From assembly GCA_026646875.1 (NCBI GenBank), contig JAPKHL010000012.1:1-64000 (forward strand): a DNA stretch of 64,000 bases, in the 5' to 3' direction. Numbering within the stretch: position 1 is the stretch's first letter; every line of letters begins with the position of its first letter. Under the pieces are notes generated by a model. The model was not told where the DNA came from. It did no database searches and saw only the letters and a program-made list of their open reading frames with translations. Made by a program: the position numbers and the translations under genes. This document shows, in pieces, positions 1 to 64,000 of the stretch. The stretch comes from Rhodocyclaceae bacterium. GTDB lineage: Bacteria > Pseudomonadota > Gammaproteobacteria > Burkholderiales > Rhodocyclaceae.

Positions 1-1580
1 TCGACGGTTTCCAGCATGTCCTTCTGGAACTCCGGATTATCCCGGTGTCTTTCCGCATTCTTGAGCATCAGCGACAACTGGGCAATGATATTTTTCAGGT
101 CGTGCACCACGAAGGCCGACATGCGGTTGAACGCCTCGAACTTGCGTGCTTCGAGGAGGGCCTCGGTGGCCTGCATCTGGCCGAGGAAGGCGCCGGCCTG
201 ACGCCCCGCCGTCTTGAGCAGGTCATTGACCTCCCAATTGACATCGAGCCGCGTGCGCGCGGTGGCAAGCACGGCGAAACCGATCAGCTCGCTGCCGGTC
301 GCCAGCGGCACGACCAGCCAGGCATTGGGAATCGCCAGCAGCCATTCCGGCAGGGCCAGCCCCTGGTAGCGGCGCGGCAGCGAACGGTACTCCTCCAGGT
401 TGATCACCCAGCCGCTGTCCACCAGGAAATGACAGAGCACACTATCGGCCGGCTCGGTCGCCGTCGATGCCGGCAGGTTCCAGCTGGCGGCCTGGGCGAA
501 GAATCGGCCCGAGGGGTCCTTCAGCCAGAGTGCGCCGGCCGGACTCTCGACCATGTCGGCAAGACCGCGCACCGCATGCGCGCCCATTCCAGAAAAGCCA
601 TCCTGCGAGGAGAGGGTCTGCGTGAAGCGCAGCCACTCCTCGCGATAGTCGTAGCGATAGCTGAAGAAGTGCTTGCCGATCAATACGCGCAGCTTGGCAC
701 GCATCGAACCGGAGACGGCGAGCACACCGAGCGCCAGCAGCGCGGCAAAAAGCAGCGCCAGCTGAAAGGCCCGCCCCCAGTCTCCTCCGAAATAGCGGAC
801 GTAATAACCGGCTGCCGCCATGAACAGCAGATAAACGCCGACCATCAGCAGCGTGGCCGACTGCATGGCGGCGCGCTGCGAGAGCACCAGCCGCGTTTTC
901 CAGTCGCGGCTGCGGATCGTCGACACCGCGACGAGGGGCACCACCAGCGCATGCACGAACCCGCGGATGCTGAAGGCATCGAGATCGAGCTGGTTGAACA
1001 GCAAGGCTTCCGAATACAGATAAAGATCGTAGAGGAAGGCGCCGGCCAGCCCCAGGCAGAGCGGTTTGATGCTCCAGCGCGAATCGCTCGCCGCGGTGCG
1101 GAAAAGCTGCTCGACGAGCACCAGCCCGAACACCGCCATGGCCAGCGAATCGAGCAGCGCAAGACGCTGCAGCGAGGCCCCGAGCGCCGGCTCGAGCAGG
1201 ATTGCCAGCTGCACCGCCACACCCAGCCCGACCAGGGCGACCGCCGCCGCGGTCATGCGCGGCCAGCGGGCGGTCGTCACGGCGCCGTCGGCGGCCGCGT
1301 CGCCATGACCGACACGCAGCAGAACGAGCAGGAAAAAGTACCAGCCACCGAAGCGCAGGACATCGGTCAGCAGGCTGGCAGCGAGGTAGAGCGCCTCGCC
1401 CGACAGCGCGAAGGCCAGGCCAGCCGTCGCCCACAGCTCGCAGGACAGGGCGGCCACGAACAATGCGCGCCGACGCTCACCGCCATTCCGGCCGCTGGCC
1501 AAGTAAAGGGCGAAGGCACCATAGACGACGCCTGCCAGCCCGTAGCTCCAGGCGGTGATGATCGCTATGCCGCTACCCAT
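1..1580 (-). CDS. prsK: PEP-CTERM/XrtA-system sensor histidine kinase PrsK, 3' end outside window
   Basis: This open frame runs off the left edge, so the ORF track misses it. Translation from ATG at 1580 starts MGSGIAIITAW and gives about nine hydrophobic segments in the first ~290 residues. A GAF-like stretch follows, and near residue 490 comes a histidine-kinase H-box (VVHDLKN). The ATP-binding domain lies beyond the window. This order matches PrsK, the membrane kinase that with the sigma-54 activator PrsR controls PEP-CTERM genes in exosortase-A bacteria. It begins about 50 bp downstream of the sugar-transferase gene on the same strand, as in eps/xrtA loci. Partner prsR would be expected just left of the window. 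The family call is confident; kinase activity cannot be judged from the truncated copy. Confidence 0.85.
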   Translation of the reverse strand, partial: MGSGIAIITAWSYGLAGVVYGAFALYLASGRNGGERRRALFVAALSCELWATAGLAFALSGEALYLAASLLTDVLRFGGWYFFLLVLLRVGHGDAAADGAVTTARWPRMTAAAVALVGLGVAVQLAILLEPALGASLQRLALLDSLAMAVFGLVLVEQLFRTAASDSRWSIKPLCLGLAGAFLYDLYLYSEALLFNQLDLDAFSIRGFVHALVVPLVAVSTIRSRDWKTRLVLSQRAAMQSATLLMVGVYLLFMAAAGYYVRYFGGDWGRAFQLALLFAALLALGVLAVSGSMRAKLRVLIGKHFFSYRYDYREEWLRFTQTLSSQDGFSGMGAHAVRGLADMVESPAGALWLKDPSGRFFAQAASWNLPASTATEPADSVLCHFLVDSGWVINLEEYRSLPRRYQGLALPEWLLAIPNAWLVVPLATGSELIGFAVLATARTRLDVNWEVNDLLKTAGRQAGAFLGQMQATEALLEARKFEAFNRMSAFVVHDLKNIIAQLSLMLKNAERHRDNPEFQKDMLETV

Positions 1581-1629
1581 GGGAACCCGGCCGCCCCCGA
1601 CCGGCACGACACAGACAGACGCGCCACGC

Positions 1630-3015
1630 TCACTGCGCCCCCTTTCCGGTCAGCACCACGCCCACTGTTTCGAAAAGCACGACGATGTCGAGAAACAGTG
1701 TGTGATTCTTGACATAGTACAGATCGTACTGAAGCTTCTGCACGGAATCATCCACCGAAGCTCCGTAGTGGTAACGCACCTGGGCCCAGCCGGTAACCCC
1801 CGGCTTGACGCTATGGCGCACGGCGTAGAACGGAATGTCTCGCGTCAGCTGATCGACGAAATAGGGACGTTCGGGGCGCGGGCCGACCAGACTCATGTCA
1901 CCGGTCAGGACGCTGTACAGCTGCGGCAGCTCGTCGATGCGCAGCTTGCGGATGATCCGCCCGACACGCGTCACGCGGTCGTCGTTGGCGGCGGCCCAGC
2001 GCGGCTTGCCGTCGCGCTCGGCGTCGGTGCGCATGCTGCGGAACTTGATCACGTTGAACAGGCGACCGTTGAGCCCCACCCGCTCCTGCCGGTAAAAGAC
2101 CGGAAAACCATCCTCCAGCACGATCAGCAGCGCCGTCACCAGCATCACCGGCATGGCCAGCACCAGCAGGACGGACGCGGCCACGATGTCGAAGAGGCGC
2201 TTCACGGTCGTCCTCGCCCAGCCCTGGCGGAAGCCCTCGCCGAAGATCAGCCAGCCGACACGCAGGGAATCGAGGCGGATCTGTCCGAGCGCCCGTTCGA
2301 AATAGCTGGCGAGATCGAGGACCTTGATGCCGGCAAGCTTGCAGTCGAGCAGCTCGCGCAAGGGCAGGATGCCGCCGCGCCGCTCGCGCACGGCGATGAT
2401 GATTTCATTGACGCGCAGGCTGTGCGCGGTATCCGACAGCGACATCTCGCGCGACAGCACAAGCTGGGCCGGCAGGCAGATCTCGGTATCGGTGGGACTG
2501 GGGTAGAAGCCGACGATCTGGATGTCCGGGTCCGACTTGCGCAGCACGGCCGCCACCGACTCGGCCTCGGTGCCCGCGCCAAAGATCAGGACGCGGTGCA
2601 CCAGCATCGTCCCGGAACGGCTGTTGGCCATGTAGACCCGGTGCGCCAGCGTTCCAAACAGCGCTGCGAGGCCCGAAAGCAGCAGCAGCTCCCGGTTCAC
2701 CTCCGCGATCGACAGGACGTGGAAGACCGCGTAGGCCAGCGGCACCGCGAGGTACAGGGAAAGCACCGCACGGGCACGGACGCGGGCGGCCTGGCGGCTG
2801 CCGCCACCGAGCTGGTAGAGGCCAAGCAGGGCATTGAGGAGAACCATGGTCAGCGCGAAGATCACGGCGTAGAGCACCACCGTCTGAACATCGATCTCGC
2901 CACCGCGTCCGACCCAGAACATGGCCAGGAGCACGCAGACGACCGGGAAGAGAAAATCGAGAGCGACCTGGAAAATCGTTCTCCAATGCAACCAGTGGCT
3001 AAAGACCTTGATCAT
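1630..3015 (-). CDS. TIGR03013-type undecaprenyl-phosphate sugar transferase (XrtA/PEP-CTERM system)
   Basis: The 461-residue protein has several N-terminal membrane helices and a Rossmann-like region (RVLIFGAG, residues 141-148). The bacterial sugar-transferase domain starts at KRLFDIVAAS (about 272), with the usual FRSMR and SLVGPRPE motifs. By family it loads the first sugar phosphate onto undecaprenyl phosphate at the inner membrane to begin exopolysaccharide synthesis. The TIGR03013 subgroup accompanies exosortase A, which fits prsK immediately downstream. The promoter must lie in the AT-rich gap upstream; no convincing sigma-54 site was found there. General polyprenyl glycosylphosphotransferase function is near certain, the subgroup slightly less so. 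Confidence 0.9.
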   Translation of the reverse strand: MIKVFSHWLHWRTIFQVALDFLFPVVCVLLAMFWVGRGGEIDVQTVVLYAVIFALTMVLLNALLGLYQLGGGSRQAARVRARAVLSLYLAVPLAYAVFHVLSIAEVNRELLLLSGLAALFGTLAHRVYMANSRSGTMLVHRVLIFGAGTEAESVAAVLRKSDPDIQIVGFYPSPTDTEICLPAQLVLSREMSLSDTAHSLRVNEIIIAVRERRGGILPLRELLDCKLAGIKVLDLASYFERALGQIRLDSLRVGWLIFGEGFRQGWARTTVKRLFDIVAASVLLVLAMPVMLVTALLIVLEDGFPVFYRQERVGLNGRLFNVIKFRSMRTDAERDGKPRWAAANDDRVTRVGRIIRKLRIDELPQLYSVLTGDMSLVGPRPERPYFVDQLTRDIPFYAVRHSVKPGVTGWAQVRYHYGASVDDSVQKLQYDLYYVKNHTLFLDIVVLFETVGVVLTGKGAQ

Positions 3016-3506
3016 GATCGCCCCTTTGCTGGCCGCCCTGGGGAGGAGGCGGCACTGTTGCTCGCACGGGGATTTGAGCAGAACAGTTTTTCAGTGTTGT
3101 TATCGCGTACCGGCCAAATCCGATGGAATCAAGGCTAGCACCGCGTCGGATTATGAAGCGTGAACAAATACACAAGCGCCCGTCCAAACCCTCCAATTTC
3201 CCGCTATTACAAAGGTAATAATAATGACCAAATATTTAACAAACAGATGTAACTCATTGTTTTAACTTAGTTAATCAAAACAGTCATTTCATCGTTTTAT
3301 GGATTTATATACCGGAACGATACTATACGCCGTTTGGATCGGTGGCTGCCACCCGGGCGCGATAAACGCTTTTGACATACCAGGAATTCCAGTCATGCTT
3401 GCGATATCCATTAGCGCAATCTAATATACAAGCGCCGCACCGGCCCCGCCGTCAGGACACACTCTCGAACATACACCGCCGGGCGCGCACGACAAGGAGG
3501 AAATAC
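3016..3506. other. AT-rich divergent intergenic region
   Basis: This stretch separates the minus-strand sugar transferase from the plus-strand flavoprotein and is strikingly AT-rich for the window, especially 3200-3320. It holds an inverted repeat, TTAAC-TTA-GTTAA (3262-3274), that could be an operator. I see no gene: the ORF-track frame starting at 3372 is an upstream extension of the flavoprotein frame without a ribosome site. Both divergent promoters should be here but no pair of boxes stands out. Confidence 0.6.
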
Positions 3507-4853
3507 ATGAATGGAGACAACCGGGAGCGCCACCAGGCGTTTCCCCAGCTTAGCCGGCGCGGCTTTTTCGCCCTAGGCGCCGCCGCCGGCCTGGGCGCAC
3601 TGGTCGCATCGCCGGCTGCGGCGACGCAGTCCGCGCGGGTGAAAAGCAGTGCACGCATCGTCATCGCCGGCGCCGGCGCCGCCGGGCTGGCTGCCGCATC
3701 GCGCCTGATGCAGCGGCTGGACGGCGCGAAGGTGATCCTGCTCGACCGCCGCCAGGAGCACTTCTACCAACCCGGCTTCACGCTCATCGGGGCCGGCCTC
3801 AAACCCCAGTCCTACGTCGTCTCCGGCACGGCCGATTACCTCCCGCAAGGGGTCGAATGGATCCAGGAGCGCGCCGCCGAGTTCGACCCCGAAGGCAAGC
3901 GCGTGGTCACCGATGCCGGACGCGCGATTCCCTACGACTACCTGATCGTGGCCACGGGCCTCAGTCTCGACTACGCCAGCATCGAGGGCATGGACACCAA
4001 GCTCATCGGCAGCAACGGCATCGGCAGCATCTACGCCAGCCCGGAAGCCGCATCGGCGACCTGGAAACTGATGTCGGAATTTGCCGACAAGGGCGGCGTC
4101 GGTCTGTTCGGCCGTCCGGCCACCGAGATGAAATGCGCCGGCGCACCGCTCAAATACACCTTCATCACCGACGACTACCTGCGCCGGCGCGGTAACCGCG
4201 GCAAGGCGGAGCTCACCTACACCGCGCACAACAAGGCGCTGTTCAGCGTGCCGATCGTCTCGGAAAAGGTGCGCATGCTGTTCCAGGACCGGCAGGTCAA
4301 GGTTCGCCACGACCACGTGATGACCGGCATCGACCCCGGCCGCAAGGTCGCCACCTACCGCACACCGAACGGCAGCGCCGAGATTCCCTTCGATTTCATC
4401 AACGTGGTGCCGCCGATGCGTGCCCCGGACCCGGTGCGCAACAGCCCCCTGCGCTGGCAGGAGGGGATCTTCGCCGCCGACGGCTGGATGGAGGTGGACA
4501 AGGCCAGCCTGCGCCACAAGCGCTTCGACACCGTGTTCGGCGTCGGCGACGTGGCCGGCGTGCCGAAGGGCAAGACGGCGGCCAGCGTCAAATGGCAGGT
4601 CCCGGTGATGGTCGACCACCTGGTCGCCGCCATCGAGGGCAAGACATCCGACAGCGTCTACAACGGCTACACCTCGTGCCCGCTGATCACCCGGCTCGGA
4701 CAGGCGATGCTCGTCGAATTCGACTACCAGGACAACCTCGTCCCCTCCTTCCCCGGCATCGTGGCGCCGCTCGAGGAACTGTGGATCACCTGGGTGATGA
4801 AGACGATGGCGCTCAAACCGACCTACCTGGCCATGCTGCGCGGCCGCAGCTGA
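3507..4853 (+). CDS. Tat-exported FAD-dependent oxidoreductase, sulfide:quinone oxidoreductase-like
   Basis: ATG 3507 is preceded by an excellent ribosome site (AAGGAGG, six bases away) and is preferred over the ORF-track start at 3372. The 448-residue product begins with a twin-arginine signal (SRRGFFALGAAAGLGAL). An FAD-binding Rossmann motif (IVIAGAGAAGLAA, about residue 51) follows. Two cysteines sit where sulfide:quinone oxidoreductases carry their redox pair: MKCAGAPLK (about 209) and TSCPLITR (about 390). The inferred role is periplasmic oxidation of sulfide or polysulfide with electrons passed to quinone. The next gene, 10 bp downstream, encodes a small membrane protein and is probably co-transcribed. 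A flavocytochrome-c sulfide dehydrogenase subunit is a less likely alternative because no cytochrome gene is adjacent. Confidence 0.75.
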   Translation: MNGDNRERHQAFPQLSRRGFFALGAAAGLGALVASPAAATQSARVKSSARIVIAGAGAAGLAAASRLMQRLDGAKVILLDRRQEHFYQPGFTLIGAGLKPQSYVVSGTADYLPQGVEWIQERAAEFDPEGKRVVTDAGRAIPYDYLIVATGLSLDYASIEGMDTKLIGSNGIGSIYASPEAASATWKLMSEFADKGGVGLFGRPATEMKCAGAPLKYTFITDDYLRRRGNRGKAELTYTAHNKALFSVPIVSEKVRMLFQDRQVKVRHDHVMTGIDPGRKVATYRTPNGSAEIPFDFINVVPPMRAPDPVRNSPLRWQEGIFAADGWMEVDKASLRHKRFDTVFGVGDVAGVPKGKTAASVKWQVPVMVDHLVAAIEGKTSDSVYNGYTSCPLITRLGQAMLVEFDYQDNLVPSFPGIVAPLEELWITWVMKTMALKPTYLAMLRGRS

Positions 4854-4863
4854 GGAGACGACG

Positions 4864-5214
4864 ATGAAGGAACTCGATCCGATGGTCTTCCTGGCCGTAT
4901 TCCAGGAAATGCTCGGCCCCATGCTGTGGGTGCTGATCCTGCTCGCGCTCGCCGGCATCGCCGCCTTTGCGGTGCTGCTGCTGCGCGAGAAGGGCCTGAG
5001 CAGCCAGCGGCTGGTGCGCGCCGAGATCGCCGGCCTGTTCGGCGGCGTGGCCGCACTGGTGCTCGCCGCGCGCTTCACCGTCTCCGGCTTCTCCGACGCC
5101 GGCGGCCCCGTCGACTGGCTGCTGATCGGCCTGATCTGGGGGGTCGGCCTGGCCGGCACGACCATCCTGGTCTACTCGGTGGCCGGCTGGACGGCCCTGC
5201 TGCGCAAGCGCTGA
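4864..5214 (+). CDS. Small three-helix membrane protein, partner of the SQR-like flavoprotein
   Basis: This 116-residue protein has three hydrophobic segments (about residues 15-38, 55-70 and 85-110) and ends in a basic cytoplasmic tail. A GGAG precedes the ATG, only 10 bp after the flavoprotein stop, so the two genes form an operon. It looks like the DUF5368 family, which I recall beside similar flavoproteins, but that assignment is from memory. A reasonable inference is a membrane anchor or quinone-site subunit for the exported flavoprotein. No heme-ligand or cysteine motif is visible, so an enzymatic role is not supported. Confidence 0.6.
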   Translation: MKELDPMVFLAVFQEMLGPMLWVLILLALAGIAAFAVLLLREKGLSSQRLVRAEIAGLFGGVAALVLAARFTVSGFSDAGGPVDWLLIGLIWGVGLAGTTILVYSVAGWTALLRKR

Positions 5215-5226
5215 CCGCCCCCGCCC

Positions 5227-5250
5227 GGATGGCGCCGCCCGGCGCCATCC
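5227..5250. terminator. Perfect hairpin between convergent genes
   Basis: GGATGGCGCC and GGCGCCATCC form a perfect 10-bp stem around a GCCC loop. It sits between the plus-strand membrane protein and the minus-strand thioredoxin-like gene. There is no U-run, so it is either a weak bidirectional terminator or an mRNA 3'-end stabiliser. Confidence 0.55.
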
Positions 5251-5278
5251 ATCCCCGCGCTCGGCTGCTCCCCTCCCC

Positions 5279-6487
5279 TCAGGCAAAGGCCAGCCACTGG
5301 GGGCGGAAGAGCAGCAGCAGACCGATCGCCGCCAGCACCCCGGCACCGAGCAGTCGGCTGGCGCGCGCGTAGCGTGCGCCAAAGCCGGCGAATCGCAGCG
5401 TCGTCGCCGCAAGGGCAAAAAGCGCGATGTCGTCGAGCATATACACCACGTTGTACAGAGCGAGATAGGCGTAGTACTGCCAGGCCGGCATCGGCGTCAG
5501 GGTCAGCACCTGCGTATAGACCGCCGGAATCCCCGCCGAACAGGCCAGCTCGACCAGATTCACCGCCACCGACAGCAGCAGCACACCGACGATCGCCGGC
5601 CACAGCCGTTCCTCCAGCGCAAAGCGCCGCAGCCGCCCGAGCACCCGCTGACGGCGATCCCCGTGCGAAACCGCGCAGGCCGCCTCGGGGTTGGTCGCGT
5701 AATCGTGCAGATGCCAGGCCGCGCCGGCCAGGGCCACGAGGCCGACGGCCACCCGCAGTCCCGTGGCCAGCCCGACCGCCAGCAGCACGTTGAGCCAGGC
5801 CGCCATGATCGCGAAATACACCAGCCCCGATCCGGCCAGGAAGACCAGGCCGAGGATCCACATACGCCGCCGATCCCGCGCACCCATCAGCAGGCCGAGC
5901 AGAAAGACCAGGGCCCACATCGCGCAGGGATTGAAGCCGTCGAGTGCCCCCAGCAGCACGGTGAGCAGAGGCAGCGACAGCGTCGCCGTATCGACCTCGC
6001 CGAACAGCGGCACGGCAAGGGTTGCCGGCAAGGCACCCGGCGCCGCGCGCACCGCGCCCGGAGCGTCCGCCACGCCGCTCGCGAGAAGCTGCCCCGCCCA
6101 ATCCGGACACCCGACCGCCAGACAGTGCGCCAGGCGCGGATCGATCTCGGCGCCCGTCGACGCATCGTCGTGGTAACCGACCCGCGCCCAGTCGCCGATC
6201 ACGATCAGCGGCACGGCGGCATCGCGCAGCCCGACCGCCCCGGCCACGCGCAGGAAGGCCGCACGCGCCGCCGCGTCGTGCCGGACCTCGTACTCGCGCA
6301 ACTGGATGCGCGGCTCCCCGGCATGCCGGCGCAACCACGCGCCGGCATGCTCGCAATGCGGACAGCCATCGGCCCGGAAGTAATGCACGACGACCGATGC
6401 CTCGCCGGCAACGCACCATCCGGGCAGCCAGGCAAGGCAAACCGCCAGCACGGCAAAGCCACCGGCAATCCGCCGGAAAACGCTCAT
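5279..6487 (-). CDS. Thioredoxin-fold plus DsbD/CcdA-like membrane thiol carrier
   Basis: The 402-residue protein starts with a signal or anchor segment. A thioredoxin-like domain follows, with active site GCPHCEHAG (about residue 38) and a second cysteine pair (HCLAVGC). The C-terminal half has about six membrane helices with DsbD/CcdA-type cysteines (GFNPCAMWAL and ELACSAGIPA). By family logic, the membrane part moves reducing equivalents across the inner membrane and the periplasmic thioredoxin domain uses them. Its ATG overlaps the stop of the cytochrome-b5 gene (ATGA), so it ends a four-gene redox operon. The ORF-track entry 5279-8323 merges this gene with unrelated upstream frame. Confidence 0.8.
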   Translation of the reverse strand: MSVFRRIAGGFAVLAVCLAWLPGWCVAGEASVVVHYFRADGCPHCEHAGAWLRRHAGEPRIQLREYEVRHDAAARAAFLRVAGAVGLRDAAVPLIVIGDWARVGYHDDASTGAEIDPRLAHCLAVGCPDWAGQLLASGVADAPGAVRAAPGALPATLAVPLFGEVDTATLSLPLLTVLLGALDGFNPCAMWALVFLLGLLMGARDRRRMWILGLVFLAGSGLVYFAIMAAWLNVLLAVGLATGLRVAVGLVALAGAAWHLHDYATNPEAACAVSHGDRRQRVLGRLRRFALEERLWPAIVGVLLLSVAVNLVELACSAGIPAVYTQVLTLTPMPAWQYYAYLALYNVVYMLDDIALFALAATTLRFAGFGARYARASRLLGAGVLAAIGLLLLFRPQWLAFA

Positions 6488-6858
6488 GGCGCCGCCAGCG
6501 AACCGATGCGCCAGGTTTCGAGCAGGCGGTCGGCCTCGGGCGAATGCGGCCGCCCGCGCAGCTTGGTCGCGTAGGCCTCGGTCGCCTCGCGGCCGCACCA
6601 GGGCAGCACCACCTGCGGCCGCGTCGGATGCTCGGGCAGATAGGCGCTGACGTCGTACACCCCACCGCGTATCGCCATCCAGCAGTCCTCCTCCGTCGCG
6701 TGCGCGGCCAACTCGGCGGGCGTCACGCCCCGCGTTGCCGGGGAAACGGCCGGCGCCTCCGGAGGCGCCGGAGCGAACAGCGCGACTCCGCCGGCCAGCG
6801 CCACGAGCAGCCAGAAGATCGCAGTGGACAATCGGTAGACGGTGGCCATCGTCGTCAA
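6484..6858 (-). CDS. Membrane-anchored cytochrome b5-like heme protein
   Basis: The 124-residue protein has one N-terminal hydrophobic helix (about residues 10-30), a proline/alanine linker and a cytochrome b5-like domain. That domain carries the diagnostic HP ligand motif (YLPEHPTRP) and a second histidine (GRPHSPEA). It therefore probably binds a b-type heme on the periplasmic side. It lies between a ferric-reductase-like flavocytochrome gene (1 bp gap) and the thioredoxin/DsbD-like gene (4-bp overlap), suggesting a stepwise electron path. MTTM at 6858 is the track start; the second ATG three codons on is equally possible. Confidence 0.8.
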   Translation of the reverse strand: MTTMATVYRLSTAIFWLLVALAGGVALFAPAPPEAPAVSPATRGVTPAELAAHATEEDCWMAIRGGVYDVSAYLPEHPTRPQVVLPWCGREATEAYATKLRGRPHSPEADRLLETWRIGSLAAP

Positions 6859-8160
6859 TCAGCGGAAATCGAAGCGTTCGAAATGAATCTCCGCGGCCGG
6901 CACGCCCCGCGCGCGCAGCGCCGCCTCCAGCGCCCCGAGCAGGCCCGGCGGCCCGCACAGATAGCAGGCGCATCCCCGCAGCGTCGCCGCCTCGGGCAGC
7001 AGCGCATCGACGGGCGGCGGTCGCGGACCGGTCTCGCGTACCGTCAGCGTCAGCAGCGGATCGGCGGCGGCCAGCGCCTGCAGCTCGTCGAGCCAGCCCG
7101 CCTCGCGCCCGCCGCGAAACAGGTAGAGCAGCCGCACCGCCTGCGTCAGCCGGCCTTCGCGCAGCACCGCGAGAAACGGCGTGATGCCGATGCCGCCCGC
7201 CACCCAGAACTGCGGACATTCCGGACGCCCCGCCATGAAATCGCCGAAAGGGCCGTGCACACGCGCCGCCACGCCCGACACCAGCGACTGCATGCGCCGG
7301 GTGCAATCGCCGAGCGCCTTGACACCAATGCGCAGCGCCCCGTCCGGATCGTGCCCGCTGACCGTGAAGGGATGGAATTCGCCACAGCCGCGATAGCGCG
7401 GCCCGCTCAGGAAAGCCACCAGCACGAACTGCCCGGGCAGCACCGCCAGCGAACGGGCCAGCGGCGCCAGCGTGATCTCCACCGTCCCCTCGGCGACCGT
7501 GCGCACCGCGCGCACCACGGCCGGCCGCGCCGCCGTACCGGCATCGATGCGCAGCAGCCGCCACAACAGCAAGACCCCGGCCACCACGCCGCCGAGCACC
7601 GCCCCAAGCCCGATGCCGAGCCACTGCACATGCGCGAACCCGAGCACCGTGCCAAGACCGAGCAGCGCGTGCAGCCAGCGCCAGTAGCGCCACGCCAGCC
7701 CCGCCGAGAAGGTCGCCGCCAGCCCGACCATCAGGCACAGCAACGCCGCCCAGCCCAGCCACACCGCCACATCCCCGGCCCCAGGCGACAAGCCCGGCGC
7801 CAGCAGCTGCCAGGCCCCGGCCGGTGTGACCCGCACCGCCTCGGCAGCCAGCAGCAGGGGATGCAGCAGGAGCAGCAGATAGGCAGCCATGCCGCTGTAG
7901 TGATGCCAGCGGGTCATCCGCTCCAGACCGCCCAGCGCGGCGGCCAGCCGCACCTCGCGCACCATCATCAGCAGGCTGGCGAGCAGCAGGCCGCCGCCGG
8001 CCCAGGCGACGACGATGCCGGCCGCCCGCAGGAAGGGCAGCCCGGCCGGAAACGCCCAGGCCACCGGCAGCAGCATCCCGGCCAGCGCCACCATCGGTGC
8101 CGCCAGCGCGCGCACCGGCGCAAGCCGGCCCGGCTCCGGCGGCAAGCCCGCCCGCGACAT
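6859..8160 (-). CDS. Ferric reductase-like transmembrane flavocytochrome
   Basis: ATG at 8160 overlaps the previous stop (TGATG); the track start at 8163 is a TTG artefact. The 433-residue protein has six or more helices in the first ~215 residues with histidines placed as in the ferric reductase/NOX heme-b domain (RWHHYSG, LLHPLLL, RWLHALLG, FAHVQW). An FAD-binding barrel (HPFTVSGHDP) and an NAD(P)-binding domain (VAGGIGITPFL, CYLCGPPGL) follow. It should move electrons from cytoplasmic NAD(P)H to heme and then outward. The acceptor is unknown. The cytochrome b5 and thiol-carrier genes downstream suggest a periplasmic reduction chain rather than simple iron uptake. Confidence 0.85.
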   Translation of the reverse strand: MSRAGLPPEPGRLAPVRALAAPMVALAGMLLPVAWAFPAGLPFLRAAGIVVAWAGGGLLLASLLMMVREVRLAAALGGLERMTRWHHYSGMAAYLLLLLHPLLLAAEAVRVTPAGAWQLLAPGLSPGAGDVAVWLGWAALLCLMVGLAATFSAGLAWRYWRWLHALLGLGTVLGFAHVQWLGIGLGAVLGGVVAGVLLLWRLLRIDAGTAARPAVVRAVRTVAEGTVEITLAPLARSLAVLPGQFVLVAFLSGPRYRGCGEFHPFTVSGHDPDGALRIGVKALGDCTRRMQSLVSGVAARVHGPFGDFMAGRPECPQFWVAGGIGITPFLAVLREGRLTQAVRLLYLFRGGREAGWLDELQALAAADPLLTLTVRETGPRPPPVDALLPEAATLRGCACYLCGPPGLLGALEAALRARGVPAAEIHFERFDFR

Positions 8161-8480
8161 CAATCGCCTGCCTTCCCCAGATGCGCGCAGAAATCGCGCG
8201 TACCGGGCGGCGGCGGCAGGCCGCGCGCCCGCGCCCGCGCCACCATCTCGCGCTGGTGCTCGCGCTGGTAGTCACGGCACGCCTCGAGCGTAACGAAGGC
8301 GCGCAGCCGCGCCTGATGCGCAATGCGCTCCTCCGGGGTCATCAGCTGCCAGCCGCGCGTATTGTCCTCGCTGGCCCGCACCGGGCCGCGCGCCAGCGCA
8401 TCGGGCACTCCCCGGAAAACCAGCAGCACAAGGAAAAGCGCGCCAAGACCCGCTCGCACGCCCGTTTTTCTCCCGTTCAT
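8160..8480 (-). CDS. Small exported protein of unknown function
   Basis: The start at 8480 is set by AGGGGAGG five bases upstream. The 106-residue product has a signal peptide ending near ALARG and a charged helical body (LMTPEERIAHQARLRAF). Two cysteines (EACRDY, DFCAHL) could form a disulfide or bind metal. It is the first gene of the redox set and lies 64 bp after arsA, so it may be the distal part of the ars transcript. I do not recognise a characterised family. Similar short LMTPEER proteins occur beside metal-handling genes, but that is a recollection, not evidence. Confidence 0.7.
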   Translation of the reverse strand: MNGRKTGVRAGLGALFLVLLVFRGVPDALARGPVRASEDNTRGWQLMTPEERIAHQARLRAFVTLEACRDYQREHQREMVARARARGLPPPPGTRDFCAHLGKAGD

Positions 8481-8544
8481 CGAACCTCCCCTTAGCGCAT
8501 GCTCTCCGTTCATTCTAGCCGCTGCGCCGAGGAGAGGCCGACGA

Positions 8545-10299
8545 TCAGCCGACAATGCCGCGCAGGCCAGTCGCGCCGGTCGGCAGCGCTGCCCGCCAAG
8601 GCACCAGCGCGCAGCGCGGAGCCAGCACCTCGGCGACACGCTGGATGAAGGGCCGCTCGTACTCGCCGCGCTGGGCGAGCAGCGGATCGCGCGTACCGCT
8701 GGCGAGCAGGCTCTGGTTGATGACCCAGGCGAACGGAGCGATCCCGGCCCGCGCAAGATCGGCCTGCAGACGCTCGGCTTCGTGCACGGGCGTCGCCTCG
8801 GCGAGAGTGACGACAAGGATGCGGGTGTACGCCGGGTCGCGCAGGCGCGGCAGCAGCCGGGTCACCGCTTCCGGCATCTCGCCGCGGGTGCGCAGCACCT
8901 CGCGGTGATAGGCCTCGGCGGCATCGAGCAGCAACAACGTATGCCCTGTCGGCGCCGTATCGAGGACAACGAAACCGTCGCGGCCGCGATCGACCTCGCG
9001 CGCGAAGGCGCGGAATACGGCAATTTCCTCCGTGCAGGGCGAGCGCAGGTCTTCCTCGAGCAGCGCGCGACCCGCGACATCCAGGCTGGCGGAAGCCTTC
9101 TCCAACACCTCCGCGGCATATGCAGCCACCTCGCGCGCCGGATCGATGCGCCCGACGCTCAGCCGGGGCAGCGCCTCGCCCAGCGCCTCGGCCACATGCG
9201 CAGCCGGGTCGGTGGTCGACAGGTGCACGGCATGGCCCCGGTCGGCCAGCGCCACGGCAATGGCCGCGGCCACCGTGGTCTTGCCGACGCCGCCCTTGCC
9301 CATGGTCATGATCACGCCATGACCGGCGGCCGCCAGCGTATCGATCAGCGCAGCCAGCCCATCGGGCAGCGCAACGGTGCCCCCCTTGGCGGATACCGCC
9401 GGCGGCGCTTCGACACGCTCCGGATGGGCGACCAGACGGAGGGCGTCAAGCCCCACCGTGCCACGCGGCAGGAAGGGCACCACCGAGCGCGGCAAACCGC
9501 CGAGGCCGGCCGGCATGGCCAGCAACGCATCGCTGGCACGGCGGGAAAAGGCTTGCGCAATGCCATCGTCGCTCGGCCCCACGGAAAAGAGCCCGTTGAT
9601 CGCCAAGTGCAGATTGCCGATGCCCAGTGCCGCCAGCTCACTGCGCGTACGCTCCGCCTCCCGCAGCGCAGCGCTATCCGGCCGAGCGACGAGCACCACT
9701 GCGGTCGATGCAGGATCGGCAAGGCGCTCGACAGTGGCCGCATAGAGCGCCTTCTGCCTTTCCAGACCGGCCAGCGGCCCGAGACAGGATGCACCGCCGC
9801 TCGAAGAGGCGATGAAACCGCTCCACGCCGAAGGCAGCGTCAGAAGACGCAGCGTGTGCCCCGTGGGCGCGGTGTCGAAGATCACGTGATCGAAGCCATC
9901 CGTCGCCTCCGGCGAACCGAGCAGCCGGGAAAACTCGTCGAAGGCGGCGATCTCCACGGTGCATGCACCGGAAAACTGCTCCTCCATGCTCTGGATGGCC
10001 GCCGCCGGGAGAATGCCGCGATAGGGCGCGACCATGCGTTCGCGGTAATCGCGCGCCGCAGCCTCGGGATCGATGTTCAGCGCGAACAGTCCGGACACCC
10101 CGGCGACCGCCGTCGGCGTCCGCCCGAGCGGCGTACCGAGCACCTCGTCGAGATTGGAGGCCGGATCGGTCGAAACGATCAGCACGCGCCGGCCGGTCTC
10201 GGCCAGCGCCAGGCCGGCGGCGCAGGACAGCGAGGTCTTGCCGACGCCGCCCTTGCCGGTGAAGAAGAGATGGCGGGTACGCAGCTCGGGCAAGGTCAT
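8545..10299 (-). CDS. arsA: Arsenite-transporting ATPase ArsA
   Basis: The 584-residue protein contains two homologous halves, each with a deviant Walker A (GKGGVGKTS near residue 15, GKGGVGKTT near 330) and a DTAPTGHT signature. That is the duplicated ArsA layout. The family ATPase powers arsenite export through a membrane carrier and receives As(III) from ArsD. ATG at 10299 overlaps the arsD stop by one base (TGATG); the track start at 10653 lies inside arsD in another frame. Cysteines in SGACTVE and RSPCTEE match the usual metalloid-site positions. Family and role are near certain. Confidence 0.95.
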   Translation of the reverse strand: MTLPELRTRHLFFTGKGGVGKTSLSCAAGLALAETGRRVLIVSTDPASNLDEVLGTPLGRTPTAVAGVSGLFALNIDPEAAARDYRERMVAPYRGILPAAAIQSMEEQFSGACTVEIAAFDEFSRLLGSPEATDGFDHVIFDTAPTGHTLRLLTLPSAWSGFIASSSGGASCLGPLAGLERQKALYAATVERLADPASTAVVLVARPDSAALREAERTRSELAALGIGNLHLAINGLFSVGPSDDGIAQAFSRRASDALLAMPAGLGGLPRSVVPFLPRGTVGLDALRLVAHPERVEAPPAVSAKGGTVALPDGLAALIDTLAAAGHGVIMTMGKGGVGKTTVAAAIAVALADRGHAVHLSTTDPAAHVAEALGEALPRLSVGRIDPAREVAAYAAEVLEKASASLDVAGRALLEEDLRSPCTEEIAVFRAFAREVDRGRDGFVVLDTAPTGHTLLLLDAAEAYHREVLRTRGEMPEAVTRLLPRLRDPAYTRILVVTLAEATPVHEAERLQADLARAGIAPFAWVINQSLLASGTRDPLLAQRGEYERPFIQRVAEVLAPRCALVPWRAALPTGATGLRGIVG

Positions 10300-10685
10300 C
10301 AGCAGCAACCCGACTTCGGCGTGCAGCAGCGCCCCGTCCCGGCAGGTTTCTCCCCGCCCGCCGCCCGCGCCGCATCGCCTCCGGCCGACAGGCCGAGTTT
10401 CTGCGCCAACTGTGCACGCGACGGATAGAGCCCGGTGCTCGCGACCTGCCCATCGATGACAACGACCGGCAGCCGATCCATGCCGGCTTCCATCTCCTTC
10501 AGCACCGCCGGATTGGCGGCAAAGGCCTGCGGCGCCTGTCCGAGGTTGTGGCGGGAAACGGCAACGCCCTGTGCCTCGACCCATTGCAGGTCTGCCGCGA
10601 ACTGCGCCAGCACCGGATCGACCTCCACTCCGCAAACACCGGTCGAGCAGCACATGGCGGGATCGAACACTTCGAGTTTTCTCAT
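10299..10685 (-). CDS. arsD: Arsenite metallochaperone/repressor ArsD
   Basis: The 128-residue protein carries the ArsD cysteine set: CC plus a nearby C at the N terminus (MCCSTGVCG) and two C-terminal vicinal pairs (GRCCTPKSGCC). ArsD binds As(III) and hands it to ArsA, and can weakly repress ars genes. It sits between acr3 (24 bp upstream, with a clear AAGGAG) and arsA (one-base overlap). It is full length, and the extra cysteine pairs are intact. Confidence 0.95.
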   Translation of the reverse strand: MRKLEVFDPAMCCSTGVCGVEVDPVLAQFAADLQWVEAQGVAVSRHNLGQAPQAFAANPAVLKEMEAGMDRLPVVVIDGQVASTGLYPSRAQLAQKLGLSAGGDAARAAGGEKPAGTGRCCTPKSGCC

Positions 10686-10709
10686 GATTTTTCTCCTTGG
10701 AAATTCATG

Positions 10710-11780
10710 TCAGCGGTTTCCTTCGTACCAGTTCCGGGTGGAATTGACCATGCGCACCAGCCACAGCATCACCGGCACCTCGATCAGCACGCCGACCACG
10801 GTGGCCAGCGCAGCGCCGGAATCGAAACCGTAGAGGACGATGGCCACGGCCACCGCCAGCTCGAAGAAATTCGAGGCGCCGATCATCGTCGATGGCCCGG
10901 CGATGTTGTGCGCCACGCGGAAACGGCGGTTCAGCCAGTAGCCGAGTCCGGCGATGAACAGCCCCTGCAGCAGGATGGGCACGGCAAGCATGGCGATGAT
11001 CAGCGGCTGCGCGGCGATGGCTTCGCCCTGAAAGGCGAAGAGCAGCAGCAGCGTGGCCAGCAGCGCCACCATCGTGAACGGCGCGATGCGCGCCACCGCC
11101 GCCTGGAAGAGCGCCTCGCCGCGCGCCATGAAATGCCGGCGCAGCCCCTGCGCGATGGCCAGCGGAATGACGATGTAAACCACCACCGAGAGCAGCAGCG
11201 TATCCCACGGCACCGGGATGGCCGACACGCCGAGCAGGAAGGCAACGATGGGCGCGAAGGCAAAGACCATCACCAGATCGTTGAGCGCCACCTGCGAAAT
11301 GGTGAAATTGGCATCGCCGCGACACAGATTGCTCCACACGAAGACCATTGCCGTGCACGGCGCGGCGCCAAGCAGGATCAATCCGGCGATGTAGCTGTCG
11401 AGCTGCTCCGCCGGCAGCCAGGGCGCGAAAACGTGGCGGATGAACAGCCAGCCCAGCGCAGCCATGGTGAAGGGCTTCACCGCCCAATTCACGAACAGCG
11501 TGATGCCGATGCTCGCTCCCTGCTTGCGCACCTCGTGCAGCGAAGCGAAATCGATCTTCATCAGCATCGGAACGATCATCACCCAGATCAGCAGCCCCAC
11601 CGGCAGATTGACCTGCGCCACCTCCATCCGCCCCACGGCCTGGAAAAAGGCCGGCGCCAGCTGACCAAGCGCGATTCCCGCACCGATGCAGAGCACCACC
11701 CACAAACTCAGCCAGCGCTCGAAGACGCCGATCGGAGCCCCCACGGCCGCCCGCGCCGCACGCTCGCACTGCACGCTCAT
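10710..11780 (-). CDS. acr3: Arsenite efflux permease, ACR3 family
   Basis: The 356-residue protein has about ten membrane helices and the ACR3 signature regions GAAPCTAMVFVWS (with the essential cysteine) and FNF-like ASNFFELAVAVAI. It exports arsenite across the inner membrane, here probably energised by ArsA. ATG at 11780 overlaps the stop of the upstream ArsR-ArsC gene by four bases. The track starts at 12177 and 12260 are shadows or extensions. The combination of ACR3 with ArsA/ArsD, rather than ArsB, is well known in betaproteobacteria. Confidence 0.95.
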   Translation of the reverse strand: MSVQCERAARAAVGAPIGVFERWLSLWVVLCIGAGIALGQLAPAFFQAVGRMEVAQVNLPVGLLIWVMIVPMLMKIDFASLHEVRKQGASIGITLFVNWAVKPFTMAALGWLFIRHVFAPWLPAEQLDSYIAGLILLGAAPCTAMVFVWSNLCRGDANFTISQVALNDLVMVFAFAPIVAFLLGVSAIPVPWDTLLLSVVVYIVIPLAIAQGLRRHFMARGEALFQAAVARIAPFTMVALLATLLLLFAFQGEAIAAQPLIIAMLAVPILLQGLFIAGLGYWLNRRFRVAHNIAGPSTMIGASNFFELAVAVAIVLYGFDSGAALATVVGVLIEVPVMLWLVRMVNSTRNWYEGNR

Positions 11781-12610
11781 TGCCCGCCCTCCTCCGCATG
11801 GATCCTGCGCGCGGCGGCCTGCACCTCCGCCGCCGGCATGCGCTCCAGCGGCAGCGCGAGAAACGCCGAAATCCGGCGCACCAGCTGCGCGTAGGCCGTC
11901 TCGAACGCCGCGCGGCGGGCCGCCAGCGGCTCGACATGCGCCGGATCGGGAATCGCCCAGTGCGCCGTGGCCGGATGCCCCGGCCACACCGGGCAGGCCT
12001 CGCCCGCCGCGCTGGCGCACACGGTGAAGATGAAATCCATGCGCGGCGCCTCCGGCGTGGCGAACTCCGTCCACGACTTGCTGCGCGCCTCGGGCAACGG
12101 CACTCCGTGCCGCGCCAGCGTTTCCAGCGCCACCGGATTGACCGTGCCGGACGGCTGGCTGCCCGCCGAAAAGGCACGCACGCGCCCCGGCCGCGACTGG
12201 TTGCCGAGATGATTGAACAACGCCTCGCCGAGAATCGAGCGGGCGGAATTGCCGGTGCACAGCACCAGGATGTTGAAGACAGGCAAGGCAGGCATCGAGC
12301 AGTCCTTGGGCAGACAGAGTTCGGGATGACCGTGGCAGCAGTCCTCGGTCAGGAAGGCAAGCAGCGCGTTGATGCCGGCCATGGCCGCCCGGTAGCGCAC
12401 GTAACGCCCCTCCTGCGCCATGCTGACCAGCCCCGCCTGCGCCAGCGTCTTGAGATGGAAGGACAGCGTCGGCGCCGGCAACGCCAGCTGTTCGGCAATC
12501 GCCCCCGCCGTCATCCCCTCGGGCCCATGGCGAACCAGCAGACGGAAAACGGACAGACGGCTCTCCTGAGCCAGCGCGGACAGCGCAGTGACGGCGGCTT
12601 TTGATTCCAT
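11777..12610 (-). CDS. ArsR repressor fused to thioredoxin-coupled arsenate reductase
   Basis: Residues 1-95 form an ArsR-type winged helix (SALAQESRLSVFRLL, LSFHLKTLAQAGLV) with a CC and further cysteines just after it (EDCCHGHPELC) that could sense As(III). From about residue 110 a low-molecular-weight-phosphatase-type arsenate reductase follows, with the catalytic loop VLCTGNSARS. One polypeptide thus both senses arsenite and reduces arsenate. ATG 12610 is preferred; the track start 12646 is a TTG. Upstream there is only a weak GGAA, and the operator sits two bases before the ATG. This is the first gene of the ars operon. Confidence 0.85.
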   Translation of the reverse strand: MESKAAVTALSALAQESRLSVFRLLVRHGPEGMTAGAIAEQLALPAPTLSFHLKTLAQAGLVSMAQEGRYVRYRAAMAGINALLAFLTEDCCHGHPELCLPKDCSMPALPVFNILVLCTGNSARSILGEALFNHLGNQSRPGRVRAFSAGSQPSGTVNPVALETLARHGVPLPEARSKSWTEFATPEAPRMDFIFTVCASAAGEACPVWPGHPATAHWAIPDPAHVEPLAARRAAFETAYAQLVRRISAFLALPLERMPAAEVQAAARRIHAEEGGQ

Positions 12611-12612
12611 GA

Positions 12613-12628
12613 TTCCAATATTATGGAA
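12613..12628 (-). promoter_or_regulatory. Probable ArsR operator
   Basis: TTCCA-TAATAT-TGGAA is an inverted repeat with 5-bp arms ending two bases before the chosen ATG of the ArsR-ArsC gene. The position and AT-rich centre fit autorepression by the ArsR domain. Confidence 0.55.
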
Positions 12629-12669
12629 ATGATTGGCGATGGGCAAGGGGTGAATTTGATGTTTCGGCC

Positions 12670-12858
12670 CAAGGCTCGATCCCGAGCGACGAAGGGCCGA
12701 TGAAACTCTTCTATCTGGCCCTACGCAACATCAGCCAGAAATGGACGATGCCGATTCGGGATTGGAAAGCCTCGCTGACTCACTTTACTATCCAGCTCGA
12801 TGAACGGATTCCACAGCGCGATTTGAAACCCCGTTTACACATAGATTCGGACAGGCAC
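12670..12858 (+). mobile_element. 3' remnant of an IS256-family transposase and right end
   Basis: Translation from about 12670 reads GSIPSDEGPMKLFYLALRN followed by ISQKWTMPIRDWK and FTIQLDERIP. This is the conserved C-terminal end of Mutator/IS256-type transposases. The catalytic part and left end are missing. A stretch at 12833-12858 (TTTACAC...TTCGGACAGGCAC) resembles an IS256-type terminal repeat, an inference from memory of such ends. The track ORF 12700-12891 is this fragment, not a functional small gene. The scar lies exactly between the ars operon and the lower-GC helicase cassette. Confidence 0.75.
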
Positions 12859-12891
12859 CAACTAGATTCCAGCCCTACTTCGGAGATCTGA

Positions 12892-15800
12892 ATGCAGCCC
12901 GGCGACAAAGTCCGCTTGAAGGCCAACCCGGGCAGGGTTGGCATCCTCGGTAACGAAACCGATGGCCCACCGCATCGATTCCGAGTTCTAGTCACCTTCA
13001 CAGACGGTGAAGAGCAGTTCGTACTCAAGAACTCGCTCGAGAAGGTCGACCGGGCATCGGCCGGCCCTTATGCAATGGTGGCCAGTGGTCGTTACGGCCG
13101 AGTCGAGGATCTCCGTGGTGCGATCACGTATTACCGGCTGAGCGGTCGACTAGCAAACCTCATCTACAGCCTGAACACGACGAACACGCAGTTCCTTGCC
13201 TACCAGTTCAAGCCTGTACTGCAGTTCCTCGACTCGCCGTCGAACGGCATCCTCATAGCGGACGAGGTCGGCCTCGGCAAGACCATCGAGGCCGGCCTGA
13301 TCTGGACGGAGCTCCGCGCCCGTGTCGATGCGAAGCGCCTCTTGGTGATCTGTCCCGCGATGCTTCGCGAAAAGTGGAAGGCCGAACTCTCCGAGCGCTT
13401 CGGGGTGAGCGCGGAGATCGTCGATGCACGCGGCCTGCTCGACCACCTGCAGAGCGCACGAGAACGCCCCCAGCAACAGTTCGCGCTGATCGCCAGCATG
13501 CAGGGTTTGCGCCCGGCCAAGGGCTGGAATGACGATGAGGAGCCCTCCCAGGCAACCACTGCAAAGCTGGCGCGCTTTCTGAACGAGGCGGACCTCGAAG
13601 AGCCCCTGCTCGACATGCTGATCATCGACGAGGCGCACTACCTGCGAAACGACGAAACGGCTACCCATCGTCTGGCCCGGCTGCTTCGTCCAGTCGTGCA
13701 GAGCATGGTGATGCTGTCGGCGACACCGATCCAGTTGCGGAGCGACGATCTTTTCAACCTGCTCAACCTGATCGACGAGGACTCCTTCCCCTTCCCCACC
13801 TCGTTCCAATACTCCCTGCAGGAAAACGCACCGATCGTCGCCTTGCGCGACCGGATCCTGAGTCACGTGGTCACGCCCACGGATTTCGTAGAGACCTTGC
13901 GTGAGGCAGTTGGTGGTCGCATCTTCGGCGACAACGCTCAGCTCGAGCACCTCATCAATCATCCGCCCTCTGCCGAGGACCTTTCCTCGCCGCGCGGACG
14001 CTCAGAAATTGCCGATCAGCTGGACCGAATCAACCCGCTGACCAAGGTCGTCACGCGAACCCTGAAACGCGACGTGCAGGAAATGCGCGTGCAGCGAGAT
14101 CCGGTGACGGTCCGCGTAGAGATGAACCCGATCGAGCGCGAGTTCTACGATCAAGTGACCGAGGCGGTTCGCGAGTTCTGCGCGCGCATCGACATCTCTG
14201 AAGGCTTCATGCTGACGATTCCGCAGCGCCAGTTGTCCAGCTGCGTGGCAGCCGCGTGCAAGGGTTGGCTCGATCGCACGGAAGTCGATGACGAAGAGCT
14301 TGCAAGCGAGGTCTTCGAGCTCTACGGCGATGCCGAGGACAACGAGAAACGCCCGAACCTTGGCGCCCTATTGCGAACACTCGTGGGCATTGCACGACGC
14401 GTTGGCGACCACACGGCACTCGAATCGGTGGACAGCAAGTACGACATGCTGGTCCGCAACCTGAAGCAATACTGGGCTGCTTACCCCGGCAAGAAGATCG
14501 TTCTGTTCTCCTTCTACCGCAACACGCTCCACTACCTCGCACGCCGGCTGGCAGCAGAAGGGATCCAGTCTGCAGTGCTTCACGGCGGGATGGACAAGCA
14601 TGGCGTGCTGCGGCACTTCGAGTCGACCGAAGGCCCCGACATCCTGATTTCTTCAGAGGTCGCTTCCGAGGGCGTGGACCTCCAGTTCTCCAGCCTGCTC
14701 ATCAACTACGACCTGCCCTGGAACCCCGCCCGGATCGAACAGCGCATTGGTCGTATCGACCGGATCGGACAGGAAGCCGAGAAGATCCTGATCTGGAATT
14801 TCATCTACACGCACACGATTGATGAACGGATCTACGACCGACTGCTGGAGCGCCTCGACATTTTCCGCCAGGCGCTCGGCAGCATGGAGGCGATGCTGGG
14901 CACCGAGATCCGCACGCTGAGCTACGAGCTGCTATCGCACAAGCTCACACCGGAGCAGGAGCAGGAACGCATCGACCGCGCCAGTCTTGCCATCGAGCGA
15001 GTGAGCAGGCAGCAGGCGCTGCTGGAAGAGGAAGCCACCCAGCTGATCGCCCATGGCGACTTCATCCAGAACAAGGTACGGGCCGCCAAGGAGTTGGGTC
15101 GCTTCATCCGAGGCGAAGATCTGCTCGCCTACGTGAAGGATTTTCTCGAGCGTGAGTTTCCCGGGACGCGTTTGCTTGCGGACGATGACAACGAGCTCGA
15201 GCATGTCATCGAGATCTCGACCGAGGCCCGCGTCGCTTTCTCCGAGTTTCTCCAGCAACAACGGCTTCAGGGCGCAACGCGCCTCCTTGGTGCCGCACCG
15301 CCAAGGCTCATCTTCGAGAACCGTCATGGGCGGAACCCGTCCGGAAAGGAACGGATCACGCAAGATCATCCGCTCGTGCGCTTCGTGGCGGATGAGTTGA
15401 AGAAGGGTGGAAAGGGGCCGCTCTACAGCCCGGTTGCGGCGGTGGAAATCCTGGGCAACACGGTTGGAAACATCGAGCGCGACATCTACGTCTATGCGAT
15501 CGCACGCTGGACCGTCTCGGGTGCCCGCGACATCGAGCGGCTGGAGTATCTGGTCCAGCGGCTTGCGGACGGTTGGTTGCTCGACGGCGAGCAGGCGGAG
15601 TTTCTCGTGAATGCCGCCGGTCTCCAGGGCCGGGACTGGCTGGGCGCAAGCACAAGCCTGAACCATGCGCACACCGCCGGGGTGCTCGACGACTGCCGTG
15701 CCGAGCTCGAAGAGCGTTTTCGCGCATTTCGTGACGCACAGATCCGCGAAAACCGAGATCGCGTCAGCTTCATGGTGAACACCCTTCGGCATCACCTGGA

Positions 15801-16005
15801 TAACCAGCGCAGGCGCTTCCACGAACGAATCGAGAAGTATCGACTGCACGGTACCGACAAGCAGAGGCGACTGATTCCAGCGGAAGAGGGCCGGCTCAAG
15901 AAGCTCACCCAGCGCATCGAGGCACGGATCGCTGAGTTGCGCCTGAAGGAGTCGATCCAGGCCCACGACAGCATGGTGTCAGGCGGCGTCATCCGAGTGG
16001 TCTGA
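12892..16005 (+). CDS. SNF2/RapA-type helicase-like ATPase, candidate defence protein
   Basis: The 1037-residue protein starts with a small beta-rich domain (MQPGDKVRLKANPGRVG). It has a complete SF2/SNF2 core: motif I DEVGLGKTIEAG (about residue 124), II IIDEAHY (about 244), III MLSATPIQ (about 274) and VI QRIGRIDRIGQ (about 615-625). A long C-terminal region rich in charged helices (about 680-1037) follows. Such proteins translocate on double-stranded DNA or displace bound proteins. The layout is like RapA and the DISARM DrmD helicase, but no methylase or other DISARM gene is nearby. It is 24 bp upstream of an Hsp70/actin-fold gene. GC content is visibly lower than in neighbours, suggesting transfer. 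Confidence 0.85.
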   Translation: MQPGDKVRLKANPGRVGILGNETDGPPHRFRVLVTFTDGEEQFVLKNSLEKVDRASAGPYAMVASGRYGRVEDLRGAITYYRLSGRLANLIYSLNTTNTQFLAYQFKPVLQFLDSPSNGILIADEVGLGKTIEAGLIWTELRARVDAKRLLVICPAMLREKWKAELSERFGVSAEIVDARGLLDHLQSARERPQQQFALIASMQGLRPAKGWNDDEEPSQATTAKLARFLNEADLEEPLLDMLIIDEAHYLRNDETATHRLARLLRPVVQSMVMLSATPIQLRSDDLFNLLNLIDEDSFPFPTSFQYSLQENAPIVALRDRILSHVVTPTDFVETLREAVGGRIFGDNAQLEHLINHPPSAEDLSSPRGRSEIADQLDRINPLTKVVTRTLKRDVQEMRVQRDPVTVRVEMNPIEREFYDQVTEAVREFCARIDISEGFMLTIPQRQLSSCVAAACKGWLDRTEVDDEELASEVFELYGDAEDNEKRPNLGALLRTLVGIARRVGDHTALESVDSKYDMLVRNLKQYWAAYPGKKIVLFSFYRNTLHYLARRLAAEGIQSAVLHGGMDKHGVLRHFESTEGPDILISSEVASEGVDLQFSSLLINYDLPWNPARIEQRIGRIDRIGQEAEKILIWNFIYTHTIDERIYDRLLERLDIFRQALGSMEAMLGTEIRTLSYELLSHKLTPEQEQERIDRASLAIERVSRQQALLEEEATQLIAHGDFIQNKVRAAKELGRFIRGEDLLAYVKDFLEREFPGTRLLADDDNELEHVIEISTEARVAFSEFLQQQRLQGATRLLGAAPPRLIFENRHGRNPSGKERITQDHPLVRFVADELKKGGKGPLYSPVAAVEILGNTVGNIERDIYVYAIARWTVSGARDIERLEYLVQRLADGWLLDGEQAEFLVNAAGLQGRDWLGASTSLNHAHTAGVLDDCRAELEERFRAFRDAQIRENRDRVSFMVNTLRHHLDNQRRRFHERIEKYRLHGTDKQRRLIPAEEGRLKKLTQRIEARIAELRLKESIQAHDSMVSGGVIRVV

Positions 16006-16029
16006 ACCGGCACGAAAAGGGAGAAGAAG

Positions 16030-17853
16030 ATGGCTGGCCAGATGGCAGAACTGTTGAAGAAGGCCTTTGCAGAGAAGGGCGTGCAGCTTCCAGGCGCCAA
16101 GGTCGAGACCCGAAAGGTTCTCCCAACCGGCAGTGGCGAGTCATCACAGCACACGGGCCAAAGCGCGGAAACACCGACGGTATCGCCCCCGGCGGGCCCC
16201 AAGGCACCCACGGCACCCAAGGAAGGAAAGAGATCCGACCCGATCGCCGAGGCTTGCAAGAAGTGGCGTGCGGAGCATCCGGTGGCTCGCGCAAAGGCGC
16301 CAGTCAAATCGTCTCAAAGGGCCGCTCCCCTCGCTTGCTACGACTCGTCACCCGTGCGTGCTGGCAAATCACCCGAAGGCAAGGTGTCGCCCTATGAGGT
16401 TCGCCTCGGCTCCGCCGCAAGGCTTGCGCTCACCCTCGACGAACAGGTCGAGCTCGAAGTGCTGGATGTATACGAGGAGTTGGGACGGAGCAGCCAGTGC
16501 TGCCACGAGACGGCGGATGACGAGCATCTGATCGCCATGGGGGTCGATTTCGGGACGTCGAGCATCAAGGTGGTGATCGGCGACCCTGCCCTTGGCAAAG
16601 CCTTCGCAGTACCGTTCACAACGGCAAGCGATGTCGCCCGGTATCTCCTGCCGACCCGCTTGCACGAATCGGCAGGACGGTTCTCCTTGTGCGAAGGAGA
16701 AGAAACACATCGCGACCTGAAACTCGCATTGATTGCGAACCCCGGCGATCTGGTGTTGCGCGAGCGCGTGTCCGCCATGCTCGCCCTGGTCATCAGGCAA
16801 GCTCGGGGCTGGCTGTTCGCAACGCATGCCGACGTCTTCGCCCGAACCCGGCTCCTGTGGAAGCTCTCGATTGGCCTGCCCGTCGCCCACCACCTGGACG
16901 ATGAGCTGACTCAGACCTTCAACGATGTAGCGCACGTGGCCTGGCTTGCAGCGTGCATGCCGCGAGATATCTCACGCGCATCAATCGCAGCAGCAAGGGA
17001 TCGCAAGCACGAAATCGCGGCAGCCCCCGAGTGCATGTCGGAGGACGAGGATGTCGAGATTAGCGTCGTCCCGGAGATCGCCGCGCAGATCTTCGGCTTC
17101 GTGAATTCGAGCCGTTTCAATCGTAGGGAGCAGAACATCTACCTGATGGTGGACGTCGGCGCCGGCTCGGTCGATTCATCGCTGTTCCACGTCAAGCCGG
17201 CGCGCGGGGGAAAATGGGACTTCGAATTTTTCACCTCGATCGTCGAACCGCACGGCGTCATGAACCTCCATCGTCATCGTGTGGGGTGGTGGGAAGAGGC
17301 GCTTTCGCAGTGCAGCGAACCTAAGGCTGGACTCATCTCGAGCGCGCTGGCAGAGCACAAGTATCCGACGGATCGGACCGTCGCTCTCCCGAGTCGATTC
17401 ACTCGCTACGTCCATGATGCGAAGGTGTTCTTACGCAAGCCCTCGGACGACCCCGACGACACCTTCTTCCAGAAAAAGGTGGTCAGCCAGGTGCGCGGCA
17501 AGAGCTACTGGCGAGCATGGAAAGATGGGCATCTCACCCCCGCACAGCTGATCGGCGTACCTGCGTTCTATTGCGGAGGCGGCATGCGTATGGAGTTCTA
17601 CAGCAAGCTGCAAAACCAGATGCAGTCGATGCCTGGCTACAGTTGGCTCAGGGCTGAACCCAGGCGAGTCGAGTTGCCGAAGAACCTCGAGGCCCCAGGG
17701 CTTCACCGAAGCAATTACGATCGGATGACCGTCGCCTATGGCCTCAGCTTTCTGGAGGTTGGAACAGTCACTAAAGCAGTTCCGCCCCCGAAGCTTCCCT
17801 TGAAGCAAGAGACATCCTGGACAGAGAACTATGTCGGGAAGGAACACTGCTGA
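16030..17853 (+). CDS. Hsp70/actin-fold ATPase paired with the SNF2 helicase
   Basis: The 607-residue protein has a proline- and lysine-rich, probably flexible N-terminal ~165 residues. An ASKHA-type ATPase follows: phosphate-1 loop MGVDFGTSSIKVVIGD (about 170-185), phosphate-2 loop MVDVGAGSVDSSLF (about 372-386) and an adenosine-type motif (FYCGGGMRM, about 516). The Hsp70 substrate-binding domain is absent. It follows the helicase gene by 24 bp with an AGGGAGAAG ribosome site, so the two are translated from one message. I cannot name a characterised family. A regulatory or assembly ATPase for the helicase is the simplest inference. Confidence 0.75.
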   Translation: MAGQMAELLKKAFAEKGVQLPGAKVETRKVLPTGSGESSQHTGQSAETPTVSPPAGPKAPTAPKEGKRSDPIAEACKKWRAEHPVARAKAPVKSSQRAAPLACYDSSPVRAGKSPEGKVSPYEVRLGSAARLALTLDEQVELEVLDVYEELGRSSQCCHETADDEHLIAMGVDFGTSSIKVVIGDPALGKAFAVPFTTASDVARYLLPTRLHESAGRFSLCEGEETHRDLKLALIANPGDLVLRERVSAMLALVIRQARGWLFATHADVFARTRLLWKLSIGLPVAHHLDDELTQTFNDVAHVAWLAACMPRDISRASIAAARDRKHEIAAAPECMSEDEDVEISVVPEIAAQIFGFVNSSRFNRREQNIYLMVDVGAGSVDSSLFHVKPARGGKWDFEFFTSIVEPHGVMNLHRHRVGWWEEALSQCSEPKAGLISSALAEHKYPTDRTVALPSRFTRYVHDAKVFLRKPSDDPDDTFFQKKVVSQVRGKSYWRAWKDGHLTPAQLIGVPAFYCGGGMRMEFYSKLQNQMQSMPGYSWLRAEPRRVELPKNLEAPGLHRSNYDRMTVAYGLSFLEVGTVTKAVPPPKLPLKQETSWTENYVGKEHC

Positions 17854-17963
17854 GCAGTGGGCTCACCGTTGAGATTTTCTGGTACGCGGTAGGACGGCGC
17901 AATGCGATACCGCGTCAATCTGTGAAAAACGGGCAAGCGGGAGATCGGGAAGCGCCGGCGGCA
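17854..17963. other. Right flank of the helicase island
   Basis: This short gap lies between the Hsp70-like gene and vapC. It contains an 8-bp inverted repeat (ACGCGGTA 17884-17891 / TACCGCGT 17908-17915), possibly a transcript end. No tRNA, direct repeat or insertion-sequence end was seen. Confidence 0.4.
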
Positions 17964-18368
17964 TCAGTGCGAATCCGCCCGGATGTACTCGATGGACAGG
18001 CCCAGCGGCGCCGCCAGCGGCAGCCAAGCACGGTCGGCGGTGACCGCAACGGCATTCTCGCGCAGCGCCAGCGCGAGGCAGGCGCGGTCGCCGAGCGAGA
18101 GCCCGAGATGGCGGGTGGATTGGCGCAACAGGCCGGCCTCGGTGGCCTGCGCCGCATCGAAGGGCAGGCAGCGCGCCTGCAACTGGCCGATGACCTGCCG
18201 CAGGACAGCCTCGGGCTGGCCCAACTGCGCCAGCCGCGTCACCACCTCGGCGGCGTTGACGCTTGAAATCAGGCAGTCCTCTTCGTGCAGGAGCTGGTGT
18301 ACCCGCGCCTGCCCGGGTTCGTTGAAGATCCAGGCCAAACAGGCCGATGCGTCGAGGACAAAACTCAT
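17964..18368 (-). CDS. vapC: PIN-domain toxin, VapC family
   Basis: The 134-residue protein has the PIN acidic quartet layout: an early aspartate (FVLDASACLAW), a glutamate (SVNAAEVVTR) and C-terminal aspartates (LSLGDRACLALA, AVTADRAW). VapC toxins are Mg-dependent ribonucleases that often cut tRNA or rRNA. Its start overlaps the antitoxin stop by four bases, the classic toxin-antitoxin arrangement. It sits at the right border of the low-GC helicase island, where such modules are common. Confidence 0.85.
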   Translation of the reverse strand: MSFVLDASACLAWIFNEPGQARVHQLLHEEDCLISSVNAAEVVTRLAQLGQPEAVLRQVIGQLQARCLPFDAAQATEAGLLRQSTRHLGLSLGDRACLALALRENAVAVTADRAWLPLAAPLGLSIEYIRADSH

Positions 18369-18661
18369 GCCGGGGCTTTCCCCGGCCGTGCGGCGGATTC
18401 AGCCGCCTCGGCATCTTCACGCGCGGCCTCGGCGCGCCGCTCGGCAATCAATTCATCGACGATGGAGTGCTCGGGCCGATCCTTGAACAATCCGGCGAAA
18501 AATTGCCGGGCCCGCTCGACCTGCTGCCGACGCGAAGTCAGCACGAGCTGGCCGTCAACCTCGGTCCAGATCACTTCATCGCCTTCCTTGAGGCCCAGTT
18601 TCTGGCGGTATTCCTTGGGAACAACCACGCGACCGCCTTGTGACATGATTGCAGTATTCAT
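18365..18661 (-). CDS. vapB: AbrB/SpoVT-type antitoxin, VapB family
   Basis: ATG 18661 gives a 98-residue protein whose first ~45 residues form an AbrB-like swapped-hairpin DNA-binding domain (GGRVVVPKEYRQKLGLKEGD). A charged helical tail that would wrap the toxin follows. It neutralises the downstream PIN toxin and should repress its own promoter. The longer track frame (to 18868) lacks a ribosome site. An alternative GTG lies three codons upstream. Confidence 0.85.
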   Translation of the reverse strand: MNTAIMSQGGRVVVPKEYRQKLGLKEGDEVIWTEVDGQLVLTSRRQQVERARQFFAGLFKDRPEHSIVDELIAERRAEAAREDAEAAESAARPGKAPA

Positions 18662-18689
18662 GGCATTCACCCATCCAATGACACAACCC

Positions 18690-18718
18690 ATTCTAGTGCC
18701 ACGCCCATTGGGCGACAA
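18690..18718 (-). promoter_or_regulatory. vapBC promoter with palindromic operator
   Basis: On the minus strand, TTGTCG and TAGAAT are separated by exactly 17 bp, giving a leader of about 22 bases. A perfect palindrome, CGCCCA-T-TGGGCG (18702-18714), overlaps the -35 box and spacer. This is where an autoregulating VapB dimer would block polymerase. Confidence 0.6.
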
Positions 18719-18912
18719 GACGGCACGGAGCGCGTGAGCCGGGAAAAAAGGAGATCGAACCCCGTCGATCCACGCCCTGGCCCTGAGCGTATCCCGATGT
18801 GCTCGAGAATCACACCAATCTCCATGAAACCTGCCTTCCGTGCGCTGGCAACGAACTCGCGCTGTCACCGCTGTTAAACTGCCGCCACCCCTTTCCCCGC
18901 CCTTGCCCCCTC
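18719..18912. other. Intergenic region before the efflux operon
   Basis: This gap separates vapBC (minus) from the efflux operon (plus). No gene or RNA was seen. TTAAACT near 18890 could be a -10 box for the efflux genes, but no -35 partner is clear. Confidence 0.35.
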
Positions 18913-20139
18913 ATGTCCGACACCCCCGCCCGCCCATCCGCTCCCCCGCGCCGCGCCCGTCGCCTGGCCCTGCTGCTGGGCGGGATTGCCCTGCTGGCGG
19001 GGGGGTATTGGGGGCTGCGCGGGGAGCGGGTCGAGGGGGCGGTGGTCGAGCGCGGCGAGTTGCGTCAGGCGGTGGTGGCCAGCGGCCGGGTGCGCACGCC
19101 GCAGCGCGTGGAGGTGGCCGGTCAGATCACCGGCCGGGTGACGCGCGTTGCCGTGCGCGAGGGGGATGCCGTGGCCGTCGGTCAGGTGCTGCTCCAGCTG
19201 GACGACGCCGAGTGGCAGGCCGGCGTTGCCCAGGCGCGGGCCACGCTGACGCAGGCGGAAAGCCGCCTGCAGCAGATCGGCGAAGCCGGCCTGCCGCTGG
19301 CCGAGCAGAGCCTGCGCCAGGCCGAGGCCAACGCCCGCCAGGCCGAGCGCCAGTTCCAGCGGGTCGGCGAGCTGGTATCGAAAGGCTTCTACAGCCCGGC
19401 CCAGCTGGACGATGCCCAGCGCGCCCGCGACGTGGCGGCCAGCCAGTTGCAGGCGGCGCGCATCCAGGCGGAGAACAACCGGCCGCAGGGCAGCGAGGCG
19501 CGCGTCGCCCGCAGCAATGTCGAACAGGCCCGCGCCGCGCTGGCCGTGGCCGAAGCCCGCCTGGCCTACGCCACGCTGCGCGCCCCGGTCGCCGGCCGGG
19601 TGCTGACGCGCAGCGTCGAGCCGGGCGACACGGCGCAACCCGGCAAGGCCCTGCTCACGCTGGCGCCGAACGGCGACACCGAGCTGACGGCGCAGATCGA
19701 CGAAAAGAACTTCGGCCTGCTCGCCCTCGGCCAGAACGCCCGGGTGTCGGCCGATGCCTACCCGGGCGAGCATTTCCCGGCCACGCTCAGCTACATCGCG
19801 CCGTCCATCGACGCCCAGCGCGGTTCGGTCGAAATCCGCCTGGCCGTGGCGCAGCCGCCGGCCTACCTGCGTCACGAAATGACCGTCTCCATCGACATCG
19901 AAACCGCCCGCCGGCCGGACGCCCTGAGCATCCCCTGCGACAGCGTGCGCGAAGCCGGCGGCCCGCCCTGGGCGATGGCCGTGCGCGACGGCCGCACGGT
20001 GCGCCAGCCGGTCAGGCTCGGCCTGCGCGGCGCCGGACGCTGCGAGGTGCTCGCGGGCCTGAATGAAGGCGAGGCCGTGCTGCCGGCCAGCGCGGCACTC
20101 GGCGAAGGCCGCCGGGTAGCAGCGGTCAACCGGAAATAA
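18913..20139 (+). CDS. Periplasmic adaptor (membrane fusion protein) of a MacAB-like efflux system
   Basis: ATG 18913 gives a 408-residue HlyD/RND-type adaptor. It has one N-terminal membrane helix (ARRLALLLGGIALLAGGYW), a biotinyl-lipoyl half (VAVREGDAVAVGQVLLQLD), a long alpha-hairpin (about residues 100-210), the second lipoyl half (ATLRAPVAGRVL) and beta-barrel domains. Such adaptors link an inner-membrane ABC transporter to TolC. The track start at 18799 is upstream of any ribosome site. The next gene begins 9 bp later and the third overlaps it, forming a tight three-gene operon. Confidence 0.85.
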   Translation: MSDTPARPSAPPRRARRLALLLGGIALLAGGYWGLRGERVEGAVVERGELRQAVVASGRVRTPQRVEVAGQITGRVTRVAVREGDAVAVGQVLLQLDDAEWQAGVAQARATLTQAESRLQQIGEAGLPLAEQSLRQAEANARQAERQFQRVGELVSKGFYSPAQLDDAQRARDVAASQLQAARIQAENNRPQGSEARVARSNVEQARAALAVAEARLAYATLRAPVAGRVLTRSVEPGDTAQPGKALLTLAPNGDTELTAQIDEKNFGLLALGQNARVSADAYPGEHFPATLSYIAPSIDAQRGSVEIRLAVAQPPAYLRHEMTVSIDIETARRPDALSIPCDSVREAGGPPWAMAVRDGRTVRQPVRLGLRGAGRCEVLAGLNEGEAVLPASAALGEGRRVAAVNRK

Positions 20140-20148
20140 GGGCCGACA

Positions 20149-21369
20149 TTGAAAACCTGGCTGCCCTTCGAGTGGATCGCCGCCGTGCGCTTTCTGCGCG
20201 AGGGGCGGATGCAGTCGCTGCTCATCATCGTCGGCGTCGGGGTCGGCGTGGCCGTGATCGTCTTCATGTCGGCGCTGCTTTCCGGCCTGCAGGCCAACCT
20301 GATCAAGCGCACGCTGTCCTCCCAGGCCCACATCACGCTGCTGCCGCCCGAGGAAATCGCCCGCCCGCAGCAGGCCACCGACGCCACCGCCCTGCGCCTG
20401 CAGAAACAGGCGCAGCGCCTGCGCGCCATCGACCAGTGGCAGACGCTGCGCGACCGGCTGGAAACCTGGCCGGAAATCGCCGCCGTCTCGCCGGTCGCTT
20501 CCGGCCCGGCCTTCGCGGTGCGCGGCGAGGCCAACAAGGCGATCACCGTCGTCGGCATCGAGCCGGAACGCTACAACCGCGTCATCTCCCTGGCCGAGCG
20601 GCTGACCGCCGGGCAATTGCGGGTCGGCGCCGGCGAGGCGGTGATCGGCATCGAGCTGGCCAGGGATCTCGGCGCCGAGGTCGGCGACAAGCTGCGCCTG
20701 AGTGCGGCCGACGGGCGCAGCGACACGCTGACCGTCACCGGCCTGTTCGACCTCGGCAACAAGGGGGTCAATGCGCGCAACGTCTATGTCGGCCTGCGCA
20801 CGGCGCAGAGCCTGCTCGATCTGGTCGGCGGCGTATCGAGCATCGACCTGGCGCTGCATGATCTCGACCTGGCCGAGCAACTGGCCCGCCGCATCGCCGG
20901 CGAAATCGGGCTGACCGCCGATTCGTGGATCAAGACCAATGCCCAGTTCGTCACCGCGCTGACCTCGCAGCGCGTGTCGAGCAACGTCATCCGCTTCTTC
21001 ATCGCGCTCTCGGTCGCCTTCGGCATCGCCAGCGTGCTGGTCGTCTCGGTCATCCAGCGCGGCAAGGAAATCGGCATCCTGCGCGCCATGGGCGCGACGC
21101 AGGCGCAGATGCGGCGCATCTTCCTGCTGCAGGGCGGCATCGTCGGCTTCTTCGGCTCGCTGCTCGGCTCGGCGCTGGCCTGGAGCTTCCTGATGCTGTG
21201 GCAACTGTTGGCGCGCAACCCGGACGGCACGCCGATGTTCGTCATCGGCGTCGAACCCGGCCTGGTCGCCCTGGCGGCCGGCGGCGCCAGCCTGGTCGGC
21301 ATCCTCTCCGCCCTGCTGCCGGCCCGCCGCGCGGCGCAGCTCGACCCGGTGGTGGCGATCCGTGGCTGA
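20149..21369 (+). CDS. MacB-like ABC transporter permease
   Basis: The 406-residue protein has an N-terminal helix ([22 protein letters not shown]), a MacB_PCD-type periplasmic domain (about residues 50-260) and three C-terminal helices with the FtsX region ([19 protein letters not shown]). The start is a TTG preceded by AAGGG; no ATG is nearby in frame and the TTG start keeps the normal N terminus. As in type-VII ABC systems it should act mechanically rather than as a pore, with the adaptor upstream and ATPase downstream. The substrate is unknown: antibiotic, lipopeptide or siderophore are all possible. Confidence 0.85.
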
Positions 21370-22072
21370 ACCCGACGACCGCGTCCTCCATCTCGCCGGC
21401 ATCCGCAAGTCCTACGGCAGCGGCGAGGTGGAAAGCGAGATCCTGCACGGCATCGACCTGACGCTGCGGCGCGGTGAGTTCGCCGCCCTGATCGGTCCGT
21501 CCGGCTCGGGCAAGAGCACCCTGCTCAACCTGATCGGCCTCCTCGACCGGCCGACCGCCGGCCAGCTGCACATCGACGGCGAGGACAGCGGCCGGCTCGA
21601 CGACACCGGACTGACCCGCCTGCGCGGCCAGCGCATCGGCTTCGTCTTCCAGCACCACCACCTGATCCCGGCCTTCACCGCCGAGGAAAACGTCGCCATG
21701 CCGCTGCTCGTCGCGCGCGGCCGGCCGGATGCCGAAATGTTCGCACGCGCCGGGCGCCTGCTCGATCAGGTCGGCCTCGCCGACCGCAAGCGCCACCTCG
21801 CCAACCGGCTCTCCGGCGGCCAGCAGCAGCGCGTCGCCATCGCCCGCGCGCTGGTCACCGACCCGTCGCTGGTGCTGGCCGACGAGCCGACCGGCAACCT
21901 CGACACGCACTCGGCCGACGACGTCTTCGCCCTGCTCCGCGAATTCAACCGCCGCCAGCACACCACCTTCCTGATCGTCACCCACGACCCGCGCCTGGCG
22001 GCCCGCTGCGACCGCATCGTCGAACTGGTCGACGGCCGCATCGTCGCCGACCGCCCCCCCGGCCCCGCCTGA
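21362..22072 (+). CDS. MacB/LolD-type ABC transporter ATPase
   Basis: The 236-residue ATPase has Walker A (GPSGSGKST), Q-loop, signature (LSGGQQQR) and Walker B ([11 protein letters not shown]) in normal order. It starts at a GTG that overlaps the permease stop by eight bases, so translation is coupled. It supplies ATP hydrolysis for the adaptor-permease pair. Full length, with no missing catalytic residue. Confidence 0.9.
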
Positions 22073-22103
22073 AAACCGGCGCCGCGCCGCCGGGCCCTGC
22101 CCC

Positions 22104-23009
22104 TCACGCCCGGTCCCAGTACGGATCGGGACCGAAACGCTCGAGCAGGAAGTCGATGAAGGCGCGCACCTTGGCCGGCAGATGGCGGGTCGGCAGATAC
22201 AGCGCATAGACGTGGCGTTCGACCGGGATGTATTCCGAGAGCGCGGCGCGCAGGCGGCCGGCCTGCAGGTCGTGGCCGACGATGAAGGTCGGCAGCAGCG
22301 CGAGACCGAGGCCGCCGAGCACCGCCTGCGACAGCGCCTCGTCGTCGTTGATGCGCAGCCGGCCGGAGACGGGGACAGCGATCTCGCCCTCGGGACCGGT
22401 GAAGCGCCACAAGCCCTGCTCGCCGGAATGGGTGTAGTCGAGGCAGTTGTGCCGCGCCAGATCCTGCGGAACGCACGGCATGCCGTGCCGCGCGAAGTAC
22501 TCCGGGGTTGCGCACAGCTGGCGGCGGACCGGAGCGAGGCGGCGGGCGACGAGGTTCTGCGGCAGCTCGCGCGCCACGCGCACGATCACGTCGTAGCCTT
22601 CCTCGGCAAGGTCGATGCTGCGATCGGTGATGGTCATGTCGATGTCGAGCTCGGGGTACTGGCCGAGAAAATCGGCCAGCGCCGGGGCCACGTGCAGGGT
22701 GCCGAAGGCCACCGAGGCCGCCACCCGCAACACGCCGCGCGGCTGGGCGTGCAGGCTGCTGGCCACCTGTTCGGCCTGTGTCGCCTCGTCGAGGATGCGG
22801 CTGCAGTGTTCGGCGAAGGCCGCACCGACCTCGGTCACGCTGAGGTGCCGGGTGCTCCGGTGCAGCAGGCGCACGCCGAGCGCGTGCTCGAGCTTGGAAA
22901 CTGCCTTGCTCACCGCCGAGCGCGAGGTGCCGAGACGACGCGCGGCAGCCGAGAAGCTGCCGCCCTCGACCACATGCGCATACACCGCCATCAAGTTCAG
23001 ATCCTGCAT
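22104..23009 (-). CDS. LysR-family transcriptional regulator
   Basis: The 301-residue protein has a typical LysR winged helix ([24 protein letters not shown], quoted in part) in residues 1-60 and a two-lobed effector domain. It belongs to the CrgA/PA14-like subgroup, often encoded divergently from its target. The effector is unknown. The ATG follows a TACAAT box by only six bases and no ribosome site is visible, so the mRNA may be leaderless. Its stop faces the efflux ATPase convergently. Confidence 0.9.
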
Positions 23010-23015
23010 GGAAGG

Positions 23016-23021
23016 ATTGTA
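23016..23021 (-). promoter_or_regulatory. -10 box of lysR, likely leaderless transcript
   Basis: TACAAT on the minus strand lies six bases before the lysR ATG, which places the expected transcription start at or next to the start codon. The -35 region is weak, as is usual where an activator is needed. Confidence 0.4.
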
Positions 23022-23131
23022 GCTTTCACAGAAACAGCCATGTTCGATTGCGCGGGCTTATGCATGCCGGCGCCGCCCCCTATGATCACCCCGTTTACGA
23101 CGATTCCGGCACAACGGGGATGGCAAGCACG

Positions 23132-23665
23132 ATGGAAAGCCTGCGGTACAGCGAATTTCCCATTCAGCGGCTGCTGCAGCTGGCCTCCAGCCCCTTTCAG
23201 ATCGGCTTCGCCCGCCAGGTGATGCGCGTGCTGGAGCCCTCGCCCAGAGTGGCGCACGAAGCCACGCACGACGGCCTGCTGGTGTTCGCGGCCAACGAGG
23301 AGGTCCTGCTCGCGCAGACCGGAGTGCTGGCCTGCATGTACGGCGACGGGCTCGTCGCCGGACCGCCGCGGGTACGCCGCCTGTCGCTGGGCCGGCGCCT
23401 GTACGAGCCGGTGATGCGCCTGCGGGTGTGCGTCGAGCGCCGGCATCTCGCGGCGGTGCGGCAGGACCTCGATGCGCGCGGCGCGCGCCGCCTCGACGAG
23501 CGGCCAGGCGGCGAAAGCTGCGAACTGGAGGCCGAAGCCCTGCTGCAGGACCTGCTCGGTTACGGTGCGGCGCTGGCTGACCTCGGCGCGCCGTCGGCAC
23601 GGCACAGCACCGCCCTTGACCGCTATGTGCCGGTAAGCCGGCCGCCCGGCGACCAGGCGGCCTGA
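23132..23665 (+). CDS. EF-G C-terminal-domain-like protein, function unknown
   Basis: ATG 23132 is placed by GGGGATGG seven bases upstream, giving 177 residues. The second half (YEPVMRLRVCVERRHLAAV ... LLGYGAALADL ... ALDRYVPV) resembles domain V of translation elongation factor G, where EPVM, the GYA/DLR region and a final tyrosine-rich strand recur. No GTPase domain exists here. The N-terminal half is unrecognised. A TATGAT (23081-23086) could be its -10 box. It converges on the Usp-phasin-solenoid operon. A ribosome-associated stress role is only a guess. Confidence 0.5.
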   Translation: MESLRYSEFPIQRLLQLASSPFQIGFARQVMRVLEPSPRVAHEATHDGLLVFAANEEVLLAQTGVLACMYGDGLVAGPPRVRRLSLGRRLYEPVMRLRVCVERRHLAAVRQDLDARGARRLDERPGGESCELEAEALLQDLLGYGAALADLGAPSARHSTALDRYVPVSRPPGDQAA

Positions 23666-23680
23666 GCGGCGGCCTGCCAC

Positions 23681-24559
23681 TCAGGCAGGCTGTCCGGCGG
23701 CTTCTTCCCAGCAACCGCTCATCAGGCCCTGCGGCCTGCGGCGCGCGTGCACCCGGGCGCTGCTTTCCCAGGCATCGGTGCGCACGTTGAGTCCGGCGAA
23801 GACGCCGTAACCCGCGCCGGCACGGATTTCATCGCCGGCACGGATGCTCTCGCCGGCCCGGATCGCGCCCTCGGCGCGGATCGTGCCGCCGGCGCGGATG
23901 CCCCAGCCGGCCTCGAGATGCCCGGCGCAGTCGATCGCGCCGCCCACGTCGATGCCGCAGGCGGCGCGAATGCCGTCCGCGCCGTCGAGGTCGCCGCCGG
24001 CGTGCAGGCTCTTCCCGGCTGCGAGCGGCCCGCTGACGGCGAGATCGCCGGCGACCGTGACGTTGCCGGCCACGCACAGGGCCCCGCCGCAGCGCAGCCC
24101 CCAGCCGGCGCGCAGATCGTCGCCGCAGGCCAGGGCCTCCCCGCTCTCGATACCCCACTCGGCGCGGATGCCGCCGGCAGCCTCGATCCGGCCGTCGCAG
24201 CGCAGGTTGCCGCCGACGCGCAGCGCGTCGCCGCTGACCAGCGCCCGGCCCACGCGCACACTGCCACCGGCCCGAACGGCGCGACCGGCGCGCAGGGTGC
24301 CGGCCACGTCGATATTGCCGCGCACGACGAGCGTGCCGGCGAAGACCAGCGCATCGACATCGAGGCTGTCGACCGCCAGCACGGCATCGGTCGGCCCGAA
24401 CTGGCCGAGCAGCCAGACGGCGTCGTCGAGACGGCCATCGGCCACCAGCGCGTCGAGCAGCCCCTGATAGTCGCCCCCCTCGCGGTAATTCCGCAGGAAC
24501 CAGCGGAAGCCTTCGGCACACGGGCGCTTCGCGCGGACGGAGTTGTGCGTGATGTCCAT
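23681..24559 (-). CDS. Beta-solenoid (bactofilin-like) repeat protein in a stress operon
   Basis: ATG 24559 has GGAG eight bases upstream; the track start 24568 is a GTG. The 292-residue protein has an N-terminal helical module (RWFLRNYREGGDYQGLLDAL). From about residue 70 come roughly thirty short strands in a regular GxIRAG-type pattern (RAGESIRAGDEIRAG), typical of a right-handed beta-helix as in bactofilins. Cysteines recur along the helix face. It is the third gene after a universal stress protein and a phasin, 15 bp from the latter. It may build a scaffold on storage granules or filaments. I do not know a described homologue. Confidence 0.6.
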   Translation of the reverse strand: MDITHNSVRAKRPCAEGFRWFLRNYREGGDYQGLLDALVADGRLDDAVWLLGQFGPTDAVLAVDSLDVDALVFAGTLVVRGNIDVAGTLRAGRAVRAGGSVRVGRALVSGDALRVGGNLRCDGRIEAAGGIRAEWGIESGEALACGDDLRAGWGLRCGGALCVAGNVTVAGDLAVSGPLAAGKSLHAGGDLDGADGIRAACGIDVGGAIDCAGHLEAGWGIRAGGTIRAEGAIRAGESIRAGDEIRAGAGYGVFAGLNVRTDAWESSARVHARRRPQGLMSGCWEEAAGQPA

Positions 24560-24574
24560 GATGCCCACTCCACG

Positions 24575-24901
24575 CTAGAGCGAAGCCCGCCCGGCCGGCG
24601 GTGCCTCCGCGCCGTCCGGGCCCGCCGGGCGCCGGCAGGCGCGGAGGGTGCGGCAGTAGAGCAGGCAGTGCCCGGCATGGGCGTGCGCGCTCGCCGCTGC
24701 CACGGCCAGCAGCGCGCCCGGGGTATCCGCCGCGAGCAGGCTTCGCAGGGCGACGGCATGATCGTCCAGGGCCGCGCGGCCCAGGGCCAGATTGAGCCCG
24801 GCCAGCCGGTTCAGCGTCACCATGCAGGCCCGGCCGACGGCCAGCGCGCTGGCCACGGCGGAAAGCTGCCGCTGGGCGGCATCGGAATACAGGGTATTCA
24901 T
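24575..24901 (-). CDS. Phasin-family protein
   Basis: The 108-residue protein is almost entirely amphipathic, alanine/leucine-rich helix (ALAVGRACMVTLNRLAGLNL), the pattern of phasin-2 proteins that coat polyhydroxyalkanoate granules. A GGAGG lies upstream of ATG 24901, at a long spacing. It sits between a universal stress protein gene (56 bp) and a beta-solenoid gene (15 bp). The short, slightly basic C-terminal tail is unusual. Granule binding is a family inference; no polymerase gene is in the window. Confidence 0.65.
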   Translation of the reverse strand: MNTLYSDAAQRQLSAVASALAVGRACMVTLNRLAGLNLALGRAALDDHAVALRSLLAADTPGALLAVAAASAHAHAGHCLLYCRTLRACRRPAGPDGAEAPPAGRASL

Positions 24902-24957
24902 CGCTCGGTCATCCTCCACAAAAAAATGCTGTCGGCGGCGCGGCCGCCGGTCCGGCG

Positions 24958-25917
24958 TCACTTGACCAGCGTCACTGGCAACGGAGCGCGGCGCAGCACG
25001 CCGTTGGACACCGCGCCGGCAATCAGGCTGTCGAGCGATCCGGGGCCGCTCGTGCCCATGACGATCCGGCCGCAACCGGCGTCCTCGGCAAACCGCAGGA
25101 TCTGCGCCACCGGATCGCCGGATTCGACGTGGAACAGGCACGCGATTCCGGCGGTTTCAAGGCAGTCGAGCGCGGCGGCACACTCCTGCGCCGCCTGCCT
25201 CCGCATCGCCGCATCGACCCGGCCCGGCAGCGCCGGCAGCAGCCCGCCCGGCATGCGCACGTTGAGCACATGCACCCGTCCCCGCCTGGCGCGTGGCGCC
25301 GTCGCCAGACGGCCGGCGAGATGGCGCGCGGCGCGCAGCGCGGCGGCGGAGCCGTCACAGGCGAACAGCCAGTCCTCTCCGGCGCCCGCCAGCTCGTCGG
25401 GATGAATGCCCGCCCGGACCAGCGTGACCGGTTGGTCGACACGCGCAATCACGTCGGCGGCCACCGAGCCGAGGATCGCGCAGACCACGCCGCCGATGCC
25501 GTCGGCACCCATCACGATCTCGCTCACGTCTTTTTCGCGGGCATGCTCGACGATGGCCGTGCCCGCCGGTCCGGCGACCAGATGCAGCAGATAGGGGATG
25601 CCGGCGGCGTCGAGGAGCGCGCGCGCCGACGCGGTGCACGCCAGCCCCTGGTCGACCAGCGTATCGCTGCGCGCATCGGCACCGATCGCGACCTGGGCGT
25701 TCAGCAGGTGCAGCGTCGCACCGGGGCGGCGGCCGACCGTGCGCACGGCCACCCGCAGGGCGTTCAGCGAGGCACGCGAGCCGTCCACCGGCACCAGCAG
25801 CCGCTCGCCACCGAGTGCGCGCGGTGGTTTTCCGACATGCCCGGTGAGATCGACCAGGCGGCCGAAATCGTCGCATTCGGCGCTGTCCAGTCGTATCGAT
25901 TCCAGAAGGGCATTCAT
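24958..25917 (-). CDS. Tandem universal stress protein (UspA-UspA)
   Basis: The 319-residue protein has two Usp folds. The first ends with the ATP-binding pattern G-2x-G-9x-G-S (GADGIGGVVCAILGS); the second has the similar GTSGPGSLDSLIAGA with alanine in the last position. It should be a cytoplasmic nucleotide-binding stress protein. GAGGT six bases before ATG 25917 supports the start. It heads a three-gene operon with the phasin and solenoid genes. Such tandem Usp genes are often induced by oxygen limitation, but I found no clear FNR box in its 5' gap. Confidence 0.85.
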   Translation of the reverse strand: MNALLESIRLDSAECDDFGRLVDLTGHVGKPPRALGGERLLVPVDGSRASLNALRVAVRTVGRRPGATLHLLNAQVAIGADARSDTLVDQGLACTASARALLDAAGIPYLLHLVAGPAGTAIVEHAREKDVSEIVMGADGIGGVVCAILGSVAADVIARVDQPVTLVRAGIHPDELAGAGEDWLFACDGSAAALRAARHLAGRLATAPRARRGRVHVLNVRMPGGLLPALPGRVDAAMRRQAAQECAAALDCLETAGIACLFHVESGDPVAQILRFAEDAGCGRIVMGTSGPGSLDSLIAGAVSNGVLRRAPLPVTLVK

Positions 25918-26149
25918 CGGTGGACCTCGCAGGCGCCGGCGGAACCCTCCGCCCGCGCCAAAATCGTTCCATGAAAACAACAATCAACACCCCCCGGACC
26001 CGCACCGGCCCACCCAACCCGGGAGCATCAATCAATTTGTTTTCAATGATATAGACGCAACAAACGAACGATAAGCCATCAAGCTGGCATCAATTTGTAT
26101 CCACCAAGGAAACAATAGGACTGCCCGACCGCTGGGCGGAATCATCGCA
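25918..26149. other. AT-rich divergent promoter region
   Basis: This gap separates the stress-protein operon (minus) from the cysteine-repeat protein (plus). It is AT-rich around 26030-26100 with several CAAT/ATTG runs. No gene was seen. Confidence 0.4.
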
Positions 26150-26178
26150 TCGACATCCCCGGAAGCCCTCGATAGAAT
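26150..26178 (+). promoter_or_regulatory. Sigma-70-type promoter of the DUF4215 protein gene
   Basis: TCGACA and TAGAAT are separated by exactly 17 bp, 78 bp before the ATG. The same TCGACA -35 occurs at the helicase promoter near 31.9 kb. Confidence 0.5.
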
Positions 26179-26255
26179 GCGCCGCCGTATCGGATGCATG
26201 TCCCCCCAACATCGCCCGGAAGCACGCTGCGACTGGACGAAACGACCGTAAAAAA

Positions 26256-27923
26256 ATGAACAACAATATTCCGCCCGCCCGACGCGGCCTCCGCTCCGCG
26301 CCCCTGCTGCCCGCCCTGCTCTGGCTCTGGCTGATGCTGGCGCCGGCCGCGGCGAACGCGGCTTTCCTCCTGCAGACCCTGGTCGACAGCGACAACGACG
26401 CAGCCACCGGGTGCATCGTCGCCACCGCGGCCGGCCCGGTGACCGGCATCGACTACGCGACCACCACCCGCGTCGATCTCGGCGTCGTGCCCCCGGTCGG
26501 CCCCGTCGTGCAGGAACGCTGCACCCTCGGTGCGCTGGCCGCCGATCCGGGCTTCGCCCCGTTGCCGCCGGCACAGTGGGCGCTCGGCGTCGGCGCCGCC
26601 GGCGGCACCGTCGATGTGGTGGAAACCTATGCCCGCGTCCCGGCGGCGCCCGCCGGCGCACGCCTCGCCTTTGCCGCCCGGACCGACGACGCCAGCTGGG
26701 CGCCGACCGCGCTGGTCACCCGCAACGGCGCCCTCGGCGGACCGCCGGTGGTGATTCCGGGGCCGGGAGCGCCCTTCGGCGTGCCGCTCGACAACCCGCT
26801 CGCCATCGCCCTGCTGGCGCTGGTGCTGGCCACGCTGGCCGTGCGCGGGCTCGCCCGCCACCGCCACGCGCCCGGTGCGGCGGCCCTGCTGCTGGCGCTG
26901 GTGGCCGGTCTCGCCTGGGCCGCCATCGCGCGCGACGGCAATCCGGCGGACTGGGGAGCGATCCCGCCGGCGGCCCAGGACACCACGCCCGCGCTGCCCG
27001 GCACCCTGCATCTCGACGCGGTGTATGCCCGCCAGGAGGGCGGCGTGCTCAACGTGCGCTTCGACCTCGATCTCGGCATCCGCCCCCCCGCGGCCGTGGC
27101 CGACGGCCCGTACACCGTGGCCCAATCCGCCACCCTGTCGGTCGCCGCGCCCGGCCTGCTGGCCAACGATCTGCCGGGTCAGCCGGCGGCGGTCGTGCGC
27201 GAATTCCGGCTGGCCGGCGGTGGCCCCGCGCAACCGGCCGGCAGCACCATCGCCTTTGCCGGCGGCACCCTGACGGTACACGCCAGCGGCGCCTTCACCG
27301 TGAATTCGCCGGCCCTGACGGGCAGCCCGGCATTCGACTATCACCTCGGCAACGGACTCGCCGCCGGCAGCTGGGCAACGGCCACCGTCAACGTCACCCC
27401 GTCCGCCACCTGCGGCAACGGCATGAAGGAAGTCGGCGAGGCCTGCGACGACGGCAACAGCATCACCGAGTTCACCTGCCCCTACGGCACGACCAGCTGT
27501 ATCGCCTGCAACGCCACGTGCACGGCGACGCTGAACCTGAGCGGCCCGTACTGCGGCGACAACGCTGTCTCCCACGGTGAGGTCTGCGACGACAGCAACA
27601 GCATCACCGAGTTCACCTGCCCCTACGGCACGCCCAACTGTATTGCCTGCAACGCCACGTGCACGTCGATACTGAACCTGAGCGGCCCGTACTGCGGCGA
27701 CAACGTCGCCTCCCACGGCGAGATCTGCGACGACGGCAACAACATCGACGAAGCCGCCTGCCCCTACGGCACGGCAAACTGCGTGACCTGCAATGCCAGC
27801 TGCTCGGGAACGCTCAACCTGACCGGACCGTTCTGCGGCGACGGGGTGAAGAACGGCCTCGAGCAGTGCGATCCCAACGACGGCGGCGGCCCCGCCTGCA
27901 AGCCGGACTGTACGCTGCTGTAG
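26256..27923 (+). CDS. Exported protein with C-terminal DUF4215 cysteine repeats
   Basis: The 555-residue protein starts with a signal peptide (PALLWLWLMLAPAAANA). An N-terminal domain (about 40-165) is followed by two close hydrophobic segments (NPLAIALLALVLATLAV near 180 and ALLLALVAGLAW near 210), a cadherin/Ig-like region (AVADGPYTVAQSATLSV) and a C-terminal array. The array has three 47-residue repeats (CGD...GE.CDDGN..., about 386-526) plus a partial fourth, each with six cysteines. This is the DUF4215/Myxococcus-type repeat. The arrangement suggests a surface or outer-envelope protein stabilised by disulfides. The mid-protein hydrophobic pair is odd and could be an embedded sorting-like segment. 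Function unknown. Confidence 0.75.
   Translation: MNNNIPPARRGLRSAPLLPALLWLWLMLAPAAANAAFLLQTLVDSDNDAATGCIVATAAGPVTGIDYATTTRVDLGVVPPVGPVVQERCTLGALAADPGFAPLPPAQWALGVGAAGGTVDVVETYARVPAAPAGARLAFAARTDDASWAPTALVTRNGALGGPPVVIPGPGAPFGVPLDNPLAIALLALVLATLAVRGLARHRHAPGAAALLLALVAGLAWAAIARDGNPADWGAIPPAAQDTTPALPGTLHLDAVYARQEGGVLNVRFDLDLGIRPPAAVADGPYTVAQSATLSVAAPGLLANDLPGQPAAVVREFRLAGGGPAQPAGSTIAFAGGTLTVHASGAFTVNSPALTGSPAFDYHLGNGLAAGSWATATVNVTPSATCGNGMKEVGEACDDGNSITEFTCPYGTTSCIACNATCTATLNLSGPYCGDNAVSHGEVCDDSNSITEFTCPYGTPNCIACNATCTSILNLSGPYCGDNVASHGEICDDGNNIDEAACPYGTANCVTCNASCSGTLNLTGPFCGDGVKNGLEQCDPNDGGGPACKPDCTLL
27411..27920 (+). repeat. Tandem 141-bp coding repeats
   Basis: Units begin at 27411, 27552 and 27693, each exactly 141 bp, with a shortened fourth from 27834. 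Units one and two are closest, sharing runs such as TCACCTGCCCCTACGGCAC. This points to a recent duplication inside the DUF4215 array. Confidence 0.85.
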
Positions 27924-27938
27924 GACGGATCTCCCCAG

Positions 27939-27971
27939 GCAGGCCCGGGCGCCTTCGTCGCGCGGGCCTGC
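27939..27971 (+). terminator. Hairpin after the DUF4215 protein gene
   Basis: GCAGGCCCG and CGGGCCTGC pair over 9 bp with a 15-base GC-rich loop region. There is no U-run. It directly precedes the promoter of the CNNM gene. Confidence 0.5.
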
Positions 27972-27977
27972 TACAAT
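27969..27977 (+). promoter_or_regulatory. Extended -10 element of the CNNM/CorC gene
   Basis: TGCTACAAT is an extended -10 sequence 67 bp before the ATG. It overlaps the end of the preceding hairpin. No good -35 box is visible, which is usual with an extended -10. Confidence 0.45.
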
Positions 27978-28043
27978 CCCCCGCTTACCAACACCCAAAC
28001 CGCACGCGACTCCTGCGGCATGTCGCGCCGGGCGGTTTACACA

Positions 28044-29375
28044 ATGGACGTAGCCCTTCTGCTCCTGCTGATCCTGCTCAACGGCGTTTTCGCCATGTCC
28101 GAAATCGCCGTCGTCTCTTCCCGCAAGTCACGGCTGCAGAATCTGGCGGACGACGGCAGCCCCGGCGCCGGCGCCGCCCTCTCGCTGCACCAGGAGCCGT
28201 CGGGCTTCCTGTCCACCATCCAGGTCGGCATCACCTCGGTCGGCATTCTCAGCGGCGCCATCGGCGAGGCCGCGCTGGCCGATCCGCTGGCCGCCTGGCT
28301 GACCGGTTTTCCGCTGCTCGCCCCCTATGCCAAGACGGCGGCGCTGGCCGTCACCGTGGTCGCCCTGACCTATTTCTCGGTGGTCGTCGGCGAGCTGGTT
28401 CCCAAGCGGCTGGCCATGCTGGCACCGGAAACGATCGCCTCGCTGGTGGCCCGCCCGATGATCGTGCTGGCCAAGCTCACCCATCCGCTGGTGGTCACCC
28501 TGTCGACCTCGAGCAGCTTCATCCTGAGCATCCTCGGCGCCCGCCGCCGCGACGAGCCGCCGGTCACCGACGACGAAATCAAGGTGCTGATGGAACAGGG
28601 CGCCGAAGCCGGGGTATTCCACGAAAGCGAGCAGGAAATCGTCTCCAACGTGCTGCGCCTGGACGAGCAGCGGATCCCGGCAATCATGACGCCGCGCCGC
28701 GAGATGTTCGCGCTCGACCTCGACGAGGACGTGGAAATCCTGCGCCAGCGCATCGCGGAGACGGTCTATTCGCGCGTCGTCGTCTGCCGGGGGGGGCTGG
28801 ACCACATCCTCGGCGTCCTGCAGACCGGCGACCTGCTCAAGCACACCATCCACGGTCATTGCATCACCGCCGCCGACATCGAGTCGGCGCTGCATCCGGC
28901 GCTCTTCGTCCCCGAAACGGTGACCACCACCCGTCTGCTGGAGAATTTCCGGCGCGCGCGCCTGCAGTTCGCGCTGATCGTCGACGAATACGGCGACGTG
29001 CAAGGCGTGGTGACGCTGACCGACGTGCTGGCCGCCATCGTCGGCGAGCTGTCGGTGCCGGAAGCGCCGGAGGACCGCGACATGGTGCGGCGCGAGGACG
29101 GTTCCTGGCTGGTCGACGGCGACGTCGGCATCGAGCGCCTGAAATCGACGCTGGAAATCGGCGAGGATCTCCCCGGCGAGGACGAGCACGGTTTCCACAC
29201 GCTCGGGGGCTTCATGATGCACGTGCTCGGGCGCATTCCCGCGCCGACCGATCATTTCGTCGCGGCCGGCTGGCGCTTCGAAATCATGGACATGGACCGG
29301 AACCGGGTGGACAAGGTCCTCGCCGCACCGTGCCCGCCCGACGACGGCGAGCCGCCGCTACCCGAGTTGCGCTGA
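28044..29375 (+). CDS. CNNM/CorC-family (hemolysin-like) membrane protein
   Basis: The 443-residue protein has a CNNM membrane domain with four helices (residues 1-150), two CBS domains (IMTPRREMF, VDEYGDVQGVVTLTDVL) and a CorC/HlyC C-terminal domain. The family exports or balances Mg2+ and other divalent cations, with CBS domains sensing nucleotides. ATG 28044 (MDVALLLLLILLNG) matches the normal N terminus; 28020 in the track adds eight residues. Function as an ion transporter is by family only. Confidence 0.85.
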   Translation: MDVALLLLLILLNGVFAMSEIAVVSSRKSRLQNLADDGSPGAGAALSLHQEPSGFLSTIQVGITSVGILSGAIGEAALADPLAAWLTGFPLLAPYAKTAALAVTVVALTYFSVVVGELVPKRLAMLAPETIASLVARPMIVLAKLTHPLVVTLSTSSSFILSILGARRRDEPPVTDDEIKVLMEQGAEAGVFHESEQEIVSNVLRLDEQRIPAIMTPRREMFALDLDEDVEILRQRIAETVYSRVVVCRGGLDHILGVLQTGDLLKHTIHGHCITAADIESALHPALFVPETVTTTRLLENFRRARLQFALIVDEYGDVQGVVTLTDVLAAIVGELSVPEAPEDRDMVRREDGSWLVDGDVGIERLKSTLEIGEDLPGEDEHGFHTLGGFMMHVLGRIPAPTDHFVAAGWRFEIMDMDRNRVDKVLAAPCPPDDGEPPLPELR

Positions 29376-29397
29376 TCTCCGGCCGGCCGCCGGCGGC

Positions 29398-30072
29398 TCA
29401 GGCCTCCGGCAGCAACCGCCCGAGCCGGGCGCGCAGGTCGGCCACTTCCGCCTCCAGCGCGGCGACGCGTGCCTCCAGGGCAGCGTCCGCGACGCGGCCG
29501 CCCATGCCGGCCGAGCCATTCCCCGTCCGTTCCCCCTCCCCCGCCATGCCGCCGCGTGCCACCGCCGGCTCGCCGCACAGCAGGTGCGCCCAGCGCTGCT
29601 CGCGCGCGCCGGGCTGGCGCGGCAGCAGGATGGCGAGCGGCTGCGCGCGCGCCGCCAGTTCCTCGAGATAGCCCTCCACCGACGAGGCATCGGCGAAGTG
29701 CTGCAGGCGGTCGCAGTTGGCGCGCAGCTCGCTCACCGTCTGCGGTCCGCGCAGCATCAGCACGGCCAGCAGCGCAACGGCGGCCGCCGGCAGCTGGTAG
29801 ACCTTGCCGAAGTTGTGCGCGTAGCGCAGCACGCGACCGGAAGCGCCGAAGGTCTCGATCACCAGCGTGCGCCCGCGCAGTTCCTCCAGCGCCGCCAGCA
29901 CCCCGGCCTCGGACAGATTCATCACCGGATCGCGCGATGTCTTCTGGTTGCAGGCGGTGGTCAGGCTGTTCAGCGTCAGCGGATAGACATCGGGTGTCGT
30001 CTTCTCCTTCTCGATCAGGGCGCCAAGGATGCGGGCTTCGGTTTCGCTGAGGAACGGCAGGGCGTCGGGCAT
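29398..30072 (-). CDS. yceH: YceH-family (DUF480) protein
   Basis: The 224-residue protein has two winged-helix units with the YceH hallmark ([31 protein letters not shown]). It ends in a coiled coil ([20 protein letters not shown]). AAGGA lies six bases before ATG 30072; the longer track frame is an extension. The cellular role is unknown in any organism I can name. It sits alone between a convergent CNNM gene and a terminator. Confidence 0.9.
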
Positions 30073-30163
30073 GGTTTTTCCTTCGTCGAGGGACCGTCCG
30101 CGCGAACGGCGGACGGGAGGCGGGAATTCTAGCTGCAGGCCCGCCGGTCGGCGCGCATGGCGT

Positions 30164-30190
30164 AAAAAAACCCGCGCAAGGCGGGTTTTT
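30164..30190 (-). terminator. Rho-independent terminator of the DEAD-box helicase
   Basis: AAAAAAACCCGC-GCAAG-GCGGGTTTTT gives a GC stem with A and U runs on both sides, so it can work in either direction. It follows the minus-strand helicase gene. Confidence 0.85.
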
Positions 30191-30211
30191 CCGGGCGATG
30201 CGGGGTGCCGC

Positions 30212-31651
30212 TCAGCGGTCGCCGTAGCTGCGGCGGTTGCCGCCACCGGCCGGCTTGCCGGCGTGCGCCTGGGCGTGCGGGGCGCGGGCGTAGCCGTCGT
30301 GGCGCGGCGCGGCGGGCTTGCCCTGGCCACGGCTCTCGCCGCTGCGGGCGCCGCCCTTCCAGCCACCGGGTTTGCCTCCCGGGGCGCCGTTCGGACGGCC
30401 GCCCGGCTTGCGCGGAGGCGGTGCGCGCCGGGTCGGCTCGTGTCCGGGAACGACGTCGACCGGGATCGACTGGCGGGTGAAGCGTTCGATCTTGCGCACG
30501 TTGAAGTGCTCGGCATGGTTGACCAGCGAGACGGCGAGGCCGTTGCGGCCGGCACGGCCGGTGCGGCCAATGCGGTGCACGTAGTCCTCGGCGAACTTCG
30601 GCAGGTCGTAGTTGATGACGTGGGTGATGGTCGGCACGTCGATGCCGCGCGCGGCAACGTCGGTGGCGACGAGGATGCGCACCTGGCCGCGACGCAGGGC
30701 GTTGAGCGTGCGGTTGCGCGCGCCCTGGTGCATGTCGCCGTGCAGCGCGGCGGCGTTGAAGCCGGCGATGTTCAGGCGGTCGGTGATGGTGTCGGCGTCG
30801 CGCTTGGTGGCGGTGAAGACGATGGCCTGGTCGATCGAGACGTCGCGCAGCAGGTGGTCGAGCAGGCGGTTCTTGTGCGACAGGTCGTCGACGAAGTGCA
30901 GGCGCTGTTCGATGTTCTCGTGACGGGCGGTGGCGGCGGCGATCTGGATGCGCTGCGCGTCACGCGTCATGCGGCTGGCCATCTCGCCGACCATGCCGTC
31001 GAGGGTGGCCGAGAAGAGCATGGTCTGGCGGCTGGCCGGGGTGGCCATGACGATTTTCTCGATGTCGTCGATGAAGCCCATGTCGAGCATCCGGTCGGCC
31101 TCGTCGAAGACCAGGACCTGCAGTTCGGAAAAGTCGATCTTGCCCGATTCCATGTGGTCGATCAGGCGGCCCGGCGTGGCAACCAGGATTTCCGGATTGC
31201 GCGAGAGCAGCTCCATCTGCTTCGGATAGGGCATGCCGCCGAGGATGGAGACCGCCTTCAGGCGGCGCACGAAGGCGCCGTACTTGGCGGTGGCCTCGGT
31301 CACCTGCATGGCCAGCTCGCGCGTCGGGGTGAGCACCAGCATCTTGGGCTGCGCCGGGGTGAAGCGCGGACGCTCGCCGCGTTCGCCGCGCGCGCGCGCC
31401 GACTGGCGCTGTTGGTTCGGCGTCTTCTGGCCGGGCACGAAGGCCGGGCGTTCCTGCGAGGCCAGCAGGTGGATGGCCGGCAGCATGAAGGCGGCGGTCT
31501 TGCCCGAGCCGGTCTGCGAGGAAACGATCAGGTCGCGCCCTTCGAGGGCGGCGGGAATGGCCTGCGCCTGGACGGGGGTCGGTTCGGTGTAGCCCGCTTC
31601 GGTGAGGGCCTTGAGGACGGCTTCGTGGAGGCCGAGTTCGGCAAAGGTCAT
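30212..31651 (-). CDS. rhlE: DEAD-box RNA helicase, RhlE type
   Basis: The 479-residue protein has all DEAD-box motifs: Q-motif, [35 protein letters not shown] and HRIGRTGR. From about residue 410 comes a glycine- and arginine-rich RNA-binding tail ([18 protein letters not shown]). An insert of about 25 residues rich in Q/R ([15 protein letters not shown]) lies between motifs I and Ia. RhlE helicases remodel rRNA and mRNA, notably in the cold. The gene has a predicted 248-base structured leader. Only a weak AGAG precedes the ATG, so leader structure may control translation. Confidence 0.9.
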
Positions 31652-31899
31652 GTTTCTCTTTCGTATGAGTCAGCGTCGCGCGGTCGAACGGTGTCGACGC
31701 ACGGGCGCGGGAAAATGCAACGCCAACCAACGAAACAGCCGAGAAAGACAAACAACTCAGGAGATTCGGCACAAAAGCTTTGTGCCAGGACGGTGCTCAG
31801 TGAAAAGGCACCTGGAGGCAGGAGGCTTCAGTTACGCGCCCGGTGGGGCGGCGAGGTTCGCGATGCGCGGTTGTGCATCGCATGCTGCAATGCACAAGG
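31652..31899 (-). promoter_or_regulatory. Long structured 5' leader of rhlE
   Basis: From the predicted start near 31899 the leader runs 248 bases to the ATG with no gene in it. It begins with a stem-loop (TTGTGCAT / ATGCACAA, 31871-31897). In the middle it has GGCACAAA-AGC-TTTGTGCC (31768-31786), a perfect 8-bp hairpin, and next to that a smaller GGTGC/GCACC hairpin. The rest is U- and C-rich. Autoregulation by the helicase or cold control is the natural hypothesis. Confidence 0.55.
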
Positions 31900-31905
31900 G
31901 AGCGG

Positions 31906-31934
31906 ATTGTACACGCCGCGGCGTAGCCTGTCGA
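31906..31934 (-). promoter_or_regulatory. rhlE promoter
   Basis: On the minus strand TCGACA and TACAAT are separated by exactly 17 bp. Transcription would start near 31899. Confidence 0.6.
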
Positions 31935-31951
31935 CCCTTTTGTTGCGCTGG

Positions 31952-32470
31952 TTACTGGTCGTCCGGCGCTGCGTGGAGGCGCGGCGAGAAGACTTCGGTG
32001 ACCAGCACCGACTGGCGGCCGAAGACGAAGCGCGAGCGGCGCGCCCACAGCGTGCGCGCCGTGCAGCCGAGCGTGGCGATGGCCCGGGAATGCAGCGGGC
32101 CGCGCGCGAAGCCGGGGTGGGCGAACAGCATGGCGCCGAGCGAGCGCGTACCGAGCCGGGCCAGCCAGCGGGTGAGCGGGCCGCGCGGCCGGCAGGGCAG
32201 CACGGTGTGGGCGAAGACCACCGGGATGCCGTCGACGCGCAGCACGACCTCGCGGACGCGGGCGCGCACGCCCAGCCGCAGGCCGAGCGGCGCCGCCTCG
32301 TCGGCGGTCGGCCGGGCGAGATGCTGGCGCAGCAGCCCGACCGAGAAGCGGCCACGCGCCTGCAACCGGGCGGTCAGCGATCCCCGGTCGCGCAGCCAGG
32401 GCTGCACGCGCCGGTTGTCGTCATCGCGGCGCAGTGTTGCGCGCCAGTCGGCGGAGCGGCGGGCGGTCAT
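31952..32470 (-). CDS. ubiC: Chorismate--pyruvate lyase UbiC
   Basis: The 172-residue protein fits the UbiC/chorismate lyase family: an N-terminal basic stretch, PWLRDRGSLTARL, REVVLRVDGIPVVFAHTVLP and a terminal SVLVTEVFSP. It converts chorismate to 4-hydroxybenzoate, the first step of ubiquinone synthesis. ATG 32470 is chosen, giving the normal length; the track start 32584 runs into the neighbouring gene. It follows the DUF192 gene by 37 bp. No ubiA is seen next to it. No obvious change in catalytic residues. Confidence 0.8.
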   Translation of the reverse strand: MTARRSADWRATLRRDDDNRRVQPWLRDRGSLTARLQARGRFSVGLLRQHLARPTADEAAPLGLRLGVRARVREVVLRVDGIPVVFAHTVLPCRPRGPLTRWLARLGTRSLGAMLFAHPGFARGPLHSRAIATLGCTARTLWARRSRFVFGRQSVLVTEVFSPRLHAAPDDQ

Positions 32471-32507
32471 CGGAGGGCGGCCGGAGCGAGGACGCGGGAG
32501 CGCGATC

Positions 32508-32960
32508 TCACCGCGGTTGCGGAGCCCGCTCGATGCCGCCGAGGCGGATGCCGGCCTTGAGCCCGCGCTCGGCGAACCAGCCACGGTTCATTTCCAGCGC
32601 GAAACGCGCCGGTGCCACGGCGCAGTGGCTGTCCTCGGTCTGCGGCTGCATGTCGGCGATGTTCAGGATGCGTCCCGTCTCGTCGAGAAACGCGACAGAG
32701 AGCGGCAGGTAGGTGTTGCGCATCCACATGCAGTGGCGCGCCGCCTGCGGAAAAACGAAGAGCATGCCCTGGTTGCGCGGCATGACGCGACGGTGCATCA
32801 ACCCCTGCATGCGCTCGGGCTGGGTGGCCGCGACCTCGGCCTCGATGCGGTGAAATCCGGCGGTCAGCTCCATGCGCGGCATTTCGGCAACGGCCGCGGT
32901 GGCGGCCAGGAGAAGGGCGGCGGCCCCGGCGCATGGCACGCCGGCGGGAATGAAGGTCAT
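32508..32960 (-). CDS. Exported DUF192 protein
   Basis: The 150-residue protein has a signal peptide (AALLLAATAAVAEM) and a DUF192 domain with its typical run ERMQGLMHRR...QGMLFVFP...CMWMRNTYLPLSVAFLD. The family folds as a small beta-barrel of unknown function and is usually periplasmic. AGGAG lies six bases before ATG 32960. It is 54 bp from the small basic protein gene upstream and probably shares its transcript. Confidence 0.85.
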   Translation of the reverse strand: MTFIPAGVPCAGAAALLLAATAAVAEMPRMELTAGFHRIEAEVAATQPERMQGLMHRRVMPRNQGMLFVFPQAARHCMWMRNTYLPLSVAFLDETGRILNIADMQPQTEDSHCAVAPARFALEMNRGWFAERGLKAGIRLGGIERAPQPR

Positions 32961-33014
32961 CGCGAACTCCTGCGGGGGAAGGAAGCGGGAAGGCGGCGAC
33001 TTTAGCACAGCCGG

Positions 33015-33302
33015 CTATTTGCCGGCGCTGCGTGCCTTGCGCTGGCTGTCCTTGCGCACCGGTTTCCCCTTGCTGGGCGCTGCCCGCTCGTGCGGGGCAA
33101 TCTTGCGCCGTACCGGTGCGGCCGGCTTCGCCGTCGCGGCCTCGAGCGCTCGGGCGCCGGGGCGCGGTCGCGGCGATTCGGCGGCGCCGTGAGTGACCGG
33201 CGCATCCTCGTGTTCGGCGGCCTTGGGCACGGCCCCCGCCACCTGGGCATGACAGGCGCCGGCCAGCGCACCGGTCAGCATGAGCAATTGCAGTATTTTC
33301 AT
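33015..33302 (-). CDS. Small basic exported protein, unknown function
   Basis: The 95-residue product has a signal peptide ([20 protein letters not shown]). A low-complexity body rich in alanine, proline, arginine and lysine follows ([23 protein letters not shown]). ATG 33302 overlaps the rluE stop by four bases and has AAGGA upstream; the track start 33311 is less likely. It is probably intrinsically disordered. No family recognised. It could bind envelope polyanions, but nothing more can be said. Confidence 0.6.
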
Positions 33303-33907
33303 CCGGAGCATTCCTTCTTACGGGGGGAACGGGCCGCATCGCTCCCCGGCAGCAGGTCGGCGAGCCCGCCTTCGAACAGTCGCCACTCGCCCGGCGCCAG
33401 CCCCGCCAGGGTAAGGCCGCCGACCGCGTGGCGGATCAGCCGCAGGGTCGGGAAGCCGACATGCGCGGTCATCCGTCGAACCTGCCGGTTCTTGCCTTCG
33501 CGGATCGTGATCTCCAGCCAGCGGGTGGGAATCGCGGCACGATAGCGCACCGGTGGTTCGCGCGGCCAGAGGCCGGCCGGTTCGTCGATGCGGCGCACGC
33601 ACGCCGGCTGCGTGGTGAAGTCGGCATAGCGCACGCCGCGCCGCAAGGCTTCGAGCGCCGTATCGTCCGGCTCGCCCTCCACCTGCACCCAGTAGCGCTT
33701 GGCCAGCTTGTGTCTCGGCTCGGCGATCCGCGCCTGCAGGCGACCGTCGTCGGTGAGCAGCAGCAGGCCTTCGCTGTCGGCATCGAGTCGCCCGGCGACG
33801 TATACGCCGGGCAGCGGCAGCAGTTCCTTCAACCCGCGCCAGCGCCCTTCCGGGGTGAACTGGCTGAGGTAGCCATAGGGCTTGTTGAGAAGGACGATGC
33901 GCGCCAT
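33299..33907 (-). CDS. rluE: 23S rRNA pseudouridine synthase, RluE type
   Basis: The 202-residue protein is a short RsuA-family synthase without an S4 domain: [12 protein letters not shown], catalytic aspartate motif [14 protein letters not shown], and [10 protein letters not shown]. RluE modifies U2457 in E. coli 23S rRNA. Length and motif order agree with RluE rather than RluB or RsuA. The downstream small exported protein overlaps its stop. Confidence 0.9.
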
Positions 33908-33934
33908 CGGGCGTTCCGGGGTGTCGACAGGAGA

Positions 33935-33963
33935 GGGGCGGATCGTACCATCCGATCCGCCCC
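33935..33963 (-). terminator. Hairpin between nirN and rluE
   Basis: GGGGCGGATC and GATCCGCCCC form a perfect 10-bp stem with a 9-base loop, 71 bp after the nirN stop. It lacks a strong U-run but is well placed to end the nirJ-nirN transcript. Confidence 0.6.
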
Positions 33964-34033
33964 CCGGGGCCTTCCCCCGCCCCGCTTACCCCCTTCCCCG
34001 CTCATTCGTCCCGCCCGGATTGCCCATTCCCGC

Positions 34034-35620
34034 TCAGTGCGAGGTTCCCTCGGAGCGCGTGATCTTGTTCCAGACGTTGTACTTGCCGACCGGCTTCCTG
34101 GCCGGGATGCGCTTCACCTCGGCGAGCGTCTTCATGTCGATCACCACCAGCGCGCCATCCATCTCCCACAGGCTGGCCAGCGCGTAACGGCCATCGCGGG
34201 TGAATTCGACGTGCGCCAGCGTCTGGCCGGGCGGCCCCTCGATTTCCTTGACGACTTCCAGCGTCTGCTTGTCGATGATCTGCAGCTTGTTCTTGTGCTC
34301 GCGGCTCATCATCGAATCGGTGAAGGCGTAGCGGGTATTCTCGTGGCTGCGCATGAAGAAGCCGGGACCGCGGGTCCTGATCTGCTTCACGTTCTCGAAG
34401 GTATTCAGGTCGATCACCGTGATCAGCCCTTCGTTGAGGTTGGGCGAGGCCATCACCAGCCGCTCCTTGCCGGCCGGATCGGTCCATTTCCAGGTAATGC
34501 CGGAACCGAGGTGCGGCATCCCGGGCAGATCGAGGTCGGCCACCTTCTTGCGTCCGTCGAGCAGGATCACCTGGCCCTTGGTCGCCGAACGCGAGGCGCC
34601 GAGAATCTCGTCGTAGCTCTGGGTGAAGAAGAAGTCGTCCAGATAGTCGGTGAGCAGGGTACGGCGCGGATACAGGAAGCCGGGCTTGAAATCGCCTTCC
34701 TTGTACTTGAAGTCATGCACCAGCCCCTCGGCCACCGGTTCGGCATCCGGGTCGTAGCTGATCTCCCAGACCTCGGGCACGTCCTTCAGCGCAGCGACGA
34801 AGCTCTTGCGCGGCGTCGCGTCATAGACGGCCGAAACGCGCGAGGTCTTGTCGCCCTTGGCGTTGGTCACCGGGATGATCTTCTTCAGCGCCAGATCCTG
34901 CGCGTCGAGCACCACCAGGGTGTGCGGCAGGTAATTGGCCACCATCACCCACTTGCCGTCGCCGGAGACGGCGGCGTTGCGGGTGTTGAGCCCGGCGCGG
35001 ATCTCGGCGACCACGGCAAGGTTCCACAGGTCGTACTTGGTGATCCAGCCGTCGCGCGAGGCGAAGTAAACGAAGCGCCCGTCCGGCGAGTATTTCGGTC
35101 CGCCATGCAGGGCATAGCGGCTGGGGAAGCGGTGCAGGCGCTCGAGTTTGTCGCCGTCGAGCACCGAAACATGGTGATCCCCGGTCTCGACGACGATGAA
35201 GAGATTCATCGGATCGGCCCCCTTGAGGGCCTGTGCGGGTTTGTGCGGCAGCGTGAGCGCCGCGGCATCGACGATCCGCGAGGCCTTGATCTCGGCTTCG
35301 CCCCAGACCGGCGCCGGTTCGACGCGGGTATAGATCCACTCGGCGAGGCGCTTCGCCTCCTCCGGCTTGAGCTGCTCGGCGAAAGCGGGCATCTGCGTGG
35401 CGACGCGCCCCTCGAGGATGACCTTGAGCGCCTCCGGCTTTTTCAGGCGCTCGAGGTTCTCCGGCAGCAGGGCGGGGCCGACTCCGCCAAGGCGGCCCTC
35501 ACCGTGGCAGACGGCACAGTGCTGCTTGTACAGCTCGGCCTCGGCGGCTTCGGCAAAGGTGGCGAAGCCGGTGAGGAAGATGGCGAGATAGGAGGCGGAC
35601 AGCCAGAAACGCCAGTTCAT
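34034..35620 (-). CDS. nirN: c-type cytochrome with d1-type propeller, NirN-like dihydro-heme d1 dehydrogenase
   Basis: The 528-residue protein has a signal peptide, one c-heme site (CAVCH, C35/C38/H39) and an eight-bladed d1-type beta-propeller (YSPDGRFVYFASRDGW, MASPNLNEGLI). NirN oxidises dihydro-heme d1 to heme d1 in the periplasm and delivers it to the cd1 nitrite reductase NirS. The alternatives NirS (nitrite reductase itself) and NirF (no c-heme, different length) fit less well, because nirJ is directly upstream and no other nir gene follows. ATG 35620 overlaps the nirJ stop by one base, with AAAGGAG six bases before it. Confidence 0.7.
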   Translation of the reverse strand: MNWRFWLSASYLAIFLTGFATFAEAAEAELYKQHCAVCHGEGRLGGVGPALLPENLERLKKPEALKVILEGRVATQMPAFAEQLKPEEAKRLAEWIYTRVEPAPVWGEAEIKASRIVDAAALTLPHKPAQALKGADPMNLFIVVETGDHHVSVLDGDKLERLHRFPSRYALHGGPKYSPDGRFVYFASRDGWITKYDLWNLAVVAEIRAGLNTRNAAVSGDGKWVMVANYLPHTLVVLDAQDLALKKIIPVTNAKGDKTSRVSAVYDATPRKSFVAALKDVPEVWEISYDPDAEPVAEGLVHDFKYKEGDFKPGFLYPRRTLLTDYLDDFFFTQSYDEILGASRSATKGQVILLDGRKKVADLDLPGMPHLGSGITWKWTDPAGKERLVMASPNLNEGLITVIDLNTFENVKQIRTRGPGFFMRSHENTRYAFTDSMMSREHKNKLQIIDKQTLEVVKEIEGPPGQTLAHVEFTRDGRYALASLWEMDGALVVIDMKTLAEVKRIPARKPVGKYNVWNKITRSEGTSH

Positions 35621-36804
35621 CAGGCACTCCTTTCGAGACAGGGGCTGGGGGCGGCAGTCGGAGCAGCGAGGCCGATCTCCGCGTCGTCGAGGTAGCAGCC
35701 GGGGTCCTCGGCCCAGGGATCGCCGGTCAGCTGCTGGGCACGAACCCGCGTGTTGCCGTTGCAGATCGCGAGGTAGCGGCAGGCGCCGCAGCGTCCCTTG
35801 ACCGCGCGCGGATGCTGCTTGAGGCCCGCCAGCAGCGGATCGGAGAGGTCGCTCCAGATCGCCGAGAAGGGACGCTGGCGGACATTGCCCAGGGTGTGAT
35901 GCCACCACATGGTGTCGGGATGGACGTTGCCGAGGTTGTCGATGTTGGCGACGTTGACGCCCGAGGAGTTGCCACCCCACTGCCGCAGCTTGGCCTCGAC
36001 GTGCGCGGCGCGCTCGGGGAAGCGCCGCTGCACCCAGTGCAGGAAGTAGACACCGTCGGCATCGTTGTTGCCGGTGGTGAATTCCTTCTCCAGCCCGCGC
36101 TGCCGGTATTCCCAGCAGGTGTCGAAGAGCAGGTCCATGGCCTGCCGCGTGAGCTGGTGGCGGGCGTCGTCCTTGCGGTTCTTGTTGCCGCGGCCGGCGT
36201 AGTTGAGGTGCGAGAAGTAGAAGCGGTCGATGCCCTCGTCCTCCACCAGCTTCAGCAGCCCCGGCAGGTCGTGCGCGTTGTCCTGCGTCATCGTGAAGCG
36301 GACGCCGATCTTCAGGCCGAGGTCACGGCAGCGGCGGATGCCCGCCAGCGAGGCCTCGAAGGCACCCGCCATGCGGCGGAAGCGGTCGTGCGTCTCGCGG
36401 ATGCCGTCGAGCGAAACGCCGACGTAGTTGAAGTCGCACGCGGCGATCCGCTCGATGTTGCTCTCGTCGATCAGGGTTCCGTTCGAGGACAGGCCGACGT
36501 AGAAGCCCATCGCCTTGGCCCGCCTGGCGATCTCGAAGATGTCCGGGCGCAGCAGGGGCTCGCCGCCGGACAGGATCAGCACCGGCACGCGGAAGGTCTT
36601 GAGATCGTCCATCACCGTGAAGATCTCGTCGGTGGCGAGCTCGCCGGGGAAATCCTTGTCGGCGGAGATCGAGTAGCAATGCTTGCAGGTGAGATTGCAG
36701 CGGCGGATCAGGTTCCAGATGACGACCGGACCGGGGGGATTCCGCTTCGGGCCGGCCGGGGTCGGCTCGGCGATTTCCTGCATGTACTGGGAGATTCGGA
36801 ACAT
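35620..36804 (-). CDS. nirJ: Heme d1 biosynthesis radical SAM protein NirJ
   Basis: ATG 36804 gives 394 residues; the track start 36819 is a TTG. The radical SAM motif CNLTCKHCY (C36, C40, C43) coordinates the SAM [4Fe-4S] cluster. A C-terminal SPASM-like cysteine set (GRCGACRYLAICNGN) binds a second cluster. NirJ removes two propionate side chains during heme d1 synthesis. An FNR/DNR-type box lies upstream at class-II distance, so expression should rise under low oxygen or NO. The next gene is nirN. The other d1 genes (nirF, nirE, nirDLGH) are not in this window. Confidence 0.85.
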   Translation of the reverse strand: MFRISQYMQEIAEPTPAGPKRNPPGPVVIWNLIRRCNLTCKHCYSISADKDFPGELATDEIFTVMDDLKTFRVPVLILSGGEPLLRPDIFEIARRAKAMGFYVGLSSNGTLIDESNIERIAACDFNYVGVSLDGIRETHDRFRRMAGAFEASLAGIRRCRDLGLKIGVRFTMTQDNAHDLPGLLKLVEDEGIDRFYFSHLNYAGRGNKNRKDDARHQLTRQAMDLLFDTCWEYRQRGLEKEFTTGNNDADGVYFLHWVQRRFPERAAHVEAKLRQWGGNSSGVNVANIDNLGNVHPDTMWWHHTLGNVRQRPFSAIWSDLSDPLLAGLKQHPRAVKGRCGACRYLAICNGNTRVRAQQLTGDPWAEDPGCYLDDAEIGLAAPTAAPSPCLERSA

Positions 36805-36830
36805 GGACAAAGCCCGCAATAAAGTGCGGC

Positions 36831-36874
36831 CTATTAGAAGACAGGCCCTCCGCCACAGCCTTGACGTGGATCAA
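36831..36874 (-). promoter_or_regulatory. FNR/DNR-type box and -10 of nirJ-nirN
   Basis: TTGAC-GTGG-ATCAA (36861-36874) matches the FNR/DNR consensus TTGAT-N4-ATCAA with one change. A -10-like TAATAG (36831-36836 on the minus strand) places transcription start near 36825. The box is then centred about 42 bases upstream, the classic activator position. Confidence 0.7.
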
Positions 36875-37020
36875 GCGCTTCCGGATTTCGCCCGGGCCCG
36901 CGGCGGCTCCGCGGAAGCCGCCGGAAAGCGGTAAATTTGATCGGTCCTAAAGTTTTTTGCGCGCCGGATGCTAGGCTTGCGAATAACCATACGATTACCA
37001 ATGTTATTGAAGGCGCCGCC

Positions 37021-37581
37021 ATGTTCCTCTTCGATCTGCTGTTCGGAAAACGCGAAAAGAAAGCCACCCCTGCCGCCGACCCTGCCCCGCTACCGGCCGA
37101 GGCCTCCGTGCCCCCCGTGGAGGATGCCGGCGCCCGGACCGCGCCGGGGACGCGCATCCATTTCAACCCCGAGCTGATTCCCCGGCTGACCGCCGACCAT
37201 CAACGCCTGCTGCAGGGCTTCACCTCGATCCGCGAGGCGGCGGCGGGCGGCGACCTGGCAACCGCCGCGCTGCGGCTGGAGACCTTCCGCAACGACCTGC
37301 AGGGTCATCTGCTGACCGAGAACATCCGCTTCTACGTCTATCTCGAACACGCGCTGGCCGACGCGCCTGAGAACCACGCCCTGATGCGCGGCTTCCGTCA
37401 CGAGATGGACGACATCGGCAAGGCCGTGGTGGCCTTCCTCGGCCGCTATCGCACGCTGGCCGACGATCCCGGACTGGCCGAGGGCTTTGCCCGCGACCTC
37501 GACGGCATCGGCGCCGTGCTGGTCGAACGCATCCGCCGCGAGGAAGAGACGCTCTACCCGCTGTACCGCCCGACGGCCTGA
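37021..37581 (+). CDS. Hemerythrin-domain protein
   Basis: ATG 37021 (GAAGG upstream) gives 186 residues. An N-terminal proline-rich linker is followed by a four-helix HHE-type domain with histidine/glutamate ligands (LTADHQRLL, LQGHLLTENIRFYVYLEHAL, GFRHEMDDI, RREEETLYPLY). Such domains bind a di-iron site that senses or carries O2 or NO. It is divergent from nirJ and could share its redox-controlled region. Some ligand spacings differ from classical hemerythrins, so iron binding is likely but not certain. Confidence 0.75.
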   Translation: MFLFDLLFGKREKKATPAADPAPLPAEASVPPVEDAGARTAPGTRIHFNPELIPRLTADHQRLLQGFTSIREAAAGGDLATAALRLETFRNDLQGHLLTENIRFYVYLEHALADAPENHALMRGFRHEMDDIGKAVVAFLGRYRTLADDPGLAEGFARDLDGIGAVLVERIRREEETLYPLYRPTA

Positions 37582-37623
37582 GCAGCCGCCGGATCTCCTC
37601 CCTCGCCCCCTCTTCCCTTCCCG

Positions 37624-37658
37624 TACCCGCCCGCAGGCACGATGTCTGCGGGCGGGTA
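37624..37658. terminator. Perfect 13-bp hairpin before the cyanophycin locus
   Basis: TACCCGCCCGCAG and CTGCGGGCGGGTA pair over 13 bp with a nine-base loop. No U-run follows. Its right arm runs into TATACT (37657-37662), a possible -10 box for the ABC transporter gene, so it may be an operator rather than a terminator. Confidence 0.45.
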
Positions 37659-37817
37659 TACTTGCGCTTTCGGTCAACCGGCCGGAGGCACGCAGCGTTC
37701 ACCCTGCATGCGCGCCGGCCCGACCGCTCCCCGGCCCGCGATCCGCCAGTCGCGCCCGCCGCCCATGCGGCGCCGGCGACCCGGCGGCCCCCCAAGGGCG
37801 AACAAGACAAAGCAACA

Positions 37818-40115
37818 ATGACCAGCTCCCCATCCCGCCCCCCTTCCCCCTCCGCACTGGCGAACGGCCGCCCCGCCCCGCAACCGCTCCCCGCCGACTG
37901 GCAGGCACCGGCCACCGCGCAAATCGATGCCGGCGAGGAGATTCTCGCCTGGTTCGAACTCGATCTCGACGCCACCCTGCGATTCGCTTCCGGGCTCATG
38001 ATCCTGACCGACCGGCGGCTGCTGGCCTGCGCCGCCGGCCAGTCCGACTGGCAGGCCTGGCCGCTGCGCGCCGGGCTGTCACTGCATCGCCACGACCACG
38101 CCGGCGTCGGCCGGCTGGAGCTGCACGACGCCGGCGGCCTGCTCGCCGGCTGGCGCTACACCCTCGGCGGCGACATCGCCGCCGGCCGCCTGCTCGACCG
38201 TTTCGACGAACAGCTGGCCACGGTGCTGACCGGGGAGCCGCCGGCGCCCGTCGAGCACGCCCTCTGCCCGGTCTGCGAAACGCCGCTGCTCGCCGGACAG
38301 GACGAATGTCCGCGCTGCAGCCGCGAATCCGACACGCCCCCCTCCACCTGGACGCTGCTGCGCCTGTGGCGCTTCGCCCACCCCTACCGCTGGCGCCTGC
38401 TGGCCGGTTTCCTGCTCACGCTGGCCTCGACGGCGGCGACGCTGGTGCCGCCCTATCTGACCATGCCGCTGATGGACAACATCCTGATTCCCTATCAGAA
38501 CGGCAAGCCGATCGACCGCGATCTCGTCATGCTCTACCTCTCGGGCCTGCTCGGCGCCGCCCTGCTGGCCTGGGTGCTCGGCTGGGCGCGCACCTACATC
38601 CTCGCCCTGGTGTCCGAGCGGATCGGCGCGGACCTGCGCACGACCACGTACGAACACCTCCTGAAGCTCTCGCAGGAATACTTCGGCGGCAAGCGCACCG
38701 GCGACCTGATGGCGCGCATCGGCTCGGAAACCGACCGCATCAACATCTTCCTGTCGCTGCACCTGCTCGACTTCGCCACCGACGTGCTGATGATCGTGAT
38801 GACCACGGCCATCCTGGTTTCGATCAACCCGTGGCTGGCGCTGGTCACCCTGCTGCCGCTGCCGGTGATCGCCTGGCTGATCCACGTGGTGCGCGACCGT
38901 CTGCGCACCGGCTTCGAGAAGGTCGACCGCATCTGGGCCGAGGTCACCAACGTGCTCGCCGACACCATCCCCGGAATCCGCGTGGTCAAGGCCTTTGCGC
39001 AGGAAAAACGCGAGGCGGCGCGCTTTCGCGCGGCCAACCTGCACAACCTGGAAGTGAATGACCGGGTCAACAAGGTGTGGTCGCTGTTCACCCCCACCGT
39101 CACCCTGCTCACCGAGGTCGGCCTGCTGATCGTCTGGGCCTTCGGCATCTGGCAGATCTCCCAGAACGAGATCACGGTCGGCGTGCTGACCGCCTTCCTC
39201 TCCTACATCGGCCGCTTCTACCTGCGCCTCGACTCGATGAGCCGCATCGTCTCGGTGACGCAGAAGGCCGCCGCCGGCGCCAAGCGCATCTTCGACATCC
39301 TCGACCACGTGTCGAGCGTGCCCGAGCCGCAACGGCCGGTGCACCTGCCCAAGGTCGAGGGACGCATCGAGCTGCGCAACGTCGGCTTCCGCTACGGCAC
39401 GCGCAGCGTCACGCGCGACATCAGCCTGACCATCGAACCCGGCGAGATGATCGGCCTGGTCGGCCACTCCGGCTCGGGCAAGAGCACCATGGTGAACCTG
39501 ATCTGCCGCTTCTACGACGTCACCGAGGGGGCCATCCTGATCGACGGCGTCGATATCCGCTCGCTGCCGGTCGCCGAATATCGCCGTCACATCGGTCTGG
39601 TGCTGCAGGAACCCTTCCTGTTCTTCGGCACGATCGCCGAGAACATCGCCTACGGCAAGCCCGACGCGACGCGCGAGGAAATCATCGCCGCCGCGCGCGC
39701 CGCGCACGCCCACGAGTTCATCCTGCGCCTGCCGCACGGCTACGACTCGCTGGTCGGCGAGCGCGGCCAGGCGCTTTCCGGCGGCGAGCGGCAGCGCATC
39801 TCGATTGCCCGCGCCCTGCTCATCGATCCGAAGATCCTGATCCTCGACGAAGCCACCTCGTCGGTCGACACGACCACCGAGAAGGAAATCCAGAAGGCCC
39901 TCGACAATCTCGTGCGCGGGCGCACCACCATCGCCATCGCGCACCGCCTGTCCACGCTGCGCGAGGCCAACCGGCTGGTTGTCCTCGACCGCGGCAGCGT
40001 CGTCGAGGTGGGCAACCACGAGCAGCTGATGGCGCGCGAGGGGCATTACCACGCGCTCTACCAGGCGCAGGCGCGCAATGTCGATGCGGATGCCGGCAGC
40101 GGAGAACGCGAATGA
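37818..40115 (+). CDS. Cyanophycin-associated ABC transporter (fused permease-ATPase)
   Basis: ATG 37818 gives 765 residues. An N-terminal soluble region (about 1-170) ends in a zinc-ribbon-like CPVCETPLLAGQDECPRC. A six-helix type-IV ABC exporter domain follows (about 190-480), then an ATPase with Walker A (GHSGSGKST), signature (LSGGERQR) and Walker B (ILILDEATSSVD). It belongs to the exporter type annotated as associated with cyanophycin metabolism, and the next genes are DUF1854 and two CphA-type synthetases. The substrate is unknown; moving amino acids or dipeptides is one idea. It overlaps the DUF1854 gene by four bases. Confidence 0.8.
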   Translation: MTSSPSRPPSPSALANGRPAPQPLPADWQAPATAQIDAGEEILAWFELDLDATLRFASGLMILTDRRLLACAAGQSDWQAWPLRAGLSLHRHDHAGVGRLELHDAGGLLAGWRYTLGGDIAAGRLLDRFDEQLATVLTGEPPAPVEHALCPVCETPLLAGQDECPRCSRESDTPPSTWTLLRLWRFAHPYRWRLLAGFLLTLASTAATLVPPYLTMPLMDNILIPYQNGKPIDRDLVMLYLSGLLGAALLAWVLGWARTYILALVSERIGADLRTTTYEHLLKLSQEYFGGKRTGDLMARIGSETDRINIFLSLHLLDFATDVLMIVMTTAILVSINPWLALVTLLPLPVIAWLIHVVRDRLRTGFEKVDRIWAEVTNVLADTIPGIRVVKAFAQEKREAARFRAANLHNLEVNDRVNKVWSLFTPTVTLLTEVGLLIVWAFGIWQISQNEITVGVLTAFLSYIGRFYLRLDSMSRIVSVTQKAAAGAKRIFDILDHVSSVPEPQRPVHLPKVEGRIELRNVGFRYGTRSVTRDISLTIEPGEMIGLVGHSGSGKSTMVNLICRFYDVTEGAILIDGVDIRSLPVAEYRRHIGLVLQEPFLFFGTIAENIAYGKPDATREEIIAAARAAHAHEFILRLPHGYDSLVGERGQALSGGERQRISIARALLIDPKILILDEATSSVDTTTEKEIQKALDNLVRGRTTIAIAHRLSTLREANRLVVLDRGSVVEVGNHEQLMAREGHYHALYQAQARNVDADAGSGERE

Positions 40116-40585
40116 ACCCGACCCCCGATTACCAGCTGCACCGCGACCCCTTCGGTCGCCTGGTGTTCACTGCGCCGGACGGCGAAATCCACGTCGGCGT
40201 GGTACCGGTACGCGCCTTTCCGATCGCCGCGCCGGCCGACGGCATTGCGCTGGTCGACCCGCACGGCCACGAACTGGCCTGGATCGACCGGCTCGACACG
40301 CTGCCGGCCGGGCTGCGCCAGCTGATCGAGGCGGAGCTGGCGAGCCGCGAGTTCATGCCGGAGATCCGCCGCATCGTCAGCGTTTCGAGCTTCGCCACGC
40401 CCAGTACCTGGGCGGTGGAGACCGATCGCGGGACGACCCGTTTCGTCCTCAAGGGTGAGGAGGATATCCGCCGCCTCGCCTCGCCGGCGCTGCTGATCGC
40501 CGACAGCCACGGCATCCATTTCCTGATCCGCGACCGCTTCGCGCTCGACGCGCACAGCCGCCGCCTGCTCGATCGTTTCCTCTAA
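40112..40585 (+). CDS. DUF1854-family protein of the cyanophycin locus
   Basis: The 157-residue protein begins at an ATG inside the ABC transporter stop (ATGA). It fits DUF1854, with the typical GRLVFTAPDGEIHVGVVPVRAFP and VDPHGHELAWIDRLDTLP. The family is often found next to cyanophycin genes with this kind of ABC transporter. It has no signal peptide and probably works in the cytoplasm as an accessory protein. The function is unproven. Confidence 0.8.
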   Translation: MNPTPDYQLHRDPFGRLVFTAPDGEIHVGVVPVRAFPIAAPADGIALVDPHGHELAWIDRLDTLPAGLRQLIEAELASREFMPEIRRIVSVSSFATPSTWAVETDRGTTRFVLKGEEDIRRLASPALLIADSHGIHFLIRDRFALDAHSRRLLDRFL

Positions 40586-40722
40586 CCCCTCGACGCCACC
40601 TGCCCGCCGTCACATACGCACCGATACACATCCGCCGTTACACACCATTACCCGCGCCGGTCACCCGCTCCGCCCCGCCCGGCGTTATTCTTGCGATACC
40701 TCACGGCCACCCTTCCGCACCC
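40586..40722 (+). promoter_or_regulatory. Upstream region of the first cyanophycin synthetase
   Basis: This gap contains CGGCGTTATTCTTGCG (around 40680-40695), in which GG and GC are exactly ten bases apart as in -24/-12 sigma-54 promoters. The -24 half is otherwise poor, so the call is weak. No gene is present. Confidence 0.3.
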
Positions 40723-42900
40723 ATGAAAAAGAGAGACATCAAGTTCCTCGAGATCCGGCACCTGAACGGGCCGAACATCTGGACCTACCGCCCGGTCCTC
40801 GAAGCCGTCGTCGATATCGGCGATCTCGAGGACGCCCCGTCCAACACCATCCCCGGCTTCGCCGACCGGCTCGCCGCCTGGATCCCGTCGCTGATCGAGC
40901 ACCGCTGCAGCTACGAGGAGCGCGGTGGCTTCCTGCGTCGCCTGCAGGAAGGCACCTGGCCCGCGCACATCCTCGAACACGTCACCCTCGAGCTGCAGAA
41001 CCTTGCCGGCATGCCCGGCGGCTTCGGCAAGGCACGCGAGACGCCGCTGCGCGGGGTCTACAAGGTGATCGTGCGGGCCTGGCACGAGGATGTCACGCGC
41101 GCCGCCCTGCTGGCCGCGCGCGAGCTGGTGCTGGCGGCGATGGACGACCGCCCCTACGACGTCGCGGCGACCGTCGAGCATCTCTCCGACATGGTCGACT
41201 CGCTATGTCTCGGCCCCTCGACCGCCTGCATCGTCGACGCCGCCGACGACCGCGACATCCCGGCGATCCGCCTGCTCAACAAGGGCAATCTAGTCCAGCT
41301 CGGCTACGGCGCGAAGAGCCGCCGCATCTGGACCGCCGAGACCGACCGCACCAGCGCCATCGCCGAGGGCATCTCGCGCGACAAGGATCTGACCAAGACC
41401 CTGCTGGCCGCCTGCGGCGTGCCGGTGCCCGAAGGACGCATGGTCGATAGCCCCGAGGACGCCTGGGAGGCGGCGCAGGACATCGGCCTGCCGGTCGTCG
41501 TCAAACCCTACGACGGCAACCACGGGCGCGGCGTGTTCATCGAGCTGACCCGGCAGGAAGAAGTCGAATCCGCCTACCGGGTGGCGCTGGAGGAAGGCAG
41601 CGGCGTCATCGTCGAACGTTGCATCCCGGGGGCGGAACACCGCCTGCTGGTGGTCGGCGGCAAGCTGGTGGCGGCCAATCGCGGCGACATGGTGTGGGTC
41701 ACCGGCGACGGGCGGCAGACGATCACCGAGCTGATCGCCAGCCAGATCAACGCCGATCCGCGGCGCGGCACCACCGAGGAGCATCCGCTCAACGTGATCC
41801 GCATCGATTCCGCGGCGCGCATGGAAATCGCCCGCCAGGGCTACACCGCCGACGCGGTGCCGGAAGCCGGCAAGGCCGTGCTGATCCAGCGCAACGGCAA
41901 CCACGCCTTCGACGTGACCGACGAGGTGCACCCCTCGGTGGCCGCGGCAGCCTCGCTGGCCGCGCGCATCGTCGGCCTGGACATCGCCGGCATCGACCTC
42001 GTCTGCGAGAACATCGGCCGGCCGCTCGCCGAACAAGGCGGCGCCATCGTCGAGGTGAATGCCGGTCCGAGCCTGCTGATGCACATCAAGCCGGCAGTCG
42101 GCAAGCCGCGTCCGGTCGGGCGGGCCATCGTCGAGCATCTTTTCCCCAACGGCAGCGACGGCCGCATCCCGCTGGTCGGCATCACCGGCAGCTACGGCAA
42201 GACCACCGTCGCCCGCCTGGTCGCCCACCTGCTCACGCTGTCCGGCCGGCACACGGGGCTGGCCTGCAGCGACGGGCTCTTCCTCGACCAGCGACAGGTC
42301 GAGGCCGGCGATCGCGCCACCTGGGGCGCCGCGCACCGCACCCTGAAGAACCGCCAGGTCGACGCCGCGGTCTTCGAGAATGGCAGCGACGTGATCCTCG
42401 GCGAAGGCCTCGCCTACGACCGCTGCCAGGTAGGCATCGTCACCAACGTCGATGCGCAGAAGCATCTCGGCCGTTTCTACATCGAGGATCCGGAGAAAGT
42501 GTTCTCGATCCTGCGCACGCAGGTCGACGTCGTCCTGCCGGGCGGCGCCGCCGTGCTCAACGCGGCCGACCCCGCCTGCGTCGAGATGGCGCCGCTATGC
42601 GACGGCGAGGTCATCTATTTCGCCAGTCACGACAACGAGACTGTCGCCGCGCACCGCGCCGGTGGCGGCCGCGCCGTCTTCGCCTACAACGGCAGCGTGG
42701 TGCTGGCCACCGGTGCCGAACAGCGTGCGCTGCTGCCGCTCGCCGCCGTGCCGCAGGCCGCCGGCCGCGAATCCGGCTCGCTCGATGCCCGGCAGACCGA
42801 GAACGTGCTGGCAGCCATCGCCGCCGCCTGGGCGCTCGGTCTCTCCGATGACCTGATGCGCGCCGGCGTGGCGACCTTCGCGCCGGTGGCACCGGCCTGA
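40723..42900 (+). CDS. Truncated cyanophycin synthetase paralogue (CphA'/CphA2-like)
   Basis: The 725-residue protein has the CphA N-terminal domain, an ATP-grasp domain (PVVVKPYDGNHGRGVF) and a Mur-ligase central domain. The usual P-loop is altered (GITGSYGKTT near residue 488) and the C-terminal Mur-ligase domain is missing. The length is about 130 residues below its full-length neighbour. Cyanobacterial CphA2 has the same truncation and polymerises beta-Asp-Arg dipeptides, so this copy may do that or assist CphA. It is followed by cphA after 89 bp. No frameshift is visible, so the shortening looks stable. Confidence 0.8.
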   Translation: MKKRDIKFLEIRHLNGPNIWTYRPVLEAVVDIGDLEDAPSNTIPGFADRLAAWIPSLIEHRCSYEERGGFLRRLQEGTWPAHILEHVTLELQNLAGMPGGFGKARETPLRGVYKVIVRAWHEDVTRAALLAARELVLAAMDDRPYDVAATVEHLSDMVDSLCLGPSTACIVDAADDRDIPAIRLLNKGNLVQLGYGAKSRRIWTAETDRTSAIAEGISRDKDLTKTLLAACGVPVPEGRMVDSPEDAWEAAQDIGLPVVVKPYDGNHGRGVFIELTRQEEVESAYRVALEEGSGVIVERCIPGAEHRLLVVGGKLVAANRGDMVWVTGDGRQTITELIASQINADPRRGTTEEHPLNVIRIDSAARMEIARQGYTADAVPEAGKAVLIQRNGNHAFDVTDEVHPSVAAAASLAARIVGLDIAGIDLVCENIGRPLAEQGGAIVEVNAGPSLLMHIKPAVGKPRPVGRAIVEHLFPNGSDGRIPLVGITGSYGKTTVARLVAHLLTLSGRHTGLACSDGLFLDQRQVEAGDRATWGAAHRTLKNRQVDAAVFENGSDVILGEGLAYDRCQVGIVTNVDAQKHLGRFYIEDPEKVFSILRTQVDVVLPGGAAVLNAADPACVEMAPLCDGEVIYFASHDNETVAAHRAGGGRAVFAYNGSVVLATGAEQRALLPLAAVPQAAGRESGSLDARQTENVLAAIAAAWALGLSDDLMRAGVATFAPVAPA

Positions 42901-42989
42901 CACCCCTGGAACACCGGCCTCCCCCGCGAGGCCGGACGCTTGGATTGCGCGCACCGCGCACGAGAGAAAGGACACGAGGAAGACCGACC

Positions 42990-45563
42990 ATGGAAGTCAC
43001 CCGCATCCGCGCCCTGCGCGGCCCCAACCTGTGGAGCCGGCACACGGCCATCGAGGCCATCGTCCGCTGTACCCCCGCCGAGTGCGCCATTGCCGGCATC
43101 GAGGGGTTCGAGGCACGCCTGCGCGAACGCTTTCCCGAAATCGCCCTGCTCCAGCCGGCCGGCCACGACGAGGCGGTCAGCATGGCGCACGCGCTGGAAT
43201 TCGCGACGCTCGGCCTGCAGGCGCAGGCCGGCTGTCCGGTCACCTTCAGCCGCACCACGCCGACGATCGACGCGGGCGTTTTCCAGGTGGTTGTCGAATA
43301 CAGCGAGGAAGCCGTCGGACGCCTGGCGCTCGAGCTCGCCGAGGCGCTCTGCCAGGCTGCCGTCGACGACCGGCCCTTCGATCTCGCCGACGCCCTGCAC
43401 CGGTTGCGCGACCTCGACGAGGACATGCGCCTCGGCCCGTCGACCGGCTCCATCGTCTGGGCGGCCATGGCGCGCAACATTCCCTTCCGCCGCCTCACCG
43501 AGGGCAGTCTCGTGCAGTTCGGCTGGGGCAGCAAGCAACGGCGCATCCAGGCCGCGGAAACCGACCTGACCAGCGCCGTGGCCGAATCGATCGCGCAGGA
43601 CAAGGAGCTGACCAAGACGCTGTTGCACGCAGCCGGCGTTGCGGTGCCCTTCGGCCGCCCGGTCAGCGACGCGGCCGACGCCTGGGCCGCCGCCTGCGAG
43701 ATCGGCGGCGCGGTGGTGGTGAAGCCGCAGGACGGCAATCAGGGCAAGGGCATCTCGGTGAATCTGACCACGCGCGAGCAGGTCGAGGCCGCCTACGCGG
43801 CGGCCGCCGAGGTCAGCGACGAGGTGCTGGTCGAGCGCTTCCTGCCCGGCCACGATTACCGCGTGCTGGTGATCGGCGGCAAGGTGGTGGCGGTCGCCCG
43901 GCGCGATCCGCCGCAGGTGATCGGCGACGGCGTGCACACCGTGCGCGAGCTGGTCGACCAGGTGAACAGCGACCCGCGTCGCGGCGTCGGGCACGCGACC
44001 TCACTGACCCGCATCCGCTTCGACGACATCGCCCTGGCCCGGCTGGCGCTGCAGAATCTCACCGCCGATTCCGTTCCCGCCAAGGGACAGCGCGTGCTGC
44101 TGCGCAACAATGCCAACCTGTCCACCGGCGGCACCGCGACCGACGTGACCGACGACGTGCACCCCGAATTCGCCGCGCAGGCGGTGGCGGCGGCACTCAC
44201 CGTCGGTCTCGACATCGCCGGCGTCGACGTGGTCTGCGACAGCGTCCTGCGCCCGCTCGCCGAACAGGGCGGCGGCATCGTCGAGGTGAATGCCGCGCCG
44301 GGCCTGCGGATGCACCTGCAGCCCTCGTACGGCAAGGGGCGCGCGGTCGGCGAGGCGATCGTCGACAACATGTTCCCGCCCGGCGAGAACGGCCGCATCC
44401 CGCTCGTCGCCGTCGCCGGCACCAACGGCAAAACCACCACGGTGCGCCTGATCGCCAGCATCTTCGGCGCCGACGGCAAGCGCGTCGGGATGACCAGCAC
44501 GGACGGTGTTTACATCCAGGGACAGCGTATCGATACCGGCGATTGCAGCGGACCGAAGAGCGCCCGCAACGTGCTGCTCCACCCCGACGTCGACGCGGCG
44601 GTGCTGGAGACCGCGCGCGGCGGCGTGCTGCGCGAGGGCCTCGGCTTCGATCGTTGCGACGTGGCGGTGGTCACGAACATCGGCAAAGGCGACCACCTCG
44701 GCCTCTCCTACATCAGTACGGTCGAGGATCTCGCCGTGGTCAAGCGGGTGATCGTCCAGAACGTGACGCCGGACACCGGCGTCGCGGTACTCAATGCCGC
44801 CGACCCGATGGTCGTCGCCATGGCGCCGTCGTGCCCGGGGCAGGTGATCTTCTTCGCCCGCGATCCGCAGCTGCCGACCATGGCCATGCACCGTGCCCAG
44901 GGCAAGCGCGTGGTCTACCAGGACGGTAGCGAGATCGTCGCCAGCGAAGGCGGTACCGAACACCGCCTGGCACTGTCGGCGATCCCGGTGACCGCACACG
45001 GCAGCATCGGATTCCAGGTCGAGAACGCCATGGCCGCGACCGCTGCCGGCTGGGCGCTGGGCCTGTCCTGGGACACCATCCGGACCGGACTGGCGGCCTT
45101 CGTCAACGATGCCGAATCCGCCCCCGGGCGCTTCAATGTTTTCGATTACCGGGGCGCCACCCTGATCGCCGACTACGGCCACAACCCGGATGCCATCACG
45201 GCGCTGGTGCAGGCTATCGACACCATGCCGGCAACCCGCCGCACGGTGGTGATCAGCGGCGCCGGCGACCGTCGCGACGAGGACATCCGGCAGCAGACCG
45301 AAATCCTCGGCGATGCCTTCGATGCGGTTATCCTGTATCAGGACCAGTGTCAGCGCGGTCGTGCCGACGGCGAAGTGATTGCACTACTGCGGGCCGGCCT
45401 GCAGAATGCCGGACGAACCCGCGCGGTGCAGGAAATCACCGGCGAGTTCCTCGCCATCGACACCGCCCTGCAGACATTGCAACCGGGCGAACTGTGCCTG
45501 ATCCTGATCGACCAGGTGGATGAAGCCCTCGCCCACATCGCCAGGCGGGTGGCCGAAGACTGA
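42990..45563 (+). CDS. cphA: Cyanophycin synthetase CphA
   Basis: ATG 42990 gives 857 residues, the usual CphA length. The N-terminal domain, ATP-grasp domain (VVVKPQDGNQGKGI) and Mur-ligase domain with an intact P-loop (GTNGKTTT, about residue 476) and C-terminal part (DYGHNPDAI) are all present. CphA adds aspartate and arginine to the nitrogen-storage polymer cyanophycin. Upstream is the truncated paralogue. No cyanophycinase (cphB) is in the window. Confidence 0.95.
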   Translation: MEVTRIRALRGPNLWSRHTAIEAIVRCTPAECAIAGIEGFEARLRERFPEIALLQPAGHDEAVSMAHALEFATLGLQAQAGCPVTFSRTTPTIDAGVFQVVVEYSEEAVGRLALELAEALCQAAVDDRPFDLADALHRLRDLDEDMRLGPSTGSIVWAAMARNIPFRRLTEGSLVQFGWGSKQRRIQAAETDLTSAVAESIAQDKELTKTLLHAAGVAVPFGRPVSDAADAWAAACEIGGAVVVKPQDGNQGKGISVNLTTREQVEAAYAAAAEVSDEVLVERFLPGHDYRVLVIGGKVVAVARRDPPQVIGDGVHTVRELVDQVNSDPRRGVGHATSLTRIRFDDIALARLALQNLTADSVPAKGQRVLLRNNANLSTGGTATDVTDDVHPEFAAQAVAAALTVGLDIAGVDVVCDSVLRPLAEQGGGIVEVNAAPGLRMHLQPSYGKGRAVGEAIVDNMFPPGENGRIPLVAVAGTNGKTTTVRLIASIFGADGKRVGMTSTDGVYIQGQRIDTGDCSGPKSARNVLLHPDVDAAVLETARGGVLREGLGFDRCDVAVVTNIGKGDHLGLSYISTVEDLAVVKRVIVQNVTPDTGVAVLNAADPMVVAMAPSCPGQVIFFARDPQLPTMAMHRAQGKRVVYQDGSEIVASEGGTEHRLALSAIPVTAHGSIGFQVENAMAATAAGWALGLSWDTIRTGLAAFVNDAESAPGRFNVFDYRGATLIADYGHNPDAITALVQAIDTMPATRRTVVISGAGDRRDEDIRQQTEILGDAFDAVILYQDQCQRGRADGEVIALLRAGLQNAGRTRAVQEITGEFLAIDTALQTLQPGELCLILIDQVDEALAHIARRVAED

Positions 45564-45602
45564 CGATGCACTGAAAACGCCGGCAACGGCCCGGAGGTGG
45601 CC

Positions 45603-46676
45603 ATGAATCGCGACACACTGCTCGCCATTCTCGATCTCGCGCGCTGGGCACCCAGTGGTGACAACACCCAGCCCTGGCGCTTCGAGATCGTTGCCGACGA
45701 CCGGGTCGCCGTGCATGGCCACGACACCCGGGCCGAAGTGCTGTACGACTTCGACGGCCACGCCAGCCAGATGGCGCACGGCGCCCTGCTCGAAACCCTG
45801 CGCATCGCCGCCAGCGGATTCGCGCTCGAGTGCGTCTGGCAAGCGCGTCCGGGTTGCCCTGAACATGCGCCGGTCTACGATGTCGAGTTGCGCGAGGCTC
45901 CCGGCCTGCCGCCCGACCCCCTTGCTGCCTGCATACGCCAGCGCACGGTGCAGCGCCGGCCGATGCGTACCACCGCCCTCACGGCGACCCAGCGTGACGC
46001 CCTGCGCAGGGCGCCAGGCGACGCCTACCGCGTCGATTTTTTCGAATCGCCGGGAGCGCGGCTCGCCGTGGCCGGCCTGCTCTGGCGGAACGCCCACCTG
46101 CGCCTGACCTGCCCGGAGGCCTACCAGGTCCATCGCGCGGTGATCGAATGGAATGCACGTTTCAGTCAGGACCGCATCCCCGATCAGGCGGTCGGCGTCG
46201 ATCCGCTGACCGCACGGCTGATGCACTGGGTCATGCAGCGCTGGGAACGGGTGGACTTCTTCAATCGCTACCTGTTCGGCACCATCGCCCCGCGCATCCA
46301 GCTCGATTTCCTGCCGGCACTGGCCTGCGCCGGACATCTCCTGATGTGTCCGCGCCGACCGCTCGCCACACCGGGCGACCATGTCGAGGCCGGTGTGGCC
46401 CTGCAGCGTCTCTGGCTGACCGCCACCGCCTGCGGTCTGCATCTGCAGCCGCAGATGACTCCGGTGATCTTCCGCTGGTACGTGCAGGCCGGCCGCTCGA
46501 TCTCGCGCACGCCGCACATCGATCCGGGAGCAAGCGCTCTGGCGGCGCGTTTCGAAACGCTGGCGGGCGCCGGACGCGACGACCCCTTCGCCTTCTTCTG
46601 CCGGGTCGGATCATGCGCCCCACCGCGGTCACGCTCGATCCGCAAGGAACTCGCGGAGCTGCTGATGCAACGCTGA
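45603..46676 (+). CDS. Nitroreductase-family protein
   Basis: ATG 45603, with GGAGG five bases before it, gives 357 residues. The N-terminal third has a nitroreductase signature (ILDLARWAPSGDNTQPWRF). The rest is longer than typical nitroreductases and ends with a region holding MTPVIFRWYVQAGRS. FMN binding and NAD(P)H-dependent reduction are family expectations. It is 40 bp after cphA and may share its transcript. The physiological substrate is unknown. Confidence 0.75.
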   Translation: MNRDTLLAILDLARWAPSGDNTQPWRFEIVADDRVAVHGHDTRAEVLYDFDGHASQMAHGALLETLRIAASGFALECVWQARPGCPEHAPVYDVELREAPGLPPDPLAACIRQRTVQRRPMRTTALTATQRDALRRAPGDAYRVDFFESPGARLAVAGLLWRNAHLRLTCPEAYQVHRAVIEWNARFSQDRIPDQAVGVDPLTARLMHWVMQRWERVDFFNRYLFGTIAPRIQLDFLPALACAGHLLMCPRRPLATPGDHVEAGVALQRLWLTATACGLHLQPQMTPVIFRWYVQAGRSISRTPHIDPGASALAARFETLAGAGRDDPFAFFCRVGSCAPPRSRSIRKELAELLMQR

Positions 46677-46750
46677 ACTAGCCAATGCCTGGGCGCACAG
46701 GGGATGCGCAGGACGAAGCGGTGCAAGCCAGGGCATGGCAGGGCGAAAAA

Positions 46751-46788
46751 AAAACCGAAACCGGAACTCTGTTTCCGGTTTCGGTTTT
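46751..46788. terminator. Bidirectional rho-independent terminator
   Basis: AAAACCGAAACCGGAA and TTCCGGTTTCGGTTTT form a perfect 16-bp stem with a six-base loop, flanked by A and U runs. It separates the convergent nitroreductase and PEP-CTERM genes. Confidence 0.9.
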
Positions 46789-46865
46789 AAACATGCAGCA
46801 CGCGGAGCAGCGAGCAGCCCTCCAGCCGCGCGGGACGGGGCACGGCCCCGCCCCTGCTTGCGTGC

Positions 46866-47651
46866 TCAGTCCTTGCGGCGACGCAGTCCGGCAAGACCGA
46901 TCAGGCTGAGGCCGACCAGCGCCAGCGAGCCCGGCTCCGGAACCTGCAGGCGGAACTGACCGTTGTTGGACAGATGCAGATCGGTGGTGCCGTTCGGAAC
47001 GACCGGACCGACCTGATCGGGGTCGAATGCGCTGTTGTACAGACCGATCAGCGCCGGAGCGACGGCATTGGGCAGCGGAATCACGTTGGTCGTGCCGAAG
47101 CCCATCACCACGCCGCCGGGCGACGAAACCACGCCGGCCAGGTCGTTCATCGCGGAGTCGAAGAAATAGCCCGAGCTCATCGCCGTGGCCTGGAAGATGA
47201 ACGACACCGCGCCATTCGGAAGGACGGTGCCCGCCGCCAGGTTGGCGCTGCCGGCCAGCAGATCGAAGGTGGCCACGGGAGTCACGCCGGAGCTCACCAC
47301 CAGGGTTCCGCTCGTGAAGGTCAGCGTGCCACCGACCGAGCCGGTGCCCGAGCCGGTGAAGGCCGCGGTCAGCTGCGGGCTGATCGGCGTGCCGATGGGT
47401 ACCGGGCCGTCGGCGGTCGGCGTCGAGAACAGGCCGGACTCGTTGAAATTGAACGTCGTCAGGGAAGTGAAGGTGTTATGGACGTAGGAAACGCCGATCA
47501 GATCCAGGTAGTCCTGCACCAGGATCGGCGCGTTACCGCCGGCACCGTCGCTGTCGAGGTACCAGTTGCTCAACGCTGCGTTGGCCGTGCCCGCTGCACC
47601 CAAGGCCGAGACCATCGCGATCGTCGCCAGATACTTCTTGATTGATTTCAT
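46866..47651 (-). CDS. PEP-CTERM exported protein, PepA-like (flocculation-associated)
   Basis: The 261-residue protein has a signal peptide (MVSALGAAGTANA). It ends in a textbook PEP-CTERM tripartite signal: VPEPGS, a hydrophobic helix and RRRKD. The N-terminal part (NWYLDSDGAGG, YLDLIGVSYVHNTF) resembles PepA proteins linked to floc formation in Zoogloea. Exosortase A would cut and process it for the outer surface. GGAGG lies seven bases before ATG 47651. A sigma-54 promoter upstream ties it to PrsK/PrsR, whose kinase gene opens this window. The PepA subfamily is from memory; the sorting signal is certain. Confidence 0.85.
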   Translation of the reverse strand: MKSIKKYLATIAMVSALGAAGTANAALSNWYLDSDGAGGNAPILVQDYLDLIGVSYVHNTFTSLTTFNFNESGLFSTPTADGPVPIGTPISPQLTAAFTGSGTGSVGGTLTFTSGTLVVSSGVTPVATFDLLAGSANLAAGTVLPNGAVSFIFQATAMSSGYFFDSAMNDLAGVVSSPGGVVMGFGTTNVIPLPNAVAPALIGLYNSAFDPDQVGPVVPNGTTDLHLSNNGQFRLQVPEPGSLALVGLSLIGLAGLRRRKD

Positions 47652-47699
47652 GATGTAGCCTCCAAAGTCATCAAGGCGGTCTCGCCTCGGTCACCTTTC

Positions 47700-47715
47700 A
47701 GCAAGCGCCGTGCCA
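47700..47715 (-). promoter_or_regulatory. Sigma-54 promoter of the PEP-CTERM gene
   Basis: TGGCACGGCGCTTGCT on the minus strand matches the -24/-12 consensus TGGCACG-N4-TTGCW completely. The transcription start would be near 47689, giving a leader of about 38 bases. TGTCGACA (47811-47818) and TTGTCG/CGACAA copies upstream may bind the activator PrsR. Confidence 0.85.
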
Positions 47716-47844
47716 CCTCGACAACACCAATTGCAACACCATGATTTAAATGAATAAAACAGAAATTGTCGGGATTTTTTCGTGAACCGTCCGCCAGCCA
47801 CTGTAAATAATGTCGACAGGCCCGGCGACGGTCACTGCCCCCGC

Positions 47845-49278
47845 TCAGAAGCTGTAGCGCACCTCCGAATACACCCGGTCACGCCCGTCGTAGCGACCGA
47901 AGAGGCCGCTCGGCGGCCCCCGGAAGAGATCGGCGCCCACCGCCAGGCGCCAGTTCCGCTCGAACGTCCAGGTGACACGGGGGCGGAACAGCCAGTCGGT
48001 GCGGTTGATGCTCGAGATCCACAGCGCCTGCGCTTCCACCCGGTCGCCCAGCTTGCGGTTGAGGAGCAGGCTGTAGCCGCTCTCATGCCGCGCGGGAACG
48101 ATGTCGGCATCGTGTTCGTGGAAATCGCGCTGGAAAACCTGCACGTTGAAGCGGGTATCCGCCGGCAGGGAAAAATCGAGGCCGATCGCCCAGTCGAGGA
48201 TGTTCTGCGGCACCACCCCGTCGGCATCGCTGGCGCGCAGCACGTTGAAGCTGCGTCCGCGGGTGTAGACCACCTCGCTCTTCAGGACCACCGATCCGAA
48301 ATCCTTGGCCAGCGTCCCGCCGTACTGGGTGATGCGGTCATGCCTGGCCTCGTAGGCAATGGTGGCCGGGCCGACGATCTCGCGGTAGAAGGTGGGCGCC
48401 ACGTCCATGCTGCGATAGACGAAGGCGGAATAGTCCCAGCCGTTGCTGAGATTGGAGAGACGCAGGCCATAGTTGCTGTTCGCCAGCGAGCGCGACGGAC
48501 GCACCTCGCTGCGATAAAGCGTGGTGACCCCCGGCACCGGTGGCAGTGCCGGATAGAATTCGGCGCCCGGCTTGCCGATCTCGTCGTAGCTGGCCACGGG
48601 AATCCAGAGCAGTTCGGCATGGAAGTCGTCGCGGAAGTACTCGGCGCGCAACGCCCACTGCGGGATACGCAGCGCCTCGAATTCGGGCAGGATGAACTCG
48701 CGCATGTCGCGCGCGGAAACGACATCGGCGAAGAACAGGCCGACCATTTCACCCCACACCACATGCTGGCGTCCGAGCCGGAAATCCCAGGCACCGGCCC
48801 CGATGTCGAGGTAATTCTCGCGCAGGGTCAGGTTTGCCCGCTGATCGCGCGCGACCTCGTCCGGGTAGGTGTGGTAAAGGCTATGGACGGCATCGTAGTC
48901 GGCGCGCGCGCCCAGTTTCCACTTGATTCCGTTGCCCAGCGCGCCCTGCGCGGAAAGATCGGCGCGTGCGCGCATCTTCGACCAGTGCACCGGCGATTCG
49001 GTGGTGCGGGCCAGCTCGAGCTGCAGATAGCCCTTGAAACCGCCGGCGCGCGCCGCCGGCGCGGCCGGCGCCGCTGAAGGCACGGATGGGGAACCCGCCT
49101 CCGGCAGATCGTCGCCGAACAGCGCATCCCGGCTGGACGGTGCCGCATCGCCGGCGGCAAGCAGCAGTGGCGCAGCGCCGCGCAGGGCGGCGCTGCCGCT
49201 CGGTTGGGCAAGGACGGGGGAAGCGCCGCCAGCCAGGGCGAGCAGACAGGCCAGGGCAGGCAGGGTCGGCGATTTCAT
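47845..49278 (-). CDS. DUF1302-type outer-membrane protein
   Basis: The 477-residue protein has a signal peptide (ALACLLALAGGASPVLAQ). A long series of beta-strands ends in the C-terminal aromatic residue of outer-membrane barrels (SEVRYSF). Motifs such as DFRLGRQHVVWGEMVGLFFADV fit DUF1302. It lies just downstream of an ABC ATPase gene and opposite a LolA-like gene. Such sets (DUF1302, lipoprotein-sorting-like protein, ABC transporter) are common in Proteobacteria, but the transported lipid is unknown. ATG 49278 is preferred over 49299. Confidence 0.75.
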   Translation of the reverse strand: MKSPTLPALACLLALAGGASPVLAQPSGSAALRGAAPLLLAAGDAAPSSRDALFGDDLPEAGSPSVPSAAPAAPAARAGGFKGYLQLELARTTESPVHWSKMRARADLSAQGALGNGIKWKLGARADYDAVHSLYHTYPDEVARDQRANLTLRENYLDIGAGAWDFRLGRQHVVWGEMVGLFFADVVSARDMREFILPEFEALRIPQWALRAEYFRDDFHAELLWIPVASYDEIGKPGAEFYPALPPVPGVTTLYRSEVRPSRSLANSNYGLRLSNLSNGWDYSAFVYRSMDVAPTFYREIVGPATIAYEARHDRITQYGGTLAKDFGSVVLKSEVVYTRGRSFNVLRASDADGVVPQNILDWAIGLDFSLPADTRFNVQVFQRDFHEHDADIVPARHESGYSLLLNRKLGDRVEAQALWISSINRTDWLFRPRVTWTFERNWRLAVGADLFRGPPSGLFGRYDGRDRVYSEVRYSF

Positions 49279-49316
49279 GAAAGTTCCAGTCAGTGGCATT
49301 GCAGAATTCTCGCTTG

Positions 49317-50072
49317 TCAGGCGGCACCCGCCGCCGGCTCGCTGCGCGCCGGACGGCGCTGCCGTGCGAGCGACCATTTGTCCTCGGCGCGGACGCCGAG
49401 AACGGAAATCTCGCCGTCGTCGACGCGGACCAGCCGGTCCGCCTTGGCGATCACGCGCTTGTCGTGGGTGGAGAAGATGAAGGTGGTGTTGAAGGCGCGG
49501 TTGATCTGCTTCATCAGGTTGAGGATCTCCTCGCCGGTCTTGTGGTCGAGGTTGGCCGTCGGTTCGTCGGCGAGGACGATGGCCGGCCGGATGGCCAGCG
49601 CACGGGCGATGGCGACGCGCTGGCGCTGGCCGCCGCTGAGCTGGTTCGGCCGGTGCCCGGCGTAGCGGGTGAGCCCGACGATATCGAGAAAATAGGCCAC
49701 CCGCTTGCGGCGCTCCTCGCGCGAGACATCCTTGCGCTGCAGCAGGGGATACTCGACGTTCTCCGCCGCCGAGAGGACGGGCAGGAGGTTGAAGGTCTGG
49801 AAGATGAAGCCGATGGTACGGGCGCGCAGATCGGCCAGCTGGTCGGGGGTGCGGCCGCTGACATCCTCCTCGTTGATGTAGATCCTGCCGCGGGTGGGGG
49901 TGTCGATGCAGCCGATCAGGTTCAGCAGGGTCGTCTTGCCGCTGCCGGACGGGCCGGCAATGGCGAGGAAGACGCCCGGCTCGAATGACAGGGTGATGTC
50001 CTTGAGCGCTTGGACTTTCTGGTCACCGAGCAGATAATCCTTGAAAACGTGTTCGATCCGGACGACGCTCAT
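49317..50072 (-). CDS. MacB/LolD-type ABC ATPase without adjacent permease
   Basis: The 251-residue protein has Walker A (GPSGSGKTT), signature (LSGGQRQR) and Walker B (VLADEPTANLD) and the MacB/LolD Q-loop region. A basic C-terminal tail is extra (RQRRPARSEP). The permease that should accompany it is absent from this window, unlike the second MacB-like operon near 20 kb. The DUF1302 gene follows it after 38 bp. Confidence 0.85.
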   Translation of the reverse strand: MSVVRIEHVFKDYLLGDQKVQALKDITLSFEPGVFLAIAGPSGSGKTTLLNLIGCIDTPTRGRIYINEEDVSGRTPDQLADLRARTIGFIFQTFNLLPVLSAAENVEYPLLQRKDVSREERRKRVAYFLDIVGLTRYAGHRPNQLSGGQRQRVAIARALAIRPAIVLADEPTANLDHKTGEEILNLMKQINRAFNTTFIFSTHDKRVIAKADRLVRVDDGEISVLGVRAEDKWSLARQRRPARSEPAAGAA

Positions 50073-50112
50073 TCGGAGGCACTCTCAGCCAACCGTGTCG
50101 GAGGTCAGCGCA

Positions 50113-50916
50113 ATGGGGATGAAAACTGTGGAAATCATGAACATCCGTCATGCAGGTGTCAAGGTTGCCTGCACCCTCCTGCTGCTCGGATTCGGTCTCG
50201 GCGCCGGCATGGGCCGGGCCGAGGAGGCCCCGGCCGGCGACGATGCACTGGCCCGCGCCGTCGTCGAGAAGGCCGACCAGGTGCGCTTTCCCGCCGAAGG
50301 CTTCCAGGTCGACGTGAGCATCACCAGCACCCGTGCCGAACAGCCGCCCGAGGTCCGCAAGTACCGGGTCCTCTCGAAGGGCAACAGCAACACCGTGGTG
50401 ATGGTCACCGAACCGGCCGCCGAGCGCGGCCAGATCATCCTGATGAAGGGGCGCGACCTGTGGGTGTTCATGCCCGACGTCTCGCAGCCGATCCGCATCG
50501 CGCTGTCTCAGCGCCTGACCGGCCAGGTGGCCAACGGCGACCTGGCGCGCGCCAACTTCGCCGCCGACTACACGCCGCGCATCCTGCGCAGCGAGACCCT
50601 GGGCAACGAGGCCTACCACGTTCTCGAACTGGTCGCGGTGGACCGCAGCGTCACCTACCAGCGGGTCGTTTACTGGGTGCGCCAGAAGGACGCCTGGCCC
50701 CACAAGGCGGAGTTCTACTCCCTCTCCAACCGCCTGCTGAAGACCTGCCGCTACGAGAACTTCCAGATGATGGAGGGTCGCCTGCGCCCGACCCGGCTGG
50801 TGATGGAGGACGCCCTGCGCGGTGGCGAACAGTCGGTCCTCGAATACGGCGCGATGAAACTGCGCGACCTGCCGGACAAGATATTCACCAAGGACTATCT
50901 GAAGAAACTCGACTGA
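50113..50916 (+). CDS. Periplasmic LolA-like / outer-membrane lipoprotein-sorting protein
   Basis: ATG 50113 has GGAGG eight bases upstream. The 267-residue product has a signal peptide (CTLLLLGFGLGAGMGRAEE) and a LolA-like incomplete barrel. Characteristic runs are GRDLWVFMPDVSQPIRI and ARANFAADYTPRI, typical of the outer-membrane lipoprotein-sorting family. It should carry a lipid or lipoprotein across the periplasm. It is divergent from the ABC ATPase. Its 3' end overlaps the large kinase gene by 32 bp, both ends being coding. Confidence 0.8.
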   Translation: MGMKTVEIMNIRHAGVKVACTLLLLGFGLGAGMGRAEEAPAGDDALARAVVEKADQVRFPAEGFQVDVSITSTRAEQPPEVRKYRVLSKGNSNTVVMVTEPAAERGQIILMKGRDLWVFMPDVSQPIRIALSQRLTGQVANGDLARANFAADYTPRILRSETLGNEAYHVLELVAVDRSVTYQRVVYWVRQKDAWPHKAEFYSLSNRLLKTCRYENFQMMEGRLRPTRLVMEDALRGGEQSVLEYGAMKLRDLPDKIFTKDYLKKLD

Positions 50917-53900
50917 CCCCGCCGGAACCGGGGGCAGCGGCGACCAGCCGGTTGCGCCCGCCCCCCTTGGCGGCGTAGAGCGCCCGGTCGGCCCCCCGGA
51001 TCACGTCATCGCCGACGGTTTCCGGGCCGGGCCGAACGGTATGGCAACCGACGCTGATCGTGACGATCGCATGCCCGTCATTCCCGGCGTGGGTAATGGC
51101 CAGCTCGGCGACCGCCTGACGCATGCGCTCCCCCAGTCCCGCCGCCTCGTCGGCGCCCGTGGCCGGCAGCAGGACGACGAATTCCTCCCCGCCGTAGCGG
51201 GCGACCAGATCGGTGGCGCGGACGAAGACGGAAGCGATGGCCGCCGCCGCTCGCTGCAGGCAGCGGTCGCCGGCCACATGCCCGTGGCGGTCGTTGTAGC
51301 GCTTGAAATTGTCGAGATCGCAGATCAGCAGCGAGAGCGGCTGCCCGTGCCGGGCGCAACGACCGAGTTCATAATCGAGCCGCTCGCTGAAATGGCGGCG
51401 GTTGGCCAGTCCGGTCAGCGGATCGGTGTTGGCGCGCGCTTCCAGCTGCCGGTTTGCCTCGTGCAGCTGCGCGTAGGCTGCCTCGAGCTTCTGGCTCGAG
51501 GCCTGCAGTTCGGCGTTCAGGCGCTCCTGCTCGGCGAGCGAGGCCCGCAATTCCCGGGTACGTTCCGCAACGCGCTCCTCCAGCTGTCCATACAGCCGCG
51601 CATTTTCGATCGAAATCGCCGCCTGCGCCGCGATCAGCCGCAACAAGTCGAGATGTCCGGGAGAGAACGCACCCGCCATCAGATTGTTTTCCAGGTAGAG
51701 CAGGCCGACCAGCTTGCCCTGTCGGAGAATCGGCTCGCAGAGAACCGACAGCGGCTGTTCGCGCAGGAAATACGGATCGCGTTCGAACGGCGTCGGCTGC
51801 CGCGCATCGTCGATCACCGCACTGCGGCCGGAACGCGCGACGTACTGGATCAACGTGCGCGGAAGCGCCGGACAGGACTCGATCGGCGTGGCTCCGACGA
51901 CAATCGCGATCCGCTCGCCCGCAGTGCCGGACGCCTCCACCGAGAGGGTATCGTCCCGCTTCAGGATCAGGGTCGCACGCTGTGCGCCGCCGTGCTCGAT
52001 GACGAGACACAGCAGGGTCGACACCAGGCGGTCAAGGACGATCTCGCCCGAAATCGCCAGGGACGCCTGGGTCAGCGCCTGCTGGTCGAAGGTGGCACCG
52101 ATCGACGTGTCGGTCGTCCCGGTCGAACGCGAGGCAGAGGTGCGCGCTGCCGGCACGATCACTCCGGCAGCGCGCGCCCCCTGGCCGCCCCGCAGGCTGG
52201 CAACCTTGCCGCCCGCGCCCCAGCGCTCGTAGAGCCGGAGCGCCTGACGCTGGTAGAAGGAAGCCAGGCGCTCGCGGCCTTCCCGCCGGTAGTGCGCGGC
52301 GGCTCTCTCGTTCGCCAGGGCTTCCTCGTGCAGGAATCCGCTTTCCCGGGCCAGGTCGATCGCCTGCTCGAACAGGCGTGCCGCCGGCTCCGGCTTGCCG
52401 GCCAGCCCCAGCCGCTCCGCTTCGACCAGGCACCACTGGTGACGATGATTGGCCGGCGAATGCTGCGCCCAGCGCGCCAGACGCTTCTGATTGGCGGCCA
52501 CCCGGCGCAGTCCGGTACGTCGCTGCCCTCCCCTCGCAGCCGCGATCCCGGCGAGCAGGAGCAGCGATTCGTGAAAATGGAACAAGGCCTGCGCGTACAT
52601 ACCGGTACCGGCAGCCAGCCGGGCGCGCGCCTCGCGCGCATAGACCAGTCCTGCCGCGGTATCGCCGAAGAAGCTGGCCAGCGTCAGCTTGGCGCAGTAC
52701 AGGAGGAACAGCGTGCTGTGATCGTTGACCCGGAGATGCTGGGGCAGATTCGCCGCCTCGTCGTAGGCCGGTCCCGCCAGCACATGGGGCGTTTCGCCCC
52801 CGCGGGAAAGGTTGCAGGCGGTCTGCCACCAGATGTCGTGCCAGAACAGCGACGAACCGACGTCAAAACGGGTCAGGTCGCGATGCGCCCGCTCCATCTC
52901 GGGAAGCAGCTCGTCGAGCGGCGTACCGCAGTGAAAACGCATCTGCATCTCGTTGTTGCGGGCATAGGAGGCATACTCGAAATCCCCCTTCTCCAGCGAC
53001 ACGGCATAGGCCTGGGTGAGCAGGGGCAGCGACTCGCGCAGCGGATGGCGGTATTTGTGGACGATCCAGCCGGCGAAGAAGAGCGGCTGCTGCAGCTTGA
53101 GGTCATGCCGGCGGGCCAACTCGATGGCGAATTCGCCGAACACGACGCCGGCCTCGATGTCGCCGAGCAGCGCGCATTCGGTGATGCCCCACCACGACAG
53201 GCCGTAACCGGCGTTCGGCGAATACCCGTGCGCCAGGGTCTCGCGGACCATCTGGAAAACGACCAGCGCGAGCAGGTCCGGCGCGGTCCAGTAAGCGGGC
53301 GGCAGCAGCAGTCCGAGCAGATCCATGGTCGCCAAGCGGACCGGATCGGTCATCGCCGGCAGGCCGTGCAGGTCGGTGAAGGACTGGCGCCGGATGGCCA
53401 GGCGGGTGCGGGCGAGGTGCAGCAGGACGCGCGCCTTGCCGGGCGTGCGCGAAAGCTCGGTGCCGAGCAGGCGCAGGGCGGAGAGGCCGACATCGACCGC
53501 CTCGGAAAGACGGTTCTGCGCGACATAGGCCTGCAGGCGGATGCGCAGCGCGGCCACCCGTGCCAGCGGCGCCCACACATGGGCGAGATACTCGTCCAGC
53601 CAGGACTCCATGTCGGCATAGCGCTTGCAGAGCAGCGCGGCATCGGCAGCGGCGAGCAGCAGGGCGGCGGAAGCCTCCGGCCTCGCCTGCCAGCCATCCG
53701 TCTCGCGCAGCTCAACCGCGCAGCGCAGATAGTTCAGCGCGGTGGCCGGATCGGCCGCCAGGCGAGCTCGCTGGCCGGCCGCCAGGTTGATGTCGCAGAG
53801 TTCGCGCCGCTGCGCGGCGGTCTCGATCAGACGCCGGCCGGCATTGAACTGGTTGGCGATATCGAAGATGTGCCGGGCGCGCCGCTGCGGATCGGATTCG

Positions 53901-56026
53901 GCAAGCCAGGTGCGGGCAATCTCGAAATGGACGCGTTCGCGCTGTGCGGGGTCGATGAGCCCGTAGGCCGCCTGCCGGACCCGATCATGGACGAACTGAT
54001 AGAGCACCGGTGCGGTGTTGTCCTGCTGGCGCGCGAAACGGTAGTTCGAGCCGAGCGGGACGATGATGCCTTCCTGCAGCGCCGGCTCGAGCGCGCTTGC
54101 CGCATGGTGCGCCTGCTGCCCGAGGATTTCCGCCAGCGTGCGCAGGCGAAAGCGGTCGCCGATGCACGCCGCATGAACGAGGGCATCCTGCGTTGCTTCC
54201 GGCAAGGAACGGATGCGCCCGGCCATCAGATGGAGGACGTTGTCGGAAAGACTGGCGGCAGCCATCTTTTCGGCATCCCAGGTCCAGCCGGACGAACTCC
54301 GTTCGAAGCGGAGGATCGAGCGGTCGTGCAGGTCGTGCAACAGCTGGATCAGGAAAAAGGCGTTGCCGAGCGTCTTCTCGTAGACCAGCCGCGACAGCTC
54401 GTCGAGGCCCTGTGCGCCGACCAGGGCCTCACCCACCAGCTGCTGGACGTCTGGCGGCGCCAGCGGGCCGATCTCGACAGTAACGATTTCGGTGCCGGCC
54501 CGGGCGATTTCGTTCAGCACGGCGTGCAGTGGATGCGATGCATCCACCTCGCTATCGCGGTAGGCCCCGAGCACCAGCAGGTGCTCGCAGTCGCCGGAGA
54601 GCACGAAACGCAACAGCGCGAGCGACCCCGCGTCGGCCCACTGCCAGTCGTCGATGAAAACCACCAGCGGGTTGTCCGCGACGCTGATGGCCTTGATGAA
54701 CCGGCCGAAAACATAGTTGAGACGGTTCGCCGCCTGTTCGCCGGCCAGGGGCGGCACCTCCGGCTGCGGACCGACGATCAGCTCGATCGACGGCACCACA
54801 TCGGTCAGCACGCGCCCGAGGCTGCCGAGAGCCTCCTGGATACGCGCGCGCCAGCGGGCGAGCACCAGCTCGTCCTCCTGCAGGAGCAGGGTGCACAGGT
54901 CGTGGAAAGCCAGGGTCCAGGGATAGAACGGGACATCGCGCTGGAACTGGTCGAACTTGCCGGAAACGAAATTCCCGTGCCGGGCGGTCAGCGGCTTGTA
55001 GACCTCTCGCACCAGCGCGCTCTTGCCGACCCCCGGCGCGCCGGTGACCAGCAGCAGGCGCGCCGGACCGCTCGCCGCCCGATCGAAGGTGGCGAGGATC
55101 GTCGCCAGCTCCTCGGCACGACCGAACAGCTTCTGCGGAATATGCAGGCACGTCGGGACATCGGCGGTGGCCAGCGGAAACGGCGCGACGGTCCCGCACC
55201 CGCGCAGGGCCGTCAGGCAGCGGGCAAGGTCCTCGCGGACCCCCCAGGCACTCTGGTAGCGATCGTCCGCCATTTTCTCGAGCAGGCGCATCACGATCCG
55301 CGAAACCGCCTCGGGAACAGCGGGAGATATCCGGTGCGGCGCGGGCGGCGTCAGCGCGATGTGGGCGTGCACCATCTCGATGCCGGCGCGGTCGGGAAAC
55401 GGCAGCGCCCCGGTCAGCAGCTCGTAGAGCGTGACACCGAAGGCGTACAGGTCGGCGCGGTGATCGAGCCGGCGATTGATCCGCCCCGTCTGTTCCGGCG
55501 CGGTGTAGGCGAGCGTGCCCTCCAGCTGGGTCGGACTGAGGAACTCCTGCTGTTCCTGGTTGAGCTGCGAGGCGACCTCGAAGTCGATGATGCGCAATTC
55601 GCCGCTCGTCTCGTTCCAGACGATGTTGGCCGGGTTGATGTCCTTGTGGATGATCCGTCGCTCGTGGATGGCGCCGATCGCCTCGGCGATCGCAATCGCC
55701 ACCTCGAGGCCGCGCGCCAGTCCGAAGGCCCCCCGCTCGAGAATGCGGTCGAGGGAAACACCACCGATATCCTCCGCGACGATGGCGACGCCACCGGGCA
55801 GATCGAGCAGGTCGTAGACCCCGATCACGCCCGGCGTCCCCGCCAGCGAGCGGGTGATTTCGAATTCGCGCCGGCAGCGGCGGATCGCCTCGCCGTCGGC
55901 CTGCGGGTCGGAAAACAGCTTGAGGACGACGGCCCGGCCATCTTCCTGCCGATGCGCGCGGAAGACCTGGGTGCCCCGGCAGGCATACAATTCCTCGCCG
56001 AGGACGAAGCCGGGCGCGGTCGTCAC
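50885..56026 (-). CDS. Giant Ser/Thr kinase-AAA-TPR-GAF-diguanylate cyclase protein
   Basis: GTG 56026, with GGAGG seven bases away, is preferred over the track TTG at 56044, giving 1713 residues. A protein kinase domain (1-270) has HKDINPAN in the catalytic loop and DFE in place of DFG. An AAA-type NTPase follows (VTGAPGVGKSALV near 332), then a long helical TPR-like middle (about 600-1300), a GAF domain (about 1340-1480), a coiled coil and a GGDEF domain with an intact YGGEEF site (about 1609). It therefore probably makes c-di-GMP in response to a signal through the kinase and GAF. The DFE change may weaken kinase activity. It appears to share its strand and perhaps message with the condensation-fold gene. 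Confidence 0.85.
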   Translation of the reverse strand: MTTAPGFVLGEELYACRGTQVFRAHRQEDGRAVVLKLFSDPQADGEAIRRCRREFEITRSLAGTPGVIGVYDLLDLPGGVAIVAEDIGGVSLDRILERGAFGLARGLEVAIAIAEAIGAIHERRIIHKDINPANIVWNETSGELRIIDFEVASQLNQEQQEFLSPTQLEGTLAYTAPEQTGRINRRLDHRADLYAFGVTLYELLTGALPFPDRAGIEMVHAHIALTPPAPHRISPAVPEAVSRIVMRLLEKMADDRYQSAWGVREDLARCLTALRGCGTVAPFPLATADVPTCLHIPQKLFGRAEELATILATFDRAASGPARLLLVTGAPGVGKSALVREVYKPLTARHGNFVSGKFDQFQRDVPFYPWTLAFHDLCTLLLQEDELVLARWRARIQEALGSLGRVLTDVVPSIELIVGPQPEVPPLAGEQAANRLNYVFGRFIKAISVADNPLVVFIDDWQWADAGSLALLRFVLSGDCEHLLVLGAYRDSEVDASHPLHAVLNEIARAGTEIVTVEIGPLAPPDVQQLVGEALVGAQGLDELSRLVYEKTLGNAFFLIQLLHDLHDRSILRFERSSSGWTWDAEKMAAASLSDNVLHLMAGRIRSLPEATQDALVHAACIGDRFRLRTLAEILGQQAHHAASALEPALQEGIIVPLGSNYRFARQQDNTAPVLYQFVHDRVRQAAYGLIDPAQRERVHFEIARTWLAESDPQRRARHIFDIANQFNAGRRLIETAAQRRELCDINLAAGQRARLAADPATALNYLRCAVELRETDGWQARPEASAALLLAAADAALLCKRYADMESWLDEYLAHVWAPLARVAALRIRLQAYVAQNRLSEAVDVGLSALRLLGTELSRTPGKARVLLHLARTRLAIRRQSFTDLHGLPAMTDPVRLATMDLLGLLLPPAYWTAPDLLALVVFQMVRETLAHGYSPNAGYGLSWWGITECALLGDIEAGVVFGEFAIELARRHDLKLQQPLFFAGWIVHKYRHPLRESLPLLTQAYAVSLEKGDFEYASYARNNEMQMRFHCGTPLDELLPEMERAHRDLTRFDVGSSLFWHDIWWQTACNLSRGGETPHVLAGPAYDEAANLPQHLRVNDHSTLFLLYCAKLTLASFFGDTAAGLVYAREARARLAAGTGMYAQALFHFHESLLLLAGIAAARGGQRRTGLRRVAANQKRLARWAQHSPANHRHQWCLVEAERLGLAGKPEPAARLFEQAIDLARESGFLHEEALANERAAAHYRREGRERLASFYQRQALRLYERWGAGGKVASLRGGQGARAAGVIVPAARTSASRSTGTTDTSIGATFDQQALTQASLAISGEIVLDRLVSTLLCLVIEHGGAQRATLILKRDDTLSVEASGTAGERIAIVVGATPIESCPALPRTLIQYVARSGRSAVIDDARQPTPFERDPYFLREQPLSVLCEPILRQGKLVGLLYLENNLMAGAFSPGHLDLLRLIAAQAAISIENARLYGQLEERVAERTRELRASLAEQERLNAELQASSQKLEAAYAQLHEANRQLEARANTDPLTGLANRRHFSERLDYELGRCARHGQPLSLLICDLDNFKRYNDRHGHVAGDRCLQRAAAAIASVFVRATDLVARYGGEEFVVLLPATGADEAAGLGERMRQAVAELAITHAGNDGHAIVTISVGCHTVRPGPETVGDDVIRGADRALYAAKGGGRNRLVAAAPGSGGVSRVSSDSPW

Positions 56027-56065
56027 CTCGCCGCCTCCCGGCAAGGCCCCGGCACGCGGGGGCGA

Positions 56066-57436
56066 TCAGTCCACCGGCACGGCATCGAAAACCTCGGCGA
56101 CATGTGCGGCAAATGCCGCATTCTCCGCATCCGCCCGCAGCGAGGGGAAAAAGGACAGGCAGACCTCGTCCGGTGCCGACAGATTGATCACCAGGATAGG
56201 CCGGTTGACCAGCACGGCCCCCAGGGTATCGCGCGGATCGATGTTGACGCCGCTCTGGTGGCGGAGGGAACGGCAACCGCGCAGATAATCCGGCGTTTCC
56301 AGGAAGGTGTAGTTGTTCCAGCTGGTGACGACGAACGACAGGGCGTCGTCGACGGTGCCGACCGCACCCGCGCGGACGGCATCCTCGACGGCGCGGAAGA
56401 GGCTGACGTCGATCCGCCCGTCCTTGATCCGGCGCGTCCGCTCATGGATCTGGCGGGCAATTTCCTCGACCGGGCGTTCGCCCGCCACGGACACCGGAAC
56501 AAAGGCGATGTAATTGCCGCAATGCGTCGCGCGCATCTCGGGCGGCAGCAGGTCGGAAAGCATCTTGAAGCTGATCGTCTGCTCCTCCGGCAGGCTCCGC
56601 CCGCTGCGATTGAGGGCGTGCAATCCCTTGGCCAGCGCGGCGCAGATCACCGCGTTGCGGGTCACCTCCGGGGCATGCGCGCGGCAGCGCGCCAGCAGCC
56701 CGCCGAGCCGGAAGAAGCGGACGATCGGCGGACGCCTTGCGCGCCGGTGCGCCAGCAGGCAGTCGGGCACCTCGGCAAGGGGAATCGCGTAGCCTCCGTC
56801 ATCGGCGACGCGATAGTCGGCCAGCGCGGAAAGATTCTCCCGGTGCCGCGCGTCATCCAGCCCCAGCGTCTCGACGACCCGGTCGCCCGGCACCGTGCGC
56901 AGGGCGCGCACCGCCGCCTCGATCGCGGCCTGCCGCGCACTGTCTCCGTCGAGTCCGGCGTTGTAGTGCTCGATCATCCGGTTGAACAGGAACTCCGCGC
57001 TGCGCGCATCGAGATAGGTATGCTCGCTGGTCTGCGCGATCAGGAACTCGTCGCTGCCGCGTCGACGCAGGACGGCAAGCGCCATCGGACAATGCGCTCC
57101 GTCGGCGGCGAGATCGAGACTGTCGCGGCACCAGGCGCCGAAGGCCTGATCGAGATCGTCGCAGTCGATCGCCCGGAAGGACGGAGACAGCGCATCGGCG
57201 GGTCGCCATGCATAGTCGGTCTGGGCCGAGAAGTGCAAGCGGTGCGCGAACTTGTCCACCGCACCGGCGACGGCGCGAAAACTGGCCTCCAGGCGCTCCG
57301 CATCGAGCACCCCGGAAAAGCGGTAGCCGCTGGTGAAATAGATGTTGGCCCGGTTCATCAGGCATTCGAGCCCGATCGGACCGACCGGCCCGGTCGTGCC
57401 CACCGGGCCGATGGATTCTGCGCTGGCGCTGGTCAC
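56066..57436 (-). CDS. Stand-alone condensation-fold acyltransferase
   Basis: GTG 57436 (AAGGGGG five bases before) gives 456 residues; ATG 57517 or 57358 are alternatives. The protein has two chloramphenicol-acetyltransferase-type halves with the active-site histidine motif HTYLD (HxxxD) and a second-half GNYIAFVPVSV, as in NRPS condensation domains, PapA proteins and wax-ester synthases. No carrier protein or polyketide gene is nearby. A short GPVGTTGPVGPIG stretch precedes the domain and is probably just a flexible linker. It likely transfers an acyl group to an unknown alcohol or amine. It is 39 bp upstream of the kinase-GGDEF gene, so the two may be co-regulated. Confidence 0.7.
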   Translation of the reverse strand: MTSASAESIGPVGTTGPVGPIGLECLMNRANIYFTSGYRFSGVLDAERLEASFRAVAGAVDKFAHRLHFSAQTDYAWRPADALSPSFRAIDCDDLDQAFGAWCRDSLDLAADGAHCPMALAVLRRRGSDEFLIAQTSEHTYLDARSAEFLFNRMIEHYNAGLDGDSARQAAIEAAVRALRTVPGDRVVETLGLDDARHRENLSALADYRVADDGGYAIPLAEVPDCLLAHRRARRPPIVRFFRLGGLLARCRAHAPEVTRNAVICAALAKGLHALNRSGRSLPEEQTISFKMLSDLLPPEMRATHCGNYIAFVPVSVAGERPVEEIARQIHERTRRIKDGRIDVSLFRAVEDAVRAGAVGTVDDALSFVVTSWNNYTFLETPDYLRGCRSLRHQSGVNIDPRDTLGAVLVNRPILVINLSAPDEVCLSFFPSLRADAENAAFAAHVAEVFDAVPVD

Positions 57437-57587
57437 GGCATCCCCCTTCTTGTTCTGGCCGGCCAATGCGGAATCGCCGGTCCCCCCCGGCTGCCGACAT
57501 CCACCCTGGCGACTCATTCTAGCCACTTTCCCCCGCTGCGTCCGTATCGCATCGCCTGCACCGCTCACGCAGCGCGGCGCCGGGGCT

Positions 57588-58076
57588 TCAGCGCCCCGGG
57601 AAGGGTGCCTCCGGCTCTGCCGGGCAGTTTGCGAGCAAGGCCCGGACGGCGGCCTCGCACAGTTCGAGCACATGCTCGAAGCCGGCCTCGTTACCGTAGT
57701 AGGGGTCAGGGACTTCGGTGCCTGCCAGCGCGGGCACGCAGTCGAGCAACAGGGACAGCCGGTCGTGCCGTGCCGGCGGGCAGATCCGCCGCAGCGCGGC
57801 CAGGTTGGCGCGATCCATGGCGAAGATCCGGTCGAAGCGTTCGAAATCCTCGGGCACCACCTGTCTCGCCCGCAGGCGGGAAAGATCGTAGCCGCGCCGC
57901 GCCGCCACGCGCTGCGCCCGCGCGTCAGGCGCTTCGCCGACGTGATATCCGTGGGTTCCCGCCGAATCCACCTTGATCGCCCCGGCCAGCCCGGAGCGCG
58001 CCGCAAGCGTGCGACAGACCTCCTCGGCCAGGGGGGAACGGCAGATATTGCCCATGCAGACGAAGAGAACGCGCAC
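57588..58076 (-). CDS. Low-molecular-weight protein-tyrosine phosphatase
   Basis: The 162-residue protein has the CxGNICRSP loop near the N terminus (VCMGNICRSPLAEE) and the general-acid loop DPYYG. It removes phosphate from tyrosines; in bacteria it often acts on polysaccharide-synthesis kinases. No BY-kinase gene is next to it. Full length, catalytic residues intact. It lies next to a tRNA gene. Confidence 0.9.
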   Translation of the reverse strand: MRVLFVCMGNICRSPLAEEVCRTLAARSGLAGAIKVDSAGTHGYHVGEAPDARAQRVAARRGYDLSRLRARQVVPEDFERFDRIFAMDRANLAALRRICPPARHDRLSLLLDCVPALAGTEVPDPYYGNEAGFEHVLELCEAAVRALLANCPAEPEAPFPGR

Positions 58077-58167
58077 GCCTTGCTCCGTACTCCGCCGGCA
58101 GCGGAGGATGAAAGCGGGGAAAAGGGGAAGGAAAAAAGAGGAAAGGGAGTTCCGCCTGTCGCAGGAA

Positions 58168-58241
58168 TGGTGCCCCCGGTCGGAATCGAACCAACACCTG
58201 ATGCTTACAAGGCAACTGCACGACCTTCATGCTACGGGGGC
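58168..58241 (-). tRNA. tRNA-Thr (UGU), atypical
   Basis: Read on the minus strand this is a 74-base cloverleaf: acceptor GCCCCCG/CGGGGGC, discriminator A, encoded CCA, T-arm GTTGG-TTCGATT-CCGAC, anticodon loop CTTGTAA (UGU), D-arm GCAT-GAAGGTC-GTGC. G1:C72, C2:G71 and the G35/U36 anticodon bases agree with threonine identity. Odd points are G instead of A at position 14, C at 21 and a U-U mismatch in the anticodon stem. It may be a specialised or weakly functional tRNA. The ORF track cannot show it. Confidence 0.75.
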
Positions 58242-58401
58242 GCGGCCGCGCGGGCCGAGGGCGGATTATAGCCGAACCTCCCGCGCCTCCCAACGATCGC
58301 GCGGGATTCGTCGGGAATACCGCCGGAACGGACGGCGCACCGCTTCCTGAGCCCCGCCCAAGCCGCTAGAATCGCACGACAACTCCAGCCGACGCGGATC
58401 G
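58242..58401 (+). promoter_or_regulatory. Upstream region of the diguanylate cyclase gene
   Basis: TAGAAT (58367-58372) lies 30 bp before the ATG, with a weak TTCCTG 17 bp upstream of it as a possible -35. No other gene was seen in this gap. Confidence 0.35.
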
Positions 58402-60192
58402 ATGCCCACCCTCTCCAACCCCTCAGAAATCGCCCGCGAGGCCCTGCGGCAGCTGGCCGCGCGGCGGATGCCTCCCTCCCCGGACAACTACCGCGCCCTC
58501 TACCATGAAATCGCCGGCACCGTGGATCGCAGCGGCGATGCCGCCAGCGAGCGCGAATTCCGGGCACTGCTTGCCGCCCTGCCAAGGGAGGAGCCGCTGC
58601 AGCAGCGCCTGGTGCGGGAGCTCGAGCAGACCCTCAGGAACAACGATGCGGCCGGATTCCGCAAGATCCTCGCGGAGTTCGTGCGGACACACAGCGCCGA
58701 CGACCAGCTCGGCTGGAGCGAACTGATCGCCGATCTGCTGCGCCAGTGGGAGGCCAAACAGAGCGGCCTGACGCCCGGGCGCAAGCGCGAAGCGCTCGAG
58801 CATGTCCTGGGCGGTGCCGCCAGCAACAACGAGCTGCTTTTCGGGCGCCTGCAGAATCTCGTCCGCTCGTGGTCGCAGAACCCCGCCGCTCCGGAAACTC
58901 CGCTGGTCGACGAAGACTCCGGCACGTCGCCGGGAACGTCCGGATCGCCGGAATCGGTCGCTGCTGCCGGAGCGCCGCCGGGCCGCACCGGCGCCCAGCT
59001 GACCGAACTGCGGGAGCTGTTCGCGTTCACGCTGGAAGCGGCGGTAGCGGCGCAGCTGGCCGAGGAACCCGAGCTCGCCGCCGACGCCCGCCATCTTGCC
59101 GCTGCGGTGCGCAGCGCCGGCACACCGAAGGCGATGGAAACGCTGCTCGGCAACATCAAGCGCTTCGCCTTCCGCCTCGAACTGCTGGCGGAGGACCGCA
59201 ACGAGCTGCGCACCGGGCTGCTGCAGCTCCTGCAACTGCTGATCGAGAACGTCGGCGAACTGGTCATCGACGACCGCTGGCTGCAGGGACAGATCGCCAT
59301 CGTCCGCGATATCGTCGCGCAGCCGCTCAACCTGCGCGCCATCGACGACGCCGAGCGACGCATCAGGGAAGTCATCTACAAGCAGAGCCAGCTCAAGCAG
59401 AGTCTCAACGATGCGCGCGAAGCGCTGAAGAACATGCTTGCCGGTTTCGTGGACCAACTCGCCGAATTCGCCGACTCGACCTCCGATTATCACGACAAGA
59501 TCGAGGTCTGCGCGGAAAAGATCAGCAAGGCCGAGAACATCACCCAGCTCGAGGACGTACTGGCCGAGGTGATGCGCGAAACCCGCGTCGTCCAGCTCAA
59601 CGCACAGCGCTCGCGCGACGAACTGCACGCCGCGCGGCTGCGCGTGCAGGAAACCGAACGGCGCATCGGCGAACTGCAGGCCGAACTCGACAAGGCCAGT
59701 CTGCTGGTGCGCCACGACCAGCTGACCGGCGCGCTCAACCGCCGCGGGCTGGAGGAAGCCTTCGCCAAGGAAACCGCGCGCGCCGGGCGGCGTCGCTCGC
59801 CCCTGTGCGTCGCCCTGCTCGACATCGACAATTTCAAGAAGCTCAACGACACCCTCGGGCACGATGCCGGCGACGCCGCGCTGGTGCACCTGTGCACGGT
59901 CATCCGCGAGGCGCTGCGCCCGCAGGACACGGTGGCCCGGCTCGGCGGCGAGGAGTTCATCATCCTGCTGCCGGACACACCGCTCGCCGACGCCGGCCGC
60001 GCCCTCGTCCGCCTGCAGCGCGAACTGACCCGCCGCTTCTTCCTGCACAACAACGAAAAGCTGCTGATCACCTTCAGCGCCGGCGTCACCGAGCTCCGGA
60101 CCGATGACGACCAGGCCAGCATCACCAAGCGCGCCGACGAGGCCATGTACCAGGCCAAGCAGACGGGAAAGAACCGGGTCGTTTCAGTGTAA
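58402..60192 (+). CDS. Diguanylate cyclase with long helical sensor region
   Basis: The 596-residue protein has an N-terminal helical region (about 1-150), a linker rich in Ser/Pro/Gly, another helical region with coiled coil (about 190-430) and a C-terminal GGDEF domain with an intact LGGEEF site (about 514). Metal- and GTP-binding residues look present (DIDNFKKLNDTLGHDAGD). It should make c-di-GMP in the cytoplasm. No membrane segment is apparent. It precedes the pseudaminic-acid genes by 58 bp and could be co-transcribed, linking c-di-GMP to flagellar glycosylation. Confidence 0.85.
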   Translation: MPTLSNPSEIAREALRQLAARRMPPSPDNYRALYHEIAGTVDRSGDAASEREFRALLAALPREEPLQQRLVRELEQTLRNNDAAGFRKILAEFVRTHSADDQLGWSELIADLLRQWEAKQSGLTPGRKREALEHVLGGAASNNELLFGRLQNLVRSWSQNPAAPETPLVDEDSGTSPGTSGSPESVAAAGAPPGRTGAQLTELRELFAFTLEAAVAAQLAEEPELAADARHLAAAVRSAGTPKAMETLLGNIKRFAFRLELLAEDRNELRTGLLQLLQLLIENVGELVIDDRWLQGQIAIVRDIVAQPLNLRAIDDAERRIREVIYKQSQLKQSLNDAREALKNMLAGFVDQLAEFADSTSDYHDKIEVCAEKISKAENITQLEDVLAEVMRETRVVQLNAQRSRDELHAARLRVQETERRIGELQAELDKASLLVRHDQLTGALNRRGLEEAFAKETARAGRRRSPLCVALLDIDNFKKLNDTLGHDAGDAALVHLCTVIREALRPQDTVARLGGEEFIILLPDTPLADAGRALVRLQRELTRRFFLHNNEKLLITFSAGVTELRTDDDQASITKRADEAMYQAKQTGKNRVVSV

Positions 60193-60250
60193 AGGCACGA
60201 ACATTGCTTGCCGTCACGCGACGCACCGGACAAAAACGGAGAGGAAAACC

Positions 60251-61258
60251 ATGTTCAACGGCAGCAACATCCTGGTCACCGGGGGCACCGGCTCCTTCGG
60301 CAAACGCTTCATCGCCACCCTGCTCGAACGGCACGCCCCGAACAAGATCGTGGTGTACAGCCGCGACGAGCTCAAGCAGTTCGAGATGTCGAACCAGGCG
60401 CCCTTCGCCGCCCGCCAGGACGTGATGCGCTACTTCCTCGGCGACGTGCGCGACCTGCCCCGCCTGGAGCGCGCGATGGAAGGCATCGACATCGTGGTCC
60501 ACGCCGCCGCCCTCAAGCAGGTGCCGGCGGCCGAATACAACCCCTTCGAGGCGGTCAAGACGAACATCATCGGGGGGCAGAACGTCATTGACGCCTGCCT
60601 CGCCGGCAAGGTCCGGCGGGTCATCGCACTGAGCACCGACAAGGCGGCCGCGCCGATCAACCTCTACGGCGCCACCAAGCTCTGCTCCGACAAACTCTTC
60701 GTCGCCGCCAACAACTATCGCGGCACGCGGGACATCCGCTTCTCGGTCGTGCGCTACGGCAACGTCCTCGGCAGCCGTGGCTCGGTCATCCCTTTCTTCC
60801 TGCAACGCAAGGGGGGGGGCGTCCTGCCGATCACCGACGAGCGCATGACGCGCTTCTCGATCACCCTGCAGGAAGGCGTCGACTTCGTGCTCGACTGCCT
60901 GGCGCGCATGTGGGGTGGCGAGCTCTTTGTCCCCAAGATTCCCTCCTACCGCATCCTCGACGTCGCCAGCGCGATCGCGCCCGAATGCCGCACCGAGGTG
61001 GTCGGCATCCGCCCCGGCGAAAAGCTGCACGAGGAAATGATCACCGATACCGACTCGCTGAACACGCTGGAATTCGACGATTACTACGTCATCCTGCCCT
61101 CGACGCCGCTGTGGGACGTCGATGCGTTCAGCGCGCAGAGCGGCCGGCAGGCGGCACGCCGCGTTCCCTTCGGCTTCCGCTACAACAGCGGCGACAACCC
61201 GGATTTCCTGACGGTGGACCAGCTGCGCGCACTGATGTCGAGCGAGCTGCATGTCTGA
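60251..61258 (+). CDS. pseB: UDP-N-acetylglucosamine 4,6-dehydratase (inverting) PseB
   Basis: ATG 60251 (GAGGAAAA upstream) gives 335 residues. The SDR fold has TGGTGSFG (10-17), STDKAAAPINLYGATK with the catalytic Asp-Lys and Tyr-Lys, and the PseB-typical RYGNVLGSRGSVIP. PseB performs the first step of pseudaminic acid synthesis, with C5 inversion. Its 3' end overlaps pseC by eight bases. Confidence 0.95.
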   Translation: MFNGSNILVTGGTGSFGKRFIATLLERHAPNKIVVYSRDELKQFEMSNQAPFAARQDVMRYFLGDVRDLPRLERAMEGIDIVVHAAALKQVPAAEYNPFEAVKTNIIGGQNVIDACLAGKVRRVIALSTDKAAAPINLYGATKLCSDKLFVAANNYRGTRDIRFSVVRYGNVLGSRGSVIPFFLQRKGGGVLPITDERMTRFSITLQEGVDFVLDCLARMWGGELFVPKIPSYRILDVASAIAPECRTEVVGIRPGEKLHEEMITDTDSLNTLEFDDYYVILPSTPLWDVDAFSAQSGRQAARRVPFGFRYNSGDNPDFLTVDQLRALMSSELHV

Positions 61259-62423
61259 GGCGATGATCCCCTACGGCCGGCAGGACATCTCCGAGGCCGA
61301 CATCGACGCCGTCGTTGCCGTCCTGCGCTCCGACTTCCTCACCCAGGGGCCGGCCGTCGCCGCCTTCGAACGCACCGTCGCCGATCATTGCGGCATCGCG
61401 CACGCGGTCGCCGCCAACAGCGCCACCTCGGCACTGCACCTCGCCTGCGCGGCCCTCGGACTGGGGCCCGGTGACCGCCTGTGGACGGTTCCCAACACCT
61501 TCGTCGCCTCGGCCAATTGCGCCCGCTACTGCGGCGCCACGGTCGACTTCGTCGACATCGACCCGCTGACGCGCAACCTCAGCGTGCCCGCCCTGCGCGC
61601 CAGGCTCGCCGATGCCGCGCGCACCGGCACGCTGCCGAGAATCGTCGTTCCCGTCGCCTTCGCCGGCCTGCCCTGCGAGATGGCGGAAATCCGGGCCCTG
61701 GCCGACGACTACGGCTTCGCCATCCTCGAGGATGCCTCGCACGCCATCGGCGCCCGCTACCGAGACCGGCCGGTCGGTTGCGGCGAATGGGCGGACATCA
61801 CTGTCTTCAGCTTCCACCCGGTGAAGATCGTCACCACCGGCGAAGGCGGCATGGCGGTCACGCGCGATCCGGCACTCGCCGCGCGCATGGCCCGCCTGCG
61901 CTCGCACGGCATCACCCGCGACCCCGCCGAAATGGACACCCCGCCCGCGGGCCCCTGGATCTACGAGATGCAGGAACTGGGCTGGAACTACCGGATGACC
62001 GACCTTCAGGCCGCCCTCGGCAGCTCGCAGATGCGCAGGCTGGACGATTTCGTCGCCCGCCGCGCCGCGCTCGCTGCCCGCTACGACGCCCTGCTCGCCG
62101 GCAGCGGCCTGACCCTGCCGCCACGCACCGTCGACGGCCACTCGGCCTGGCACCTCTATGTCGTCGGCTGGAACGAGGAACGTTCCGGCCTGAGCCGCGA
62201 CGCGGCGTTCATGCACCTGCGCGCCGCCGGCATTGGCGTGAATGTGCACTACATTCCGGTCCATCTCCAGCCCTATTACCGCCGTCTCGGCTTCCGGCCC
62301 GGCCAGTTTCCGGCCGCCGAGGCCTACTACGCCACCGCGCTCAGCCTGCCGCTCTACGCCACGCTCGACGAAGCGGCGCAGGATCGGGTGATCGCAACCC
62401 TGCGCGGAATGGTCGATCGATGA
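61251..62423 (+). CDS. pseC: UDP-4-amino-sugar transaminase PseC
   Basis: The 390-residue PLP enzyme of the DegT/DnrJ/EryC1 family has SFHPVKIVTTGEGG, containing the PLP lysine, and a typical N-terminal YGRQDISEADIDAV. PseC aminates the PseB product at C4. It overlaps pseB at its start and the next gene at its stop (ATGA), so translation is coupled. Confidence 0.95.
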   Translation: MSEAMIPYGRQDISEADIDAVVAVLRSDFLTQGPAVAAFERTVADHCGIAHAVAANSATSALHLACAALGLGPGDRLWTVPNTFVASANCARYCGATVDFVDIDPLTRNLSVPALRARLADAARTGTLPRIVVPVAFAGLPCEMAEIRALADDYGFAILEDASHAIGARYRDRPVGCGEWADITVFSFHPVKIVTTGEGGMAVTRDPALAARMARLRSHGITRDPAEMDTPPAGPWIYEMQELGWNYRMTDLQAALGSSQMRRLDDFVARRAALAARYDALLAGSGLTLPPRTVDGHSAWHLYVVGWNEERSGLSRDAAFMHLRAAGIGVNVHYIPVHLQPYYRRLGFRPGQFPAAEAYYATALSLPLYATLDEAAQDRVIATLRGMVDR

Positions 62424-63181
62424 ACGACACCGTGATCATCGTCCAGGCCCGGATGACCTCGACCCGGCTGCCGGGCAAGGTATTGCTGCCGATCGCCGGA
62501 CGTCCGATGCTCGCCTACCAGCTCGAGCGCTTGCGCCGCTGCGCACGCGCGCAGCGCATCGTGATCGCCACCACGACCAATGCCAGCGACGATCCGATCG
62601 TCGCCTTCTGCGCCGCCGAGAACGTCGATTGCACGCGCGGCGCCGAGCACGATGTCCTTTCCCGCTACTTCGAGGCAGCCAGCCGTTTCCATGCCGGCAC
62701 GGTGGTCCGCGTCACTTCGGACTGCCCGCTGATCGACCCGTCCCTGATCGACCGGGCCATCGACGCCCACGCCGCCGGCGATTGCGACTACGTCTCGAAC
62801 ATGATCGAACCGACCTGGCCCTACGGCATGGCCGTCGAGGTCTTCTCGATGCGCGCCCTCGGCGAAGCACAGGCGGAAGCCCGCGACCCGGCCGAGCGCG
62901 AGCACGTCACCCCCTTCATTTATTGGCGCCCCGACCGTTATCGCTTGAGATCGCTGACCATGCAGCCCGACCTCAGCGCGCACCGGTGGACGGTGGACAC
63001 CCCCGAGGATTTCGAACTCGTCCGGCGCATCCTCACGACCCTTTACCCGCGCAGGCCCGAGTTCACGATGGATGACGTACTAGCCCTGCTCGCCGAGCAC
63101 CCCGACTGGTCCGCGCTCAACCGCGACGTGGTCCAGAAGAGCGCCACGCAGACGCAACTGACCGACAAGGAAAGCCGATGA
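62420..63181 (+). CDS. SpsF-type cytidylyltransferase/glycosyltransferase-family protein
   Basis: The 253-residue protein has the nucleotidyltransferase start VIIVQARMTSTRLPGKVL and VRVTSDCPLIDPSLIDRAI, which fits the SpsF family. It may activate a nonulosonic acid or its precursor with CMP. It is not the usual PseF sequence (which starts with a PARGGSK-type motif). It overlaps pseC by four bases and the next gene by four bases. Confidence 0.8.
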   Translation: MNDTVIIVQARMTSTRLPGKVLLPIAGRPMLAYQLERLRRCARAQRIVIATTTNASDDPIVAFCAAENVDCTRGAEHDVLSRYFEAASRFHAGTVVRVTSDCPLIDPSLIDRAIDAHAAGDCDYVSNMIEPTWPYGMAVEVFSMRALGEAQAEARDPAEREHVTPFIYWRPDRYRLRSLTMQPDLSAHRWTVDTPEDFELVRRILTTLYPRRPEFTMDDVLALLAEHPDWSALNRDVVQKSATQTQLTDKESR

Positions 63182-63801
63182 CCTACCAAACCGAGCAGGA
63201 AGCCTTCTGGGCCGGCGATTTCGGTGCCGAATACATCGGCCGCAACCAGGGCAGCGAGCTGCTGGCGGCCAATCTCGCATTCTTCGCCAAGGCGCTGGCC
63301 GCCGCCCGCGGACTGTCGAGCTGCATCGAATTCGGCGCCAACATCGGCATGAACCTGCGGGCGCTGCAACTGCTTTACCCGAGGCAGGAGCAGCACGCCA
63401 TCGAAATCAACCCGCAGGCCGCCGCCGAACTCGGCCGGGTGATCCCGCCGGCGCATGTGCACCAGGCATCGATCCTCGACTTCGCGCCGGCGCGCACCTG
63501 GGATCTCGCACTGATCAAGGGTGTCCTCATCCACATCAACCCCGACTGGCTGCCCCGGGTATACGACGCCCTGCACCGCGCCACCGGGCGCTACCTGCTG
63601 GTCTGCGAGTACTACAACCCGAGTCCGGTGGCGATCCCCTACCGCGGCCACGCCGACCGCCTGTTCAAGCGCGATTTCTGCGGTGAGATCCTCGACCGCC
63701 ATCCCGACCTCGCGCTGATCGACTACGGCTTCGCCTACCGGCGCGACCCGAACTTCCCGCAGGACGACATCACCTGGTTCCTCATGGAAAAGCGAGACTG
63801 A
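63178..63801 (+). CDS. Pseudaminic acid biosynthesis-associated methylase
   Basis: The 207-residue protein is a class-I SAM methyltransferase-like fold with an SAM loop variant (CIEFGANIGMNLRAL) and YLLVCEYYNPSPV. It agrees with the methylase family that accompanies pse genes (TIGR03587-like). The target may be a sugar or glycan group. It starts inside the preceding stop (ATGA). Confidence 0.85.
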   Translation: MTYQTEQEAFWAGDFGAEYIGRNQGSELLAANLAFFAKALAAARGLSSCIEFGANIGMNLRALQLLYPRQEQHAIEINPQAAAELGRVIPPAHVHQASILDFAPARTWDLALIKGVLIHINPDWLPRVYDALHRATGRYLLVCEYYNPSPVAIPYRGHADRLFKRDFCGEILDRHPDLALIDYGFAYRRDPNFPQDDITWFLMEKRD

Positions 63802-63802
63802 C

Positions 63803-64000
63803 ATGCTGAAATACTGCACCCGGTGCGTGATGCCCGACACCAAGCCCGACCTGCATCTTGACGAGGAGGGCGTGTGCAACGCCTGCCGCAGCTACGAGCG
63901 GCGCACCGAGGTCGACTGGGACGCCCGCCACGCGGAGCTGCTCGGCGTGCTCGGGAAATACCGCCGGCCGGACGGCGCCAACTGGGACTGCATCGTGCCG
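63803..64000 (+). CDS. N-acetyl sugar amidotransferase (PseA/WbpG-like), 5' part
   Basis: The first 66 codons are in the window. The N terminus MLKYCTRCVMPDTKPD...CNACRSYE has two CxxC pairs, the zinc-binding head of sugar amidotransferases such as PseA and WbpG. These convert an acetamido to an acetamidino group on nonulosonic acids. The ATP-pyrophosphatase domain lies beyond the edge. It begins two bases after the methylase stop. Confidence 0.85.
   Translation, partial: MLKYCTRCVMPDTKPDLHLDEEGVCNACRSYERRTEVDWDARHAELLGVLGKYRRPDGANWDCIVP

Follow-up and report, generated by a model that had tools for sequence, protein, structure and literature searches.

A 193-nt intergenic region of a Rhodocyclaceae bacterium (47652-47844, Table 1) is very probably, as judged from its sequence elements, a PrsK/PrsR-controlled and sigma-54-dependent promoter, serving a single-gene operon for a PepA-like PEP-CTERM protein. 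The window analyzed is a stretch of 64,000 nt (assembly GCA_026646875.1, contig JAPKHL010000012.1, positions 1-64,000, forward strand), and corresponds to contig C24 in searches of the whole genome (3.11 Mb in total, from a draft assembly 86.6% complete). Read on the minus strand towards the gene, the region features the 17-nt element TGTCGACATTATTTACA, a spacer of 86 nt, the -24/-12 box TGGCACGGCGCTTGCT and, after 48 nt, the ATG. Motif 1 and the sigma-54 box support the link, drawn in an earlier note on this DNA, between this remote PEP-CTERM gene and the PrsK/PrsR exosortase regulon. Proteins of this type help floc- and biofilm-forming bacteria to retain their matrix.

The promoter arrangement is already known, having been predicted in 2006 (PMC1569441). 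The quantisation of the spacer and the IHF-like site found within it appear to be new, as far as the searched literature shows.

Table 1. Position of the features discussed in the text
Feature	Position	Strand	Remarks
PrsK histidine kinase, profile positions 1-517 of 679	3..1607	-	TIGR02916, 639 bits; cut by contig start
EpsB2, XrtA/PEP-CTERM-associated glycosyltransferase	1630..3015	-	TIGR03013
Intrinsic terminator after pepA-like gene	46751..46788	-	16-pair stem, T tail
PEP-CTERM protein gene, PepA-like	46866..47651	-	261 aa, signal peptide, C-terminal VPEPGSLALVGLSLIGLAGLRRRKD
Intergenic region upstream of pepA-like gene	47652-47844		193 nt
Shine-Dalgarno sequence GGAGG ahead of ATG	47659..47663	-	
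Sigma-54 -24/-12 box TGGCACGGCGCTTGCT (Haft motif 2)	47700..47715	-	48 nt before ATG
Candidate IHF site AATCATGGTGTTG	47734..47746	-	one mismatch to WATCARNNNNTTR; 31 nt before sigma-54 box
PEP-CTERM box (Haft motif 1), candidate PrsR site TGTCGACATTATTTACA	47802..47818	-	86-nt spacer to sigma-54 box
DUF1302 protein gene, upstream neighbour	47845..49377	-	its end limits the intergenic region

Elements of the promoter

The protein encoded downstream ends with a PEP-CTERM motif (PF07589, 30.2 bits; TIGR02595 above cut-off). It is referred to as PepA-like, and is not classed as PepA, because its score against the NF033554 floc_PepA model (76.5 bits) is under the curated cut-off of 80. The strong terminator closing the gene denotes a single-gene operon.

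The sequence TGGCACG-N4-TTGCT has a single occurrence (minus strand) in the window, against 0.05 expected by chance, and TGGCACGGCGCTTGCT meets the -24 GG / -12 GC requirement of Haft motif 2; what had been called a near-perfect sigma-54 promoter is a perfect box. In Proteobacteria, Haft et al. found PEP-CTERM genes to be preceded by a motif 1 of 17 nt with TTTACA at its end, then by a spacer averaging 62.8 nt (SD 10.6, range 32-92) and a 17-nt sigma-54 motif 2, and proposed PrsR as the protein binding motif 1 (PMC1569441). TGTCGACATTATTTACA, 17 nt long and with TTTACA at its 3' end, fits the description of motif 1 given in the text of that paper, and agrees with the consensus of 160 sites. 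The distances of 86 nt and 48 nt fall within the ranges given there for the spacer and for the interval from motif 2 to the start codon (23-221).

An activator site had been placed about 126 bases from the predicted start, a distance that is roughly right; among the sequences suggested as possible PrsR sites, the one that stands is the 17-nt TGTCGACATTATTTACA, the palindrome TGTCGACA and the TTGTCG/CGACAA copies falling away. TGTCGACA (47811-47818) is the left half only of the activator element, and occurs twice in the window versus 0.82 times expected; alone it is unremarkable in 64 kb, the informative unit being the longer TGTCGACATTATTTACA. Other PEP-CTERM promoters read TGTCGGCA, TGTCGGAT, TGTCGACT and CGTTGGCC in that octamer, the sequence common to the PEP-CTERM promoters of this genome being TGTCG-N6-TTTACA. 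TGTCGACA is absent as a shared element from the other promoters, and is therefore ruled out as a palindromic operator acting on its own. Related species contribute sites that are only partly independent, and 155 of the 160 spacers were retained after removal of similar ones; TGTCG is not enriched in these (19 occurrences vs. 14.2 in shuffled sequences), and hence the TTGTCG at 47766-47771 and the CGACAA at 47719-47724 are not supported as activator half-sites. A second, inverted copy of motif 1 (TGTCGGGATTTTTTCGT, 47767-47783) was also discarded, as it carries 3 mismatches, a level of similarity met at 235 places in the genome (171 in the control).

Motif 1 in the same genome

The genome-wide search proposed in the earlier note, for the element plus a -24/-12 box before PEP-CTERM genes, was positive for motif 1, not for TGTCGACA. 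In the 3.11 Mb, the pattern TGTCGNNNTTNTTTACA is matched exactly at four places, one intragenic and three ahead of PEP-CTERM genes, in the window and on contigs C27 and C38. PEP-CTERM genes on C46 and C89 are preceded by motif 1 with 1 and 2 mismatches, respectively, so that each of the five PEP-CTERM genes whose upstream region is intact is preceded by motif 1 and a sigma-54 box. Spacers measure 86, 65, 108, 64 and 62 (C24, C27, C38, C46 and C89, in this order), and the start codon is located 26-48 nt past the sigma-54 box in all five. A combined pattern with a gap of 50-80 misses the site in the window, whose gap is 86. A sixth PEP-CTERM gene (C53) lies near a contig start, its upstream region being apparently missing.

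The intragenic match (C49:20929-20945; L019:1501-1517) resides inside a sensor-kinase coding region and features no IHF match; it was rejected as a member of the regulon, and is probably due to chance. A sigma-54-like box is found 108 nt downstream of it, an allowed phase.

Distribution in other genomes

The exact motif 1 plus sigma-54 pattern was detected in 44 of 300 genomes of the order, at 73 sites, and a reversed control gave 2 matches. A PrsR above cut-off is encoded by 40 of the 44 genomes with the pattern, versus 31 of the 256 without it (Fisher p 1e-25). Recurrence before PEP-CTERM genes, together with this co-occurrence, assigns the promoter to the known regulon. PepA is rare, being found in 4 other genomes of the 300. 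The same promoter arrangement was observed for 4 of 4 more distant PepA homologues, with gaps of 63, 64, 64 and 73 (the 63 counted by hand).

Spacer length and helical phasing

Spacers between motif 1 and motif 2 are quantised, clustering at about 63, 74, 85, 96 and 107 bp. The 73 spacers of the 300-genome set fall into groups of 58-65, 73-76 and 81-88, with peaks at 63, 73 and 84-86, none measuring 66-72 or 77-80. When longer gaps were also admitted in the 71 PrsR genomes, most of the additional spacers measured 95-97 or 105-108; the exceptions were a pair of nearly identical sites with a gap of 100 and a single site with 118. In a separate scan, run on all species genomes and limited to gaps of 66-96, at least 121 sites were detected; among the matches listed, 96 of 121 belong to the bands 72-75, 83-86 and 94-96, which make up 35% of the range (p 8e-23). 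In the global set the resultant, among the matches listed, is 0.655 at 10.75 bp, versus a null maximum of 0.28. The spacer in the window belongs to the third group, and is long relative to the commonest class (63).

Quantised spacers imply that motif 1 and motif 2 lie on one face of the helix, and suggest a need for PrsR and RNA polymerase to be positioned on the same side of the DNA. For the spacer, Haft et al. gave only mean and range, helical quantisation and an IHF-like site being unmentioned (PMC1569441).

A candidate IHF site between the boxes

The element AATCATGGTGTTG, preceded on its 5' side by an A/T-rich tract, is placed between the activator site and the promoter, and its start at -31 is the modal forward position for its spacing class. 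The sequence YAANNNNYTGATW was spotted in the first spacers, and then tested on the remainder. Allowing one mismatch at most, the IHF consensus WATCAR-N4-TTR is found in 97 of 155 non-redundant spacers, versus 32 in shuffles; 200 scrambled consensuses gave an average of 32 and a maximum of 61. Relative to the sigma-54 box, matches lie at about -20 when the gap is 63 or 74, at -31 when it is 85, and at about -42 in longer gaps, of which there are few examples. A match in three phased position bands, which were chosen after seeing the positions, is present in 85 of 155 spacers versus 8 in shuffles. In the global set alone, among the matches listed, slots are filled in 24 of 54 and 19 of 39 cases versus 0.3 and 0.6 in shuffles. 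Matches occur in either orientation about one point, and the aligned sites are flanked 5' by additional A/T, a feature shared with known IHF sites. Within this genome a good site is found, among the four other PEP-CTERM promoters, in C38 only (gap 108), where a perfect TATCAATCGTTTG with 0 mismatches is located at -42; the others have a site with 2 mismatches or no site at all. A literature search, with most subscription journals outside its reach, found no paper naming both PEP-CTERM and IHF.

On balance these sequence patterns favour IHF as part of the promoter model. The phased signal might instead come from an intrinsic bend in A/T-rich DNA or from a different nucleoid protein (HU, Fis), a possible but unlikely reading: spacers are indeed A/T-rich (GC 0.38 vs. 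0.44-0.51 in the flanks), and helical phasing is present also where an IHF match is missing (R 0.56, n 44), but the excess over scrambled consensuses, the occurrence of matches in both orientations about one point with A/T on the 5' side, and the presence of an IHF-alpha gene (contig C77) argue for IHF.

Regulators encoded in the genome

PrsK had been reported at the edge of the window, and this is correct (Table 1). The remainder of the protein is encoded on contig C85 (L003), where the genes for PrsR and PrsT come next; the exosortase gene is on contig C99. A contig break falls within prsK, so that the epsB2-prsK-prsR-prsT cluster is divided between the start of C24 and the end of C85.

In the sole rpoN gene found (C37:2267-3623; L244:1140-2544), an exact 22-bp tandem duplication disrupts the frame around codon 60, after sigma-54 region I and before the remainder of the protein. 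An intact promoter could thus be silent in this organism. This is improbable: exact short duplications are a frequent artefact of draft assemblies, a second rpoN may be missing from an assembly 86.6% complete, and the persistence of five intact sigma-54/PEP-CTERM promoters and of an intact PrsR argues for selection keeping the system. An assembly error seems likeliest, rather than a real lesion.

Slightly less probable still is that the sigma-54-dependent promoter is driven by an enhancer-binding protein other than PrsR. About a dozen other NtrC-type regulators match the PrsR model below cut-off, but only PrsR passes it (742 vs. 502.6 bits), motif 1 is specific to PEP-CTERM genes in this genome, and the element tracks PrsR across the 300 genomes. 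Chance resemblance, with pepA transcribed from an ordinary sigma-70 promoter, is highly implausible: single short matches do occur, as the counts for motif 1 with up to 3 mismatches indicate, but an exact motif, an exact sigma-54 box and an allowed spacing are found together, the arrangement is conserved in homologues, and no sigma-70-like site in the pepA direction was found in the intergenic region searched.

Known systems and proposed mechanism

As in the regions described by Haft et al., motif 1, a spacer within range, motif 2 and a single-gene PEP-CTERM operon are found in a genome encoding PrsR, PrsK and PrsT, though the spacer exceeds their mean. The pepA gene of Aquincola tertiaricarbonis RN12, shown in 2023 to depend on RpoN via RpoN1 (PMC9850573), has a mapped start, TGGCAC/CTGCTT boxes and a predicted upstream enhancer (PMC9850573). 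The gene in the window likewise is a PEP-CTERM gene with a sigma-54 box and a predicted upstream activator site; yet Aquincola pepA adjoins prsT, whereas the pepA-like gene is about 45 kb from prsK, and its product falls just below the PepA cut-off. For the mode of activation by PrsR, 'more experiments are needed' (PMC9850573).

Sigma-54 promoters assisted by IHF, for instance those of nifH and glnH, feature an activator site, a -24/-12 box and an IHF site in between, and depend on the face of the helix. The region in the window has candidates for the activator and IHF sites and a -24/-12 box in the same order. PEP-CTERM promoters differ in the shorter distance from activator site to promoter, and in spacings one turn apart.

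In the proposed mechanism, RNA polymerase carrying RpoN would sit closed on TGGCACGGCGCTTGCT. PrsK, on a presumed signal, would phosphorylate PrsR, which would then bind TGTCGACATTATTTACA, 86 bp upstream. Bending of the DNA by IHF at about 47734-47746 would let PrsR, some eight turns away and on the same face of the helix, contact sigma-54 and open the promoter by its ATPase. PepA may then be exported and sorted by the exosortase into the matrix.

It is reasonably likely that, across Proteobacteria, PEP-CTERM promoters under PrsR control are built as a helically quantised module with three parts, PrsR box, IHF site and sigma-54 box, and that whole turns have been gained or removed on one or the other side of the bend made by IHF. 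Distances are 43, 54 or 64 from box to IHF site, and 20, 31 or 42 from IHF site to promoter, the 86-bp spacer in the window being a third-rung example. If the module is real, IHF would be a general partner in the control of the exosortase matrix. The phasing rule and the IHF site may provide a sharper filter for the whole regulon, non-PEP-CTERM targets included.

PrsR-type boxes are also found before genes of other types, which are candidate extra members of the regulon. These encode proteins with a PilZ domain (PF07238 in L144), or else small exported proteins whose N-terminus is of the RRxLLK type (loci L144, L164, L227, L241; L095, L196, L212, L216, L221, L228).

Elsewhere in the window, arsenite export genes (ArsA and ACR3) adjoin each other on the minus strand at 8545-12260, a DISARM DrmD-like helicase is encoded at 12892-16005 (422 bits with NF038317, whose cut-off of 610 it does not reach), and two adjacent cyanophycin-synthetase-like genes reside at 40723-45563, the first identified by NF010623 (1083 bits), the second recognised on visual inspection of its translation.
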